A model generated the notes under the pieces. That model saw only the letters and a list, made by a program, of their open reading frames with translations. It did not search any database and was not told the origin of the DNA. 64,000 bases of DNA from Paramyrothecium sp. XJ0827 (taxonomy: Eukaryota > Ascomycota > Sordariomycetes > Hypocreales > Stachybotryaceae), in contig JAJFPB010000002.1 of NCBI GenBank assembly GCA_020881915.1, positions 2,232,001 to 2,296,000 on the forward strand, given 5' to 3'. Of the stretch, positions 1 through 64,000 are shown in pieces. A program made the translations under genes and the position numbers. Within the stretch, counting starts at the first letter, position 1; every line of letters begins with the position of its first letter.

Positions 1-91
1 CATGGTTTGAATTGCCCTCCGTTTTTAGAGTACATGTCGTTGCCTGCCATGCATTCCTTAAGTTCAAAACCGTAAGATGAAATTTGGTTCG

Positions 92-707
92 TTAAGACGG
101 GGGAGCGCCACGGCCACGGCCGTAACCACCACGGCTAGAAGTATCGTGTCAGCAAATTGATTCCCGGCCCAATGCTCGAACTGGTACTCACAATTGAGGA
201 GCAAACTCGCCCGGAGCACCACCCTCCTTGCCCTCGCCAGCATCGCGCCTGCGGTAGCCGCCCTCGCGCTCGCCACGGTCACCACGGTCGCCGCGGCCAC
301 GGCCGAATGGCCGCCTCTCACGCTCGCCCTCGCCGAGCATTCCACGGGGAGGAGCATGCGATCGCTGCTGCTTGATGTGGGTGGCAGGAACGATCTCGGC
401 GGGGAGGTGAAGCCATTCGCGGAGGTAGTCGAGACCCTCGGGGGTCAGGGTGTAGTAGTAGTATTGCCACGAGAACTGAGTCTTGACATAGCCGCGGGAG
501 GTCAGAGACTGGCAAGCCTTGATGACAAAGAGGTTCTTGGTGTCGATGTCGGGGTGCTTGGGAAGGTTGAAGTCCTTCTGCGCGACGAGTACGCCCTCGC
601 GGAAGAGGTACTGGGAGATTTGGTCAGCGGGCGTGAAATTGCATCTTACGGAGATAGAGCTGTTCTACCTCGTGGATCTTCTTGCGGTCGGCCTTGGGAA
701 TCAACAT
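92..707 (-). CDS. RPS10: 40S ribosomal protein S10 (eS10)
   Basis: Structural protein of the small cytosolic ribosomal subunit, located at the head near the mRNA entry side. Read on the minus strand as three exons, 707-669, 610-192 and 134-92, joined across introns of 58 and 57 nt with GT..AG ends, giving 166 aa. The N-terminus [16 protein letters not shown], followed by [16 protein letters not shown] and the WQYYYYTL stretch, is the S10 plectin-like winged-helix domain. The tail is a Gly/Arg-rich run ([19 protein letters not shown]), as usual for fungal eS10. The first intron after codon 13 is typical of fungal ribosomal protein genes. It is divergent from SDE2, with 337 bp between the start codons. 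Confidence 0.96.
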
Positions 708-1044
708 CGTGGCGGTTGTGCTGCTGGAATCGATGTTGGAGGTGACAGTTTTGCGAAAGGCACGGCTTGCCAGGTCAAGTCTCAAAATGGATAACTTTTG
801 TGGGCGAAACCCTACAAGAAATTCGACCTAGCGAGGTGGGGTGGCTGGCATTTCCGCCCGCTGTGCGTTGTGGCTGACGATCACGTGCTGATAAGATAGC
901 GATATGGCAAGGGTGGCGCAAGGCGCTGGTCTCCGATATCACGATGGGTTCAGGCCTCTGCTTGCCTTCATTGTCTCCTCAGCATCCAGGACGTGTATAA
1001 CTTCGCCAGTGAATCGGCTCTTGCACAAAAATATCACTATCACC
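708..1044. promoter_or_regulatory. Divergent promoter RPS10 / SDE2
   Basis: This 337 bp stretch separates two start codons on opposite strands. It contains a CACGTG E-box at 882-887 and GATA motifs just after it (890-902). No further gene was seen. Confidence 0.5.
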
Positions 1045-1896
1045 ATGGCTTCGAAAACCTTGAACGTGCTCATCTCCAGCTTCGGCGGCCTTGGCCTGCC
1101 CGGCACATTGGTCCTACCTGTCCCATCAGCCACCACGGTATCCGACCTCAGAGAGCAGATCGAAGAGCGCATGCCTACCACCGATTCCAGATTTATACTC
1201 ACCACTCTTTCAAACAAGCAACTGCCCCAAAGATCGGAATCACCTATTTCTAGTCTTTTGTCCTCGGCGACGAGCGAGTTTCTCTCCCTTCGATTGTCTG
1301 TTCCATTATGTGGTGGCAAAGGTGGTTTCGGATCCCAACTGCGAGCGGCTGGTGGTCGCATGTCGTCCCGGAAGAAGAAGACCCAGGACGATCACGGCTC
1401 AAGCCGTAACCTTGATGGACGGCGGCTTCGAACAGTCAACGAGGCAAAGGCGCTGGCGGAGTATCTTGCTATCAAACCGGAGATGGACAAGAAGGAGAAA
1501 GAAAAGCGACGCGAGAGATGGGAGCAGATTGTACAGAGCTCCGAAGCAAAAGAAGCCGAGATCAAGTCGGGAGGCAAAGGCCGACTCGATGGGAAATGGG
1601 TTGAGGATAAGGAAGAGAGCAACGAAAGAACACGCGATGCAGTCCTCGCTGCGATGAAGGCTGGTAACTACAAGGACAACCTGCTCAGCTCATCGCATGA
1701 ATCGCAATCCACGGAGCGAAGCAACAGCCAGTCCGGAAAGGAGGAGGAGGAGGAGGAGGAAAAGTCCAGTTCAAAGGCGTCTACTCCGCCGTCTGAGCAT
1801 GATCAAAAGGACAAAGGCAAAGCGAGGACGTTCTTTGGCTTCGATGAGGATGATGAGTTTATGAGTTCAGATGACGAGGACATCAAGGCTAATTAA
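1045..1896 (+). CDS. SDE2: Sde2-like ubiquitin-fold splicing/telomere silencing factor
   Basis: 283 aa, no intron seen. Residues 1 to about 90 form a ubiquitin-like fold (start [17 protein letters not shown]), ending in the diagnostic [11 protein letters not shown] motif. In the Sde2 family, a deubiquitinase cuts after the first GG to release a Lys-starting C-terminal product that joins the spliceosome. The rest is charged: a basic helical part ([15 protein letters not shown]) and an acidic Ser/Glu-rich tail with seven or eight consecutive Glu. I chose the ATG at 1045 because the fold begins there; an in-frame upstream ATG at 904 would add 47 residues that do not look like the family. The cleavage site is intact, so processing is expected (inference). 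Confidence 0.9.
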
Positions 1897-2230
1897 TGCC
1901 TGACTTGGGGCGATCATTTGTCGAGGGCACTCGCTTTGGGACATACCGGTTTAATGGTTGGAGTTTGGGTGTGCATTCAAGGAGCGGCTGCATTTGGAGT
2001 TTGTAACAGGAAATAGCAAGATACCAACACTAGTTTTAGCACAGAACTTCCCTGTGACACCTCATTACCGATTTGCAATGCATCTTCAAGGATGTAGATT
2101 ATTGTACTCAATAGCCAGCGGCCTCGACGCAGTTGTCTATTGATATCTGACACTAGTACAGTTGCAGCGTGATTGCTCAACTTCATCTATACACAGGCAC
2201 CACTCCCCTATCATAACCACTATCGTCCAC
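1897..2230. other. Convergent 3' region SDE2 / COX12
   Basis: 334 bp between two facing stop codons. It should hold both 3' untranslated regions. No other feature was seen. Confidence 0.5.
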
Positions 2231-2764
2231 TTAGGCATCCAGCTTCACGGGGAAGTTTCCACCCTCTGCACAAAAGTTAGATACCTCGTCTGGGCAGCAT
2301 CGGACAATGGCTTACCTCGCTGCTCATCCCAACGAGCGGTCCATCCGGAGGGGCACAGTGATCGGTAGGCCAACAGGAACTGTTCGGAGGTCAGTAATTG
2401 TGAGGGAGGCTCATCTGACGGCAATTGGCGCACCTGGCGGCAGGGAGCGAACTCCTCGCCCTTGGCGGTGATGCACTTGTGGTAGTCGACGTAGTTCTGC
2501 CAGCAGTGCTTGGTCTGGTTCACGTTGGGGAAGCGGGCGTCGGTGCCTATTCAGGGCTGGGTTAGCTGGTGAAGGCCCTTGGGTGCCAATTGAGTCGACG
2601 GCGGCGGTGCATTCGATCACAAGCATCATAGGAAATGCTTACCAGCTAGCGAAAGGGTTAGCCTCGGGTGTGCATCAGACCATTTTTCAGAGAGGGATTA
2701 TCCACGTACCAGTCACAAACTTGAAGGGCTTGGTGACGAGCTCCTCACCGTTTTCCTCAGACAT
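2231..2764 (-). CDS. COX12: Cytochrome c oxidase subunit VIb
   Basis: Nuclear-encoded subunit of respiratory complex IV on the intermembrane-space side of the inner membrane. Four exons on the minus strand (2764-2710, 2546-2434, 2379-2316, 2265-2231) give 88 aa. The twin Cys pattern of the CHCH fold is visible: HCWQNYVDYHKC and, further on, APCRQ and SLCPSGW; it is oxidised by the Mia40 relay in this family. The first intron is the longest (163 nt); the others are about 50 nt. There is no N-terminal presequence, as expected for this family. It is divergent from a second small mitochondrial protein gene, with CCAAT boxes between them. Confidence 0.95.
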
Positions 2765-3085
2765 GGTGAATCGATTGGCGCGACGGCGGATTGGTTTTCG
2801 GGGGTTTGCAGGTGCGAGATGGAGCTCGGAGGGTGGTTTTGCTGAACGTGATGCGTCGACGTTTGTCGGGTCGAATAAGGTGGTCCGATTCTGGGTAGCG
2901 GGATGTGTGCCTCAGGCTGCACAAGCCAATGGCACGCCCACATGGGTGGGCCGAGCTGCAACATCAGATACCTCAACCGCTCGGCTTTGGCTCTACCGCA
3001 GTTACCTCTTCAACCACAATTGGCGACAATTTCGCATTGCACAACCAACGCTGGACGTCTTGCTAGCACCTCTCCACTCATCAAA
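2765..3085. promoter_or_regulatory. Divergent promoter with two CCAAT boxes
   Basis: This 321 bp stretch lies between the start codons of COX12 and the B12D-like gene. CCAAT occurs at 2926-2930 on the + strand, and ATTGG (CCAAT on the - strand) at 3019-3023. The fungal HAP complex binds CCAAT and controls respiratory genes (family knowledge); joint control of the pair is inference. Confidence 0.45.
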
Positions 3086-3564
3086 ATGCGTGCCACCGCT
3101 GCCCTCCGGATGTTCCGCCAGACCCCTCGCATGATGCGACCGGTTCCCGTAAGTGCCAGGTGACTCTGGTCGCTGGTGTCGTGACGAAGCTAATTTATTG
3201 TGCTCTGCAGAAGGAAGACCAGGCTGGTATGTAATGCGACACTGTCAATTGGCTTCTCCATCGAGACGTGGAGCTACCGCGGCAATCCTGCTACCTCAGG
3301 AGCTCCGAACATGCCTAATTTCTTGCCAGGTCACACCATCTCCCAGCGTCTTCGCAAGCTCAAGGATATCCCTCCTGAGCTGGTCCCCCTCGGTAACGCT
3401 ACCTTCGATGCAAAACACGTCTTCCCGGGTCTAATAGTTTCGCAGCTGCCGTCGTCGGCTTCGCCGTCGTCCTCGCCGGCTATGCCAGTGTCCGCAAGTT
3501 TGTCGTCGACAAGAACCTTCGCCTCTCCCGCACTGGTCCTGCCGGCCGTGCGGACCACCACTAA
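3086..3564 (+). CDS. Small mitochondrial membrane protein, B12D/NDUFA4-like
   Basis: Four exons (3086-3148, 3211-3226, 3330-3392, 3446-3564) give 86 aa; one exon is only 16 nt. The N-terminus MRATAALRMFRQTPRMMRP is Arg-rich and lacks acidic residues, like a mitochondrial presequence. After ELVPLAAVVGFAVVLAGY, a single membrane segment, comes a short tail VDKNLRLSRTG. A PLV...hydrophobic segment followed by D/N-x-x-R-x-S-R resembles the B12D / NDUFA4 (MLRQ) family of complex I/IV-associated subunits. The assignment rests on this short pattern only; other small inner-membrane proteins remain possible. All splice sites are GT..AG and the phases agree. Confidence 0.6.
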
Positions 3565-3786
3565 ACCTATCGAGATACGCTGGGAGGGAATGGTGAAAGC
3601 TGCAAAGCTGTGGAAGAAAACCAATGTACATGAGGGGGAAGAGGCAGAATACCGAATAGAGGCCTCAACTGAAACCATCCATTGCTCAACTCTTCTCCCA
3701 TGTCTATCATACAGTAATCTTGAATTTTTTTAGTCCTATCTCAGAACGCCGTCGCTATACAATGCATGCAAACAAAGCAAACCTTC

Positions 3787-4289
3787 TCACTGCGGCTTAG
3801 GACCTGCCACATCCAAACCCTCTAATCCTTGCATAGGATCCGGTGCGCCATCCTGAGCTGCGCTGGCAGAAGCTGCCAATACGTCCTGATCTTCGGCGGC
3901 ATGTTTGGCCAACCAGCCTTCCTGTCCAGGCGTCAGTAAGAGATTTTCATAAAGGGCGCAATTCTTACCTGTTCCCAAATAGCTTTCTTGCTTCCCAATC
4001 CTTCATCGGCACTCTTGGGGGCCTTTGCTTGTGAGACCTTGATCACTCTACCAAAGAGCTCAGACTGGTCCATGTTGTCGATTGCTTCCTTTGCATCTGA
4101 GACATCCTCATACTCTACGTAGGCAAATCCGCGGTGAGATTCCGTCGAGTTTGGCGCATCTGGTTTCGGGAGTTGCACCTCGACGATGTCCCCAAAGGGA
4201 ATGAAGGCATCGTGAATGTGGTTGCTTGTGACGATTGGAGCAAGTCCGCCGACGTAGACAGTGGCCTTCCACCGTGCAGCATCGGACAT
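3787..4289 (-). CDS. Single-RRM protein resembling the RRM of cyclophilin E (Cyp33)
   Basis: Two exons (4289-3969 and 3921-3787) give 151 aa. Residues about 8-90 are one RNA-recognition motif: RNP2 is VYVGGL and RNP1 is HRGFAYVEY. The region AFIPFGDIVEVQLP ... AIDNMDQSELFGRVIKV closely follows the RRM of PPIE/Cyp33. No cyclophilin domain follows; the protein ends after a helical stretch (AIWEQEGWLAKHAAEDQ) and a short acidic tail. Nuclear RNA binding is inferred. It is divergent from SEC31, with 519 bp between start codons. Confidence 0.85.
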
Positions 4290-4808
4290 CGTGGAGGGTC
4301 AGGAAAATATGCCAGGTGAATTCTAGGCAGGATAGCGGCCGAGAAGTTATTTCTAATATCTGTCGCTTGAAATAAGGCACATCCGTAACCTATTGAGATC
4401 TCTGGACGTCGCGAACGCCTACAAAGTCACTGCGCTGCGCTTGTAAGAGCTAGACCGTTGTCGTGAGTCACGTGACCTGACCTAGCATGCCACATGCCCC
4501 AGAGAGCTTGGCCGCTAAGCACAGACTCGCTCCCCCTGGGCGTGGCTGTTACTTTGGCTAGGAGCTCAGGAGTCTGGGAAGTGGGCTGCAATCTGGCATC
4601 ATACCTCAACCCAAACTCGCCTACGCCGGCTTAGCATAGCATCTTCCCTGCCACCTTGGATGCTTTTCTGCTGGCAGAATTACTGACTCCTTTACTCGTT
4701 GGATTGGAGTCCAGCCAATGCATTTGATTGCATACTAGGAACAGCTCCAATCTCCAGCCTTTCCATCATCACTTCCCATCTGGTCCCGTTCAAGTCGCCC
4801 CCGCCAAC
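4290..4808. promoter_or_regulatory. Divergent promoter RRM gene / SEC31 with palindromic E-box
   Basis: A perfect 10-bp palindrome GTCACGTGAC, a CACGTG E-box, lies at 4467-4476. Factors of the bHLH or bZIP type bind such sites. Nothing else was seen. Confidence 0.45.
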
Positions 4809-7800
4809 ATGGTGCGCCTACGAGAGATTCCACGAACGGCCACCTTTGCCTGGTTTCCAGGCGCCGGAAATCCTCTCGTGGTGACAGGCACCCGGGCCGG
4901 AGCAGTTGACGCTGACTTTTCCGATGAGAGCAAGCTCGAGCTTTGGGACTTGTTGCTCGACAACCAACAGCAAGGACTAGAGCTTCAACCCATTGCCACT
5001 GTACCGACCGAGTCAAGGTGCGACGACTGCTAGTAAACACAGTTCTTGTTCGTTAACTAACGATTTCGCAGGTTTTACGACCTCGCTTGGAGCCCAGCTG
5101 ACGCAGATCACCCAAATGGTATCATCGCCGGAGCTTTGGAGAATGGCTCCCTCGTCCTGTGGGACGCGGCGAAGCTGGAAGCCGGCGCTTCTGACGCGTT
5201 GATCTCGACGACTACGAAACATACCGGCGCAATCAAGGCGTTGCAATTCAATCCCTTGAAGCCTCAGATCCTAGCCAGTGCCGGTGCGAAGGGCGAGCTT
5301 TTTATCTACGATGTGAACGATATCGAGAACCCGTTCAGGTTGGGCAACGCCGCAGCTCGCGCAGATGATATTGAATGCTTGGCATGGAACCGCAAGGTTT
5401 CGCACATTCTGGCCACTGGTGGAACGGGGGGTTTCGTCACCGTTTGGGATCTGAAGACTAAGAAGGCATCATTGACCCTCAACAACAACCGCAAGTCTGT
5501 CAGTGCTATCGCATGGGATCCTGAAGTTTCGACCAAGTTACTTACCGCCACCCCGGACGACAACTCGCCTCTCATCTTCCTCTGGAACCTCCGGAACCCC
5601 CAAGCGCCGGAGAAGACACTCCAGGGCCATGAGCAAGGAATTCTGTCTCTTTCCTGGTGCCCCCAGGATAGCGAGCTTCTCCTCTCATCCGGAAAGGATA
5701 ATAAGTGTGTTGTTTGGAACCCGGTCACTGGGGAGCGCTCCGGAGAACTTCCTGAGATGACGAACTGGACCTTCTTGACACGTTTCAACCCCCACAACCC
5801 GAGCCTTTCGGCCACGGCCAGCTTTGACGGCAAGATCACTATCCAAACCCTTCAAAACACGAACCCCGATACTTCCCAGACACAAGCTGCAAAGAATCTG
5901 GATGACGAAGAGTTCTTCAGAGCAGCGCAAACCCAACCTCAAGGAGCTTCGTGGTCCCTGGCTAAAGCACCCAAGTGGCTTGAGCGGCCTATTGGTGCCT
6001 CTTTTGGCTTTGGAGGCAAAATTGTTGTCTTCAGGGCCGCCCCGAGCCAGGAGGGTCAGAAGAGGACATCTCAGATTGTCATCTCCCAATTCTCTGCGGA
6101 TTCCGAGGTCACCTCCGCCAGTGAGAAGTTCCAAAGTGCGCTCGCGTCTGGTGATGTCTCTGCAATTTGTGAGGAGCGAATAGAACAAGCCAAGACCGAA
6201 GAGGAGAAGGCAGACTGGAAGGTCATGGAGAGCTTGGTAGCGGAGAACACACGGGAGAAGATTGTTGAATATCTGGGCTTGAAGGAGGAGCCCGTCACCA
6301 ACGGCGAGACAAAGGAAGTTTCTGAAACTGAAGAGCCAGCGACCACCGAAGAGAAGGCGGTAGAGAAAGAGAAGGGCGTCTCAGACTTCTTTGGAGGCGG
6401 CGATGGTGACGGCGACGGCGAAGATTTTCTTTCCAACCTTGCCGCAACCAAGGGAGCCAAAACAGAGAACCCATTCCATCTTTTCAGCGACAGCGACACT
6501 TCCGTTGAGAAGAACGTTACGAAGGCTTTGTTATTGGGAGATTTCGCCAAGGCAACCGATATTTGCCTGAAGGAAGGTCGCATTGCGGACGCTTTTCTCA
6601 TCGCCAATTGCGGCGGCCAGGAGCTTGTGGACAAGGTACAGTCCGCCTACATCGCTCAGAAGAGCGGCATGCCAAGCTACATTCGCCTGCTGGGCTCGGT
6701 CATTGCGAAGAACCTCTGGGATGTGGTGTACAATGCGGATTTGGAAAGCTGGAAGGAAACGATGGGTGTCATCTGTACCTTTTCCGATCCTGTCGAGTTC
6801 CCGGACCTTTGCGAGGCACTCGGTGACCGTATCAACGAACAAGGGTCGCGGAAAGATGCTTCTTTCTGCTACTTGGTAGGCTCCAAACTAGAAAAGGTTG
6901 TTGCTATCTGGGCCGCGGAGCTCGAGGAGGCAGAACAATCAGGCATAAAGCAGTCATCCGACGATTCAACCTTTTCTGTGCACGCCCGGTCGTTGCAAGA
7001 TTTCATCGAAAAGGTCACTGTCTTCCGGCACGTTACCAAGTTCCAGGATAGCGAGAAGGATCTCCAGTCTGGCTGGAAGCTGGCCACGCTGTACGACAAG
7101 TATACAGAATACGCAGACATCCTTGCCGGGCAGGGCCAGCTGAACGTGGCCCAGCAATACTTGGATCTCCTCCCTGCCAACTACCCTGCGGCAGAGATTG
7201 CCAGAAACCGTGTCAAGTTGGCGACGCAAAGGAGTGCTCCCAAGACGACGGCGGCAACGGCGGCCAGGCAGACAATCCCAACCAACCGTGTGCCAAGCAG
7301 GACGCAGCCTACGCAGCCTCTTCCGGGCTACCAACCTCCTCAACCCGCGCCTGTTGTGCCAACGCCCAGCCCTTATGGCGGCTTCAACCAGACGCCTAAC
7401 CCACCCCTTCCACAGCAGTACGCGCCGCCCACGAACCCGTATCAGCCCGCTCAGGGCTACCAGCCAACCCATGGCTACCAACCACCTGCTCAGCCAAACT
7501 ATGCTGGAGCGACGATCCCGCCACCACCTACGGCCGGGCCTCCAAGAGCTGGAACGCCATCCATGCTACCCGCAGCCAAGGTCAAGAACATGGACAACTG
7601 GAACGATGTTCCCCTGGTTAACAAAGCCCCGCCTCGCAAGTCCACACCCAGCGTAGCACCCATCACTTCACCCTTCCCCGGACAGCCGCAGGGTTCCTCC
7701 GTTCCACCTCCGCCAACTGGTTTCGGAGTTGGTACCGGGTCAACTCCTCCTCCGCCACCCAAGGGAGCTGCTCCCCCTCGTATGCAGTCGCCTTTGGCTT

Positions 7801-8721
7801 CTCCTCCACAGGGTCCCCCTCAAGGCCCGCCGCAGGCATTTGGCGGACCTCCTCGGCCACCCTCCACTGCGGCCAGCCACTACGCGCCCCCACCTCCACA
7901 GCCGGGAGCTACTCCCTCAGCACTACCAGGTGTTGTACCACGAACAGCCTCACCCTATAACGCCCCTCCGGCAGGTGCTCCGCCTTCCAACCGATACACT
8001 CCTGTCCCGACGCCCCAACTTCAGAATCAGCCTCCTGCTTCATCAATGCCACCCCCGGGTAGCAGACCACCTGCGGCTAACTTGTATGGGGCACCACCAC
8101 AGCAAGCGACACCGCACCAGTATGCTCCCTCGCCGTACGCACCCCAAGCCTCTGCATCTTCACATGCTCCTCCACAAGGGCCACCACAAGGTCCGCCGCA
8201 AGGGCTTCCCACGGGCCCCCCGCCAATGGGTCGGCCGGGCCCTCCGCCAACTGCACCCCCGCAGGCTACTCCTCCTCCCGCGGCGGTTCCCGCAGCGCCA
8301 CCCAGGGCCAAGCATCCTCCCGGTGATCGATCACACATCCCGGCCAATGCTCAGCAACTGGTTGCTATCCTCGACCAGGATATGCAACGCGTTGCTTCCA
8401 AGGCCCCAGCCACATTTGCTCCTCAGGTGAAAGATACGCAGAAACGCCTAGGTCTGCTCTTCGATCATCTGAACAACGAGGAACTGGTCCAGCCTGCCAC
8501 AATCGACCAGCTGACTCAGCTCGCGGGTGCACTCCAAGCGAGGGACTATGCTACGGCACAGAGACTGCAGGTAGAGATTCAGCGCGACCGGACTGAGGAG
8601 TGTGGCAACTGGATGGTAAGCGTCTCCTATGACTTCTTTCTCTTCTTCATAAGAACAGGAACTAACTAAAGTACAGGTTGGTGTGAAGCGTCTCATTAGC
8701 ATGAGCAAGGCTACCCCCTAA
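4809..8721 (+). CDS. SEC31: COPII outer-coat protein Sec31
   Basis: With Sec13 it forms the outer cage of COPII vesicles leaving the endoplasmic reticulum. Three exons (4809-5017, 5072-8615, 8677-8721) give 1265 aa, the usual size. The start [15 protein letters not shown] is the family's. Residues 1 to about 330 are WD40 blades (for example [33 protein letters not shown]). An acidic linker follows, then the helical ancestral coatomer element at about 540-760. Residues about 810-1150 are Pro-rich with [10 protein letters not shown] runs, the segment that contacts Sar1/Sec23 in this family. A conserved helical C-terminus follows. The last exon adds only 14 residues plus the stop. Confidence 0.97.
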
Positions 8722-9614
8722 CTCAGGCGGACTCGGACCGCTTGCGAATGCGAGGCAGCGACCATGGCCACGACAAGACTATGATGATAGAAGTAGAGGA
8801 AGGTTAGAGGCATGAATGGGCCCCAAAAGGAGGCGGTCAGGTCATAGTCAGTTTGTGAAGAGAGTGAAGATGCAGCTTTAGACTAGTAAAGTACATGATG
8901 AACAGCCGACTATCAAGTTCTGGAGCCCCAGTTTGGTAGACGCCTTCGCACATTGCCTTTCAGCTGGTGGCTTGGCTAACTATGCCATGATGCTAAGTGG
9001 TAGGAGGCGCCAAATCGTTTTGCTTAGGATTAAGCTTCTGGCAAGTATCGCATCCGGCGCTAGGCACGGCAAAGTTACCCGAGAGCGAGACTTTCCACAC
9101 CATTCCACCGTTTGTCGGGGTTCGCGAAATGCGAGTGTATTTTTAAACCCACGACCATCATAAGCATCATGGTAAACAATCAAGTGTTGCTCGGCGAAAT
9201 CCGGCCTCACTTCATCAAAAAAAGAGGTAATTCGTTCTCCTGGGCTCTAGCGCAGAACCCTAACATGCACACAGGCTCCAGGCTATCACGATCGGGTAAT
9301 CGGAGTGTATGAAACACATGGCGTGATGGGTCGCAACATGGGATGACAACCGTCCGCGGCGCAGCCCTGATGATGAGGCCGCGCTTTGGGCCTGTGAATT
9401 CCTCACGGCTGGATAGTCTTGCCGGACAACCGGTTCGTCTCCTGGCCGGTCACAACTGGCGCCCTTATAATGTGGTCGTGCGGCCCCCCCTCTCAATGCG
9501 ATGCCTTGATGTGTTTGGTGCGCCATCCGCAGTTCAGCTACTCATTCAGACTTTTCGATATTCTGTCCGTCTCTGCTACACTTGTAATAAGAAAATCACC
9601 GTCGTCCGATAAGC
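8722..9614. other. Intergenic, SEC31 3' region and promoter of LsdA-like gene
   Basis: 893 bp. I see no convincing gene; the short open frames here lack a family resemblance. The stretch 9478-9610 directly upstream of the next start should hold its promoter and leader. Confidence 0.4.
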
Positions 9615-10792
9615 ATGGGTCTGCTAAAGGTGTTCGCTGCGGCGACCTTTGCGTTTGCGTGCGTTGTGTCGAGCCGCAACATCCCCCGGTCTTTCGGGAT
9701 CCCTTCCAACGATGGGTTTCCCGCACCGGATGAGCAGCAAGCTTTGGACATTGCAAACCAGGCGGGCGGCTTTCCGCCAAACTCGCCGCTACCAACGTCT
9801 CTGCCTGCTGATAGCACCACTGCCTTCCAGCTCATTACCGCGAACGAGCTCTTTGAGACGGCGTTCTTCTCCTCCGTCCTGAACAACATCACCACTGGTG
9901 TCCAGGGCTATGAGGGTGATAATCAAATCGTCGAAATACTCAATACTGTCCTCGCTGTAAGTCTCCGTATCTCGACACTGTGCCTAGAATTTGGCGGATG
10001 GCTCGCAGAACATGATGGCTGACGATGACTGTGCGATAGCAAGAGCAAACTCATGCATTGGCCGCGCGCGCAGTGCTGGCCACCGCAAATGCGTTTGTCC
10101 CCGAGCCGTGCCAGTACCAGGTGCCGGTAACGACATTGAAGGACGCCATCTTCCTCGCCGAGACCTTGACGGCCGCCGTCCTCGGGGCCTTGCAGGGTGC
10201 CAACGTGATCCTAGCCAAGGACGGCGTCACACCGCTGGTCCAGGTCATCTCTTCGGTGATCGGACAGGAAGGCGAGCAGAACGGCTTCTACCGCTACAAG
10301 CTTGATCGCGTCCCCTCCGAGTCGCCCTTCCTGACCTACGTACCGGCTCCCTTCGCCTGGTCTGCACTGCAGACTCTGACCGTGCCGGGCTCTTGCCCAT
10401 ACCCGTTGACCGAGGTCGCCTTGCCCGTCTTCAGCCCACTGTCGGCCAACGGCGGGCCCATTGCACTCCTCGAGCCCAAGGACCAGACGATCCGCTTCTC
10501 GGCGGACTTGAGCGGTTCCGAACCGGCCAAGGCGTACATTGGCGGTGACGGCAAGGGCCTATTTGCGACCTACACGACCGGCCAACTCATCCCGATTTCC
10601 GAACCCGTTGAGAACGTGTCCTGGGACGGGAACGTCATTAGCTTTGACGCCCCGTTCAAGTACACTGCCCATGTTATACAGGGCTTCAGCCACGCGGCTC
10701 TCACAACGGCGAACGGGTTCGCCACAGGCGACGACGTCGTGGGTGCCACGCTTGCTGCGCCAGCACTGCTTCAGGTCGCAAAGGCTCTATGA
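9615..10792 (+). CDS. Secreted ferritin-like protein, late sexual development (LsdA) type
   Basis: Two exons (9615-9956, 10040-10792) give 364 aa. The first 20 or so residues (MGLLKVFAAATFAFACVVSS) are a signal peptide. After a Pro-rich linker, residues about 75-165 look like a ferritin-like helical bundle: NELFETAFFSSVLNNIT, then EQTHALAARAVL right after the splice junction, with the Glu and His positions that such bundles use. The C-terminal half is rich in Gly and Pro with FSPLSANGG and no membrane anchor. This layout matches fungal LsdA-type proteins, known from Aspergillus as abundant late in sexual development; function is unproven. Metal binding is inference. Confidence 0.75.
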
Positions 10793-11432
10793 GCAGCGCC
10801 ATGGCTAGTGCTGTGTGGTTATTTAGTTAATGTATAATCATGGACCCCTGGGCGGCAATATCCAAATTGGGTGTCGTTTGCCGCAGCCGAGAAGCGCAGC
10901 TTGGAAGGGGCTCGTTGACTCTTGTTATTACTTGGGGGGTGTTGTTTGGTTGAGGCCGTTCAGCAGAGGTGCGGAATAGTTGAACGACCTGTACTTTGTA
11001 ATGTTTCAATGATGGTCAATGGCTCTAGAAGATACAGGATGGATCTAGTTGCACAAACCCTTCAAAACCCGAGCAGATTAAAAAATCAACAGTGTTTTCC
11101 AAGAATTATCATAAAGAGACATATAAGGCAAAAAAACAGAATATCTGTGCCCATTATCTTGTTCCCAGCTTCGATATCTTGTAAAAGGGAGAGAAGATGA
11201 TATAGGGTAGTGCGACATCCCAGGGTGGTGGCAGAACCAATGACGAAAAGGAACAGGCGCCCCCCAAAAGTGACGTTGGAAAGCACCAGGGTTGTGCGGC
11301 CAGATGGCATAGCATTAGCAGAGCCCCACGTGAGAGAGCCCCCGAGCTCTTTCAACCTCATCGGCCGCAACAGGGCGTCACGATCTTGATACCTTCTGCA
11401 GAGGAACTGCTTCCAGACCCCTGCCTAACAAG
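10793..11432. other. Intergenic, promoter of GET2
   Basis: 640 bp without a gene. A CACGTG E-box is at 11327-11332, about 100 bp before the GET2 start. An AT-rich stretch at 11080-11180 probably belongs to the 3' region of the preceding gene. Confidence 0.4.
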
Positions 11433-12491
11433 ATGACCGAGAACCTAGCCACCTCCAACGATGCTGCCGCCGAGCGGGCGGCCGAACAGGCGCGCCTGCG
11501 CAAGGAGCGCCGCGAAGCCAAGATCAAGGCCGGCGGATCGGCCAGGCTGAACAAGATCAATGGCATGGCCGGCCGCGTTGTCGGTGGTAAGTCGAAACCA
11601 CGGAGGCACTCTTCTCGAAGACCCTTTTTTCACTAACAGCACTGCCCAGAAACAACCTTCACACCGCCAGCTCCTGAGCCGGTCGCCTCGACGACAGCAC
11701 CCTCCTCCGCTCCCGCCCCGGCCGCAACACCCTCCAAGACGCCCTCCTCCTCCTCGCACGCCGCCGACCCGGACGAGGTCGACATCTCGCAGCACTTCTA
11801 CACGCCGGTCGCGGCCGCCCGGAACGCCCCTTCCCCGATCCCCGAGCCGTCTCTCTCGGAGGCCCAGCTGCGCCAGATGATGCTCGGGCTCGACCGCCCT
11901 GGCCAGGCCGGCCCGGGCTTCCCAGACGTCGGCGGCCCCGGCGGCGACGAGGACCCCCTCATGAAGATGATGACCCAGATGATGTCGGGAGGCGGCCAGC
12001 CCGGCGCTGGCTTCCCCGGCGGCTTCCCCGGCATGCCGTCCATGCCCGGCGCCGGCCCCGCGACGCAGCAGCAGGCCCAGCGGCCCGACCCCTACACGGC
12101 CCTCTGGCGGATCCTCCACGCCCTCGTCGCCCTGAGCCTGGGCTTCTACATTGCGGTGCTGACGCCCTTCAACGGCACGCGGGCCCAGCGCGAGCGCGAG
12201 TCCCACCCGGACGACCCCCTCGCCGCCGAGTTCGACCACCACAAGCGCGTCTTCTTCTGGATCTTCACCACCGCCGAGGCCGTCCTGCTGACCACCCGCC
12301 TGCTCCTGGACAAGGCCCGCGCCCCGCCCTCGGGCGTCGTCTACACCGTCGCCGGCTTCCTGCCGGAGCCCGTCAAGGGCTACCTCCTCGTGGGCCTGCG
12401 GTACTGGCAGATCTTTGGCACCGTGCGGTCCGACTTGATGGCCTGCATGTTCGTGCTCGGCGCGTGCGCCTGGTGGCGAGGCGGCTTGTGA
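11433..12491 (+). CDS. GET2: Golgi to ER traffic protein 2 (Get1/Get2 insertase subunit)
   Basis: With Get1 it forms the ER membrane receptor that takes tail-anchored proteins from Get3. Two exons (11433-11586, 11650-12491) give 331 aa. Near the N-terminus the basic RKERREAKIKAGGSARLNKI stretch matches the Get2 cytosolic motif that binds Get3 (RERR class). A long Pro/Ala/Ser- and Gly-rich linker follows, with PLMKMMTQMM. Three hydrophobic segments lie in the C-terminal third (ILHALVALSLGFYIAVL, FFWIFTTAEAVLLTT, and one ending LMACMFVLGACAWW). The linker DNA is very GC-rich, which creates a long antisense open frame that I reject. GET5 is also in this window, about 50 kb away. Confidence 0.88.
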
Positions 12492-12793
12492 TCCGACCCC
12501 GGACGCTTGGTTTTTCTCGGAAGACGTGTTAGAGTTGTAGCTACCTTTTTCGTAGCGAAAATGCAAGACAAATCCAGATGCACTCATACAGCCTCACGCA
12601 GTGTTGTGTCAAAGCCCCGACGGGCTCCCGGTAAGCTGTAATCGATATGAATAGTCATCTCAAAATGTTGGTGAGCTTTTGAAAATGCCGTACATGACCA
12701 TTGTTACATTCAGATGCTGTCTATGTAGTCTCTAAGCCTAAAGTTACACATGCTATACTATACCATCGTACAATGCTCTTGATGCTAATCCAT
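12492..12793. other. Convergent 3' region GET2 / TMEM135-like gene
   Basis: 302 bp between two facing stop codons. No gene seen. Confidence 0.4.
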
Positions 12794-14561
12794 CTATTGC
12801 TGCATGACCTTTGCCAGGATCTTACCCAGCACACCCCTGACCCGTTGGGGATTTTCCAAGACGCAGGTGAATACAACGGCAGCACTGGCGGCGAAGGCTG
12901 CCGTTTCCCGCCATTGGTTCTCTCTCGACCATTGTCTCGGGACAACGGTGCCCAAGGCTCGAGGCGCCACAAAGAGGCTCAGGTCCTTGTGCCGACCGGC
13001 CGTCTCCGCCAGAATGCTCCATCCACACAGCAAGCACCCGCTGCCCACGCAAAGACCACCGTCGATGCGTTGGCAGCTGGAAGCATCCTTACCAAGGAGA
13101 CGAGGGCCAACCCTGTTCCGGGTAAGGCAGACGCCATAATAGAACAGGCTAATGAATAGTCCCAAAAAGGCAGAGGACCGCGAGGCTGACGTGATGGCTC
13201 TGATGAACCCCTTGCGTGTCGGTTTCCGCAGAACCAAAGCGAGGGAGAGCGGCACATAGGTGAGCATCGACCATTTCCAAGATTGGAAGAAGCGAGCGAG
13301 AGCATGGTACTCGCACGAAGGCCCGCGGCCCATATGGACCATCTCGCAGGGAAATGGAGCCGTCTTTGCCGGGTCGCCCCATTCTGAAGGCCACTTGTAC
13401 TGCTCGCACATGGGCACGAGGATGGAGGCGCAACCGGTGTCTTCTCCATACTGCAAGTTCCCTTTGCGAGCTTGTCGAAGGGCTTCTATAAGGCGGCCGT
13501 CCACGGCTGCGGCAGAGCTGATCCACTTCCCATAACCGCGAGGAAGTTTTGCAGGGTTGTAGAACCAGGCCCACATGATCAAACCGGACGAAGCAGCAAA
13601 GACCATTGGATCGACTAAATAGGATGCCAGTTGCTCGATCTGATTGACAGCCGCGTTAGTGAGCAGGTTCCGTGACGTGATTTGCAGAGCAGCAACAGTG
13701 AGCTCACCTTGGTCCAATGGTTCGCTGCTTGACGACGAGCTTTGCGCTGCGACCAAAGCTCACCAATTATGACATCAACAGCACGAGTCACCGCAAATAG
13801 CGTCAGATCGAGAGTTCTGCTGGTGAATTGCCCCGGCTTGGGCGAATGCTCCTTTGCACGGCTGCGTTTGTCAACCGCTGGCTCATTCTGTCTATTGGAG
13901 TGGAGGAGTTGTAAGCTCAGCCATCCGGCTAGGAAGCCTGCTATCCATCTTGCCAACCTGTGGGCCGTCAGATAAGTAAATGCATTGGCTTCTGAACTAA
14001 TGGAGTCCGCATACCTCAGACGAGTGGTGTAAGAGCCTTTGCTTATCAGGTCGACGAGTTTCTTTGCCGGTTCCTACATTTATACGACCCAACAATCAGT
14101 AGCCGATCATGTAACTTAGACAAACACATAAAGGTAGTGTTGAGGCGCTATCGCGGGTGGGAAACTTTAAGGCAAGATGCAGCATTGTCCTTGAGGGTGC
14201 ATGCAAGCCACATATTGGTCGTGCATGTCAAACTGGCATGTACAAGACGAACCTGAAGCAGAGATGTCCCGCCGGCTAATGCGGCGCAAAAGGTGGGAAA
14301 ACGATGCCGTTCAAGAGCCGTCTTCAGAATGTGTGTAATTGAGTCGGCAACTGGCCGATCATCCTTGTCCGGCGTCTGGCCGTTGTAACCTCTCTTGGCA
14401 GTTGCATGGCGAAGGAGCAGGGCGAGAAGCCTTGGTAGCACAGAGGAGGCATAACCCAGGATGTAGGCGCGTACCAGGGGCCGCAAAGGTGCAGGAATGG
14501 GTTCTAGTTGAAGCAACAGGCGGAGGCCCGGCCTAGGCCTCGGGGCCTGGACGGACTGCAT
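12794..14561 (-). CDS. Multi-pass membrane protein, TMEM135/PMP52-like
   Basis: Four exons on the minus strand (14561-14253, 14073-14015, 13957-13708, 13639-12794) give 487 aa. The start MQSVQAPRPRPGLRLLL is the only ATG that opens the first exon in frame. Exon 1 encodes a hydrophobic region (LVRAYILGYASSVLPRLLALLL) and FPTFCAALAGGTSLLQ. Exon 3 has WIAGFLAGWLSLQLL. The last exon has several more membrane segments and the Cys-rich stretch RLLGKDASSCQRIDGGLCVGSGCLLCGW. The arrangement fits the TMEM135 / fungal peroxisomal membrane protein group, related to Tim17-type proteins; I did not recognise a closer relative. Peroxisomal or mitochondrial location is inference. All exon phases agree. Confidence 0.7.
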
Positions 14562-17500
14562 TGCCAAAGGCGGAAGAAAGTCAAGGCGCAACCATCACTT
14601 GGCTTCTTGTTAGCGGGCACCCGTTCGGACAATCGGGTCTGGCGTAAGGGGCAGATGGATTGTAAGAAGAGCTGCACACGCCGTTTTTAGTTGGCCAACC
14701 CGCGTCAAGCTGGCGCAGATTGAGTGTTGGAGCCTCCTGGCCTCGGACGGGGCTGTGCGGATAGGATGCGACGCTGTTCAGTTGCCCAGGTAGGCAATTT
14801 ATGATGAGGGCGCCGGACAAGTGATGCCGTCACGCAAGGGGGCGCGTGGGCTTGTCGCGCGATTCTGCGATGAAAGAGAGGTAGAACGAGACGCCCCGTG
14901 CAACGTCAACCTGCGCCCAGACGAATAAACCAGAAAACCCTGCCGACGGAACTGCAAGGTGCGTGCAGATCCAATAAACAATATGTCCGAAGTCATGTAG
15001 GGGGATGGCATTAAAATGTCGACCTTGATCTCTGGTCGTGGCCTGGGAACCTCGGCAGAGCCATCAAGACGGGCAAATGTCAATGGGGAAGTTTAATAAC
15101 CCCAGGAGCAGGGGGGGGCCGACAGCTTGGCTTGCCCGACTTGGCAATGAGGCGTCTGGAGCAGTGGAGTAGAGTGCTCCGCTCCACATGTCTTTCAGAT
15201 GGCTGAATGAATGAGTGAATGAATGGATGTCAGCGAGCGAGGCTTGGTTGGTGAGCGGGAGAAATGGATGTCGGAGATGGGACTGCCGGGAGACGATACC
15301 CAAAGAAGTCTAAGCTGGGAAGCTGCGCACCTTCATTTCTTTCAGCAATGCCCGATGGACGTGTTGGTGCTGGCGAGGGACCCTTGTTGCTGCGGAAGGT
15401 CGAATGGAATCCAATGCATGAGATGCAATTACAGTACATTACCATAGTACAGTACAGCACCTCGAACCCGGATGGCAAGGAAGACAAGGTAAGATAGGGT
15501 GAAGAAGAAGAACCAAGGTCACCAGCTTGACTTACATCAGGCTCCTGGCTGCCGAGATCCGCGCTTCGGTAGTCTACCTACTTATCCTACGATCACCGGT
15601 ACAGTATCGCATCAGGCAGACTACGGTAGTTCTACCAACTTGGGCTAATTATGTAGTTTCTCGAAATGGGTGGGTTTCCAGGAACAAAAAGCGATCTGCT
15701 GCAATGCTGCACTGTAGCGTTACAGCCCGGCATCGCATGGATATACCTTAGATGCAGCGCCTAGAAAGCGGGAATAACGCTGCCAGGCGGCTTAAGGTTC
15801 TTGGACGGGCCGCTGGTTGGGCTGCACCACCTCTCGGGAAGAATGCATTACGATGCCATTTCGCCCTATCCGTCTACGATGGCGCTCTAGTTTCAGTGGC
15901 AGAACGACGCGCAGGCGCAGTGCAGGCGGGCCTTTGGCTGGGGCTGCCCTACAAACAACCTGGCCACCTTGCGGGCTGCTGACGACGGTCACGAGACGGC
16001 CTCGCTCGCAGCAAATTTCGGCTCGACCACGGGGTCACGTTCGGTCAATGGCAGGGGGCCGCGCAGCGCGGAGCTGGCCGAGAAGCTTGGCCCTGGACCT
16101 AGAGAGCCAACGCAGTTCACCTGCATGTTCCGGGACCTCTGGGATAGGCAGAGGGGTGGGCACGAAGCCAGACCCATGGGTCTTTCATATGTCATTTCGA
16201 CGCACGTCACGCTAAAAAAACAATGGCGAGCATGTGATTGTCTGCTTATGAGCATACAGTGACGGGGAGGTCGAGAAAGCTGGGGAAACTTGTTGGTCCG
16301 GGCCAATGAGGGCCCACGGAAATCGAGCCTCTAGCCTCATTCGAAAGCAGTGCTGTCGTCGAACTAAGGTAAAAAAGGTGAGCCTGTCAAGCCGCCCCGA
16401 TACTACGAATCGGTGGATCGTCACCTGTGTCTCAAGAGGTACGGATCGGTACAGGCACGTGCAAACCTACGTGATGTCTCAATATGCACGACGGTCGACG
16501 GACAAGGGTTGGGTTGCGTTGGGGAGCTCGAACCATGACCGTATCCGTATGTCCTTTACGGTGGTCGACGTCCCGGCCCTGGGTCGCATTCACTTTTCAT
16601 GATTTTCAGGGGGGAAGCCCTCTTGAATCGTGCATCATGCCAAGCTGCTCTAGCACCTCCTGGGGATATTGCCTCAGACTCGTTGCAATGGTCGAAACGC
16701 GCATTGCTTCCCCCCACACTCACCTGAAGTGTGCCCTCCTCCAACTATAAACCACGTTACTCTGTAGAAGCAGGGGAAAAAGATTAATCCAAAGTAATAA
16801 GGTATGCAGTGATGCTACGCTATATGCATGCTGTCCCGTTGGTGTCGGCGTCCTCTGAATGAAGTGCGTCTCCTCCAAATGCATGGGGAATACCTAAAGG
16901 TACTTGCTTGCTTCGCCCACGGCCAGCCAAAGTTAGAAAATGCGAGGTCCAAGTAGAGCATGGGAAAAGCTCCAAGCACAGCTTCAACTTACCTTACCTA
17001 CCTTACTTTACCAACCTCCTTGTTTCCTGTACCTTGCCTCAGAGAGAGACTGTGCGAAAAACACCATCATCCCTTCGATTTGACCTGAGCTACAGTGCGC
17101 TAGCCAGAGCCACCCTGACTCACCAGTTGAATAGTTGCATCCAACAAAACTGAAGATACCTACTGTATACTGCGTCAGCGCCAGCGCCCTGTGCTCACCT
17201 CACCTCACCTCACCTTAATGGCTGTGCTGTACTAGGGTACAATAGCTCATAGCGAAGTAGCACGCACTATCTTTTCTCCTGATGTGTTCGGGCGCCCTGT
17301 CCTTGCTGTGGTCTTTCTTTTGTGTTCTTGGCCTTTGTCCTCGTGAGCCTGGGCCATCCTCCCGTGGGCGATTTCCAGTTCCAGCTTCTTGCTGCTCCTA
17401 CTCCTGCTGCTGGCCCCGCTTTCCTGCACTTGCCAGCGCCGTCGCTGTTCTTGCTGGCTCAGGCTTGTCGCATTCCACCGCCCCCATAGTCCCCAAGTAC

Positions 17501-17944
17501 CTAGGGGTACCTCCTCCACATCCGCGCTGCCGTTGCGGAAACACCACCACCACCACCGACTTCTTCCTCCTCCTCTATTACCACAGCCAAACAATCACCG
17601 GCACCGTGTTGCGATCTATGCCCTAGATCCCGGGCCTCTGGACTCGCATACAATACGCCCCCGACCGTAACCGCTGTCCTCTGGTCGACCCGCTCTCTTC
17701 GCAATCAAGCCAGCCTCGCTGCGGCTCCGGGACCTCTGCATCCGTCATGTGCTAATTCCCCGGCGCCTTCCCACCACGCGCGGCGCCCGACCTCAGACAA
17801 CACAACCGCAATACACACCTTCGTACGCTTTGCGTAGCTACAATACGATATCTTTTTCATCTGCTCTCTCTTATCGCGATTCATTCGCATAGACATTATA
17901 CCCGCGATACCTTCGCTCGCCCGCCATTTTTACAAGACGCACCC
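14562..17944. other. Long intergenic region and leader of the bHLH gene
   Basis: 3.4 kb between two divergent genes. I see no protein gene with support. Contents: a TGAA-type tetranucleotide run at about 15203-15228; TACCTTACC-like repeats at about 16990-17012; five CACCT units at 17195-17216; an E-box (GCACGTGC) at about 16456. From about 17540 the + strand becomes pyrimidine-rich, as in fungal transcript leaders. An upstream open frame of 114 codons starts at 17282 on the + strand and has no resemblance to a known protein; it could be a leader ORF if transcription begins before it. Confidence 0.4.
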
Positions 17945-19419
17945 ATGCTCGCAGTACAGCAAGCTCCCAGGATGGGTTCTTCGCAGCCGCCCCAAGACCC
18001 TTTTCTACCCTTTGGGTGTATGTGCTTGCTTCTACAACACCTATGCCTATTACGTGTAGCTAGTTGATGCTGACCGTCTCCCTCTTCACAGATGCCGTGG
18101 ACACGGATCAAGAACCGCTCTTCGACGCCCCGGAGCCAGCGCCCGGGGCGCCGCTTCTTAGTGAGACCGATAATAAGTTTCTCTCGTCTTTCTTCGAGAA
18201 CATGACCGCCAACCAATACAACATGCCTTCGTTTGGCGAAGGACTCAGCTTCAACGACGCCTGGCTCAATCTCCCGCCCCAATTCATGGGCAGCGCAACC
18301 TCATTCGGCCAGCAGCCTGGACCACCACCTATGGCCCCTGCCCACGTCCAGGGACTCCCTCATGATCAATTCGACTACTCAAGAATGATGCCGGGATCGC
18401 ATGCTATGCCGCCCCCTCCGCCCCCTCCGCATCAGCAGGCACCTCTATCCGCCTCACACCAGCAAGCGCACCACACACATCCCACCGATGATGTTCTTAC
18501 CGCCGCCGCCACGCTTGTCCAAAATGGTGCGGCGGGTCGTGTCAACGTCCCCAATACTAATGGTTATGGCATCCCACGGAGACCGATTGGACCACCGGTC
18601 GGGCATCTCCGACATCAGCCGCTCGAGGAATTTAAGGAGGAGAATCGAAGGAGCATGATGGCGCAAGAGCACGACGACGCCTACAGCAACTGGATGTGGG
18701 GCGCACAAGACCGCCGGCCTTCCCGTCATCTGGCCCCAACCAGCTTACAATGGGGGTCTGATGCCAACTTCAGCCCTGCTCAAGGATACATCTCTGACCA
18801 GACCAAGGAGAGCGCCGAGTCTATGCAGCAGGAACAACTTAAGGTCCTTGAATGCTTCGAGGTATCACAAAGCGCTGCAACAACACGGCCTAGTAGCCCT
18901 GTTCACAACCAACCGATACCCTCGGCTAAGGAGATAAGCCAGGCACCTCTCGGCACGGTTCAGAAAAACGATGATGCCGATGCACCGCCACGGAAAAGAC
19001 GGAAGAGCAAGAATATCAAAGAGGAGGTCGTTGATGACGATGCTGACACTAATAATGCCAACTTACCAAAGGCTTCAAGGAGAAGAAAATCCAAAATTGA
19101 GCCCGCAACCTCCCCGACACCACCTCAGGCAGAGGCCGGCTCGGCGAATAAGAGGCGAAAGTCAGCGGTTAATGGAGCGAAGCCTTCGCGAGAAAACCTA
19201 TCGGAAGAGCAAAAGCGGGAAAATCACATCCGGAGTGAGCAGAAGCGCCGTACCCTCATCAAGGAGGGCTTCGATGATCTCTGTGACTTGGTTCCTGGGC
19301 TCAAAGGAGGTGGCTTCAGCAAAAGCACCATGTTGACCATGGCCGCAGAGTGGCTTGAAGAAATACTGCAAGGAAACAAAGAACTAGCTGCACAGCTCTC
19401 CGCTATTGAGGGACAATGA
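17945..19419 (+). CDS. bHLH transcription factor
   Basis: Two exons (17945-18017, 18092-19419) give 466 aa; the intron begins GTATGTG and the joined codon gives FGYAVDTDQ. The first 330 residues are Pro/Gln/Ala-rich and disordered, with PPPPPPPHQQ. Several basic blocks (RKRRKSK, RRRKSK, KRRKSA) are possible nuclear signals. Residues about 385-455 form the bHLH: NHIRSEQKRR carries the His-Glu-Arg triad that reads CACGTG E-boxes, then a first helix ending DLVPGLKG and a second helix STMLTMAAEWLEEIL. It is closest in pattern to Ino4/Mlx-type fungal proteins, which are regulators of lipid or sugar genes; the exact orthologue is unclear. There is no leucine zipper beyond the short tail. Confidence 0.85.
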
Positions 19420-21052
19420 TCATCTGCCCCGGCAATGGGGACTGTCCAAACTCTGTATAATTTCTTCCACATCTTTCTGTGGCAGTCCGACCCGAGTAGG
19501 CTGGACTTTTTTCTGCGTGTCGTGGGACGGAGCAGGTGTCCAAGGGATGGAAGTACGGCGTTACTCATGATATCAGGCCAGAACGGGTTTGCCCTGGTCA
19601 TATGGCCACCAGGGAGAGGATGTGATTCCCGGCGCAATTGTTTATTCTCTTAGAGAAATCGGTGGAGCAAGTTTTGTCCAACAGGTCGAGCTCAGGCGGA
19701 GCGATGAAGGCACAGGAGCTCTGTAGTCAATTACGAGCATGATGACAAGACGGTAGCCGTGGTCTACGAACCTAGATGATGGCTTAGCACGAAGGTATGA
19801 CGGTTAGATGAAGAAAAATATATTATTCTGTGCAAGCTCTACTCGTTCTACAGTAATAGTTCCGATTCCGACGCTGTCGATTCGAGATGTGACGATGGTC
19901 GGAGTTAAGGGACCACGTATCAATCGGATAGCTACTGTACTCGACCTGACAGCTTCCAAGCAATAACCCTATATTTTTCATGGTATTGAGACTGGGATAT
20001 GGACAAAACGCCATGTATCTAATCAAAACAGTGGCTGCGGCGCCGGTGCCCGTGGCAGTCGTACAAGTGAGACGTTGTAGAAAGACCGATATGGCTTCTG
20101 CAAACAGGCGTACCGTGCTCTGGAGGATGAAAGTTCCCCATCAAGCGTCACACCGACCCAGGCGACGGTGACGGTCATGCTGCAGACGACAGAACCGGAC
20201 AGAGATCTGCCGTTCTCAATCAGGAGGAAAGCGAAGGACCCGAGGAAGCCGGGTTGTAAGCAACATTGTCCGAACATCCCTTGGAAGCCTTGGAAAAGCG
20301 AACGACGATCCTCAACAAACACTCACTCGCATGGGGCGGTTCCTCATGCCAATATCCGTGAGACAAAAGCCTTGTCACATCCAGACAAGCCGTCTGTCTT
20401 CTTTGAGGAGAAGGGCACGGGGGTCAAGTTGATGGAGAAGGGTCAACTGCCACCCTAACTGGAGGGCCTGGAGACTCGATTGTAGACCGACTTCCATCCT
20501 CGTTGACGGCCTGCATATCGGGAGAACACGACTTTTGTTTTCACTCGGAGCTTGTCCGGCCGTGTGCATGCAGCATCTCCCCAAAGGACCCTGCGGGTCG
20601 GCGACTTGCCGTCCCCGCGCGTTTGGGGCTTGAACTGCCGTGTCACCGGAGGCGTCGCCCAACCTCGAGTGATCCCCCTTCGCGGCAAAAGTATAGTGCT
20701 CACCATAGGGCACCGTTTTGAGCATGATCGTCAATTCCGCCCCTTTTCGGCAGGTTGGTGTTCGTTGGGCCGATCGAGTCAGGGGAGGTCTGAGCTGATT
20801 TGCGTTAGTTAAGGGGACGGTGAATCGAGGGTTTTCCTTGCTATTCTTCGAGTCAAGTACAAATAGCATGATTTATAAACATCTTTTCGGACTGAGCGTC
20901 GTTCTTTTCAACTGTTCTGTCTTGATCATCTCAGTCATGGACTTAATGCCTGCTTGATATTACCCCATCAAAGTCCCTTCTCTGATCTGTGTTGTTCCAT
21001 CGGCGCGGAGACGCCTCGTCTGCAAAGCGTGCTGCATTCTTATCTTCTGAAT
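19420..21052. other. Intergenic region
   Basis: 1.6 kb holding the 3' region of the bHLH gene and the promoter of the DJ-1-like gene. Open frames here are short and unlike known proteins. No RNA gene or repeat was recognised. Confidence 0.4.
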
Positions 21053-21978
21053 ATGAGATTCACGACCTCCTTAGCGAGCGTGTTGGCTCTGGCCGTCTCC
21101 CCATCCATCGTAGGCGGCACGACCGGCACCGATGGCGGCTGCATCGCGCCGCGGCCCATCCCAGACGTCCAAGGCGGCGACCTGCGCAACTGTGGCTTCG
21201 TCCTGTTCCCGGCTCTCGACGTCATCGACGTCTTTGGGCCGCTGGACGTCTTTTAGCTCATGGCGCACACCGTCCAGCAGATGAACCTGCACCTCATCGC
21301 CGCCACCCTCGACCCCGTCAGCACGGCGCCCGTGGCCATGAACAGGTTCAACTCCAGCTTCTGGCCCGTCCTGACGCCCACGAGCACCTTTGACGACGAC
21401 GTCGACCTCGACGTGCTCGTCGTCCCCGGCGGGCCTGGCGTGCGCAGCCCGGACCTCGATCCGCTGCTCGGCTACCTCCGCAAGGCGTTCCCCAAGGTCA
21501 AGGTCTTCATGACCGTCTGCACCGGTGCCGGCCTCGCCGCCAGGGCGGGTCTCTTGAATGACACGCTGGCGACGACGAACAAGAACGCCTGGGCTACCAT
21601 GACGGCCTGGGGCCCTGATGTCAACTGGGTTTCTCCAGCCCGCTACACCATTGACGGCAAGGTCTGGACCTCTTCAGGAGTAAGTCACATTCTCTCGCTG
21701 CTCGAAATTGTGCAATAGACATTCTCGTTGGCGACATGACCCGTGAAAAGGAAGCCCCGTCTTATGCTGACCTATAACCACCCCGTGAACAGGTCACCTC
21801 ATCGCTTGACCTAGCATTCGCGTTCCTGGGGGCTTACTGGGGCGCCGCCCACAAGGAACGCATTGCAGCCATCATTGAACATGTTGCAAGGAACTGGGAC
21901 GATGACCCTTTCTCCTCGCACTTCAACATTAGTGAGACGCCTGCCCAGCCTTGCACGGAACCCGAGAGGCATGAATAG
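21053..21978 (+). pseudogene. Secreted DJ-1/PfpI-family gene broken by an in-frame TAG
   Basis: The frame starts at ATG 21053 with a signal peptide (MRFTTSLASVLALAVS). It continues with NCGFVLFPALDVIDVFGPLDVF, typical of the DJ-1/PfpI (glutamine amidotransferase-like) fold. At 21254-21256 a TAG stops it after residue 67; family members normally have Gln or another residue here. After the stop the same frame goes on at once with LMAHTVQQMNLHLIAATLDP, the nucleophile elbow VFMTVCTGAGLAARAGLL (Cys codon near 21528), an intact 113 nt intron (21680-21792), and SSLDLAFAFLGAYWG, to a normal stop at 21976-21978. So only one base separates it from an open gene of about 270 codons. It may be a fresh pseudogene, a sequence error or a read-through case. 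Confidence 0.7.
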
Positions 21979-22631
21979 CGCAGCGGTCTACGCTCCGTTC
22001 AACTGTGTTAGCATAGGCATGGTTAGTGAGAGTAATGTCGCAACGTATCTCATGTCTCCGGGATGGGGTTGTCAAGTTCACGCTTCATTTGTGAGGGACA
22101 ATGCTCCTTTTCAGCAGATTAGCCCAAGGGTCTCCAATGAGAAACACATTTAAATGCCAAGCCAACTCACAAAGCCCAAGGATCACTTCTGCCGCTTCAG
22201 TCCTCAGAATTCGCTTTACTATGTATCCCGGGCTGTCATGGTGGGTAGGTATTAGGAGCAAATATTGCTGAGTGGCGCCCTGATGTTCTAGGAAGAGCCC
22301 AAGCTTCGCACAGTTGTAAAGACCATTTTTGCAATTGAAGATTGCGAAAAATCTTTGGTGCTGTTAGTTCGCGTCCACTGCAGAGAAGATCAATTGTGCC
22401 ACTGAAAAGTCTCAAATTCTGGTTCTGTCATGAGCAGGTCATGCTGCCTGAGACGACATTGTAACATTCGTCGTGGCATTTGATAATCAGATAAACAAAG
22501 TGCTCTTTTCATCTCCCGTTGCGGGAACCTGTTGCGCCGAAGTCATATGGTACAAAACATTTCCAGCTCGTTCCCTTACTCTGATCCCGTTTCCCCAAGT
22601 CATCTACCCAACAATCCAAGTATTGGTTTAA
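21979..22631. other. Convergent intergenic region
   Basis: 653 bp between the DJ-1-like pseudogene and RVB2. No gene or repeat seen. Confidence 0.4.
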
Positions 22632-24177
<1,546 letters not shown>

Positions 24178-25362
24178 GATGAGCGATTTCCCACGGCTAA
24201 AAGCTGAAAGAAGGTTAATGTCGTCAGGGCGGACGTGATGAAGTATTCTTGTTGAAGCTTTCGATGGATTTGCGCGTCTGGGAGAAAAGAGTAAGGCGCG
24301 GTTCCGGCGTCTAATGGATGGTGCTGGCTAAGCGCTAATCCCTTTGCTGTAGGATGCGCCTTCGGCTTTGCGCGGTGTCCCTGGCGGCAGGTACGGTACC
24401 GATAGAGACGATAAGGTGAGGTGAGCTAGGAAGGAAGGCGCCCTGAGCCAAAAAAGAAATGTGGAGAACAAATCAATAGATGGAAGTGCCGGACTACTTA
24501 CCTTATTATTCTTACCTTACTTACCTGAAGTAGGGGAGGAATGGAGCAGCAACCAACCGCAAATGCCAGGGACCACTGAGATGCAGTGCTCGAATCACTT
24601 AACTGGGGTGTAAGCACCTCTCTCAGTCCCGATCCTCTTAGCTCGTCACATCACCTGCTTTCGCATCACCACCTAGTAGGCCATAGTTGATACGTCACCT
24701 GATGAACAAGTCCTTGGCCAACTGCTCACAGTTGCAGTGCTACCCCGGCAACATCCCCTCCCCCCTTCTCACCTTTTCTGCCTTTGCAGGCCAAGGCAGG
24801 TATCTAAGCACCTAAGGTAGGTGGCAACGACTTATTTCCTTGCCTTGACCGCCACACATTTCATTTGCTTTGGTAAATAAAAGAAAGCACTGGGTTACCG
24901 CCGGATGCAGCCTCCCATCCGAAATTGATAATACACCCAAGCTGTCCGGTCTTTGATTGGTTACGACTGACGTGCCCCCCCGGCAGGTGCGGTACCGTGC
25001 TTTCTTTTTCATGCAGGGCCGACACGTAAATTGAAGGTGGGTGGACGTGCCTCCCTTACCTTTCCTTACCTTTCGGCGTACTCTTTGGCCTGAAGCAACC
25101 AACAACCGAAGCTTAAGCCAAGCTATTTAGCAGCCCGCAAGTACGCCGTCGCCTTTCACCAAAAACACACCTCCTCATTCTTTGTCTCCTCAATTACGGA
25201 TTATTGGTGGTCTCATAAGTTTCATGGAGTGGCGTTTTGGCCAGGGTAGTTTTCCTGTGCGTAAATCGTTCTCCTCCTTGCAACTGCCTTCAAACGGCAG
25301 AAAAACACAAGTTCACGGCTCCTGCAAGGATATGATGACCAACAACGTTGCATGTTCTCACC
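24178..25362. other. Divergent intergenic region with TACCTTACC motifs
   Basis: 1.2 kb between RVB2 and the coiled-coil gene. Motifs of the AGGTAAG/CTTACCT type recur at about 24414-24424, 24500-24530, 24812-24822 and 25056-25076. No gene seen. Confidence 0.45.
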
Positions 25363-27528
25363 ATGTCAGGTCCACCTAGATCATCGACACATGACTGGCG
25401 CCGATATGAGAGCGATTATCGAGATAGGAGCCGAGACAGGAGCCGAGACAGGGACAGAGACAGAGACAGAGACCATGGGCGCAGGCGCGACTCGCCCGAG
25501 CGACCACGGCCTAGGTTCACCACACACAACTTCCGGCACCCACTAGAACCGGGGTCTTCCACAACTGCGCCTCGTTTTGGTCTAGCTTCTGCATCGTCGC
25601 CGTCTGATGAGATGGATTATGAACAAGGTAAGTGAATTCTCGCCAAATTTTACCAGGCGCGTCGCATACTCATTTCATTGTCGCTAGCTTCTAATTCAGA
25701 TCTCTCAACACAAAACAAGACTGGCGCACCTCGTTCGCCAGCTGGACTAGATCCACCCTTAAAGCAAATGCTCGATGTACTCAGCTACAGAATTCATTGG
25801 TGGACTTGCAAAGACAAAGCCAAGAAGTCGTTGGAGCAATGGGACGCTAGGCAAAAGAACGAGTCACGCCCAGAATTCTCCAGCGTGCAGCAGCTTGCCA
25901 ACATTAGCAAGATTGCAGCAAATCGTGAAATCACTAAATCCAGCGAGAAGTTGGAAGCAGCTGACAAAAAGTTCAAAGCTGCCTTTGTCTCGGCTGTGGA
26001 GTCACTCGAACCACGCAGAAGTTTGGTTAACGAGAGCTCGTCGTCACAAGATACCGCGCTTGAGAAACGCATCTCTGAACTTGAGGCCCGACTAGCAAAA
26101 CTTGACTTGCCTCAGTCCGATAAGCAGGCAAGCGCCCCTGCCCAGGCTCAGCTCCCAACCAGTCACTATGACTTGCAGATCGAAGAGCTCAAGACCCGCC
26201 TTTTCGAAGAAAGCAACCGAAGCACGGCCCTCGAAGAACAAGTCAAAGCATTGAGCAGCAAACTCGAGTCTTTATGTGGCGAGTCTATAGAGAAAGACAC
26301 AAAAATCTCGGAGATTGATGGTGCAGTTGCCTCAGCAAAGAGTAGTTTTGAGGGCGCCACCAGCAGCCTCCAAGAGATGGTGAAATCACACAAAGAGCAG
26401 ACAACGACTCTAGCCGCACAAGTTGAAGAGCAGGCGAAAGCTAAGGCAAATCGAGATGAAATAGAAGTCGTTTTGGCCAAAATGGAAAGTTTCCGAGGTG
26501 AAATGCTGGCCGCAATTGATGGTATTCGTGCTTCGCTCCCCAAGGAAGACGAAGCAGGGGACCAAATAGCCAAAGCTGCACAAACGGTGGAAGAGAAGCT
26601 TGCCGATTTCAAATCCAACCTCCCCAGCCAAGACGATTTTAACCGAGTCCGAAAGGAGATGGCGGAGTTGAAAGTTGAGGTTGATAGCCATGCAGCAGCA
26701 GTTAAAGGACACGGCCGGGAAGATATCAGCCTCGAAGGACAAGACCAAAGAACCGGCAGCGTGAGCCACTCACTCCCAGAGCTTGAAGGCCTTCAAAAGG
26801 ACATGTTTACCTTGAAACAAGGGATACAACAAGCCATTGACTCTTCACTGGAAGGGGAAATTAGCAAGCTGAAGAGGGAGATAGAAGAAACCCTCAAGAA
26901 GCTAATGGGAAGGTTCGGCGAGCTCATTGATTCCGGAGCTGTGGAACGGGATGTTTTGTCAAATCGTCTTAAGGATGTGGAAAGCAGCATCAGTTCCGCA
27001 AAGACGGATATGCAGTCGGCGCGGGCAGACATACAGTCAATGCAGGCAGATGTACAAGCGGCGCAGACAGACATACGATCGGCACAGGCAGATATTCAAG
27101 TGGCGCAATCAAATATGCAAGCAGCGGAAGCAAATGCACGGTCGATTCGCACTGCGCTTGACGAGGCTACCAAACAGTTCGAGAGCCTAAGCTCGCAGCT
27201 CAATGACAGGCTGATGGCACTTCAAGGAACTGTATCTGCTATGGACGGCTCCATCCAGCAGGTGAAGCTCGATACCAAGAGAACGACAGACGATCTATTG
27301 ATGCAAACGCAAATCCTCAATGCCTGGCAAACACAATTCTCTACGAAGGACTTATACAAACAAATAATCAGCCACATTAATGAAACCGTGCCCAGTGGCA
27401 TCACCAAGCAAGTTAAAGACGTGGCCACGCGGCTGAATGCTGTCGAGCATGCGCTACAGCATGGCCCCGAGGAAGCCTACAAGAGACGAAAGAGTCAAAA
27501 TGGAACTCATGTGGCATTGCACGGATAG
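25363..27528 (+). CDS. Large coiled-coil protein with RD-rich head, unknown function
   Basis: Two exons (25363-25627, 25688-27528; intron 60 nt) give 701 aa. Residues about 20-45 are an Arg/Asp/Ser array (RDRSRDRSRDRDRDRDRD), as seen in RNA-processing proteins. A conserved-looking block LKQMLDVLSYRIHWWTCKDKAKKSLEQW (residues about 120-150) follows a disordered linker. From about 150 to 690 nearly everything is predicted coiled coil, rich in Ala, Glu, Lys and Ser. Residues 532-573 are six heptads in tandem (SARADIQ, SMQADVQ, AAQTDIR, SAQADIQ, VAQSNMQ, AAEANAR) coded by 21-bp units at 27016-27141. I do not recognise the family. A scaffold role is inference from the coiled coil only. Confidence 0.8.
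27016..27141 (+). repeat. Six tandem 21-bp units inside the coiled-coil gene
   Basis: Each unit encodes one heptad of the pattern x-A-Q/R-A/T-D/N-I/M/V-Q. The units keep reading frame and have diverged at the DNA level, which suggests old expansion kept by selection on the heptad. Confidence 0.75.
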
Positions 27529-29108
27529 TCTTTCTAGATCATGGAGCACCAGCAGTCTGCTGGACAGCAAGCTGCGGAGTTGGCGTTGGCAGGGTGACAG
27601 GGCAATGGGCTTGATACCATCTCGAGGCGTTTGGAAGGTTGAGCAACCGGTCATTACAAGGGAAATTTTACGTCATTACATTCAAGCATCATTCGTTAAC
27701 TATGTCAGAACAAATGGGAGAGTACAGATGAATCTTTGCTTTTTATATACCTGCTAGTGACTACTGCGTGGCATGCAACACACCGCTTTTTGTGCACAAG
27801 CAACCAGTGCAATCACGAGGTAAAAGACAAGGACGAGCCCGATAATTTGGATCGATGCGCCAATTGGTAGGCGGGAGCAAAGGTTGTGGATATCAAACAG
27901 TTGCGGTGTCTTATCATGTGACGCTTAATCGAGGTCGTGGCGAATGGGATGTGCAGGACAATAGGGACAATAGCTCGTCAGCCTGTAGGGAGCGGCCCTG
28001 TGCTTGTGGTCAGAAGGATGAAGAGATTTCGCAACAAAGCAAAACCAGTCTCTGCGTATTGATCCAAACAGAAGAAAAAACTAGCAATTGGGATTTGCTC
28101 ATTGCTTCTGTGACGCCTGGCTGTCATGTACGGCATGCGAGGGTGACGGTGATTCGAGATGGGCTTTGGAAATCAGCCGGTGCCTGCTTCGCGCGGCCAT
28201 TCATGTGAAAGGAGGCTTCATCCAGACAAACGCTTGATATGTAAGGTAGGTACCTTAAGCAGAGCCTTCGTGTTTGTAGATGAATTCTTGCTCGCATAAA
28301 CCTTCTGCGGATGTGAGAAAAAGAGTGTTTCTGAACGAAACGCATCCTGACCTCTTTGTTTCCCCGCTGCGGTAGACGCTGCGAGGCCCAGCAGGCACCT
28401 GTGAAGCCAAATGACCAAAGCATCCTTCACCATCCTTCACCAATCGTAGTGTATGATAACCCCCCCGAAGGCTTCGATAGGTTGGTACTCGGGAGCCCCA
28501 CCAGAACGCGGCCGTCTGGGATGTCGATGACAAACAAACTGACCACCCAAGTTCCAGCTTCGGCCAAGCGCTTCGGGCCAGGACCGCACTATTATCACAC
28601 ACCCACCTTTCGCCCCGGTTCAACTGACTCCATCGCCAACCGCCAGCCAGCCGCATCCACGTCCCGCTGCCCGGGGTGAGGACGATAGGGCAACGACAAA
28701 GGCATTATCCACCATCACAATAGGCGCCGCCAATTGCTCGCTGCGTCGGCTCTCGCCCCAACCCTGCCTATTGTTTTCTGCGACGGCGCCCTCCTGGCCG
28801 TCGTTTGTTGACGATAGGCGGCCGTGGACGGAGCTCCTAGCTCTGCTCCGGTGCCCTTTTGCGCGCCTTCGCGTGACGCCCGGTCCTCGTCCCCATCATC
28901 ATCATCTTTCTTTCCTCTCAACCTCCTTCGCCCTTTTTGATTTGACTCGGACCCTCTGCGCGCGCAACCGTTCGTCGACACGCTTCGATACCCCCGGCCG
29001 CACGCTTTCGCGCCAACCCAACCGCACCATCCATCATCGCTCCGCCCCTTATCACGTTCCAATTCGACGCTCACCTCGCGTCACCCGGCATGCGCACGCC
29101 GACGAACC
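27529..29108. other. Intergenic region
   Basis: 1.6 kb. A near-palindromic TAAGGTAGGTACCTTA motif is at 28242-28257, and an 11-bp direct duplication (CATCCTTCAC twice) at about 28422-28442. The last 350 bp are pyrimidine-rich on the + strand and are probably promoter and leader of the next gene. No gene seen. Confidence 0.4.
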
Positions 29109-31538
29109 ATGGAAGCTGCGGCGAAGTCGATTCAGTTGCTGACCCAGCGCATCTTGCCCGAGCACCCCCACCATTTGTCCTACTTCGCCGACTGGCGCTA
29201 TCGTCACCATCCTGTCGATGATCGCAAGCGAGCCGAGGAATGGCATCACCCCCGCATGCAATACCTTACCCTTGTCTCCGAGGCCGACCGTGGTGTTCTC
29301 CTGACGCGTTCCGACTACGACATGCGTGAGGAACCACCAAAACCTGTCCCACGGGACGTAAGCGCTCTCGCTGGCAAGACTGGCGAGAAGAAGAAGCTGT
29401 CATTCAGCGATTATAAGAACAAAAAGTCGGCAGGCGCAGTATCTGCGTCGCCGCCGGAACCGTCCATACAAAAAAGGAAGGACAGCGAGCGCGTTTCGAG
29501 TGCTCCAACTTCGTCTCCTGCCCCCGGCGGATCTGCCTCCACTTCCAATCCTCGGCCTGTACCAGAGGCCCGACGTTCGGACGCGCCCAGGCCACGAGAG
29601 TCTGACCAGCAACATGATGGGAAGCAATCGCAGCCTCGGCCCAAGCCGCCAGTTGATATGAGGTCGGCGCGAATCTCGAGATGAACCTGGCGTGTCGGCT
29701 AACAATTTACCAGACTCCCTCCGAAACCTCCATCGAAGGCCTCGCTTCCTCCACGTCCACCTTCGCCCGATAATCGGAAGCGACTTGCTGACAGTAACGA
29801 CGAGTCCCGGCCGCAAAAGCGTTCGAGACCCGAATCTGGGCGACCTGTTGACGACGCAGCTCCGTCACATCGCCGCGACGACGATCACAGACGCAGGGAT
29901 AGGGACTTGCCCTCATCTCGTGATGCAGTGCATGGCAAGGACAGCAAGTCAGGGAACCCGAATTCGCTTCCAAACGGACGCAGCATCCTCAAGGGAGCAT
30001 CAGGCTCCAGCCGTATCGCCTCACCCGCATCAAGACCGCGAGACGACAGTATCAATGGCGTGCGCCCTCCCCCCACGACGAATAACCGCCATACACCTAC
30101 CAAGGGTGATTCTTCCAAGGCATTTGTACCGCCTTTGTTATCGCCATTGCGCCTCAGTTTTGATAAGCAGGAGCATGGCGAGCAGAACACGCGAGAGAAG
30201 GAGCTCAAGAAGAAGCGGGAAGAGACCACGGAAAGTTCAAGACAACCCAAACCTAAGAAACTGGAGCCACCTGCTCTCAGTACCAAGAGACAAAAATCCC
30301 CGATGCGGCTGCCGGCACTGCTCTCCCCAACCCTGCCGCCAGAAATCGAAGCAGAATTGCGACGCGTGAAGAAGACCTCTCCCAAAACATCAGATAGTGC
30401 AACAAAGGAAGACTTGCATAGCCAACCAACAGCTAAGAAAGCACCCGCCAAGGATTATACTGAAGAAGCAATCGAGGGGAAGACCGTGCCTAAGCGCAGA
30501 TTCACCGTTGTCCTGCGTGTACCAAAGCGTCTACGGTCGTCTTTCCGGAGGATTCTCGACATGTCGCCAACGAAAGATGCCGAACAGCTCGACAGTGCCT
30601 CTGAAACCCCGCTACTATCACAAGCTCGGAAACGACCAGTTACTACATCAGAAACGCTCGTGTCTGATTCTATAGCCGTCAAGAGGCCTCGCACGTCCGA
30701 GATTACCAGTGCAGCCCGCTTGCCGGCGCCATCAACACCATCCAAAAAGGGCAGCACATCCATGTCGCGGGTAAGCTCGACAAACTCCATGGCACACACT
30801 CCTGGAGAGCTTCCAACCGCTACTCCAGCGGCTGTAGGGTCGGTGGAGCGCGTCTACAACGGCCTTGATCCACCCAAGGTCGACAAGGCAGAGATCAACG
30901 CACTGAAGGAGAAGGAGGGACGACTCTCGCAACTTGGCCGGCAATTGAAGCACAAAGCCGACCTCGCTATGAAGGGTCGTCTCACGTCTGCTAACGGGAA
31001 CGGTGCGAGCGCAGGCTCCGAGGGCATTCCGAAGATCAGGCACGCTTTTGCATTGGAAAGCATCATGGCATTCATGATGGGCTTTCAGGCTCAGAACAAG
31101 CATCGCAGTCTGTGTAACAAGACATGCGAGCCGAGCACCTGGGAGAGCCTGTTTCCGCTCATGGACTATCACCAAAAAGAAATGCGCCGTCTCGACAAAG
31201 ATCGCGCCCGACCAATAATTTCCCTCCTGGTTCTGCTGCAGACGGTGACCACCGAGGAGCTCATCAAGTGCTACTTTACGTACGAGAATCCAGGAACGCA
31301 CATTAATGTCGATGCGCTGGTCAAGCATGAACGTAATCGCTTCAGGGGATGGTCTCAGGTCCGCGACGCCAACGCTAAGATCGGAATCGCGACGCTACGC
31401 TCAGACAACATCCTCGTTGGAGCCTCCGTCGACGAGGTTGCAGAGACAGGGTTACGTATTCTACGGAAGTGGTGCGCCATGGAAAATGTCGATTGGACTC
31501 CGGAAATCAGCTTCAAGGACCTTGGCGGCAACAGATAA
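29109..31538 (+). CDS. Disordered nuclear protein with conserved C-terminal helical domain (possibly Ebp1-like)
   Basis: Two exons (29109-29662 and 29714-31538) give 792 aa. The intron has a weak GTCGGC donor but a good CTAAC branch site and CAG acceptor, and it joins MR to LPPKPPSKASLPPRPP in frame. Residues 1-75 are a compact start (ILPEHPHHLSYFADWRYRHHP). The middle 500 residues are disordered, Ser/Pro/Arg/Lys-rich, with several basic clusters and SILKGASG. Residues about 620-790 form a well-ordered helical domain (FALESIMAFMMGFQAQNKHRS, WESLFPLMDYHQKEM, VLLQTVTTEELIKCYF). The layout recalls fungal proteins said to share the C-terminal domain of the ELL-binding protein Ebp1, a transcription elongation partner; I am unsure of that link. 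Confidence 0.7.
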
Positions 31539-32726
31539 GAGCACATTACTACCTTAAGGCACCCATGTTGGGCGACCGCGAACCGGGACGTGCAACCAAT
31601 CAGGACATTGGGAGCGCATAGATCCCTTGTATCAACGACAGTGTATCACGAGTATCAACGTCAGGTTATAGGGTTACGTATATTTTCGAGGGTACAGCGA
31701 CAGCTTTTCCACCTTACCATGGACGAATTGCCGCGCGAAATCCTCATGCTATGCGAAGTTTGCTTGTCACTTACCCAAACCTAGAAGATGATGCGAGAAA
31801 GAAGCGATTCATCGTATGTTATTGAGTCTGAGTTTCATCGGCTCCATGACGGAAACGACAGCGGCAGAATTCGAGTTGACTTGAAGACGTTATGAGCTCC
31901 GAGGAGCAGCAACCACACTGATTAGACGTAAACGATCAGTGGTGCTTGTGGTAACACGCTTGTCCATACTGGATATCATCTTGTACCACTGAGCCAGCTG
32001 TGCTGTTGCCGCGATGAAAAGTCACGCGAGGAAAAATGGCCATCGGGCTATTAGAAGGACTGGAGAGAAAGACGGAGGAACGGTGGACAGACAAAAGTAA
32101 TGGAGGCGCTCAAAAGGAGACGGAGGGGAGTAGTGGAGTATGGTCTTCACTTTGGGGCCATCTCTTCCGGGTGATGCGCCCTTGGGAGGCGTTCGTACTT
32201 GTTCTTGCTTTTTTTTACATCTTCTGTATCATGATATCCCCCAACCCGCTCAGCAGAGCTGGGAAGCCTTATTTTTTAAGTCTTGATTAAGTTCGAAAGG
32301 AGCATGAGAAGGATTGGTAGAGTAGGTCTTACCATAGCATTGCTGGGTGTCGGAGCTCGGTTGACGCCAGGTACCTTAGTCTACGTGAACATGACATCAA
32401 GTGATTATTTCGCAAGCAGTCACAAGCATCTCTGATTCGTGGTGATGATGATGATGAGAGGCGAACTGGTCTATTCTCAATGGCCAATACTAAATTACTG
32501 CCGCATCGTGCCTTTGAAGCAGACGTCATGCCAGAGCAAGTTGGTTTTCCTCACTCATTGATTGGACAATCTGTACCGCTCGCGTCCGGGTTTCCTGCTT
32601 TTATGCTTCGTCTTTGATATGACAAATGAGAGGATTTGAACCATGTATCTTTTGGTCCAACCCGTGGGATTTTCATTTTCATTAGATTAAGAAGAGTTCC
32701 TGGGCCTAGGTCATGTTTTGACGAGC
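31539..32726. other. Convergent intergenic region with a doubtful small ORF
   Basis: 1.2 kb between two facing stops. An 84-codon frame on the + strand (32036-32290) has an ATG and one possible membrane segment (AFVLVLAFFYIFCIMI), but no family resemblance or codon signal I can judge. A GATGATGATGAT run is near 32443. Otherwise nothing seen. Confidence 0.35.
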
Positions 32727-36886
<4,160 letters not shown>

Positions 36887-38278
36887 TCAGGCGAAACCGG
36901 CCACGCTTGTCCACTGACCATTCTCGTCATCCGCAGGGCGGAATTCAACAGCGCCTTGAAAGTACCCAGCGTCGTGCCATGCCTTCATCATCTGACTGTC
37001 AAACGGACCTTGTTTGGCATCGCCATCGCGTCCATCTGTCCACCGAAACTCCCATGTTTTCACCGAACCTTCCTCTCCCGCATTTTGTGCCTGCGAATTT
37101 GGTTCGACCCAGTCCTCGCCGGTCTCCCGCCGGTATTCCCTGATCAACACCTCCCTTTCTTGCTCGTAAATGTCTTCGTGATCCCGGCTGAGCAGCTTGT
37201 CGGCAGCCTCTGTGATAGCATTAATTGCCGCCTTGATGCGAACTTGCTCGGGGTCTTCAGCAGCCGTCTCGGCATCGACATCCATGCCCTCCGCTCCCTT
37301 GTTCATCTTCTTAAGCTTCCACTTCGGGACCTTCTTAACCTTTGCTTGGCCCTTGCCTAACCTTGCCAAAGCTTCAAGGGGAGTCTCGGCCTTCTCTAGC
37401 CGGAGGATCAAGGTCTCTAGAAGCTCCGACACAAGAACGCCATCCTCTTGGATGCGCTGTTTGCGTGCTTCGGCTTCACGCTTCTCGTGTGCTGCCGCCG
37501 CTCTCTTCATCTCCTTTTTGCTCAGGCCATCCAGCCAATTGTCATGAACGGCGTCAGGATCTCCAGCCTTGCGGACGTAATTACCTTCTTGATCAAACTG
37601 TCCCTCTTGCATCTCCTCCTTGAGGTTGAAAGCTTCCACCTTGGGTGCGTTTTTTTTGAGTCCTCCGGCACCAACTTCAGCATCGACACCTTCTTCCTCG
37701 ATGGCGAGCTCTATGTCGGCCTCATCATCGCTGCTGTTCTGATCGTCCAGTCGAATTTCGCCTTTCGTCCTGCTCGCGCTCTCTTGACCTTCGATTTGCG
37801 ACGCGTCCAGGAAGCGCACTTCCTTCTTGCCAGACTTTGCCTGATCCCCATCGGCGGTCGCCTCCGCGCCGGCATCGTCGTCGTCCGCAGCGAACATGTC
37901 GTCATCATCATCATCTTCCTTGGCAACCTTGCCAGCGCTAACGCTTGGCCCGCTGCTCTTCGCGTCGTAGTTGTCGAGCTGATCGTTGATGTTGATGTCG
38001 CCTTTCTTGCGGCTTTCGGCCTTCGCATTGAATGTTTCATTGTCGGAATCGCTGTCGTAACCGTCCAGGTTGACTGCGCCGCGTTTGGTGGCATTACCAC
38101 CTCCAATTACGTCCGCATCAAGTACGGCATCGTCTTCCCGAGCGTCGGGCGCAAGTATGGAAGGGTTGCGGACATCGAATTTGACACGCTTGTTCTCTGC
38201 GTCTTCGTCGTTGTGATGCGTTCGGGCAAAGTCCTCACCGGCGCGTTTCGGCCGCGCAGCGGAGTACCGCGAGGACAT
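36887..38278 (-). CDS. LIN1: GYF-domain U5 snRNP protein Lin1/CD2BP2
   Basis: Single exon, 463 aa. It is a component of U5/tri-snRNP in the family (Snu40/Lin1, CD2BP2), where the GYF domain binds Pro-rich ligands and U5-15K. The start MSSRYSAARPKRAGEDF was chosen over in-frame upstream codons because the region before it has no resemblance to the family. The N-terminal half is acidic and low-complexity (KEDDDDDDMFAADDDD). YDSDSDNETF and DAVHDNWLDGLSKKEMKRA are family motifs. The C-terminus carries the GYF domain: WEFRWTDGRDGDAKQGPFDSQ ... WHDAGYFQGAVEFR. It is divergent from UFD1, 579 bp apart. Confidence 0.93.
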   Translation of the reverse strand: MSSRYSAARPKRAGEDFARTHHNDEDAENKRVKFDVRNPSILAPDAREDDAVLDADVIGGGNATKRGAVNLDGYDSDSDNETFNAKAESRKKGDININDQLDNYDAKSSGPSVSAGKVAKEDDDDDDMFAADDDDAGAEATADGDQAKSGKKEVRFLDASQIEGQESASRTKGEIRLDDQNSSDDEADIELAIEEEGVDAEVGAGGLKKNAPKVEAFNLKEEMQEGQFDQEGNYVRKAGDPDAVHDNWLDGLSKKEMKRAAAAHEKREAEARKQRIQEDGVLVSELLETLILRLEKAETPLEALARLGKGQAKVKKVPKWKLKKMNKGAEGMDVDAETAAEDPEQVRIKAAINAITEAADKLLSRDHEDIYEQEREVLIREYRRETGEDWVEPNSQAQNAGEEGSVKTWEFRWTDGRDGDAKQGPFDSQMMKAWHDAGYFQGAVEFRPADDENGQWTSVAGFA

Positions 38279-38857
38279 CTTGATCCTTGTGCCAAAGAAA
38301 TTCAGATGGAAGCGATGATTGACAACAGAAGGAGTTGTTGTTTTGTGAAATGAACATACAATATGATGAGGAAAAGTGTATTTGAGCTTCCAAGGCTGCA
38401 TCTCGAAAATGTCCCTTCGTTCACTTGATAGGTGCCTGCGTGTGGGGACCTTGCATAGCTGTCGAAGCCCTGTACTAAAAAGGTACTTAGTGCAGCTATC
38501 TGCTAACTCGAACAAATAGGTCATCCGTTGGTACCTGGCATGACATCGGCCCTGTGACAAAAGCTTACTTACCTACCTTGCTGGACCTGCGTCATGCTAG
38601 AGCTGCCTCAACTCTCTGCCCCACGTCGTCCGACATCTTCACATCTACCACCTTGTGCATTCATCCTCCTTATTGTGTTGTAGTCGCACCTCTACGCAGG
38701 CACGATCGACCGGAGACTCGCTCGCACTTTCGTAACAACAACAACAAATACCGCAGAACGTCCCGCCTCTTAGGAACGATTTGTATCTGAGATCTGGTCA
38801 AAACCAGCCGCCACCTCCATCCGTTGACCGTACGCTGTAACCACCGAACCTTTCAAG
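38279..38857. promoter_or_regulatory. Divergent promoter LIN1 / UFD1
   Basis: 579 bp between opposite start codons. It contains a CTTACCTACCTTG motif at about 38567-38580 and AACAACAACAACAA near 38736. No gene seen. Confidence 0.4.
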
Positions 38858-40108
38858 ATGGTATGTGGTCGTTGACAGATTTTTGACACGCAAGCTGACA
38901 GTATAAAAGTTCCAGTCGGGGTTCGGGGGTGGCTTCGACCCAAACAACCCGGAGCACCTCTACAACATGGCTCGGCACGGGCGCAGACCAATCATCCAGC
39001 GATTCGACGAGTACTACCGCTGCTATCCTATCATCATGGCCCCCGGAGCTGAAAGGCCAGAGTTGAACTTTGGTTCAAAGATTATACTTCCTCCTTCGGC
39101 CCTCGACAAAGTCTCCAAACTTCACGTACAGTGGCCACTGCTGATGGAAATGATAAACGGCGAGAAGGGCAAGCACTCTCACGCTGGTGTGCTGGAATTC
39201 ATCGCTGAGGAAGGAAGAGCTTACATTCCTCAATGGGTACGTCCCTGCTCTCTTCTCACTTCAAGGTTATCCAGCTGATTCGGATTGATTAGATGATGGT
39301 ATCTCTGAGTATGGACGTGGGCGATATGATTCAGATCCGAACGACGTCCTTGGAGCTGGCGAAAATGGTGAAACTCCAACCCCAATCTGTCAACTTTCTA
39401 GAGATCAGCGATCCCAAGGCTGTCCTCGAAAAGGCGTTCCGGAACTTCGCAACACTGACCAAGGGGGATGTCTTCAACTTCGAATACAACGATGAAGTCT
39501 ACGATGTCGCAGTGCTGGATGTGAAACCGGAGACAGATAAGATGGGTGTCAGTATGATTGAGACCGATGTATCTGTTGAGTTTGCACCGCCTGTCGGCTA
39601 CGTGGAGCCCGAGAAGAAGAGTGGCACAAGCACACCTCGAAGCACTCGAGGTGGTGTCCCAACTCCTGGTGTCCTTCACAACCAAGGAACCATGGCCCAG
39701 ACCATTAATTACAACTCCATAGCCCCATCTGTAACCAGCAACCCGACGAACTTCTTGGGTGAAGGACAACGCATAGCTAAGAAGGGAAGCAAGGCATCAA
39801 CTCCCAAGCCTGCCACTCCCACTCCCGTGGACCCAAATGCGCCAGTGCCCAGGCGGCAAACGGGTGCTCCCGCGCCGCTCCGCCTCGGGCCCAACAAGCT
39901 CTTTTTCGGCTACGAACTAAAGCCAGTCAAGACCCAGGCCGATAAGGAGCAGGAGAAGGAAAACAGTAACAAGCCTCACTTCAATGGGCAAGGACAAACG
40001 CTACGCGGCGCAGTAAAGAGAAAGGGCGACTCGGAGGAAAAGCCCAAGGCTCCAGAAAAGAAGGGTCCTGGCGAGGGCAATAGGCTTGATGGACGTCCAC
40101 CGAGGTAG
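38858..40108 (+). CDS. UFD1: Ubiquitin fusion degradation protein 1
   Basis: With Npl4 it is the Cdc48/p97 cofactor that pulls ubiquitylated proteins out of membranes and complexes. Three exons (38858-38860, 38916-39236, 39293-40108) give 379 aa. The first exon is only the ATG; the next begins SGFGGGFDPNN. Residues about 20-200 are the Ufd1 double-psi barrel: RCYPIIMAPGAERPELNFG, FLEISDPKAVLEKAFRNFATL, GDVFNFEYNDEVYDVAVLD. The C-terminal part is disordered and carries HFNGQGQTLRG, an FxGxGxxL SHP box for Cdc48 binding. All key parts are present. Confidence 0.96.
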
Positions 40109-40661
40109 CGGGTATCTGGTGTCTTCGCGAACCGACTGTTTCTTAGCCCATGCCTTTTATGGAGTTCGGCGTGAGCGCATCATGAGCTGGTATTCTAGGT
40201 ACTTCATTCAAATGTGTTAGTAAACGCCCTGAAGGCAGTGATTTCACCCCGTTGCGCACGGCAACAGCTGGCAGCTATATATAGTCCGGCTACGCATTTT
40301 GCTACCTCACCTTGCTTTTACGTTACCTGGGACACTTTGGTCACGCCTCCGTCACTTGAGCTACCCTTGCTTCTTGACCCTTCGACCACGGCACCTCACA
40401 TTTCGGGCTGCACTTCGCATGACGATCTCCTATGAACCTGTGATTCTCCCACATCATCAGACCAACGTTATTTTCCAACTTCTGCACTACGCCAAACCTG
40501 GCCCTATAAGTATTACTCCCACTATCTAAATTTCCTATTCATGTTCAAGCTAACGGGCTCTGCTTGTCAGCTCTGTCTCCGGGCGGAATACCTAATTACA
40601 AATCCCTTACCATCCTGCAACTACTAGAACGTCCTTGCTCCAGACCACTTCATACTACAAG
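40109..40661. other. Intergenic, leader of Myb-like gene A
   Basis: 553 bp. The second half is C/T-rich on the + strand and is likely the leader of the next gene. No other feature. Confidence 0.4.
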
Positions 40662-41278
40662 ATGCCTGCCGCCGACAAGAAGTGGGATGCTGCTGCTGAG
40701 CGCGATCTTTGCGTTGCCATCATCATGGGCAACCAGGAGACGGACCGGGTGCGTTACAACTGGGCCAAGGTCCACAGCCTCATGGCAAACTACGGCTACC
40801 CGTTCACCAAGGACGCCATCTCGTGAGTTTCCTGCCATGCTTGGTTGACTCCGCGCCCGTCGACTGACTCCGTCCAACAACAGCCAGCACTTCAGCAAGG
40901 TCATCATGAAGGACTTCAAGGCCCGCCACAACGGCGGGTCTGCGCCATCCACGCCCAAGAAGGGAGGCACTCCAAACGCGAAGGGCACCTCTTCCGCGTC
41001 CGCCAAGAAGCGCCGCTCCAAGCTTGCGGATGCTTCTAACGGAGATGACGATGTCGAGATGGAGACCCCGACCAAGAAGATCAAGCGCAGGACTTCCGAA
41101 GAAATGTATGATGACAACATCAAGCTCGAGGAGGGCCGAGGCCATCGTGAGCGCAGGTATACTACGCCTTTTTTGCAGAATCAACCATAGCAAAGGTACT
41201 AACACTTCCAGCGCTACGATTGCCGACAATGAAGAAGACTTCAACAAGTGGTTGAACGATGATGATTCCAGCTCCTAG
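40662..41278 (+). CDS. Myb/SANT-like small nuclear protein, cluster member A
   Basis: Three exons (40662-40822, 40884-41156, 41212-41278) give 166 aa. Residues about 6-70 form a helical Myb/SANT-like domain: KKWDAAAERDLCVAI, then NWAKVHSLMANYGYPFTKDAI, then SQHFSKVIMKDFKAR. The first intron cuts the domain in phase 2 just before QHF, the same place as in members B-E. The tail is Ser/Lys-rich with KKRRSK and TKKIKRR, likely nuclear signals, and ends acidic (WLNDDDSSS). The acceptor of intron 2 at 41211 was chosen for its CTAAC branch site and matching frame. DNA binding is inferred from the fold; the third helix lacks the classical Trp. Confidence 0.8.
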
Positions 41279-42150
41279 TCTCTTCACGGCAGTGGAACGT
41301 TCAAGCCATGGGAGGCGGGGATTTTGGCTTATCCACGGAGGGAGTGCGAGAGTTGGATTGGGTGTTGCTCATTTCTTGCTTCGACAAGGTTACGGAAGCC
41401 ATTTGGTGAAGGCAACACATGTCAAAGCACGATCTGCGTCAAAGCAATCTTTCACCCAAGTATAAGGAAGGTTGACCATCTGCGGGTAAATCTTAGGTAG
41501 AGAGTTGGCGAGCCTCCAGCATAATTCCAGCCTTATTCCCCAAGGCGGAAGAATAATAGCTAAGCTGAGTGGGAAGCAATCGAGGTATTGCAGCCGATAT
41601 CTTGTGGGCGCCACTCTATGGCTTAAGTCCATTTAAATAAAAGAAATCGGCTCTCTCAAGATGTGTAGCAGGCTCTCAAGGAATGGTCTCAGAACCTGGC
41701 AGAAGTGACTAAATTCAAGCAACGACATATTGGCAATGCACTGGATATTCACTATGGAGGCTCCGTGCCGTCTTTATCATGGCATGATTAGTGCGAAAGA
41801 CTCTGTCTTATTGCAGCGTTACGATACTGCTGCATTTGAAATAGGGACGGCTACAAAGGCATCCACTAAGCGAGGTTCATGGGGGTGAAATAAAGTGTTA
41901 TTCCTCGACTCCGAAGTGGCGATAGCTCATTGATAAACTACCGCGGTGCGAGGCAAGCTGTCATCATGCAAGCAAAACCATATTGATCAGATCGGAATAT
42001 TCTGCGGCCAGCAAATTCATCTCGTCAATTCCCCTCCATACTCCAAACCCTCCTCCCATTGTCTTAAGATGTAGACGCGTTAAATGCCATGATGCGCCTC
42101 GAATGCCAGATTTCAGTGCAGAGGAGCCGTATCTCGAAGTATGATTAATA
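41279..42150. other. Convergent region between Myb-like A and B
   Basis: 872 bp between the two facing stops. No gene, repeat or domain remnant seen. Confidence 0.4.
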
Positions 42151-42689
42151 TCAGTCTACACTTCGTAATTAGCACATGAGGAAGATAGTACTCGGCATGG
42201 GGCTGCTTACCTTCTTCAGTTTTGGCGCGCTTTGCGGATGGGCTCTTCACGTCTTCCCCATCCTCGCCGCTGTCCTCATAGTAGGCCTCGGATTTGATGA
42301 AGTCAACGTCATCATAGTCATCCTGCATCGGGGTAACCGATTTGGCAGCCTTCTTTGGGGTGCTCCTCTTACGAGGAGTCGTGTTCTTGCTGGACTTGGC
42401 GGGGGATGGTGCCACTCCTAGGCCAGAGGTGTCGCGAGTCTTTCGGAGCTTTTGAACATGTTGTCTAAACACAACAGGTTAGCAAACGGCTTCGAGGATG
42501 TCATCTGAATTATTAGTGCGTGTGATACTTCATGGCGCTGAAGGTGAAGTTGTAGCCTTGAGCATTCATCTTCTCCGTCAAAGTCGTGAGCATATCCTTG
42601 TTTGGTTTGATTTCCTCTAGAACGACAGAGAGAAGGATCTCATGGGCAACTGTGTCCCAAGAACCAACTCGACCGGGCTGGATAGCCAT
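42151..42689 (-). CDS. Myb/SANT-like small nuclear protein, cluster member B
   Basis: Three exons on the minus strand (42689-42529, 42464-42211, 42155-42151) give 139 aa. The domain is SWDTVAHEILLSVVLEEI, LTTLTEKMNAQGYNFTFSAM, KQHVQKLRKTRD; intron 1 after 161 nt is phase 2, exactly as in member A. The tail has PRKRSTPKKAAKS and an acidic stretch, ending AKTEED. The last exon codes only for the final residue and stop (AC TGA); if the last intron is not removed the protein gains about 30 residues and ends near 42113. Both readings keep the domain. Confidence 0.75.
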
Positions 42690-42852
42690 GTTGAAGAAAG
42701 AGAGCGTTCGAAGGAGATGAGGGTAGACAAGGAAGGTATTGGTGCAAGGGCCAAAGTTGAGCGTGTCGATGGATATTGGTGGTGTAGAAGTGAAGTCGAG
42801 GGTTTGAAAGGAAAGAAAACAGGTTGGTGGTTGATGGATGATGTTGCGAGTT

Positions 42853-43128
42853 TTAAGATGCAAGTGAAAATGCTGGGGTGACGGGCAGGTGGCGAGCTCT
42901 CACAAAGAGCGTTCTGCCAGGTAGTTTGGGAAACGGTGGCATGATGAAAGCAACACAAGAAGTGAAATCATACTTGAGGGCTGAGTCGGTAAAAGTATAT
43001 CCCAGAGCACGAAGTTCGGCCATGACCTTGGCCCATTGATCACCAGAGAGCTGGAGATGCTGGAACATGCAGACGAGAATATCCTCGTGGACCTTGGCGT
43101 CCCACTTCATCATCTGACGGCTGCTCAT
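42853..43128 (-). CDS. Truncated Myb/SANT-like protein, cluster member C
   Basis: The frame has 91 codons when unspliced. Residues 1-52 match the first part of the family domain: MKWDAKVHEDILVCMF, DQWAKVMAELRALGYTFTDSALK. A phase-2 GTATGA donor sits after 155 nt (at 42973), the family position. The best downstream acceptor (about 42914, 60 nt intron) leads to a short tail LFVRARHLPVTPAF and a stop, without the QHF helix or the basic/acidic tail. So this is either a minimal protein of about 71 aa or a decayed copy. It lies only 163 bp upstream of member B on the same strand. Confidence 0.5.
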   Translation of the reverse strand: MSSRQMMKWDAKVHEDILVCMFQHLQLSGDQWAKVMAELRALGYTFTDSALKYDFTSCVAFIMPPFPKLPGRTLFVRARHLPVTPAFSLAS

Positions 43129-43151
43129 GGCGAATAGAGATGGAGGTCTCG

Positions 43152-43637
43152 CTAGACAGGGCCGTATATGGAAGGCAAGTGAGGGCTTGTGTAATGAAGT
43201 TGACGTGGTTTAGATGGGGAGAAACGCGAAAGAGGAAGCGGCGAAGATTGTGCAGGCAATGTGAAAGCAACCTCATGGTGGCAGAGTGCCGCCAGCCAAT
43301 GCAGCTGCTCCGGCTTCACTGGGCCACTTGTGCGCAGAACCAGGCGCAGCTGGCAGAGACTGGAGGGGCTTTGGTGGGCCGTCGGATAGAAGCATGAAGA
43401 AACGCTTGAGACGAACAAAACAAGAATATCCGATGATTGAAAAGCCCGTATCAAGCAGGGAACGTACCGTATGGCCTCCCAGGTGACCTCGTGGCCATGG
43501 GCAACGAGAAAGCCAACCATGGCGGCACGCGCATCGGGGTTGAGGCTACCGCCCGCTTGCGAAGTCTGGTACAGCGCAATGACGAGGTCATTGAGGAAGT
43601 TGGCATTGTCCCAGAGAGGAGATGCTTGTCGAGGCAT
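43152..43637 (-). CDS. Myb/SANT-like protein, cluster member D, divergent or decayed C-terminus
   Basis: ATG at 43637. Exon 1 (43637-43468) codes for LWDNANFLNDLVIALYQ, then ARAAMVGFLVAHGHEVTWEAI, matching the WD...GHxxT part of the family domain. A phase-2 GTACGT donor follows at 43467, at the family position. What follows is unclear: the frame stays open to 43152, and acceptors near 43360 would give PVKPEQLHWLAALCHHEV without a recognisable QHF helix. The end coordinate is the end of the open frame, not a firm gene end. It ends 24 bp before member C begins, on the same strand. Confidence 0.45.
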   Translation of the reverse strand: MPRQASPLWDNANFLNDLVIALYQTSQAGGSLNPDARAAMVGFLVAHGHEVTWEAIRYVPCLIRAFQSSDILVLFVSSVSSCFYPTAHQSPSSLCQLRLVLRTSGPVKPEQLHWLAALCHHEVAFTLPAQSSPLPLSRFSPSKPRQLHYTSPHLPSIYGPV

Positions 43638-44215
43638 GACGAAAGCTTTGCTGATGTGATGATGATGATGAAGTCGTAAGAACAGGGGTTGGGAAAGGAC
43701 GTGGTTGAGGTGAATGGGGCTTGATGCAGGGAGAAAGAGAGAGCAGATGGGATGTAGAAAAGAGGATGCATGGTTCAACACTCGAGACGAGGAGGCAGGA
43801 AATATTAGGTGAGGTAGATGTATTAACCGCACTCGTCGCCAGCTGCGGCAGTAGATTCATTTACCTCTGCAACCTGGGCTCAAAACCGATAGCCGCCGCG
43901 TACATTGTCGACGCAAAGAAATGTAAGGTAAGGTAGCCACTACTCCTATACAGCTGAATAATCGCTAACTGTCTGACAATGTAAACGCTCCCAAAACTCC
44001 AAAAATCCGCACCAGCGACTTCATGACGACGCTGAAGAACCGTAGTTGTACATTCAACAAAGATTCGATTGCCAACGGAGTTGACTGGGTATCAATTCAA
44101 AGGACTCAAGCATCCGGTAATTCCGCGCCGAGGGAAAACTCCTATGCTTCGCCATAAGTGAATCTGGGTGACTGTCAGTGCTGCTCCTACGTGAGTTGCG
44201 TCGCATCCGTGAAAC
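43638..44215. other. Region between Myb-like E and D
   Basis: 578 bp, with a GAT trinucleotide run at about 43658-43670 in the leader of D, and a TAAGGTAAGGTAG motif at about 43924-43936. No gene seen. Confidence 0.4.
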
Positions 44216-45190
44216 TCACTCTGCTTGATATGGATCAGATGAGCCGGACCCATTGTGCGCAGCCAATACGAGGACGGCCTCATCATCCAAGGAAGGGTCA
44301 TGGTCGAGTTCGGGATCCATCAGGCGCTGTCGTTTGGCATCGTGCCCTTCCGTGTCGTCCTCGTCCTCATTGTCCTCCTCCAAAGGGAGAGGTTCCGGTG
44401 GCGGAATAGGCGTTGATTGCGTGGGCATATGCACCGGTGCCATTGAATCTGAAACCGTCTGCATGCCAAGCTGAGAGGATACGCCCTGTGTGATGGCAGC
44501 CTGGTCAGGGTGTTCCAACTTCTGATTTGCAGAGTGTTGTATGGGCGACGGGTAGGTTTGAGGGTCCTGATTTTGCATAGAGGCCTCAGATGATCCTAGT
44601 CCTGGGCTGGCAGAGTGCAAAGGGTCCGGCATAGTCAAAGAGTCGTCAATTGAGGCGTTAGGGTCAGTAGGCGCAGCAGGTTGCTTCCTCGGCCGCCCAC
44701 GACCAGGACCTGGACGCCGTGTGATGGGATTCATGGTTGGGTCGCGTCTCATATGCTCATTGACAATGCCATTGGTATCAGCTTTGTTCTGGGCTCTTCG
44801 AAGCCCTTGAAAGTGTTGTCTGATTCACGGGTTAGTCGGGAGGTCATGGTGCCAGCGAAACACGACACATTGGATTCTAGCAATAGACGGCGTGAGGACG
44901 ACGTGTGTGCATTTGGACCCCACCCGCGGATCGTGATGGAAAATAAGTGAAGCAAACGGGATTGAATTTTGGAATCGCACTTCATGAACATGAGAGTGTG
45001 ATAGCAACGATGAAAAGTTATATAAGATCACTTACCGACATCCTTCGTTGGTGAAGCCATAACCCAGGCCGCGCATGTGGTTGCCGATGGTGGTCCATTC
45101 CGAACCACTAATGACACCAATGTTCTTGACAGACAAAATGGTGAAAAACAGATCCTTGTCTGCCCGGTCATTCCAATTCTTGGTATTCAT
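44216..45190 (-). CDS. Myb/SANT-like protein with AT-hook, cluster member E
   Basis: Two exons on the minus strand (45190-45036, 44819-44216) give 252 aa. The domain is NWNDRADKDLFFTILSVKN, EWTTIGNHMRGLGYGFTNEGC, RQHFQGLRRAQNK, with the phase-2 intron after 155 nt as in C. The intron is unusually long at 216 nt. Just after the domain, PGPGRGRPRKQP is an AT-hook, which binds the minor groove of AT-rich DNA. The rest is Pro/Gln/Ser-rich and acidic with DAKRQRL as a possible nuclear signal. It is the largest of members A-I. The stop codon lies within GAGTGAGTTT, so a further 3' intron cannot be excluded. Confidence 0.75.
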
Positions 45191-48009
45191 AATGCTTGAG
45201 GGCCAGCCTTGCTGGTGGGTCGTGATGGGCAGTATAGTACGGATACACGGCGTCTTACATGCAAGCGAGCGGTAACACTGTCGAAGTTAACGTCTGTTAG
45301 GACTGGGACTGGGTCAACGGGAAAATTGGTAGTGGGAAATTGCTAAGGCGTGCCAAGTTGGCAGGAGGTTGGGGTCGATTGAGCGCACGACGAGGCCGGT
45401 GGTCCGTGCGTGTCTCCTAGCACGTGGGGAACACGGCTCGGGATGGCTGTTGTTCCGGCCTGGCATGGGCAGTCACCAGAGGCTGAAGCACATTCAATGG
45501 GGGAGTTTGAGGTGTACAAGTGTCCAGAGTGATATCGCGTGCGAAATTTTAATTCTGCGTTTTACGACTGCTTGGGTTTTGCGGCATCTACCTGTGATTG
45601 TACCCCGGCAGCACGGGCAATGTCTTCTGTTAAGCCGTGATGGTGACGCTCGACCAAGGTTTAACCGAGTTAGCGTCGTAGTGCTAGACGGACAGTGGAC
45701 ATTGCCCATTGAAGCGTAAGGTAAGGTACCTTAGGTACCGTTTCGGAATAAGGTGAGGTAAGGCAAGCAAAGGCTCATGATTGATTCCCTCGTTTCATCC
45801 GGCTATTGGTCTGGAATGCGTGCCTGATTGTCTACGATGTGCAAACGGGGCCCGCATCATCCTCCTGCGTCTTCCGAAATGAGTGAACCTTCTCAGGAAC
45901 CATCTCAGTCATTCGTCATGGGGGAACATGCCTGGACAATTAGGCAACAACCAGGCACGACAAGGGTTCTGCGTCGCCCGACTCACTCAGGAGCCGGTCA
46001 ATTTGCCTCCCTGGTGTCGCAAAAGAGGGGTCACGTGTTCTCGTGGCAACCTGGCGGTGCGCTAGCCCACCAGGGTCCCGCAAAAGTTCGCGCCCGTCGC
46101 GTCTCCCCGGGACCTCACCTCAATCCCCTCCATCATGGCTTTTGGCCGTTTACGGCGCGCGCTGACCATGAACGGATATTTAAAACAGGCTAATGGCTTT
46201 CAAAGGCATGATTGGATTTTACCAGCAATTTTTCTGGCTTCAAAACCTGGTCTGGGGGTTGAATTAAGCAAAATCCTCCTTCCACAATCTGGTGATGGTT
46301 GCGACGTCAGCGCACACTCTTACGACCGGCCTCGGTCCCAACAAGCCCCCTTTACGCTGCCGGAGGCTTTTGGGTGTGGGCTTGGCCTCCCCCCTGACGC
46401 ATGCGATCCACAACCTGTGCTGAGATTTTCTTCCTCCGTTTCTGGTCATGGAGGCCTTCCAATCGAGGAGGACTCGGGCCGGCTTGCGTTGCTTTTGTGT
46501 TCACGGTTGCGCACCCACTCCCAGAGAAAAGTTGTCACGGAGCTGCATAGCTTGCTCAATCAGATAGTCGCTCTGAGCAATCACAACCGTCAATTGTAAA
46601 AGCCCCAGATGCGGCCTGCAGCTGATGGGGTGCCAGGTGAGCAAAGCACAGGCATGGCATGGGTCCGGCGGGAATTCCACGATGCCGCTATTCCAACACA
46701 CCCCCTCCACAAGCGGCTGCCCTTGCTTCTGCGATAGCTGTGGGATGAGTCACAGGCTCAGAAAAAGCTTTAGATCCCTGTTTAGCATGCACTTACGAGC
46801 CGTCTTTTGATTGACGAATGCGGCGGCTGCGCCGATTGAAAACATGCCAGCGAATCCAGTGAATTACCAAGGCTGGCGAGGGCCGTACACGTGGGCACAA
46901 GCGGAGGCGACGTACAGGACTGCGCAATCAGCGAGGTCTACGCCATCATAGTGCGAGGCGTGGGAGGCCCTCCCATCAATTGCATTAATGATCAGCAATC
47001 CATGCAAACGCAGAACTGCGACGCAGATGGCGTTCTTTTACGTTTTCTGGTCGCTTGTTCTCATTTGGCGCTGTCTTTCGCCCATTTAGCGCATCGAGGG
47101 CACCCAGCAGGGATCCGCCTTAGTGGGTTTCCGTAGCGGGGGTGGCCACCACTTTACGCGGGTTGGCGCCCGCTGCAGCCCCTCAACGCGGGCCTAAATG
47201 TCTCTGAAGCTCAGGGCAGGGGACAACAGGTTTGGGTTTGGGTTTGGTGCACCAGGCAACAACTGCCTCTTGAAGCTACTTCACCATCGTCCATTCTCGG
47301 CTTCCCAGACACACACCCCCCAATTAGGCCATCAAGATGCCAATCCCGCGGCTGGATTTTTCTTTAGCTACGCCACTGCTGGGATCTGCTCCGCAGCGAA
47401 TGCTGCACGAGGCAATGTAAGAAAGCTGCTGTGACTTGCCGACACTTCACTCACCAACTTCCATCCTTGGCTGCACCCCCCTCCATCTGCCATCCGCCCC
47501 GTAGTAAAGCTGAGGCGAGTCGTTGGCTTCCTGTTAAAGAGGCTTCCTCCCCTCCGTGCAGTTTCATGCCTTGTTCGTCTCTGCTTTTTGCCTCCTCTCC
47601 TTTTCTCTCTTCCCTCTTTGTCAGACAACAGATCCTGAGAATCTGATGCGAGTCTGCTTGCCTTCAGTCTCCTCCACTCACACATCAGCCTCATCCTCAC
47701 CTTCTTACTCCCAACCATCCTCGACCCCCACATCCCTCTCGGTTGATTCACTTGGCTGAAATCCCATCGATCACCGTGAACGACGCCACGTATAAACCCC
47801 CGAGATACTGCCTCTTGGCCCTCACCGTGACTCACGTTGATGACGGCGGCTCCTTTCTATACATAACTGCCTTACATCGTCGTCGAGGCACCCTTGAGCT
47901 TTCCTGAACTCAGTAGAGTAGGCTTCTCTGGCCAGATAACTCACGCTGTTCACGCATCCCTTCCTACCAAGTCGTTTGTTCATCCAGAAGAAGCACCAAG
48001 CCTGTCACA
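45191..48009. other. Long divergent intergenic region between Myb-like E and F
   Basis: 2.8 kb. A perfect 12-bp palindrome TAAGGTACCTTA is at 45722-45733, within a wider GGTAAGG repeat (45716-45760). CACGTG sites occur near 45421 and 46033. From about 47430 the + strand is pyrimidine-rich and is probably the long leader of F. Open frames in between have no resemblance to the family or other proteins. Confidence 0.4.
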
Positions 48010-48843
48010 ATGTCTCCTAACAGCGACAATGCCATGGCTCGCTTCCTCTTCGCCATTCTGAAGCAGAAGAGCCTTAAGGATGTAAGTCTCTGATGGCCTC
48101 TCCATACACAGCCCGCAAAATCTGATCCACGTTTAGATCGACTGGAACCTAGTTGCTCAAGACCCAGTCCTCATGTCACCAATCACCAATGGTCACGCCG
48201 CCAGGATGAGGTACTCCCGCTTTCGATCAACGATCCTCAACCACGAACCACAGAAGAGAGGCCGAGTTGGCGAGAAAGGTCGAGTTTCGAAACCGACCAA
48301 GAAAGACACACAATCAAGGAAGAGCAGCATTGTCAAGTCGGAGTCGAGTGCGAGTCTCTCATCCTATGCTCAGGTAAGGGAGACACTGACTTAGTCTTGC
48401 AAACAAGTAACAAAGGTGCTAATCCCAATTATAAACAGCTGTCTCCGGCTTCCATGACCTCACCTTACATGGGAGAGCTTCAAGACGACTTCTCAACTCG
48501 CTTCCTCACGCCGTGTAGCGACGATATGACCAGTGGCTTGTGCATCAACCCCGCCACTATCAGGAGTGCCAACGGCAGGCACAGCGATGCCAGTCTCTTC
48601 TCGACCCACATGGATGGCTGTGCTGACTTCATGGCCCAAGTCGGCCATGATCAGACTGGGCTTGGTCACTCTCCTGAGACTGGGTTCTCCGCCTTCGAAG
48701 CCGCCTATGACATGACAGGCTATAAAATGGGCTCAGTGGAAGGCCCTCAGGCCAACGATGCTCTCATTATGAATGAGCACCAGCCTTTGCCCGACTTTAC
48801 ACCCGAGTGGAACGACCGCATGCACCTTCCACACCGCGGTTAG
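48010..48843 (+). CDS. Myb/SANT-like protein, cluster member F
   Basis: Three exons (48010-48081, 48137-48373, 48439-48843) give 237 aa. The domain spans residues about 8-55: ARFLFAILKQKSLKD, IDWNLVAQDPVLMS, HAARMRYSRFRSTIL. Exon 1 has exactly 24 codons and ends in phase 0, as in member I. The DW..VA signature and R-x-RYSRF place it with G, H and I. The middle is basic (KKDTQSRKSS). The C-terminal 130 residues are uncharged and Met/Thr/Asp-rich (SMTSPYMGELQDDF) with no basic/acidic alternation, unlike G-I; this could be an activation region (inference). Confidence 0.75.
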
Positions 48844-49657
48844 CCTCTTGCGCTGACCCATGATGACTTACGCATTGCAGATGAAGGTTGAGGGAGATAG
48901 ACTTCTTTTGGTTTCTACGACTCGACAGACTGGGGCAGCTGAGATTGGCAACCGGGCATGATTCTGTTTGAGTGTGCAACAGGTCTGTGATCTGTGTGGC
49001 ATGTTAATTTCACGAAAGGCGTTGAAAAGGAGTATGGACTTGCTTTGCTAATGGATGTTCTTTGGTACGATTGTGGCATCACGAACTTGCTCCCGTACTA
49101 TCAAAAGCTGTACAGTATCTGCGTCGTCTTCTTTTAATCAGTGTCTTGACAAGTTATGATAGGCACACATGGTTATTTCCTAGCAGTTATGGTCACAATA
49201 TCATGATTTCAACGCCAGCGGTACATTGATAAAATACCACCAGCTCGTAGGATGTTGTGAAAGACACCTCCGCTTTATCAGCTCAAAGGTAATGCTCATG
49301 CCATCTGTTTTGGTCCGGCACCCGCGTTGTTTTACTCGGCCAGCCGTTGCAGCTGGCCCCTTGGTCCTCATTCCTCTGGTCAACGCATCAAGCTGCACGT
49401 CACTTATATCTCACTCCTCCTGCCCTTCGAGCAACAAGCTTTCACTTCCTCCTCTCTGCCTCACACCTAGCAATAAACGTCTCCTCAAAGGTCTCCATCA
49501 ACCTCTGCAACGCACTTCTCTTATCCTCCATTCGAGTTCGTTTCCAAACTCAACCCAAACCAGCAAATTCATTCCACGGGTAATGGGACATTCTGGCCTA
49601 TTCCTTGCCTTCATCCAGTGGCTAATCATTCACCTTTCAGGTCAGAAAAAGATAATC
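48844..49657. other. Intergenic, leader of Myb-like G with likely 5' UTR intron
   Basis: 814 bp. A likely leader intron lies at 49580-49640 (donor GTAATG, branch GGCTAATC, acceptor TTTCAG), ending 17 bp before the start of G. Nothing else seen. Confidence 0.45.
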
Positions 49658-50185
49658 ATGGCTGACGATTCCCCCAAGAAGAAGGAGCCTACTGCATCGG
49701 AGGCCTTATTCTTCTTTGCCATTGTCAAGCACACCCGCAATAAGGCCGATGTGGACTGGAATTCTGTTGCTGCAGAACAGGGCTTCAAAAATGCGGAGGT
49801 TGCCAAGGTATTCCACACGGATCCGCCGTCATAAGCATGTCTCTCTAACCCACCCTCACAGGTTCGCTTCGGGCAAGTGAAGCGGAAGCTGGGATTGACC
49901 ACCGATTCAAATGCGTCGCCTGGGAATACTCCCGGCTCCAAGAGAGGAGAACACGGCTCGGCTTCGACCACTCCAACCAAGGCTACTAGGGTCACCAAGC
50001 CTGGTGGCCGACGAGTTGGCACCAAGGGCAAAGGCCGTGGCAAAGTCAAGAAGGAGGCGCCTGTTGAGGACGAAGAGGATGAGGAGGTCGACGAGGAAAG
50101 CAGCGACATGTTCTCACGCCCCCCTCCTGCATTCAAAATTCTCAAGGATGAGGAAGATGAAGAGAAGCCCGCTGCCTTCGACTAG
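49658..50185 (+). CDS. Myb/SANT-like protein, cluster member G
   Basis: Two exons (49658-49807, 49862-50185) give 157 aa. Domain: EALFFFAIVKHTRNKADVDWNSVA, FKNAEVAKVRFGQVKRKLG. The intron falls at residue 50 (phase 0), within the last helix and within a few bases of the intron in member I. The tail has KPGGRRVGTKGKGRGKVKKEAP, an AT-hook-like basic run, then a strongly acidic stretch (EDEEDEEVDEE). In structure it is the simplest full member of the second subfamily. Confidence 0.8.
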
Positions 50186-50845
50186 AGTCACTCGATCCGC
50201 CCAAGTATAAAGGGCCGGTGCGTTCGCAAGTCATGAGGCTTAGGTGATGGCTTGGGCATTGGGAAATCAAGAAGAAGATGTCTTTTGCAGAATCTGCACC
50301 AATTTGGCTCTGATGTCTAGACACGGTACATGAGCTTACACAGAAATTTGCTCGGGCTATGATTGATAGCCAGGATTTTCGATAGGCTGTGACGATACAT
50401 AGCACAATCAAACACATCATGATCTCACCCAAACACGTTGGCTTTTCATCTTATGGGTTTTTTGACTTGGGGTAAATTTCCGTCCTGTAACTGACTGTGA
50501 CACATGTGCGGCTCGGAATATCCTTGTGAAGTGGTTCGACGGATTATTGAGCGAGTGCCGGGCAGCTGCAGCAAAACCCTGGCCGCGTACGTCAGTTCAA
50601 AGTGAGATAAAAGGCACCCAAGTGAGGTGACCATGAGAGCTGCCAGACTCTTTTTTTTCTCCCTTGATACAGCAAAACCTCAAACTCACGTCTATCTCTC
50701 CAAAGACCAAGCACCGCCCACACATATCTCGACAACACGAATAACAAGTGTTCCCTCCTCTTTCCTCATCAGTGTGAGCCCTATCATTCATAAAGTGAGA
50801 GAGCCCATACGCTGAAGGAGTTTCGAAGCTAACTGCCGCAAAAAG
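50186..50845. other. Intergenic, leader of Myb-like H
   Basis: 660 bp between two genes on the same strand. The part after about 50640 is C/T-rich and probably leader. No feature otherwise. Confidence 0.4.
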
Positions 50846-51235
50846 ATGGCACCACGCAAGAAGACTGCTAGCACCGACGGCGAGGCCCCCATCGGCCTCA
50901 CGGACAGCGAGCTCCGTTTCATCAAGGCCGTCTTCGACAACATGACGCAGAAGCCGGATGCCGACTGGACTATGGTTGCCTCCGACCTCAGCCTCAAGGA
51001 CGCGAAGTGCGCCAAGGAGCGCTTCCGCCAGATGTCCGTCCGCCACGGCTGGCGAGACTCGGGCTCCGCCAACAACAGCCCTCGCAAGCCAAAGGCCACC
51101 GACGGCAAGGTCACCAAGAAGCCTCGCACCCCAAAGAAGAAGGTCAAGCAGGACGAGTCGTCCGACGAGGGTGTTAAAGACGAGGAGGACAAGGACGAGA
51201 AGATGAAGGATGAGGACGGTGATGAAATCTTCTAA
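50846..51235 (+). CDS. Myb/SANT-like protein, cluster member H (intronless)
   Basis: Single exon, 129 aa. Domain at residues about 18-70: DSELRFIKAVFDNMTQKPDADWTMVASDL, DAKCAKERFRQMSVRHGWR. The tail is Lys/Pro-rich (KKPRTPKKKVKQ), then acidic (DEEDKDEKMKDEDGDEIF). It lacks all introns of its relatives, so intron loss or retroposition of a spliced copy is possible. The third helix KERFRQMSVRHGW is the most Myb-like in the cluster. Confidence 0.82.
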   Translation: MAPRKKTASTDGEAPIGLTDSELRFIKAVFDNMTQKPDADWTMVASDLSLKDAKCAKERFRQMSVRHGWRDSGSANNSPRKPKATDGKVTKKPRTPKKKVKQDESSDEGVKDEEDKDEKMKDEDGDEIF

Positions 51236-52218
51236 ATGGGCTCTCGGGGATGTCCATACATGAACAGTCTCGGCGAGAAAGGAGCTTCGTTTGTGTCTCA
51301 CCTTGAGGTGACAAGATGCCTCGTTGCGGATCACTTGCACCGAGTGATCTTTCATCTGGTCCATAAAATTTGGTCTACCTAGATTGCTGGATGTTATAGA
51401 AAGTCGAGGCATAGATCACAGGTGGATGGATATGGGATACATCATCACAATACACCACTTTTGCAAGTGATATGGGTTGAATCCCGTGCCTTTCTCGTTA
51501 ATGTGAGATCTTCATAGTGCACACAGCGTAGTTGCGGACGTGCTATCGTGGTCATGGACATCTCGCTGGTCTCAGCATCTACAGGCAAATCCGTACACTA
51601 CGATAATCAACCACATCGCAGTCCCCATATCTTTCTGCCTTCTTCTTGTGCTTTCTTCCAAGTGCTCTGGCTCCAAACAAACCTCGCTGAGCCGGGTGCC
51701 GCCGGGTGCGGCTGTCATCAACAGCTGTCTTCACCTGCAACTCACCTCGAGTCGGACAACTTCGGACGCTTTGCCCTGGCAACCCGACTTCCATGGACAG
51801 CTCCGGTCAGCTGCCCGCCGTTCCATCTGAGCATAAATTCTGCTCCTCTCCCCTCTCTGCCTCTCGCTCTCCCCCTTCCATTGTTTTCTCTTTTCCAATC
51901 ACCTTCGTCTATTGTTTATGAGGACACCAGACGAGCTACACATAAGCCTTCTTTTTGTTTTGCTTCCCTGCAAAGACTTTTCAACATCTTCTACCATCTT
52001 ACACTATCTGCTTTGTCTATCGAGAGGTGAACTTTCCTTTCATCCGTCTTGTTTTTATCAGCTGGCACATCTGACGCTTCCCTCACCACCCCATCTCGAC
52101 CACACGGTCCTACATCATCTTAGCAGAACGCCCTCTCTTATTTCTACCATTCTTCTGTTGTTCTATCATTAACAAGGTATCTCACGCATCCGTTAGCTCT
52201 TAGAACATCATCTCCAAA
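51236..52218. other. Intergenic, leader of Myb-like I
   Basis: 983 bp. Pyrimidine-rich from about 51810 on the + strand. No gene or repeat seen. Confidence 0.4.
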
Positions 52219-52870
52219 ATGTCTAAGCAGGAGCCCAGTGAGCAAGTCAGGTTCTTGGTCGCGTGCATTCGGCACACCACGAATGGCCGGGTGAGTCTTG
52301 AGACATCGGATTTGCTGAGCCATCACTGAGATACAACAGCCTGACTTCGCTGCCGTTGCTGGAGAGCTTGACATTGTCAGCAAGGCTGCCGCGTAAGTAC
52401 ACAGACTCGTCATCATGGCCTTTGGCTAACATGGTCTTCAGCCAGAAACGATATGAGCGAATGCTCAAGGCCAACAATGTCGGCACCAAGCCCGCTGGCG
52501 CCAAGGTTTCCAACGACGAGGAAGACACCCCGAAGCCAAAGCGTGCTGCCAAAGCCACTCCTACCAAACGCAAGGCTCCCGCCAAGAATGGTCGTGCTTC
52601 CAAGAAGGCCAAGACTGAGGACGACTCTGAGTCCGATGTCAAAGACAAGAAGCCTGTCAAGCCTGTTGCTGCCGCCGCCAAAGGCAAGGGCAAAGGGGGC
52701 AAGGTGAAGAAGGAGGAGGAGGATGAAGAGGAAGAGGAAGAATCCGCTTCCGCTCTCTCTGGTAAGATACCGTGTCGCTCAGTATCGCTGCTATTACTAA
52801 CCCGTCCGTCTTAGAGCCTCCTGAGGCCGAGGACGACACCGACGCCAAGTCTGCCAAGTCTGAGGACTAA
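52219..52870 (+). CDS. Myb/SANT-like protein, cluster member I
   Basis: Four exons (52219-52290, 52340-52392, 52442-52761, 52815-52870) give 166 aa. Domain: EQVRFLVACIRHTTNGR, PDFAAVAGELDIVS, KAAAQKRYERMLKANN. Exon 1 is 24 codons ending in phase 0, identical to F; the second intron is phase 2, close to the position in members A-E. The tail is a run of basic blocks (PKRAAKATPTKRKAP, SKKAKTE, KGKGKGGKVKKE), then acidic (DEEEEEES) and ends SAKSED. Its exon layout links the two subfamilies. Confidence 0.8.
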
Positions 52871-53844
52871 AAGATGCCTCTTACATCTTGAAGAAGTGGT
52901 GGCCTGAGAAAAGAGTTGCTAGCTGGGCACGATAGGTTGGGGCTCCAGGCGATGGGTTGGATCAGTTTGCAAACAGTTTGAGTCACGTTTGTGCAACTAC
53001 GGCTGAGGACCGCGTTGGGCTTCCAAAAGGAGGGTCTCTGACGATCTTTGGCATCTCTTTTCTTGGGATCTCGACGTCGATAGGTCATTCTTCTCATACA
53101 TTCCTTGGCGGGCTAGACTCACTGGATTACGCATCAAGACAAATTAAAACCGGCTCTTTTGTGCCTCATGTAAACCGCTCTCATGATGATCTGTCGCGAC
53201 CAAGCTCGTAACCAGTATCTACATTCGAATGAATTTTTGATTTGGAACACACCTGACTTGGCAAACCGTCGGCCAAGCCATAATCTTCCGGACTGTTTAC
53301 GTGCATCTTGATTTTTGACCTAGTGGCGGCATGCAACTTTTACAAGGGCTCTAACATCTCTCTCTGGCTACCGGAGTCTCAACACACACTTTCGTCTCAT
53401 CCAGAACCAAGAGCGCATGGCAAACCATCTGCCTGTCGGCCGCCCTGTGCATGCCAACTTCATAGCGCCAGCCCCTCGCTTAACGCGGTGGTTGCGTAGT
53501 TGCGTGACGAACACCTGCCTGGGGAGAGTAACAGCTACTCTATTGTCCCCACTTGACAATATACTTGGGCAACTCGACGCAGGCTTCAGTGGTCGCCATC
53601 TCCATGTGCCATGAATAGTGATTCACTACACAATAGCCATGGATAGCATGACAGCTTTCATCCCAAGGCTTCGCTCGCTCCATGTTCTCGATATGGTTCA
53701 CCAAGCTTCGCCTCATTTTCAAAATACCTTCTCGTCCCTTCATATACATACAACTACAGCCGTTCCTAGGCATCCATCTCGACTTCTCAATTATTATATC
53801 ATCTCTACGGCTATCACTATCCCGAGCTCGTTCAAGCCTACATT
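52871..53844. other. Intergenic region
   Basis: 974 bp between Myb-like I and the coiled-coil gene J. No feature seen. Confidence 0.4.
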
Positions 53845-54918
53845 ATGTCCAATTATCCTCAGCTTACACGTTCAGGTGGTCTTCAACAAGACCTTCTTGC
53901 GCCAAATGCGGGAAATCCAGCTTACACCAATATTTGCGGATCCAAGACTTCGAACCCGGCTATCGTTACACTTACTGAGTCTGTTCTTGATCATGTTCAG
54001 GCTCGGCAGAACTTCCAACTCAGCTCGGCCGTCTACCCTCGGCCGCCGTCAAACGAATGTGTCGAGAATCCGTCAACGACCAGCCCTCAGGCCTCCGTCA
54101 AGCAGGTGCGACTTGCATTCCCGTCTCGTCTCTCCGACTTTGCAACCAGGAGCTCGGCAGCAATCCCTCTTAGCCTGGAGAACATCGCCCACGCACAGGG
54201 TTGTGAGGAGGCTTCTGAGCACTCGCCCACGGCTCCAAGCAGCGGAGGCTCGTCCAGCTCTAGTATCGAAGTCATCAGCGAGGAAGTGTTCGCCATCATT
54301 GAGCATGCAGTGGAGACGAACATTGCTGCAGCTACCGGTCCATTGCGACTTGGTATCAACCGCCTGAACCAGTCGCTTCGTTCGTTTCAATTCGAGAACA
54401 CGGACCTCAAGGAGCAAAACGACACCTTGAGCCGACAGCTTGACTTGCACTATCGTACGGTTGAGCAACACGCCGAACTGTTCGATGAGCAAAACAAAGC
54501 TCTTGGCCGAATGTTCGAGCCCCAGTCGAAGAACATACAAGGCACTGCTGAGAACCTGGTCATGGTCGCTGGTCTTGTCAACCACCTCTCTCAGGTCATC
54601 ATGAATCTTCCAATTGCCATTAACCAGGTCGTGAATTCCGCTGTTCATCACCACGCAGAAGCAGCAATCCGGGATGTCATGGACGCGCAACAGGAAGCCA
54701 TGCTTGCCGTTCAAGTTCATGCACGCCGGGTCAACATGGCCGTGGCAAGCGAAGACTTCTCAGACTCTACTCCGGATGACCTTCATCCACCGCCAACCCC
54801 TTGCTGGTCTGATACAGCTTATCCACACAGAATAATGGAGGCTGTACAGCCAGGATGCAGGTACAAGAAAGGCAAGCTGAGGGGCTTGGTTCAGAGAGTT
54901 TTTCCTACTCGTCGCTGA
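53845..54918 (+). CDS. Coiled-coil protein of unknown family inside the Myb-like cluster (J)
   Basis: Single open frame, 357 aa, start MSNYPQLTRSGGLQQDLL. Residues 1-130 are disordered. From about 140 to 235 it is helical and likely coiled coil: SEEVFAIIEHAVETNIAAATG, RLNQSLRSFQFENTDLKEQNDTLSRQLDLH. Another helical part follows (LVMVAGLVNHLSQVIMNLPIAINQVV, then AAIRDVMDAQQEAMLAVQVHARR). The end is basic (YKKGKLRGLVQRVFPTRR). I find no Myb-like domain and do not recognise the family. It sits between members I and K in the same direction. Confidence 0.65.
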   Translation: MSNYPQLTRSGGLQQDLLAPNAGNPAYTNICGSKTSNPAIVTLTESVLDHVQARQNFQLSSAVYPRPPSNECVENPSTTSPQASVKQVRLAFPSRLSDFATRSSAAIPLSLENIAHAQGCEEASEHSPTAPSSGGSSSSSIEVISEEVFAIIEHAVETNIAAATGPLRLGINRLNQSLRSFQFENTDLKEQNDTLSRQLDLHYRTVEQHAELFDEQNKALGRMFEPQSKNIQGTAENLVMVAGLVNHLSQVIMNLPIAINQVVNSAVHHHAEAAIRDVMDAQQEAMLAVQVHARRVNMAVASEDFSDSTPDDLHPPPTPCWSDTAYPHRIMEAVQPGCRYKKGKLRGLVQRVFPTRR

Positions 54919-55579
54919 AAGAGCCGGTTTTACGATCACACTTGAGTAAGGCAGCACAGGGAAATATTGGCTTGCTAGAGAATGGGCACGGGACTGGGTT
55001 GACATGCTTACAGAGTTGCATTCTTGATGGCTTTAACATATCAACATTTGTTAAGACTTACCATAGATTACGAATTCTGACCTTATCTTGGGATTACCAA
55101 ATAGCTCTCTGCGTAAGTGGCTTTCCGTCTGATCGTGTCCTGGGCGGCCTGGTCTGCCAGCTGTCAAAGCCCTCGACAGTGTTGCAGTGTCGCGCGAGCC
55201 GCAGGAGTCTCCTCCGGCTGCCCCCTCTTCTATTGTTCTGGGCTTTTTGTGCAAAACAATAGCCCACAATCGAACCAGAGCTAGCTTTGCTTGTTCTTCA
55301 CCGTTTGCTATCCCACGCTTCACCATCGATATTCCAATTTCTCGAAGTCTCTCTAGTGTACATTGCTTGCTCACTTACTGACCTCCTGAGCCCTTACTCT
55401 TTCATCTGTTGTTCGAATCACAGTGCTTTGTTCCTCTGTTTATTCAAACGATCGCCACATTCACTATATGGGGGAAAGGTAAGTTGACTTTATCCCAATA
55501 TGCAGGCGTGCTTGTTCACCAACGAGTTCAAATCACAGAACAGCATTGGATACCTTTGGCTCCCAGATCGAAGTTCAAG
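54919..55579. other. Intergenic, leader of Myb-like K
   Basis: 661 bp. A GTAAGT donor-like site at 55479 with possible acceptors before 55550 suggests a leader intron, not certain. No gene seen. Confidence 0.35.
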
Positions 55580-56917
55580 ATGGGTGTCGGCTCGGCTAAG
55601 AAAAGCTCACCGTCCAAGAATCGCGTGATGGCAACACCGGAGCGTCACGCAGCAACGCGCGCCTCAAACATGGACCGCTCTCCATCGGCAAGCAAGACTC
55701 CGACTACTCCTCGGGACACGACGTATAGCCATCGTCTACCAACCGGAAGACAACGTCAGGCGAATGGCCGTCACTCGGGTCGAAGCCTTATCATGTGGAC
55801 TCGTCAGCTCTGACATCCTCCAACGGTTCGGACCTCGCTAACTGTGCCCAGGTCCACGTATGAACGACAAGCTACTCCTACACATCCAATACGAGTGCGC
55901 CAGGCACAAGATCCAGCTGCCATGGGATGCAATCGCCCACAGACTACATCCAGGTTCAGCGGGTACCGCAGTAGTTCAGCACCTAGCTCGTGTGCGTCGA
56001 GACTTGATCTCAGGAGGTCATCTTGTGCCGCCGCTTCCTGGAAAGCCCAATGTGTCCGGTAGCTCCGGTGACCCCGAGATTCGTGGCTTCGTCCGTGAAG
56101 ATATGGATGGCGACGACAGGGAAACCACCCGAGCCGTGACGTTTGCCGAAAGAATGGATGATCCCAAGTTTGAGTTGCCAGACAGTTTCCACAACACCGA
56201 GGCTCAACCAATGATGGAAACTGGGGACTTTGACATATATGATTCCGGAAACGACCTCACTGAATCGCCCACGGTCCACCGTCGAGCGTCTCAAACCCAA
56301 TGTAAAGATTCGTCTTACAGGGATGCTGTCGCCATGCGGTATGAGAGTAGCATGTTGGATCATGTCGTTCCCATCGATGATGATGTAAGTGTATATCGAC
56401 AATGCTCCATGCTTGAGCTGACAGTGTACAGGTCTTTACGAGTCCTAGAGCTCGGCGTGATTATCACAGCTTCACCACTTCCGCGGATGACTCTAGCGAG
56501 AACGAAGCAGGTTCACAGTATCAACACAAACTTAGGTCCAGCTTCACTGGGCTTCGCGACGCCTGTACTGGTATGGTTCCCATCTTCGCCAGTCCTTATG
56601 GGCTGGGCGCGCCTACAGGATATATCCCTCTCCATTTAGGATATCCAATCTTCGGACAATCTCATGTTCAGATGGGGCCAGGGCCGGATATAATGTCCCA
56701 GTGGCAGGCTCCTGATGCTCGAATGCCTTCAACTGTCGGCAACTTGCCGGACGAACGGCAGTTTGAGCATGTCAGCATCGACACTTCGGACACAACTCAG
56801 GCGAGCATTGAAGATTTAGTTGTTCAGCAGCTATCATCGGAGCAATGCCCTGATATCCAGGACCTTTCGTCTTCTGGCGAGGAAATTGACGAGGTGAAGG
56901 CTTGTCCAGAAGACTGA
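55580..56917 (+). CDS. Myb-like domain protein, cluster member K (large)
   Basis: Three exons (55580-55778, 55852-56384, 56432-56917) give 405 aa. The N-terminal 65 residues are Ser/Lys/Thr-rich and disordered. The domain is at about 68-130: RMNDKLLLHIQYECARHKIQL, PWDAIAHRLHPGSAGTAVVQHLARVRRDL, followed by GGHLVPPLPGKP. The P/D-W-x-x-(I/V)-A and (V/S)-QH-(L/F) marks link it to both cluster subfamilies, and the PWD..A...GAV.QHL..(L/V)R pattern is one I recall from widespread fungal Myb-like proteins. The rest is acidic and has a hydrophobic Gly/Pro/Tyr-rich part (YGLGAPTGYIPLHLGYP) that may act in activation. It may be the conserved founder of the cluster (inference). Confidence 0.75.
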
Positions 56918-57816
56918 GCAGAGATGCTGCCAATTTCAGTAGCTTGGTGCTTCCCAGTTTTCGTGAAAATATCCGGGCCTGGTGACAATCCAGGCCAGGT
57001 TCTGATGGCTGATATCGTCAGCATGAGATATACTGCTCGAAATCAATTCTCATCTTTTGCTCCAGCCCACAGATGAAAAGACGGCATTGTGATATTTTCT
57101 TAAAACAAGACTGGTACGTTGGAAGAGCAGCTACCGAGACTCAAGAACTAAAAGATACAAGACAGATCGGCCACTGTGCAGCATGTTGTGGGTACGACCT
57201 GAAGCATCTAGAGTCTCAGCAGTTTGGAGGAATAATCAGCCTTGACGGTTTGCAATATCATTTTATAGTACTGCTTCAGTAAGTGGCTGAACAATTAAGG
57301 GGCGACAGTGGCCTAGGCAGTGGAGCAGAGGATCAAGATTAGAGAGGAGAGTGCAGCCACGATGCAATTGCTTTTGACCGTCGGTATTGTCTGCCTTTAG
57401 CTAGAAAAATCACCACGCTTGTTTACTTTCCGAGAACCTAAGCTAGGGAAACTGATAGCCGCGGCAACTGAGGTGCCTTATTCAGTGCATTGATGGTCTG
57501 GACTTAGGAGACCCATGACGACGGATGTTGCTGGAAAGGTGTAGAAATGAGAGACCCATATACGCTAGGTCGGTTCGGGACTAGCGCCGCCCCGTTGCAG
57601 TGGATGGATATTTTGCCGGTCCTCCGTGACAATTTTTCTGGGGAGTGAAGCTTCTCCAATTGCTGCTTGCAGGTGTCTAAACTTCTTCCTCCTCCTCCTT
57701 CTCCTCGACATCTCCATTCCCCAAGCTGCACTTCCAGCCCCAGCACGCCAGTTGTTCCTTTTCTCTCTCTCTTTGTAATAACAGTTATACCCCCGTTCCT
57801 TTAATTCCCACACAAG
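56918..57816. other. Intergenic, promoter of HSP60
   Basis: 899 bp. The last 200 bp hold a heat-shock-element-like dyad and a CCAAT box (listed separately). Pyrimidine-rich leader at 57675-57800. No gene seen. Confidence 0.45.
57647..57660 (+). promoter_or_regulatory. HSE-like dyad GAAGCTTC and CCAAT box before HSP60
   Basis: GAAnnTTC at 57647-57654 is a minimal heat-shock factor dyad; CCAAT follows at 57656-57660, about 160 bp before the start codon. A full three-unit HSE is not present here, so the call is weak. Confidence 0.3.
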
Positions 57817-58343
57817 ATGCAGCGCGCATTGAGCTCCCGAGCGCGAGCCACGGCTCTGTCCTCTGCCGCCTCCAAGTACCGCGCCGGAGCCGGTCTTGGA
57901 CAGCAGCTGCGCTTTGCTCACAAGGTGAGTTGGGCGAATACCCAGAACGAGTCCAACAGGAACCCGTGAGACGCTAACCCTTTCCTCAGGAACTCAAGTT
58001 CGGTGTTGATGGCCGCGCAGCTCTCCTGGCTGGTGTCGACACCCTCGCCAAGGCTGTTGCCACGACTCTGGGTCCCAAGGGCCGAAACGTCCTGATTGAG
58101 TCGAGCTTCGGCTCTCCCAAGATCACCAAGGGTTCGTCCCCGCTCATTGAACTTGAATTTTCGAGCTTCTTGCTAACTATCGTAGATGGTGTCACCGTGG
58201 CCAGGGCCATCACCCTGAAGGACAAGTTCGAGAATCTCGGCGCCCGCCTGCTGCAAGACGTCGCCTCCAAGACCAACGAGGTCGCCGGTGACGGTACTAC
58301 TACCGCCACCGTTCTCGCCCGAGCCATCTTCTCCGAGACTGTC

Positions 58344-58375
<32 letters not shown>

Positions 58376-59504
58376 TCTGCGCCGTGGTATCCAGGCTGCC
58401 GTCGATGCCGTTGTTGAGTACCTCCAGAAGAACAAGCGCGACATCACCACCAGCGAGGAGATCTCTCAGGTCGCCACCATCAGTGCCAACGGCGACCACC
58501 ACGTCGGTAAGATGATTGCCAACGCCATGGAGAAGGTCGGCAAGGAGGGTGTCATCACTGTCAAGGAGGGCAAGACTGTCCAGGATGAGCTTGAGGTCAC
58601 CGAGGGTATGCGTTTCGACCGTGGATTCGTCTCTCCCTACTTCATCACCGATGCCAAGTCCCAGAAGGTTGAGTTCGAGAACCCCCTTATCCTTCTCTCC
58701 GAGAAGAAGATCTCGGCTGTCCAGGACATCATCCCTGCTCTTGAGATCTCCACTCAGCAGCGCCGACCTCTGATCATCATCGCCGAGGACATTGACGGCG
58801 AGGCCCTGGCTGTCTGCATTCTGAACAAGCTTCGTGGCCAGCTCCAGGTTGCTGCTGTCAAGGCCCCTGGCTTCGGTGACAACCGCAAGTCCATCCTCGG
58901 TGACCTTGCTGTTCTGACCAACGGTACCGTCTTCACCGACGAGCTCGATGTCAAGCTGGAGAAGGCTACCGCCGACATGCTGGGTTCCACCGGCTCCATC
59001 ACCATCACCAAGGAAGACACCATCATCCTGAACGGTGAGGGCAGCAAGGATGCCATCACTCAGCGCTGCGAGCAGATCCGCGGTGTCATGGCTGATCCCG
59101 CTACCTCCGAGTACGAGAAGGAGAAGCTGCAGGAGCGTCTGGCCAAGCTGTCTGGCGGTGTTGCCGTCATCAAGGTTGGCGGCTCCTCCGAGGTTGAGGT
59201 TGGTGAGAAGAAGGACCGCTTCGTCGATGCCCTGAACGCCACCCGCGCCGCCGTCGAGGAGGGTATCCTGCCCGGTGGTGGTACTGCCCTGATCAAGGCC
59301 TCTAGCCAGGCCCTGGGCAACATCAAGACTGCCAACTTCGACCAGCAGCTCGGTGTCAGCATCGTCAAGAACGCCATCACCCGCCCTGCTCGCACCATCA
59401 TCGAGAACGCTGGCCTTGAGGGCTCTGTCGTTGTCGGCAAGCTCACTGACGAGCACGCCGCTGACTTCAACAAGGGCTTCGACAGCTCCAAGGGCGAGTA
59501 CGTT

Positions 59505-59536
<32 letters not shown>

Positions 59537-59696
59537 CAAGGTTGTCCGCACTGGTCTCATTGACGCCAGCGGCGTTGCTTCTCTGCTGGGTACCACCGAG
59601 GTTGCCATCGTCGAGGCCCCTGAGGAGAAGGGCCCCCCTCCCATGGGAGGTATGGGCGGCATGGGCGGCATGGGAGGCATGGGTGGCATGATGTAA
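57817..59696 (+). CDS. HSP60: Mitochondrial chaperonin Hsp60
   Basis: Folds imported proteins in the mitochondrial matrix as a ring complex with Hsp10. Three exons (57817-57924, 57990-58131, 58186-59696) give 586 aa. Residues 1 to about 35 are a mitochondrial presequence ([16 protein letters not shown]...RFAHK); the first intron marks its end. Typical chaperonin motifs: [31 protein letters not shown] (ATP binding), [13 protein letters not shown], and a C-terminal GGM repeat tail. Codon use is strongly C-ending, a sign of high expression, and produces a 427-codon antisense open frame that I reject. Confidence 0.98.
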
Positions 59697-60556
59697 GAGA
59701 CTGATGAACGCGTGGCCAGCATGGACTTGTACAAAAGTAAAAAACCAATTGGGAACTAAGGGGCATGGGTTCGGTGTTTAAAGGATGAACCAAGTGGCTG
59801 ACCTTGTAATCTCCTCTCTGCCGTCTTCCGACATGTCTCTCACACCCTTCGCAGAATTTGAGGAATTTGGGAGCCTAAACTGTATAGTATCACAGACTGT
59901 AGAACAAACAAAAACATTGCAAATGATCTACAAAGCTTGCGAGGCCCACCTTTGGATTATTGAGATGCCTAACTCTTTGAGCAGTGACCGTGGTTGGGAA
60001 TTGGACGGTGATGGTGGCTGCCTGGCTTTTACAACGATGCCTCATGGCTACCAATTAAATTCAATACATGTCCGAGGCAACTTGACACGTCATTTCGTGT
60101 CGAGCTGGGGTTGAAATAGCATGCTAAGCGATTCTATCGGGCGCAGGTCTTCCCTCGTATGTGCCATCTTCCAAGGCAAAAGTGCCAAGGCAGAGGAATG
60201 TAAAGCAGGTCGTACTTACAACGTAGGAAGCGTTATTAGATAAGCAACCCCACTGTTGATGGTGTTTTCTCCCGCACCCACCCCCCCTTCGTCGATACAT
60301 AATAGTTGCCAACCTCCAACGCCGCTCTTCCACCCCCAAATCCCACCGCCCGCATTGCGATACCACAAGAGCCGACGAGTCGCTCTGAATATTCTGGTAC
60401 GTTTTTCAACCACATGGGCCTTTCTTTCGCAATTCCCTCTGCTCTGCCGAATTTCTATCGAGCCTCGACTGCTGTTTGTGCTTCGTTGCAGATAACTGAC
60501 AAGCTCCCAGCCTTGCCGCCCCTCCTCATACCCATCCCCGTCACTAGTCCGCAACC
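59697..60556. other. Intergenic HSP60 3' region and cofilin leader
   Basis: 860 bp. A 109-codon frame at 59785-60114 has no family resemblance. The part from 60250 is C-rich and is likely leader of cofilin. Nothing else seen. Confidence 0.4.
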
Positions 60557-61396
60557 ATGGTAAGCTCGCGCGTCCCTCTGCACCGTCAATCAAATGGGCA
60601 AACTGACATGTTCCGATAGTCTCAATCCGGGTACGTCTCTTCCCATCGCCGTCCATGCCTCGAGTTTCCAGCCGCCGCCCTTCCCCTGCGCCTGAACCCT
60701 TGCGATAAACCCGCGCGGGGCATGGGTCGGCCCTGATAGCTATCGTTCGAGGGTCGCCAGTGCTGACGTTGCCACCCAACCCCTAGTGCCACCGTTTCGC
60801 AGGATTGCATCACTGCCTACAACGACCTCAAGCTCAACAAGAAGTACAAGTACATCATCTACAAGCTGTCCGACGACTGGAAGGAGATCGTGGTTGAGGA
60901 TGCTTCCAATGATGGCGACTGGGATGGCTTCCGCGAGAAGCTGATCAATGCCACCGCCAAGAACAAGGCCGTTAGTGTACCGCCGGATCTCTGATTGCTT
61001 ACACGAAACCTAACTCTCCTCCAGGGCAAGGTCGGCAAGGGCCCCCGTTACGCCGTCTACGATTTCGAGTACAACCTGGCCTCTGGCGACGGTGTCCGGT
61101 ATGTGACGTCCTTCTCAACCTCTACCCAGTCTACCTAGGCTCACAAGATCGCAGCAACAAGTTGAGCTTCATCGCTTGGTCTCCCGATGATGCCGGCATC
61201 CAGGTTCGTCTTACTGCACATGGCTCCGCTTTGGAAATCATCTAACTAGTTACAGCCCAAGATGGTCTACGCCTCTTCCAAGGAGGCCCTGAAGCGATCC
61301 CTCACCGGTATTGCCACGGAGCTCCAGGCCAACGACAGCGACGATATCGAGTACGATACCATTATCAAGCTCGTCAGCAAGGGTACTGCCGCTTAA
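60557..61396 (+). CDS. COF1: Actin-depolymerising factor cofilin
   Basis: Binds actin monomers and filaments and severs filaments. Six exons (60557-60559, 60620-60630, 60787-60970, 61025-61098, 61155-61203, 61256-61396) give 153 aa. Exon 1 is only the ATG and exon 2 only 11 nt; together they give MSQSG, the usual fungal start. The ADF domain covers the whole protein: [70 protein letters not shown]. The Ser near the N-terminus (SQSG) is the usual regulatory phosphosite region in this family. All phases agree. Confidence 0.96.
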
Positions 61397-61701
61397 GCAT
61401 TTCCCACGTGGACTAGACGCGGCGCGTCCCTGCGCAGTTGCCTTTGAACATACTACCTTTAGTAGCCAGGCCTTGCCGGGCTGGCGATGATGATGCAGGA
61501 TGATAACGAAGGAGGGAGAAGAGGAGACTGGGCGTCCCTGAGGGACTTGCCCATCGAATTTTCATGGTCAGCGGATACATAAACTTCCAGTTTAGCCGGA
61601 TGTGGTGAAAAGCCCGTTAAGGAATATACATCGCATGCAGTGCCGATTATCACAATGCTGGGCTGTCATTACTCTAATTTATGCCTGGCGCCGGGAAACC
61701 T
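61397..61701. other. Convergent 3' region cofilin / GET5
   Basis: 305 bp between two facing stops. No feature seen. Confidence 0.4.
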
Positions 61702-62379
61702 CTATGGACGTGCTTGACTCCCTTCCCAACTAGACTTGAAGAGCTTGGACAGCTCTTCGGCCTTCTCCTGATCTTTCAACCGTTGCATAAGGAAACCATG
61801 TAGATCTGACCAGAATTCCGGTGTGTCCAACGCCGCCGCTCCCGTAGGTGGCAGAGAGGCACCTCCCTGGTCCTTCTCCGGCTCCTCTGGAAGGATGGAA
61901 GCCGCCCCTCCCATTACCATCACGGAGAACTCGATGCTGTTGTCCGTCTCGGCAACCAGGTCTTTGAGAATCTTGCTGTCTTGGACGGGTCTCTTGTTGT
62001 GCAGGACCTTGAGCTTGTCGAGCGGTATCCTAGCCTGCTTCGACACACTGCCCTTGACGTCGAGGATCGAGGTGCTGAGGGGTTGCGAGGTGAGCTTGAT
62101 GTCGAGCGGCGGGTTCCGCAGAGACTTGAGAGTGACGGTTATGCTCTTCTCCTGGCCCGGGGCTAGATTGCTGGGTTTGCTCATGGGCTTGGCCATGCGA
62201 GGAAGGATGTACTACGAACACAGGTTAGACATGTGCCACCGGCTGGAAAGGGAAAGCAAACAGCATACCGGCGAACGCGCCGGGAACCTTTTGGGGTCCT
62301 CGACATGATCAGGTGAGAGCTTGATCGGGCGCGAATCGATCGTCGTCAAAAAATTCTTTGCAAATGTAGCTTCAGACAT
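61702..62379 (-). CDS. GET5: Get5/Mdy2-like ubiquitin-domain protein
   Basis: In the GET pathway Get5 links Get4 to Sgt2, which loads tail-anchored proteins for Get3. Two exons on the minus strand (62379-62269, 62211-61702) give 206 aa; the junction reads ARSP|YILPRM. The N-terminal stretch MSEATFAKNFLTTIDSRPIKL is the Get4-binding helix region (family knowledge). Residues about 58-135 are the ubiquitin-like domain: ITVTLKSLRNPPLDIKL, ARIPLDKLKVLHNKRPVQDSK. A C-terminal helical segment FWSDLHGFLMQRLKDQEKAEELSKLF fits the Get5 homodimer domain. It is divergent from NOP2. Confidence 0.85.
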
Positions 62380-62879
62380 GGCTTCGAGCGAGGTGTATCC
62401 CGATATTGTGAGGACAAACAGTGAAGGTGGGGTCGAGGGGAGCTTGCGACTCGAATCGCACGTCGTGTAGTCGAGTAGTCCGATGAGTTGTCAGCCGTGG
62501 CCAAAGTAAAATGAGACCTAATTTGATTCTCGAGTCCCGCGTAGGTGGACGAGCAACTCAATCTATCGGCGCGCTGCTGTTGGTGCTTCTTCTAATTTTG
62601 TGAGGCGCCAAATAAAGCATCATCGTCACAGGCACCATCAAGCAGCTGGATGATGGTGGGGATGCTGTAGCGCAGGTACGGAGGTACTTCATCACGTGCG
62701 GGCTCTATCGATACGAGGTTCGGCCGGTCTTATCGGACCCTTGTCGCGACCTTCGATGGAAAAAAAGTTTCGGCGGGGCGCCTCACCTATTTTCTCTCGG
62801 GAAACCACTGTACCTAGACCGATATTCCAACCGGTCCTCGCACGTTTTCCCAAGTCGCGACTCGCTCAATTCCTTCACA
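62380..62879. promoter_or_regulatory. Divergent promoter GET5 / NOP2
   Basis: 500 bp between opposite start codons. No specific site recognised. Confidence 0.35.
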
Positions 62880-64000
62880 ATGGGTGTCGGTCGACGTATG
62901 AAGAAGCAGGGCGCCCCAGAGCCCCTGTCCGAAGAACATTTCGCTCGCTTGAAACGCAAGGCCGGTCTGCCTGCCGATGCTCCCGCCGAGGTACCAGAGA
63001 AGAAGAAGCGGAGGACTGGCAAAGTCGCGGAGCCCAAGAAGAATGGTGCGGTGACGAAGAAGGCCAGTTCGGAGAAGTTGCGCCCGTCGAAGCCTGTCAA
63101 GGCTGCGCCCGCACCAAAGACGAATGGAAAGTCGAAAGCCAAGAAGCCCGTTCTGGAGGGCCTGTCCGACGATGATGAGATTGATATGGGAGACGAGTTT
63201 GATCTGTCAGAACTCGGCGAAGACGATTTGGCCGGTGCCACGCTCGGAGACGACTTCCTTGGCTCAGACTCGGGCTCGTCTGTGTTTGACTCGGACGCGG
63301 AGGATGATCACGGCGGCAAGACAATGTTCTCAGAAGACGAGGACGAGTCGGACGCCGAGGAGAAGCTCACAGCCGCCAACATCGCCGGTCTCTCCCGGAA
63401 ACTCGACATGCAAATGGCCGAGGAAGCCGCCGCCGACGCCGCTGAGATGGCCGAGACTGGCCTGCAGACAAACATTGACGGCGACAAACCACGAGTGTTG
63501 GCCGACGACGAGGACGAGGACGAGCTCACAAAGACCAACGCCCTGTTGGCCCCCGACCTGCAGCTCCTGCGCACCAGGATCACGGAGAACATCAGAGTGC
63601 TGGACGACTTCTCAAACCTTTCGGAGGAGGGCCGCTCAAGAGCAGAGTACACGGCGCAGCTCATCAAGGACATCTGTGCCTACTACGGCTACTCGGAGTA
63701 TCTGGCGGAGAAGCTCTACAACCTGTTCAGCCCGAGGGAGGCCTTCGCCTTCTTCGAAGCCAACGAGGCCCCCAGACCCGTGGTCATCAGAACCAACACG
63801 CTGAGGACGCACCGACGAGACCTGGCGCAGGCCCTGATCAACCGCGGCGTCACGCTGGAGCCCGTCGGCAAGTGGTCCAAGGTCGGCCTGCAGGTCTTCG
63901 AGAGCAGCGTCCCCCTGGGTGCCACGCCCGAGTACCTGGCCGGCCACTACATCCTGCAAGCCGCCTCCTCCTTCCTGCCCTGCATGGCGCTCGACCCCCA
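62880..64000 (+). CDS. NOP2: 25S rRNA cytosine-C5 methyltransferase Nop2, 3' end missing
   Basis: Nucleolar enzyme that methylates a cytosine of 25S rRNA and is needed for large-subunit assembly. The frame is open from ATG 62880 to the end of the window (373 codons); the rest lies outside. The N-terminus is basic (MGVGRRMKKQGAPEPL, KKKRRTGK), then acidic (DDDEIDMGDEFDLSEL; EDEDESDAEE), as in Nop2. From about residue 215 the conserved part begins: APDLQLLRTRITENIRVLDDF, YYGYSEYLAEKLYNLFSP, RPVVIRTNTLRTHRRDLAQAL, then ATPEYLAGHYILQAASSFLP, leading into the SAM-binding domain. The catalytic motifs are beyond the window. Confidence 0.95.
   Translation, partial: MGVGRRMKKQGAPEPLSEEHFARLKRKAGLPADAPAEVPEKKKRRTGKVAEPKKNGAVTKKASSEKLRPSKPVKAAPAPKTNGKSKAKKPVLEGLSDDDEIDMGDEFDLSELGEDDLAGATLGDDFLGSDSGSSVFDSDAEDDHGGKTMFSEDEDESDAEEKLTAANIAGLSRKLDMQMAEEAAADAAEMAETGLQTNIDGDKPRVLADDEDEDELTKTNALLAPDLQLLRTRITENIRVLDDFSNLSEEGRSRAEYTAQLIKDICAYYGYSEYLAEKLYNLFSPREAFAFFEANEAPRPVVIRTNTLRTHRRDLAQALINRGVTLEPVGKWSKVGLQVFESSVPLGATPEYLAGHYILQAASSFLPCMALDP

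Follow-up and report, generated by a model that had tools for sequence, protein, structure and literature searches.

A cluster of genes for small, probably Myb-like proteins between UFD1 and HSP60 in Paramyrothecium sp. XJ0827

Introduction

Chromatin proteins of the HMG type and those resembling histone H1 are small and carry lysine-rich and acidic stretches. Among Myb-like domains, Pfam lists Myb_DNA-bind_8 (PF22980), whose accession we take to be IPR054505. Searching the literature for PF22980, Myb_DNA-bind_8 or IPR054505, we found no mention of them; likewise, no article recognisable by its title or the start of its abstract dealt with a Myb-like gene cluster such as the one described here. 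MylA of A. nidulans is reported to carry two tandem MYB domains and to be encoded by one of 21 MYB-like genes in that fungus (PMC11199622). In another study, Myb is named as PF00249, and the part of it available to us holds nothing on PF22980 (PMC3998117).

We analysed a stretch of 64,000 nucleotides, hereafter the window, that spans positions 2232001-2296000 of a 6.45-Mb contig (C8) in a genome of 51.8 Mb and 15 contigs. An earlier note, made from its sequence, had proposed that it contains a cluster of ten genes for Myb/SANT-like proteins. Here we report which genes the cluster holds, how they group into families and where else in the genome these families occur.

Results

Exons of genes A-I and K were called by eye on the sequence and translated by script; the introns are GT-AG throughout. 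From the first ATG to the last stop, the models reproduce the proposed limits, 40662 and 56917, a span of about 16 kb. UFD1 lies on the left and HSP60 on the right, as had been read from the sequence and is now borne out by Pfam (UFD1_N1, UFD1_N2 and Cpn60_TCP1). Gene A is on the forward strand, B, C, D and E on the reverse, and F to K on the forward again. All ten proposed positions could be modelled, but only eight models are complete (A, B, E, F, G, H, I and K); C and D are first exons, with no recognised tail or exon 2 of their own. The features are as follows.

A, 40662..41278, + strand: family 1; exons 40662-40822, 40884-41156, 41212-41278; 166 aa
B, 42151..42689, - strand: family 1; exons 42689-42529, 42464-42211, 42155-42151 (the last, of 5 nt, tentative); 139 aa; exon 2 contains QHVQKLR and a basic/acidic tail
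C, 42974..43128, - strand: family 1, first exon only; phase-2 donor
D, 43468..43637, - strand: weak likeness to family 1, first exon only; phase-2 donor
E, 44216..45190, - strand: family 1; exons 45190-45036, 44819-44216; 252 aa; contains PGPGRGRPRKQ, which we take to be an AT-hook-like motif
F, 48010..48843, + strand: PF22980, 39.1 bits; exons 48010-48081, 48137-48373, 48439-48843; 237 aa
G, 49658..50185, + strand: PF22980, 27.9 bits; exons 49658-49807, 49862-50185; 157 aa
H, 50846..51235, + strand: PF22980-like, below the cut-off at 17 bits; intronless; 129 aa
I, 52219..52870, + strand: PF22980, 73.7 bits; exons 52219-52290, 52340-52392, 52442-52761, 52815-52870; 166 aa
J, 53845..54918, + strand: open reading frame, not a member; intronless; 357 aa; no Pfam match under E 0.2
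K, 55580..56917, + strand: outlier with a QHLARVRR segment; exons 55580-55778, 55852-56384, 56432-56917 (first donor GTCGAA, non-consensus); 405 aa

The non-member J separates I from K within the cluster; its protein ends in a basic stretch, and coiled-coil families match it weakly, at E 0.22 and above. E and F diverge, and the 2.8 kb that separate them (45191-48009) hold no modelled gene but a small palindrome at about 45711-45744. Outside the cluster, an open reading frame with a GYF domain (36887-38572, reverse strand) adjoins UFD1 on the opposite strand. Short tandem repeats with periods of 6, 12 and 21 lie within 25420-27135 and partly overlap a stretch richer in A than in T (AT skew 0.229 at 26001-28000).

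Genes F, G and I exceed the curated PF22980 cut-off of 27 bits, while H remains below it (E 0.0037). A leave-one-out profile groups H with the other three at 34.4 bits; the corresponding scores of F, G and I are 24.5, 40.9 and 21.3 bits, and in each of the four cases none of 2000 shuffles scored as well. Protein identity within this family, measured against the first sequence in the alignment, is 22-27%. Up to E 10, PF22980 finds no match in A, B, the first exons of C and D, E or K.

These remaining genes, K apart, make up family 1, for which no Pfam model matched. Its members have a leading W-D or W-N pair and, with the exception of D, share the motif GYxFT; at the exon joint, A, B and E continue with QHF or QHV. 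Leave-one-out profiles recover A, B, C and E at 27.7, 17.3, 41.8 and 24.2 bits, each unequalled in 2000 shuffles; D scores weakly, at 4.9 bits, which 7 of 2000 shuffles reach. Identity, again relative to the first aligned sequence, is 22-31%. A, B and E are interrupted at the identical codon by a phase-2 intron, and the donors of C and D coincide with it in codon and phase. The intron phases said to be shared across the cluster are thus common to family 1, but not to family 2, where F and I have one phase-0 position in common, G has another and H has none.

In the earlier description, one similar domain ran through all ten genes. Likeness of this kind holds within each family but not between them: hhalign compares the two with a probability of 1.4% and without mutual recognition, and in cross-profile tests 30 to 1336 of 2000 shuffles score equally well. 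Both results favour two unrelated families, brought side by side by chance or through selection for co-location, so that the cluster would not be a single duplication series. We regard this as possible, if on the doubtful side, given that both families are built on the same plan of a small protein with a tail, and that intron 2 of I and the family-1 intron in helix 3 are both of phase 2 and at most one codon apart in the alignment. Such a near-coincidence is a hint of shared origin; a weak link between the families is compatible with the cross-profile tests, being neither shown nor excluded by them. On balance we infer a common ancestry.

Gene K stands apart from both. It has no match in the Pfam search, and its 5.1 bits against the full-domain family-1 profile were equalled by none of 2000 shuffles, compared with 13 for the exon-1 profile of family 1 and 87 for the family-2 profile. 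We therefore treat K as an outlier that appears faintly linked to family 1 only.

We searched the whole 51.8-Mb genome with PF22980 at E up to 1, a setting at which 2 of 14 bacterial control genomes also gave matches, none over the cut-off. Five of the six matches fall at the locus, in F, G, H and two exons of I; the sixth lies on contig C14, in a classical Myb gene that passes the PF00249 cut-off. As a control, PF00249 itself had 35 matches, with several to a gene, spread over nine contigs; none is in the window, and the profile is absent from the Pfam matches of the members. It is well supported that PF22980 occurs only at the cluster locus in this genome.

For family 1 the same is likely, though not proven. 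Eight proteins served as single queries against the genome (A, E, F, G, H, I, K and a C-B join), and none of them, up to E 10, hit anything beyond the locus; run exon by exon, these searches are insensitive, for G recovered H while missing F and I, and A hit nothing but itself and C. The pattern GYxFTxxA occurs 12 times in the genome, against 16 times for its reversed control; three occurrences are at the locus, in A, B and C, and D and E do not fit it. The nine found elsewhere were considered as further members and rejected as not member-like (best E 0.028 with the full-domain profile, 0.057 with the exon-1 profile). Within the sensitivity of these searches the clustering is real, as the cluster holds the detected copies of both families.

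Little DNA likeness is left among these copies. A repeat search over the cluster returned a single direct family, runs of acidic codons 20 nt long, and six short inverted pairs (20-36 nt, 70-85%). Since protein identity has fallen to 22-31% and only short repeats remain, the duplications, if such they were, are old. With this qualification, the local tandem expansion suggested in the earlier note agrees with the detected copies being confined to one locus, and tandem duplication is the origin that we would propose.

First exons C and D lie next to gene B. Each has a pyrimidine-rich leader and the phase-2 donor at the family position. The leaders of the ATGs of D, C and B have pyrimidine fractions of 0.71, 0.68 and 0.71, values reached by 0.3-0.9% of 150-nt pieces. 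The three could be alternative first exons of one gene, each with a promoter of its own and encoding a different helix 1-2, that are spliced in the same phase into exon 2 of B, from which helix 3 would take its last part and the protein its tail. Besides the leaders, this reading would account for donors that agree with A, B and E in codon and phase, and for C having the highest leave-one-out score of family 1. Among the 8 YAG acceptors tried after C and the 18 after D, only that of B (exon from 42464) yields QHVQKLR in frame. Moreover, no CTRAY-plus-YAG unit was found in the 939 nt from the D donor to the B intron, and the two that were found are both inside the B intron; 12 of 13 modelled introns have such a unit (the first intron of I lacks it), a count that is partly circular for introns modelled by eye.

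Shared use of the B exon is nevertheless unlikely in our view. Shuffled versions of the stretch lack the unit as well in 59 of 500 cases, and the introns would measure 509 and 1003 nt, compared with 47-216 nt in the models. B's own donor is nearer to the acceptor. In addition, an exon-2-like QHFHLHLKTRN, matched in quality by 4 of 400 shuffles, is encoded 98 nt beyond the C donor; it has no acceptor and resembles a lost exon 2 of C.

This remnant agrees better with C and D being truncated relics, or else short proteins made from unspliced or non-consensus transcripts, as does the want of a recognised tail in either. For D, the weak profile score points the same way, and the best exon-2-like match after it is no better than chance (192 of 400 shuffles). 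The frame stays open past the donor for 105 codons in D and 40 in C, lengths equalled by 203 and 922 of 2000 shuffles. Set against decay, no stop interrupts either first exon and their GT donors are intact, their third-position GC (C 0.67, D 0.66) is similar to that of B (0.60) and E (0.63), and C is the best-scoring member of its family. We put the chances of relics or short products at about even, and rate them above a shared exon 2.

Structure models, envisaged earlier as a comparison of folds across the members, cover H and exon 1 of A. H is modelled at low confidence as three helices (20-35, 41-47 and 53-67), and its structural matches, all non-significant, include helix-turn-helix, homeodomain and Myb chains. 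Exon 1 of A gives two helices, helix 3 being mainly encoded in the next exon. The term Myb-like, applied earlier to all ten genes, accordingly sits best on F-I, through PF22980 and the H model; A-E carry it by pattern likeness and the two helices of A exon 1. The classical pattern of three tryptophans is absent from the alignments of both families, which confirms what had been noticed by eye. Helix 3 carries a net charge between +2 and +5 in all eight members that were examined. Seven of them, K being the exception, have their most basic 30-residue segment after the domain and their most acidic one after that.

Discussion

We propose that the locus is an old local cluster of genes whose small products have a short, Myb-like helical domain with a basic helix 3 and, in most cases, a lysine-rich and then an acidic stretch behind it, and would likely contact DNA or nucleosomes in the nucleus; on present evidence we lean towards this interpretation. 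The cluster combines the PF22980 family (F-I) with an unnamed one marked by GYxFT/QHF, to which A, B and E belong together with the C and D first exons. Judging from charge and motifs, the products are probably small DNA- or chromatin-binding proteins. Helix 3 and the basic tail, lysine-rich after the domain in most members and joined by an AT-hook-like motif in E, may touch DNA or the nucleosome, and the acidic tail may temper this contact. Such proteins could be small nuclear factors that work on chromatin or in regulation.

A bolder reading, and one we find improbable, adds to this cluster, with its detectable genomic complement of two Myb-like families, a tandem of first exons D, C and B: these would join differing Myb-like first halves to one exon 2 that completes the recognition helix and encodes the tail. 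If so, the choice of promoter would swap DNA-binding specificity. Alternative first exons in fungi appear as sporadic events in the part of a Verticillium dahliae study available to us (PMC4035056), and no tandem of coding first exons with a constant exon turned up in fungi among the top-ranked literature matches. Clustered protocadherins and, from the portion of the work at hand, the 5' cassettes of chelicerate Dscam (PMC4835542) would be alike in working principle only; here the arrangement is unproven, there are only three first exons and the proteins are unrelated.

Several known systems resemble the cluster in part. With HMG-type and H1-like proteins its products share small size, lysine-rich and acidic stretches and, in E, the AT-hook-like motif; the domain differs, and the Pfam search of the cluster proteins gave no match to families of this type. 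PF22980 is fitted by F, G and I, and nothing in the profile itself points to clustering. The cluster offers a compact, deletable target for probing what PF22980 proteins do.

With classical Myb/SANT domains (PF00249) the members have in common a basic third helix and tryptophan at one or two of the places, and the low-confidence model of H would agree with the three-helix plan; they differ in lacking the three-tryptophan pattern and in having one domain each. Their genomic arrangement differs too: classical Myb genes are scattered over nine contigs, whereas this Myb-like family is detected at a single locus, in copies that have lost nearly all DNA likeness, which suggests that co-location has been maintained or that the copies rarely move.
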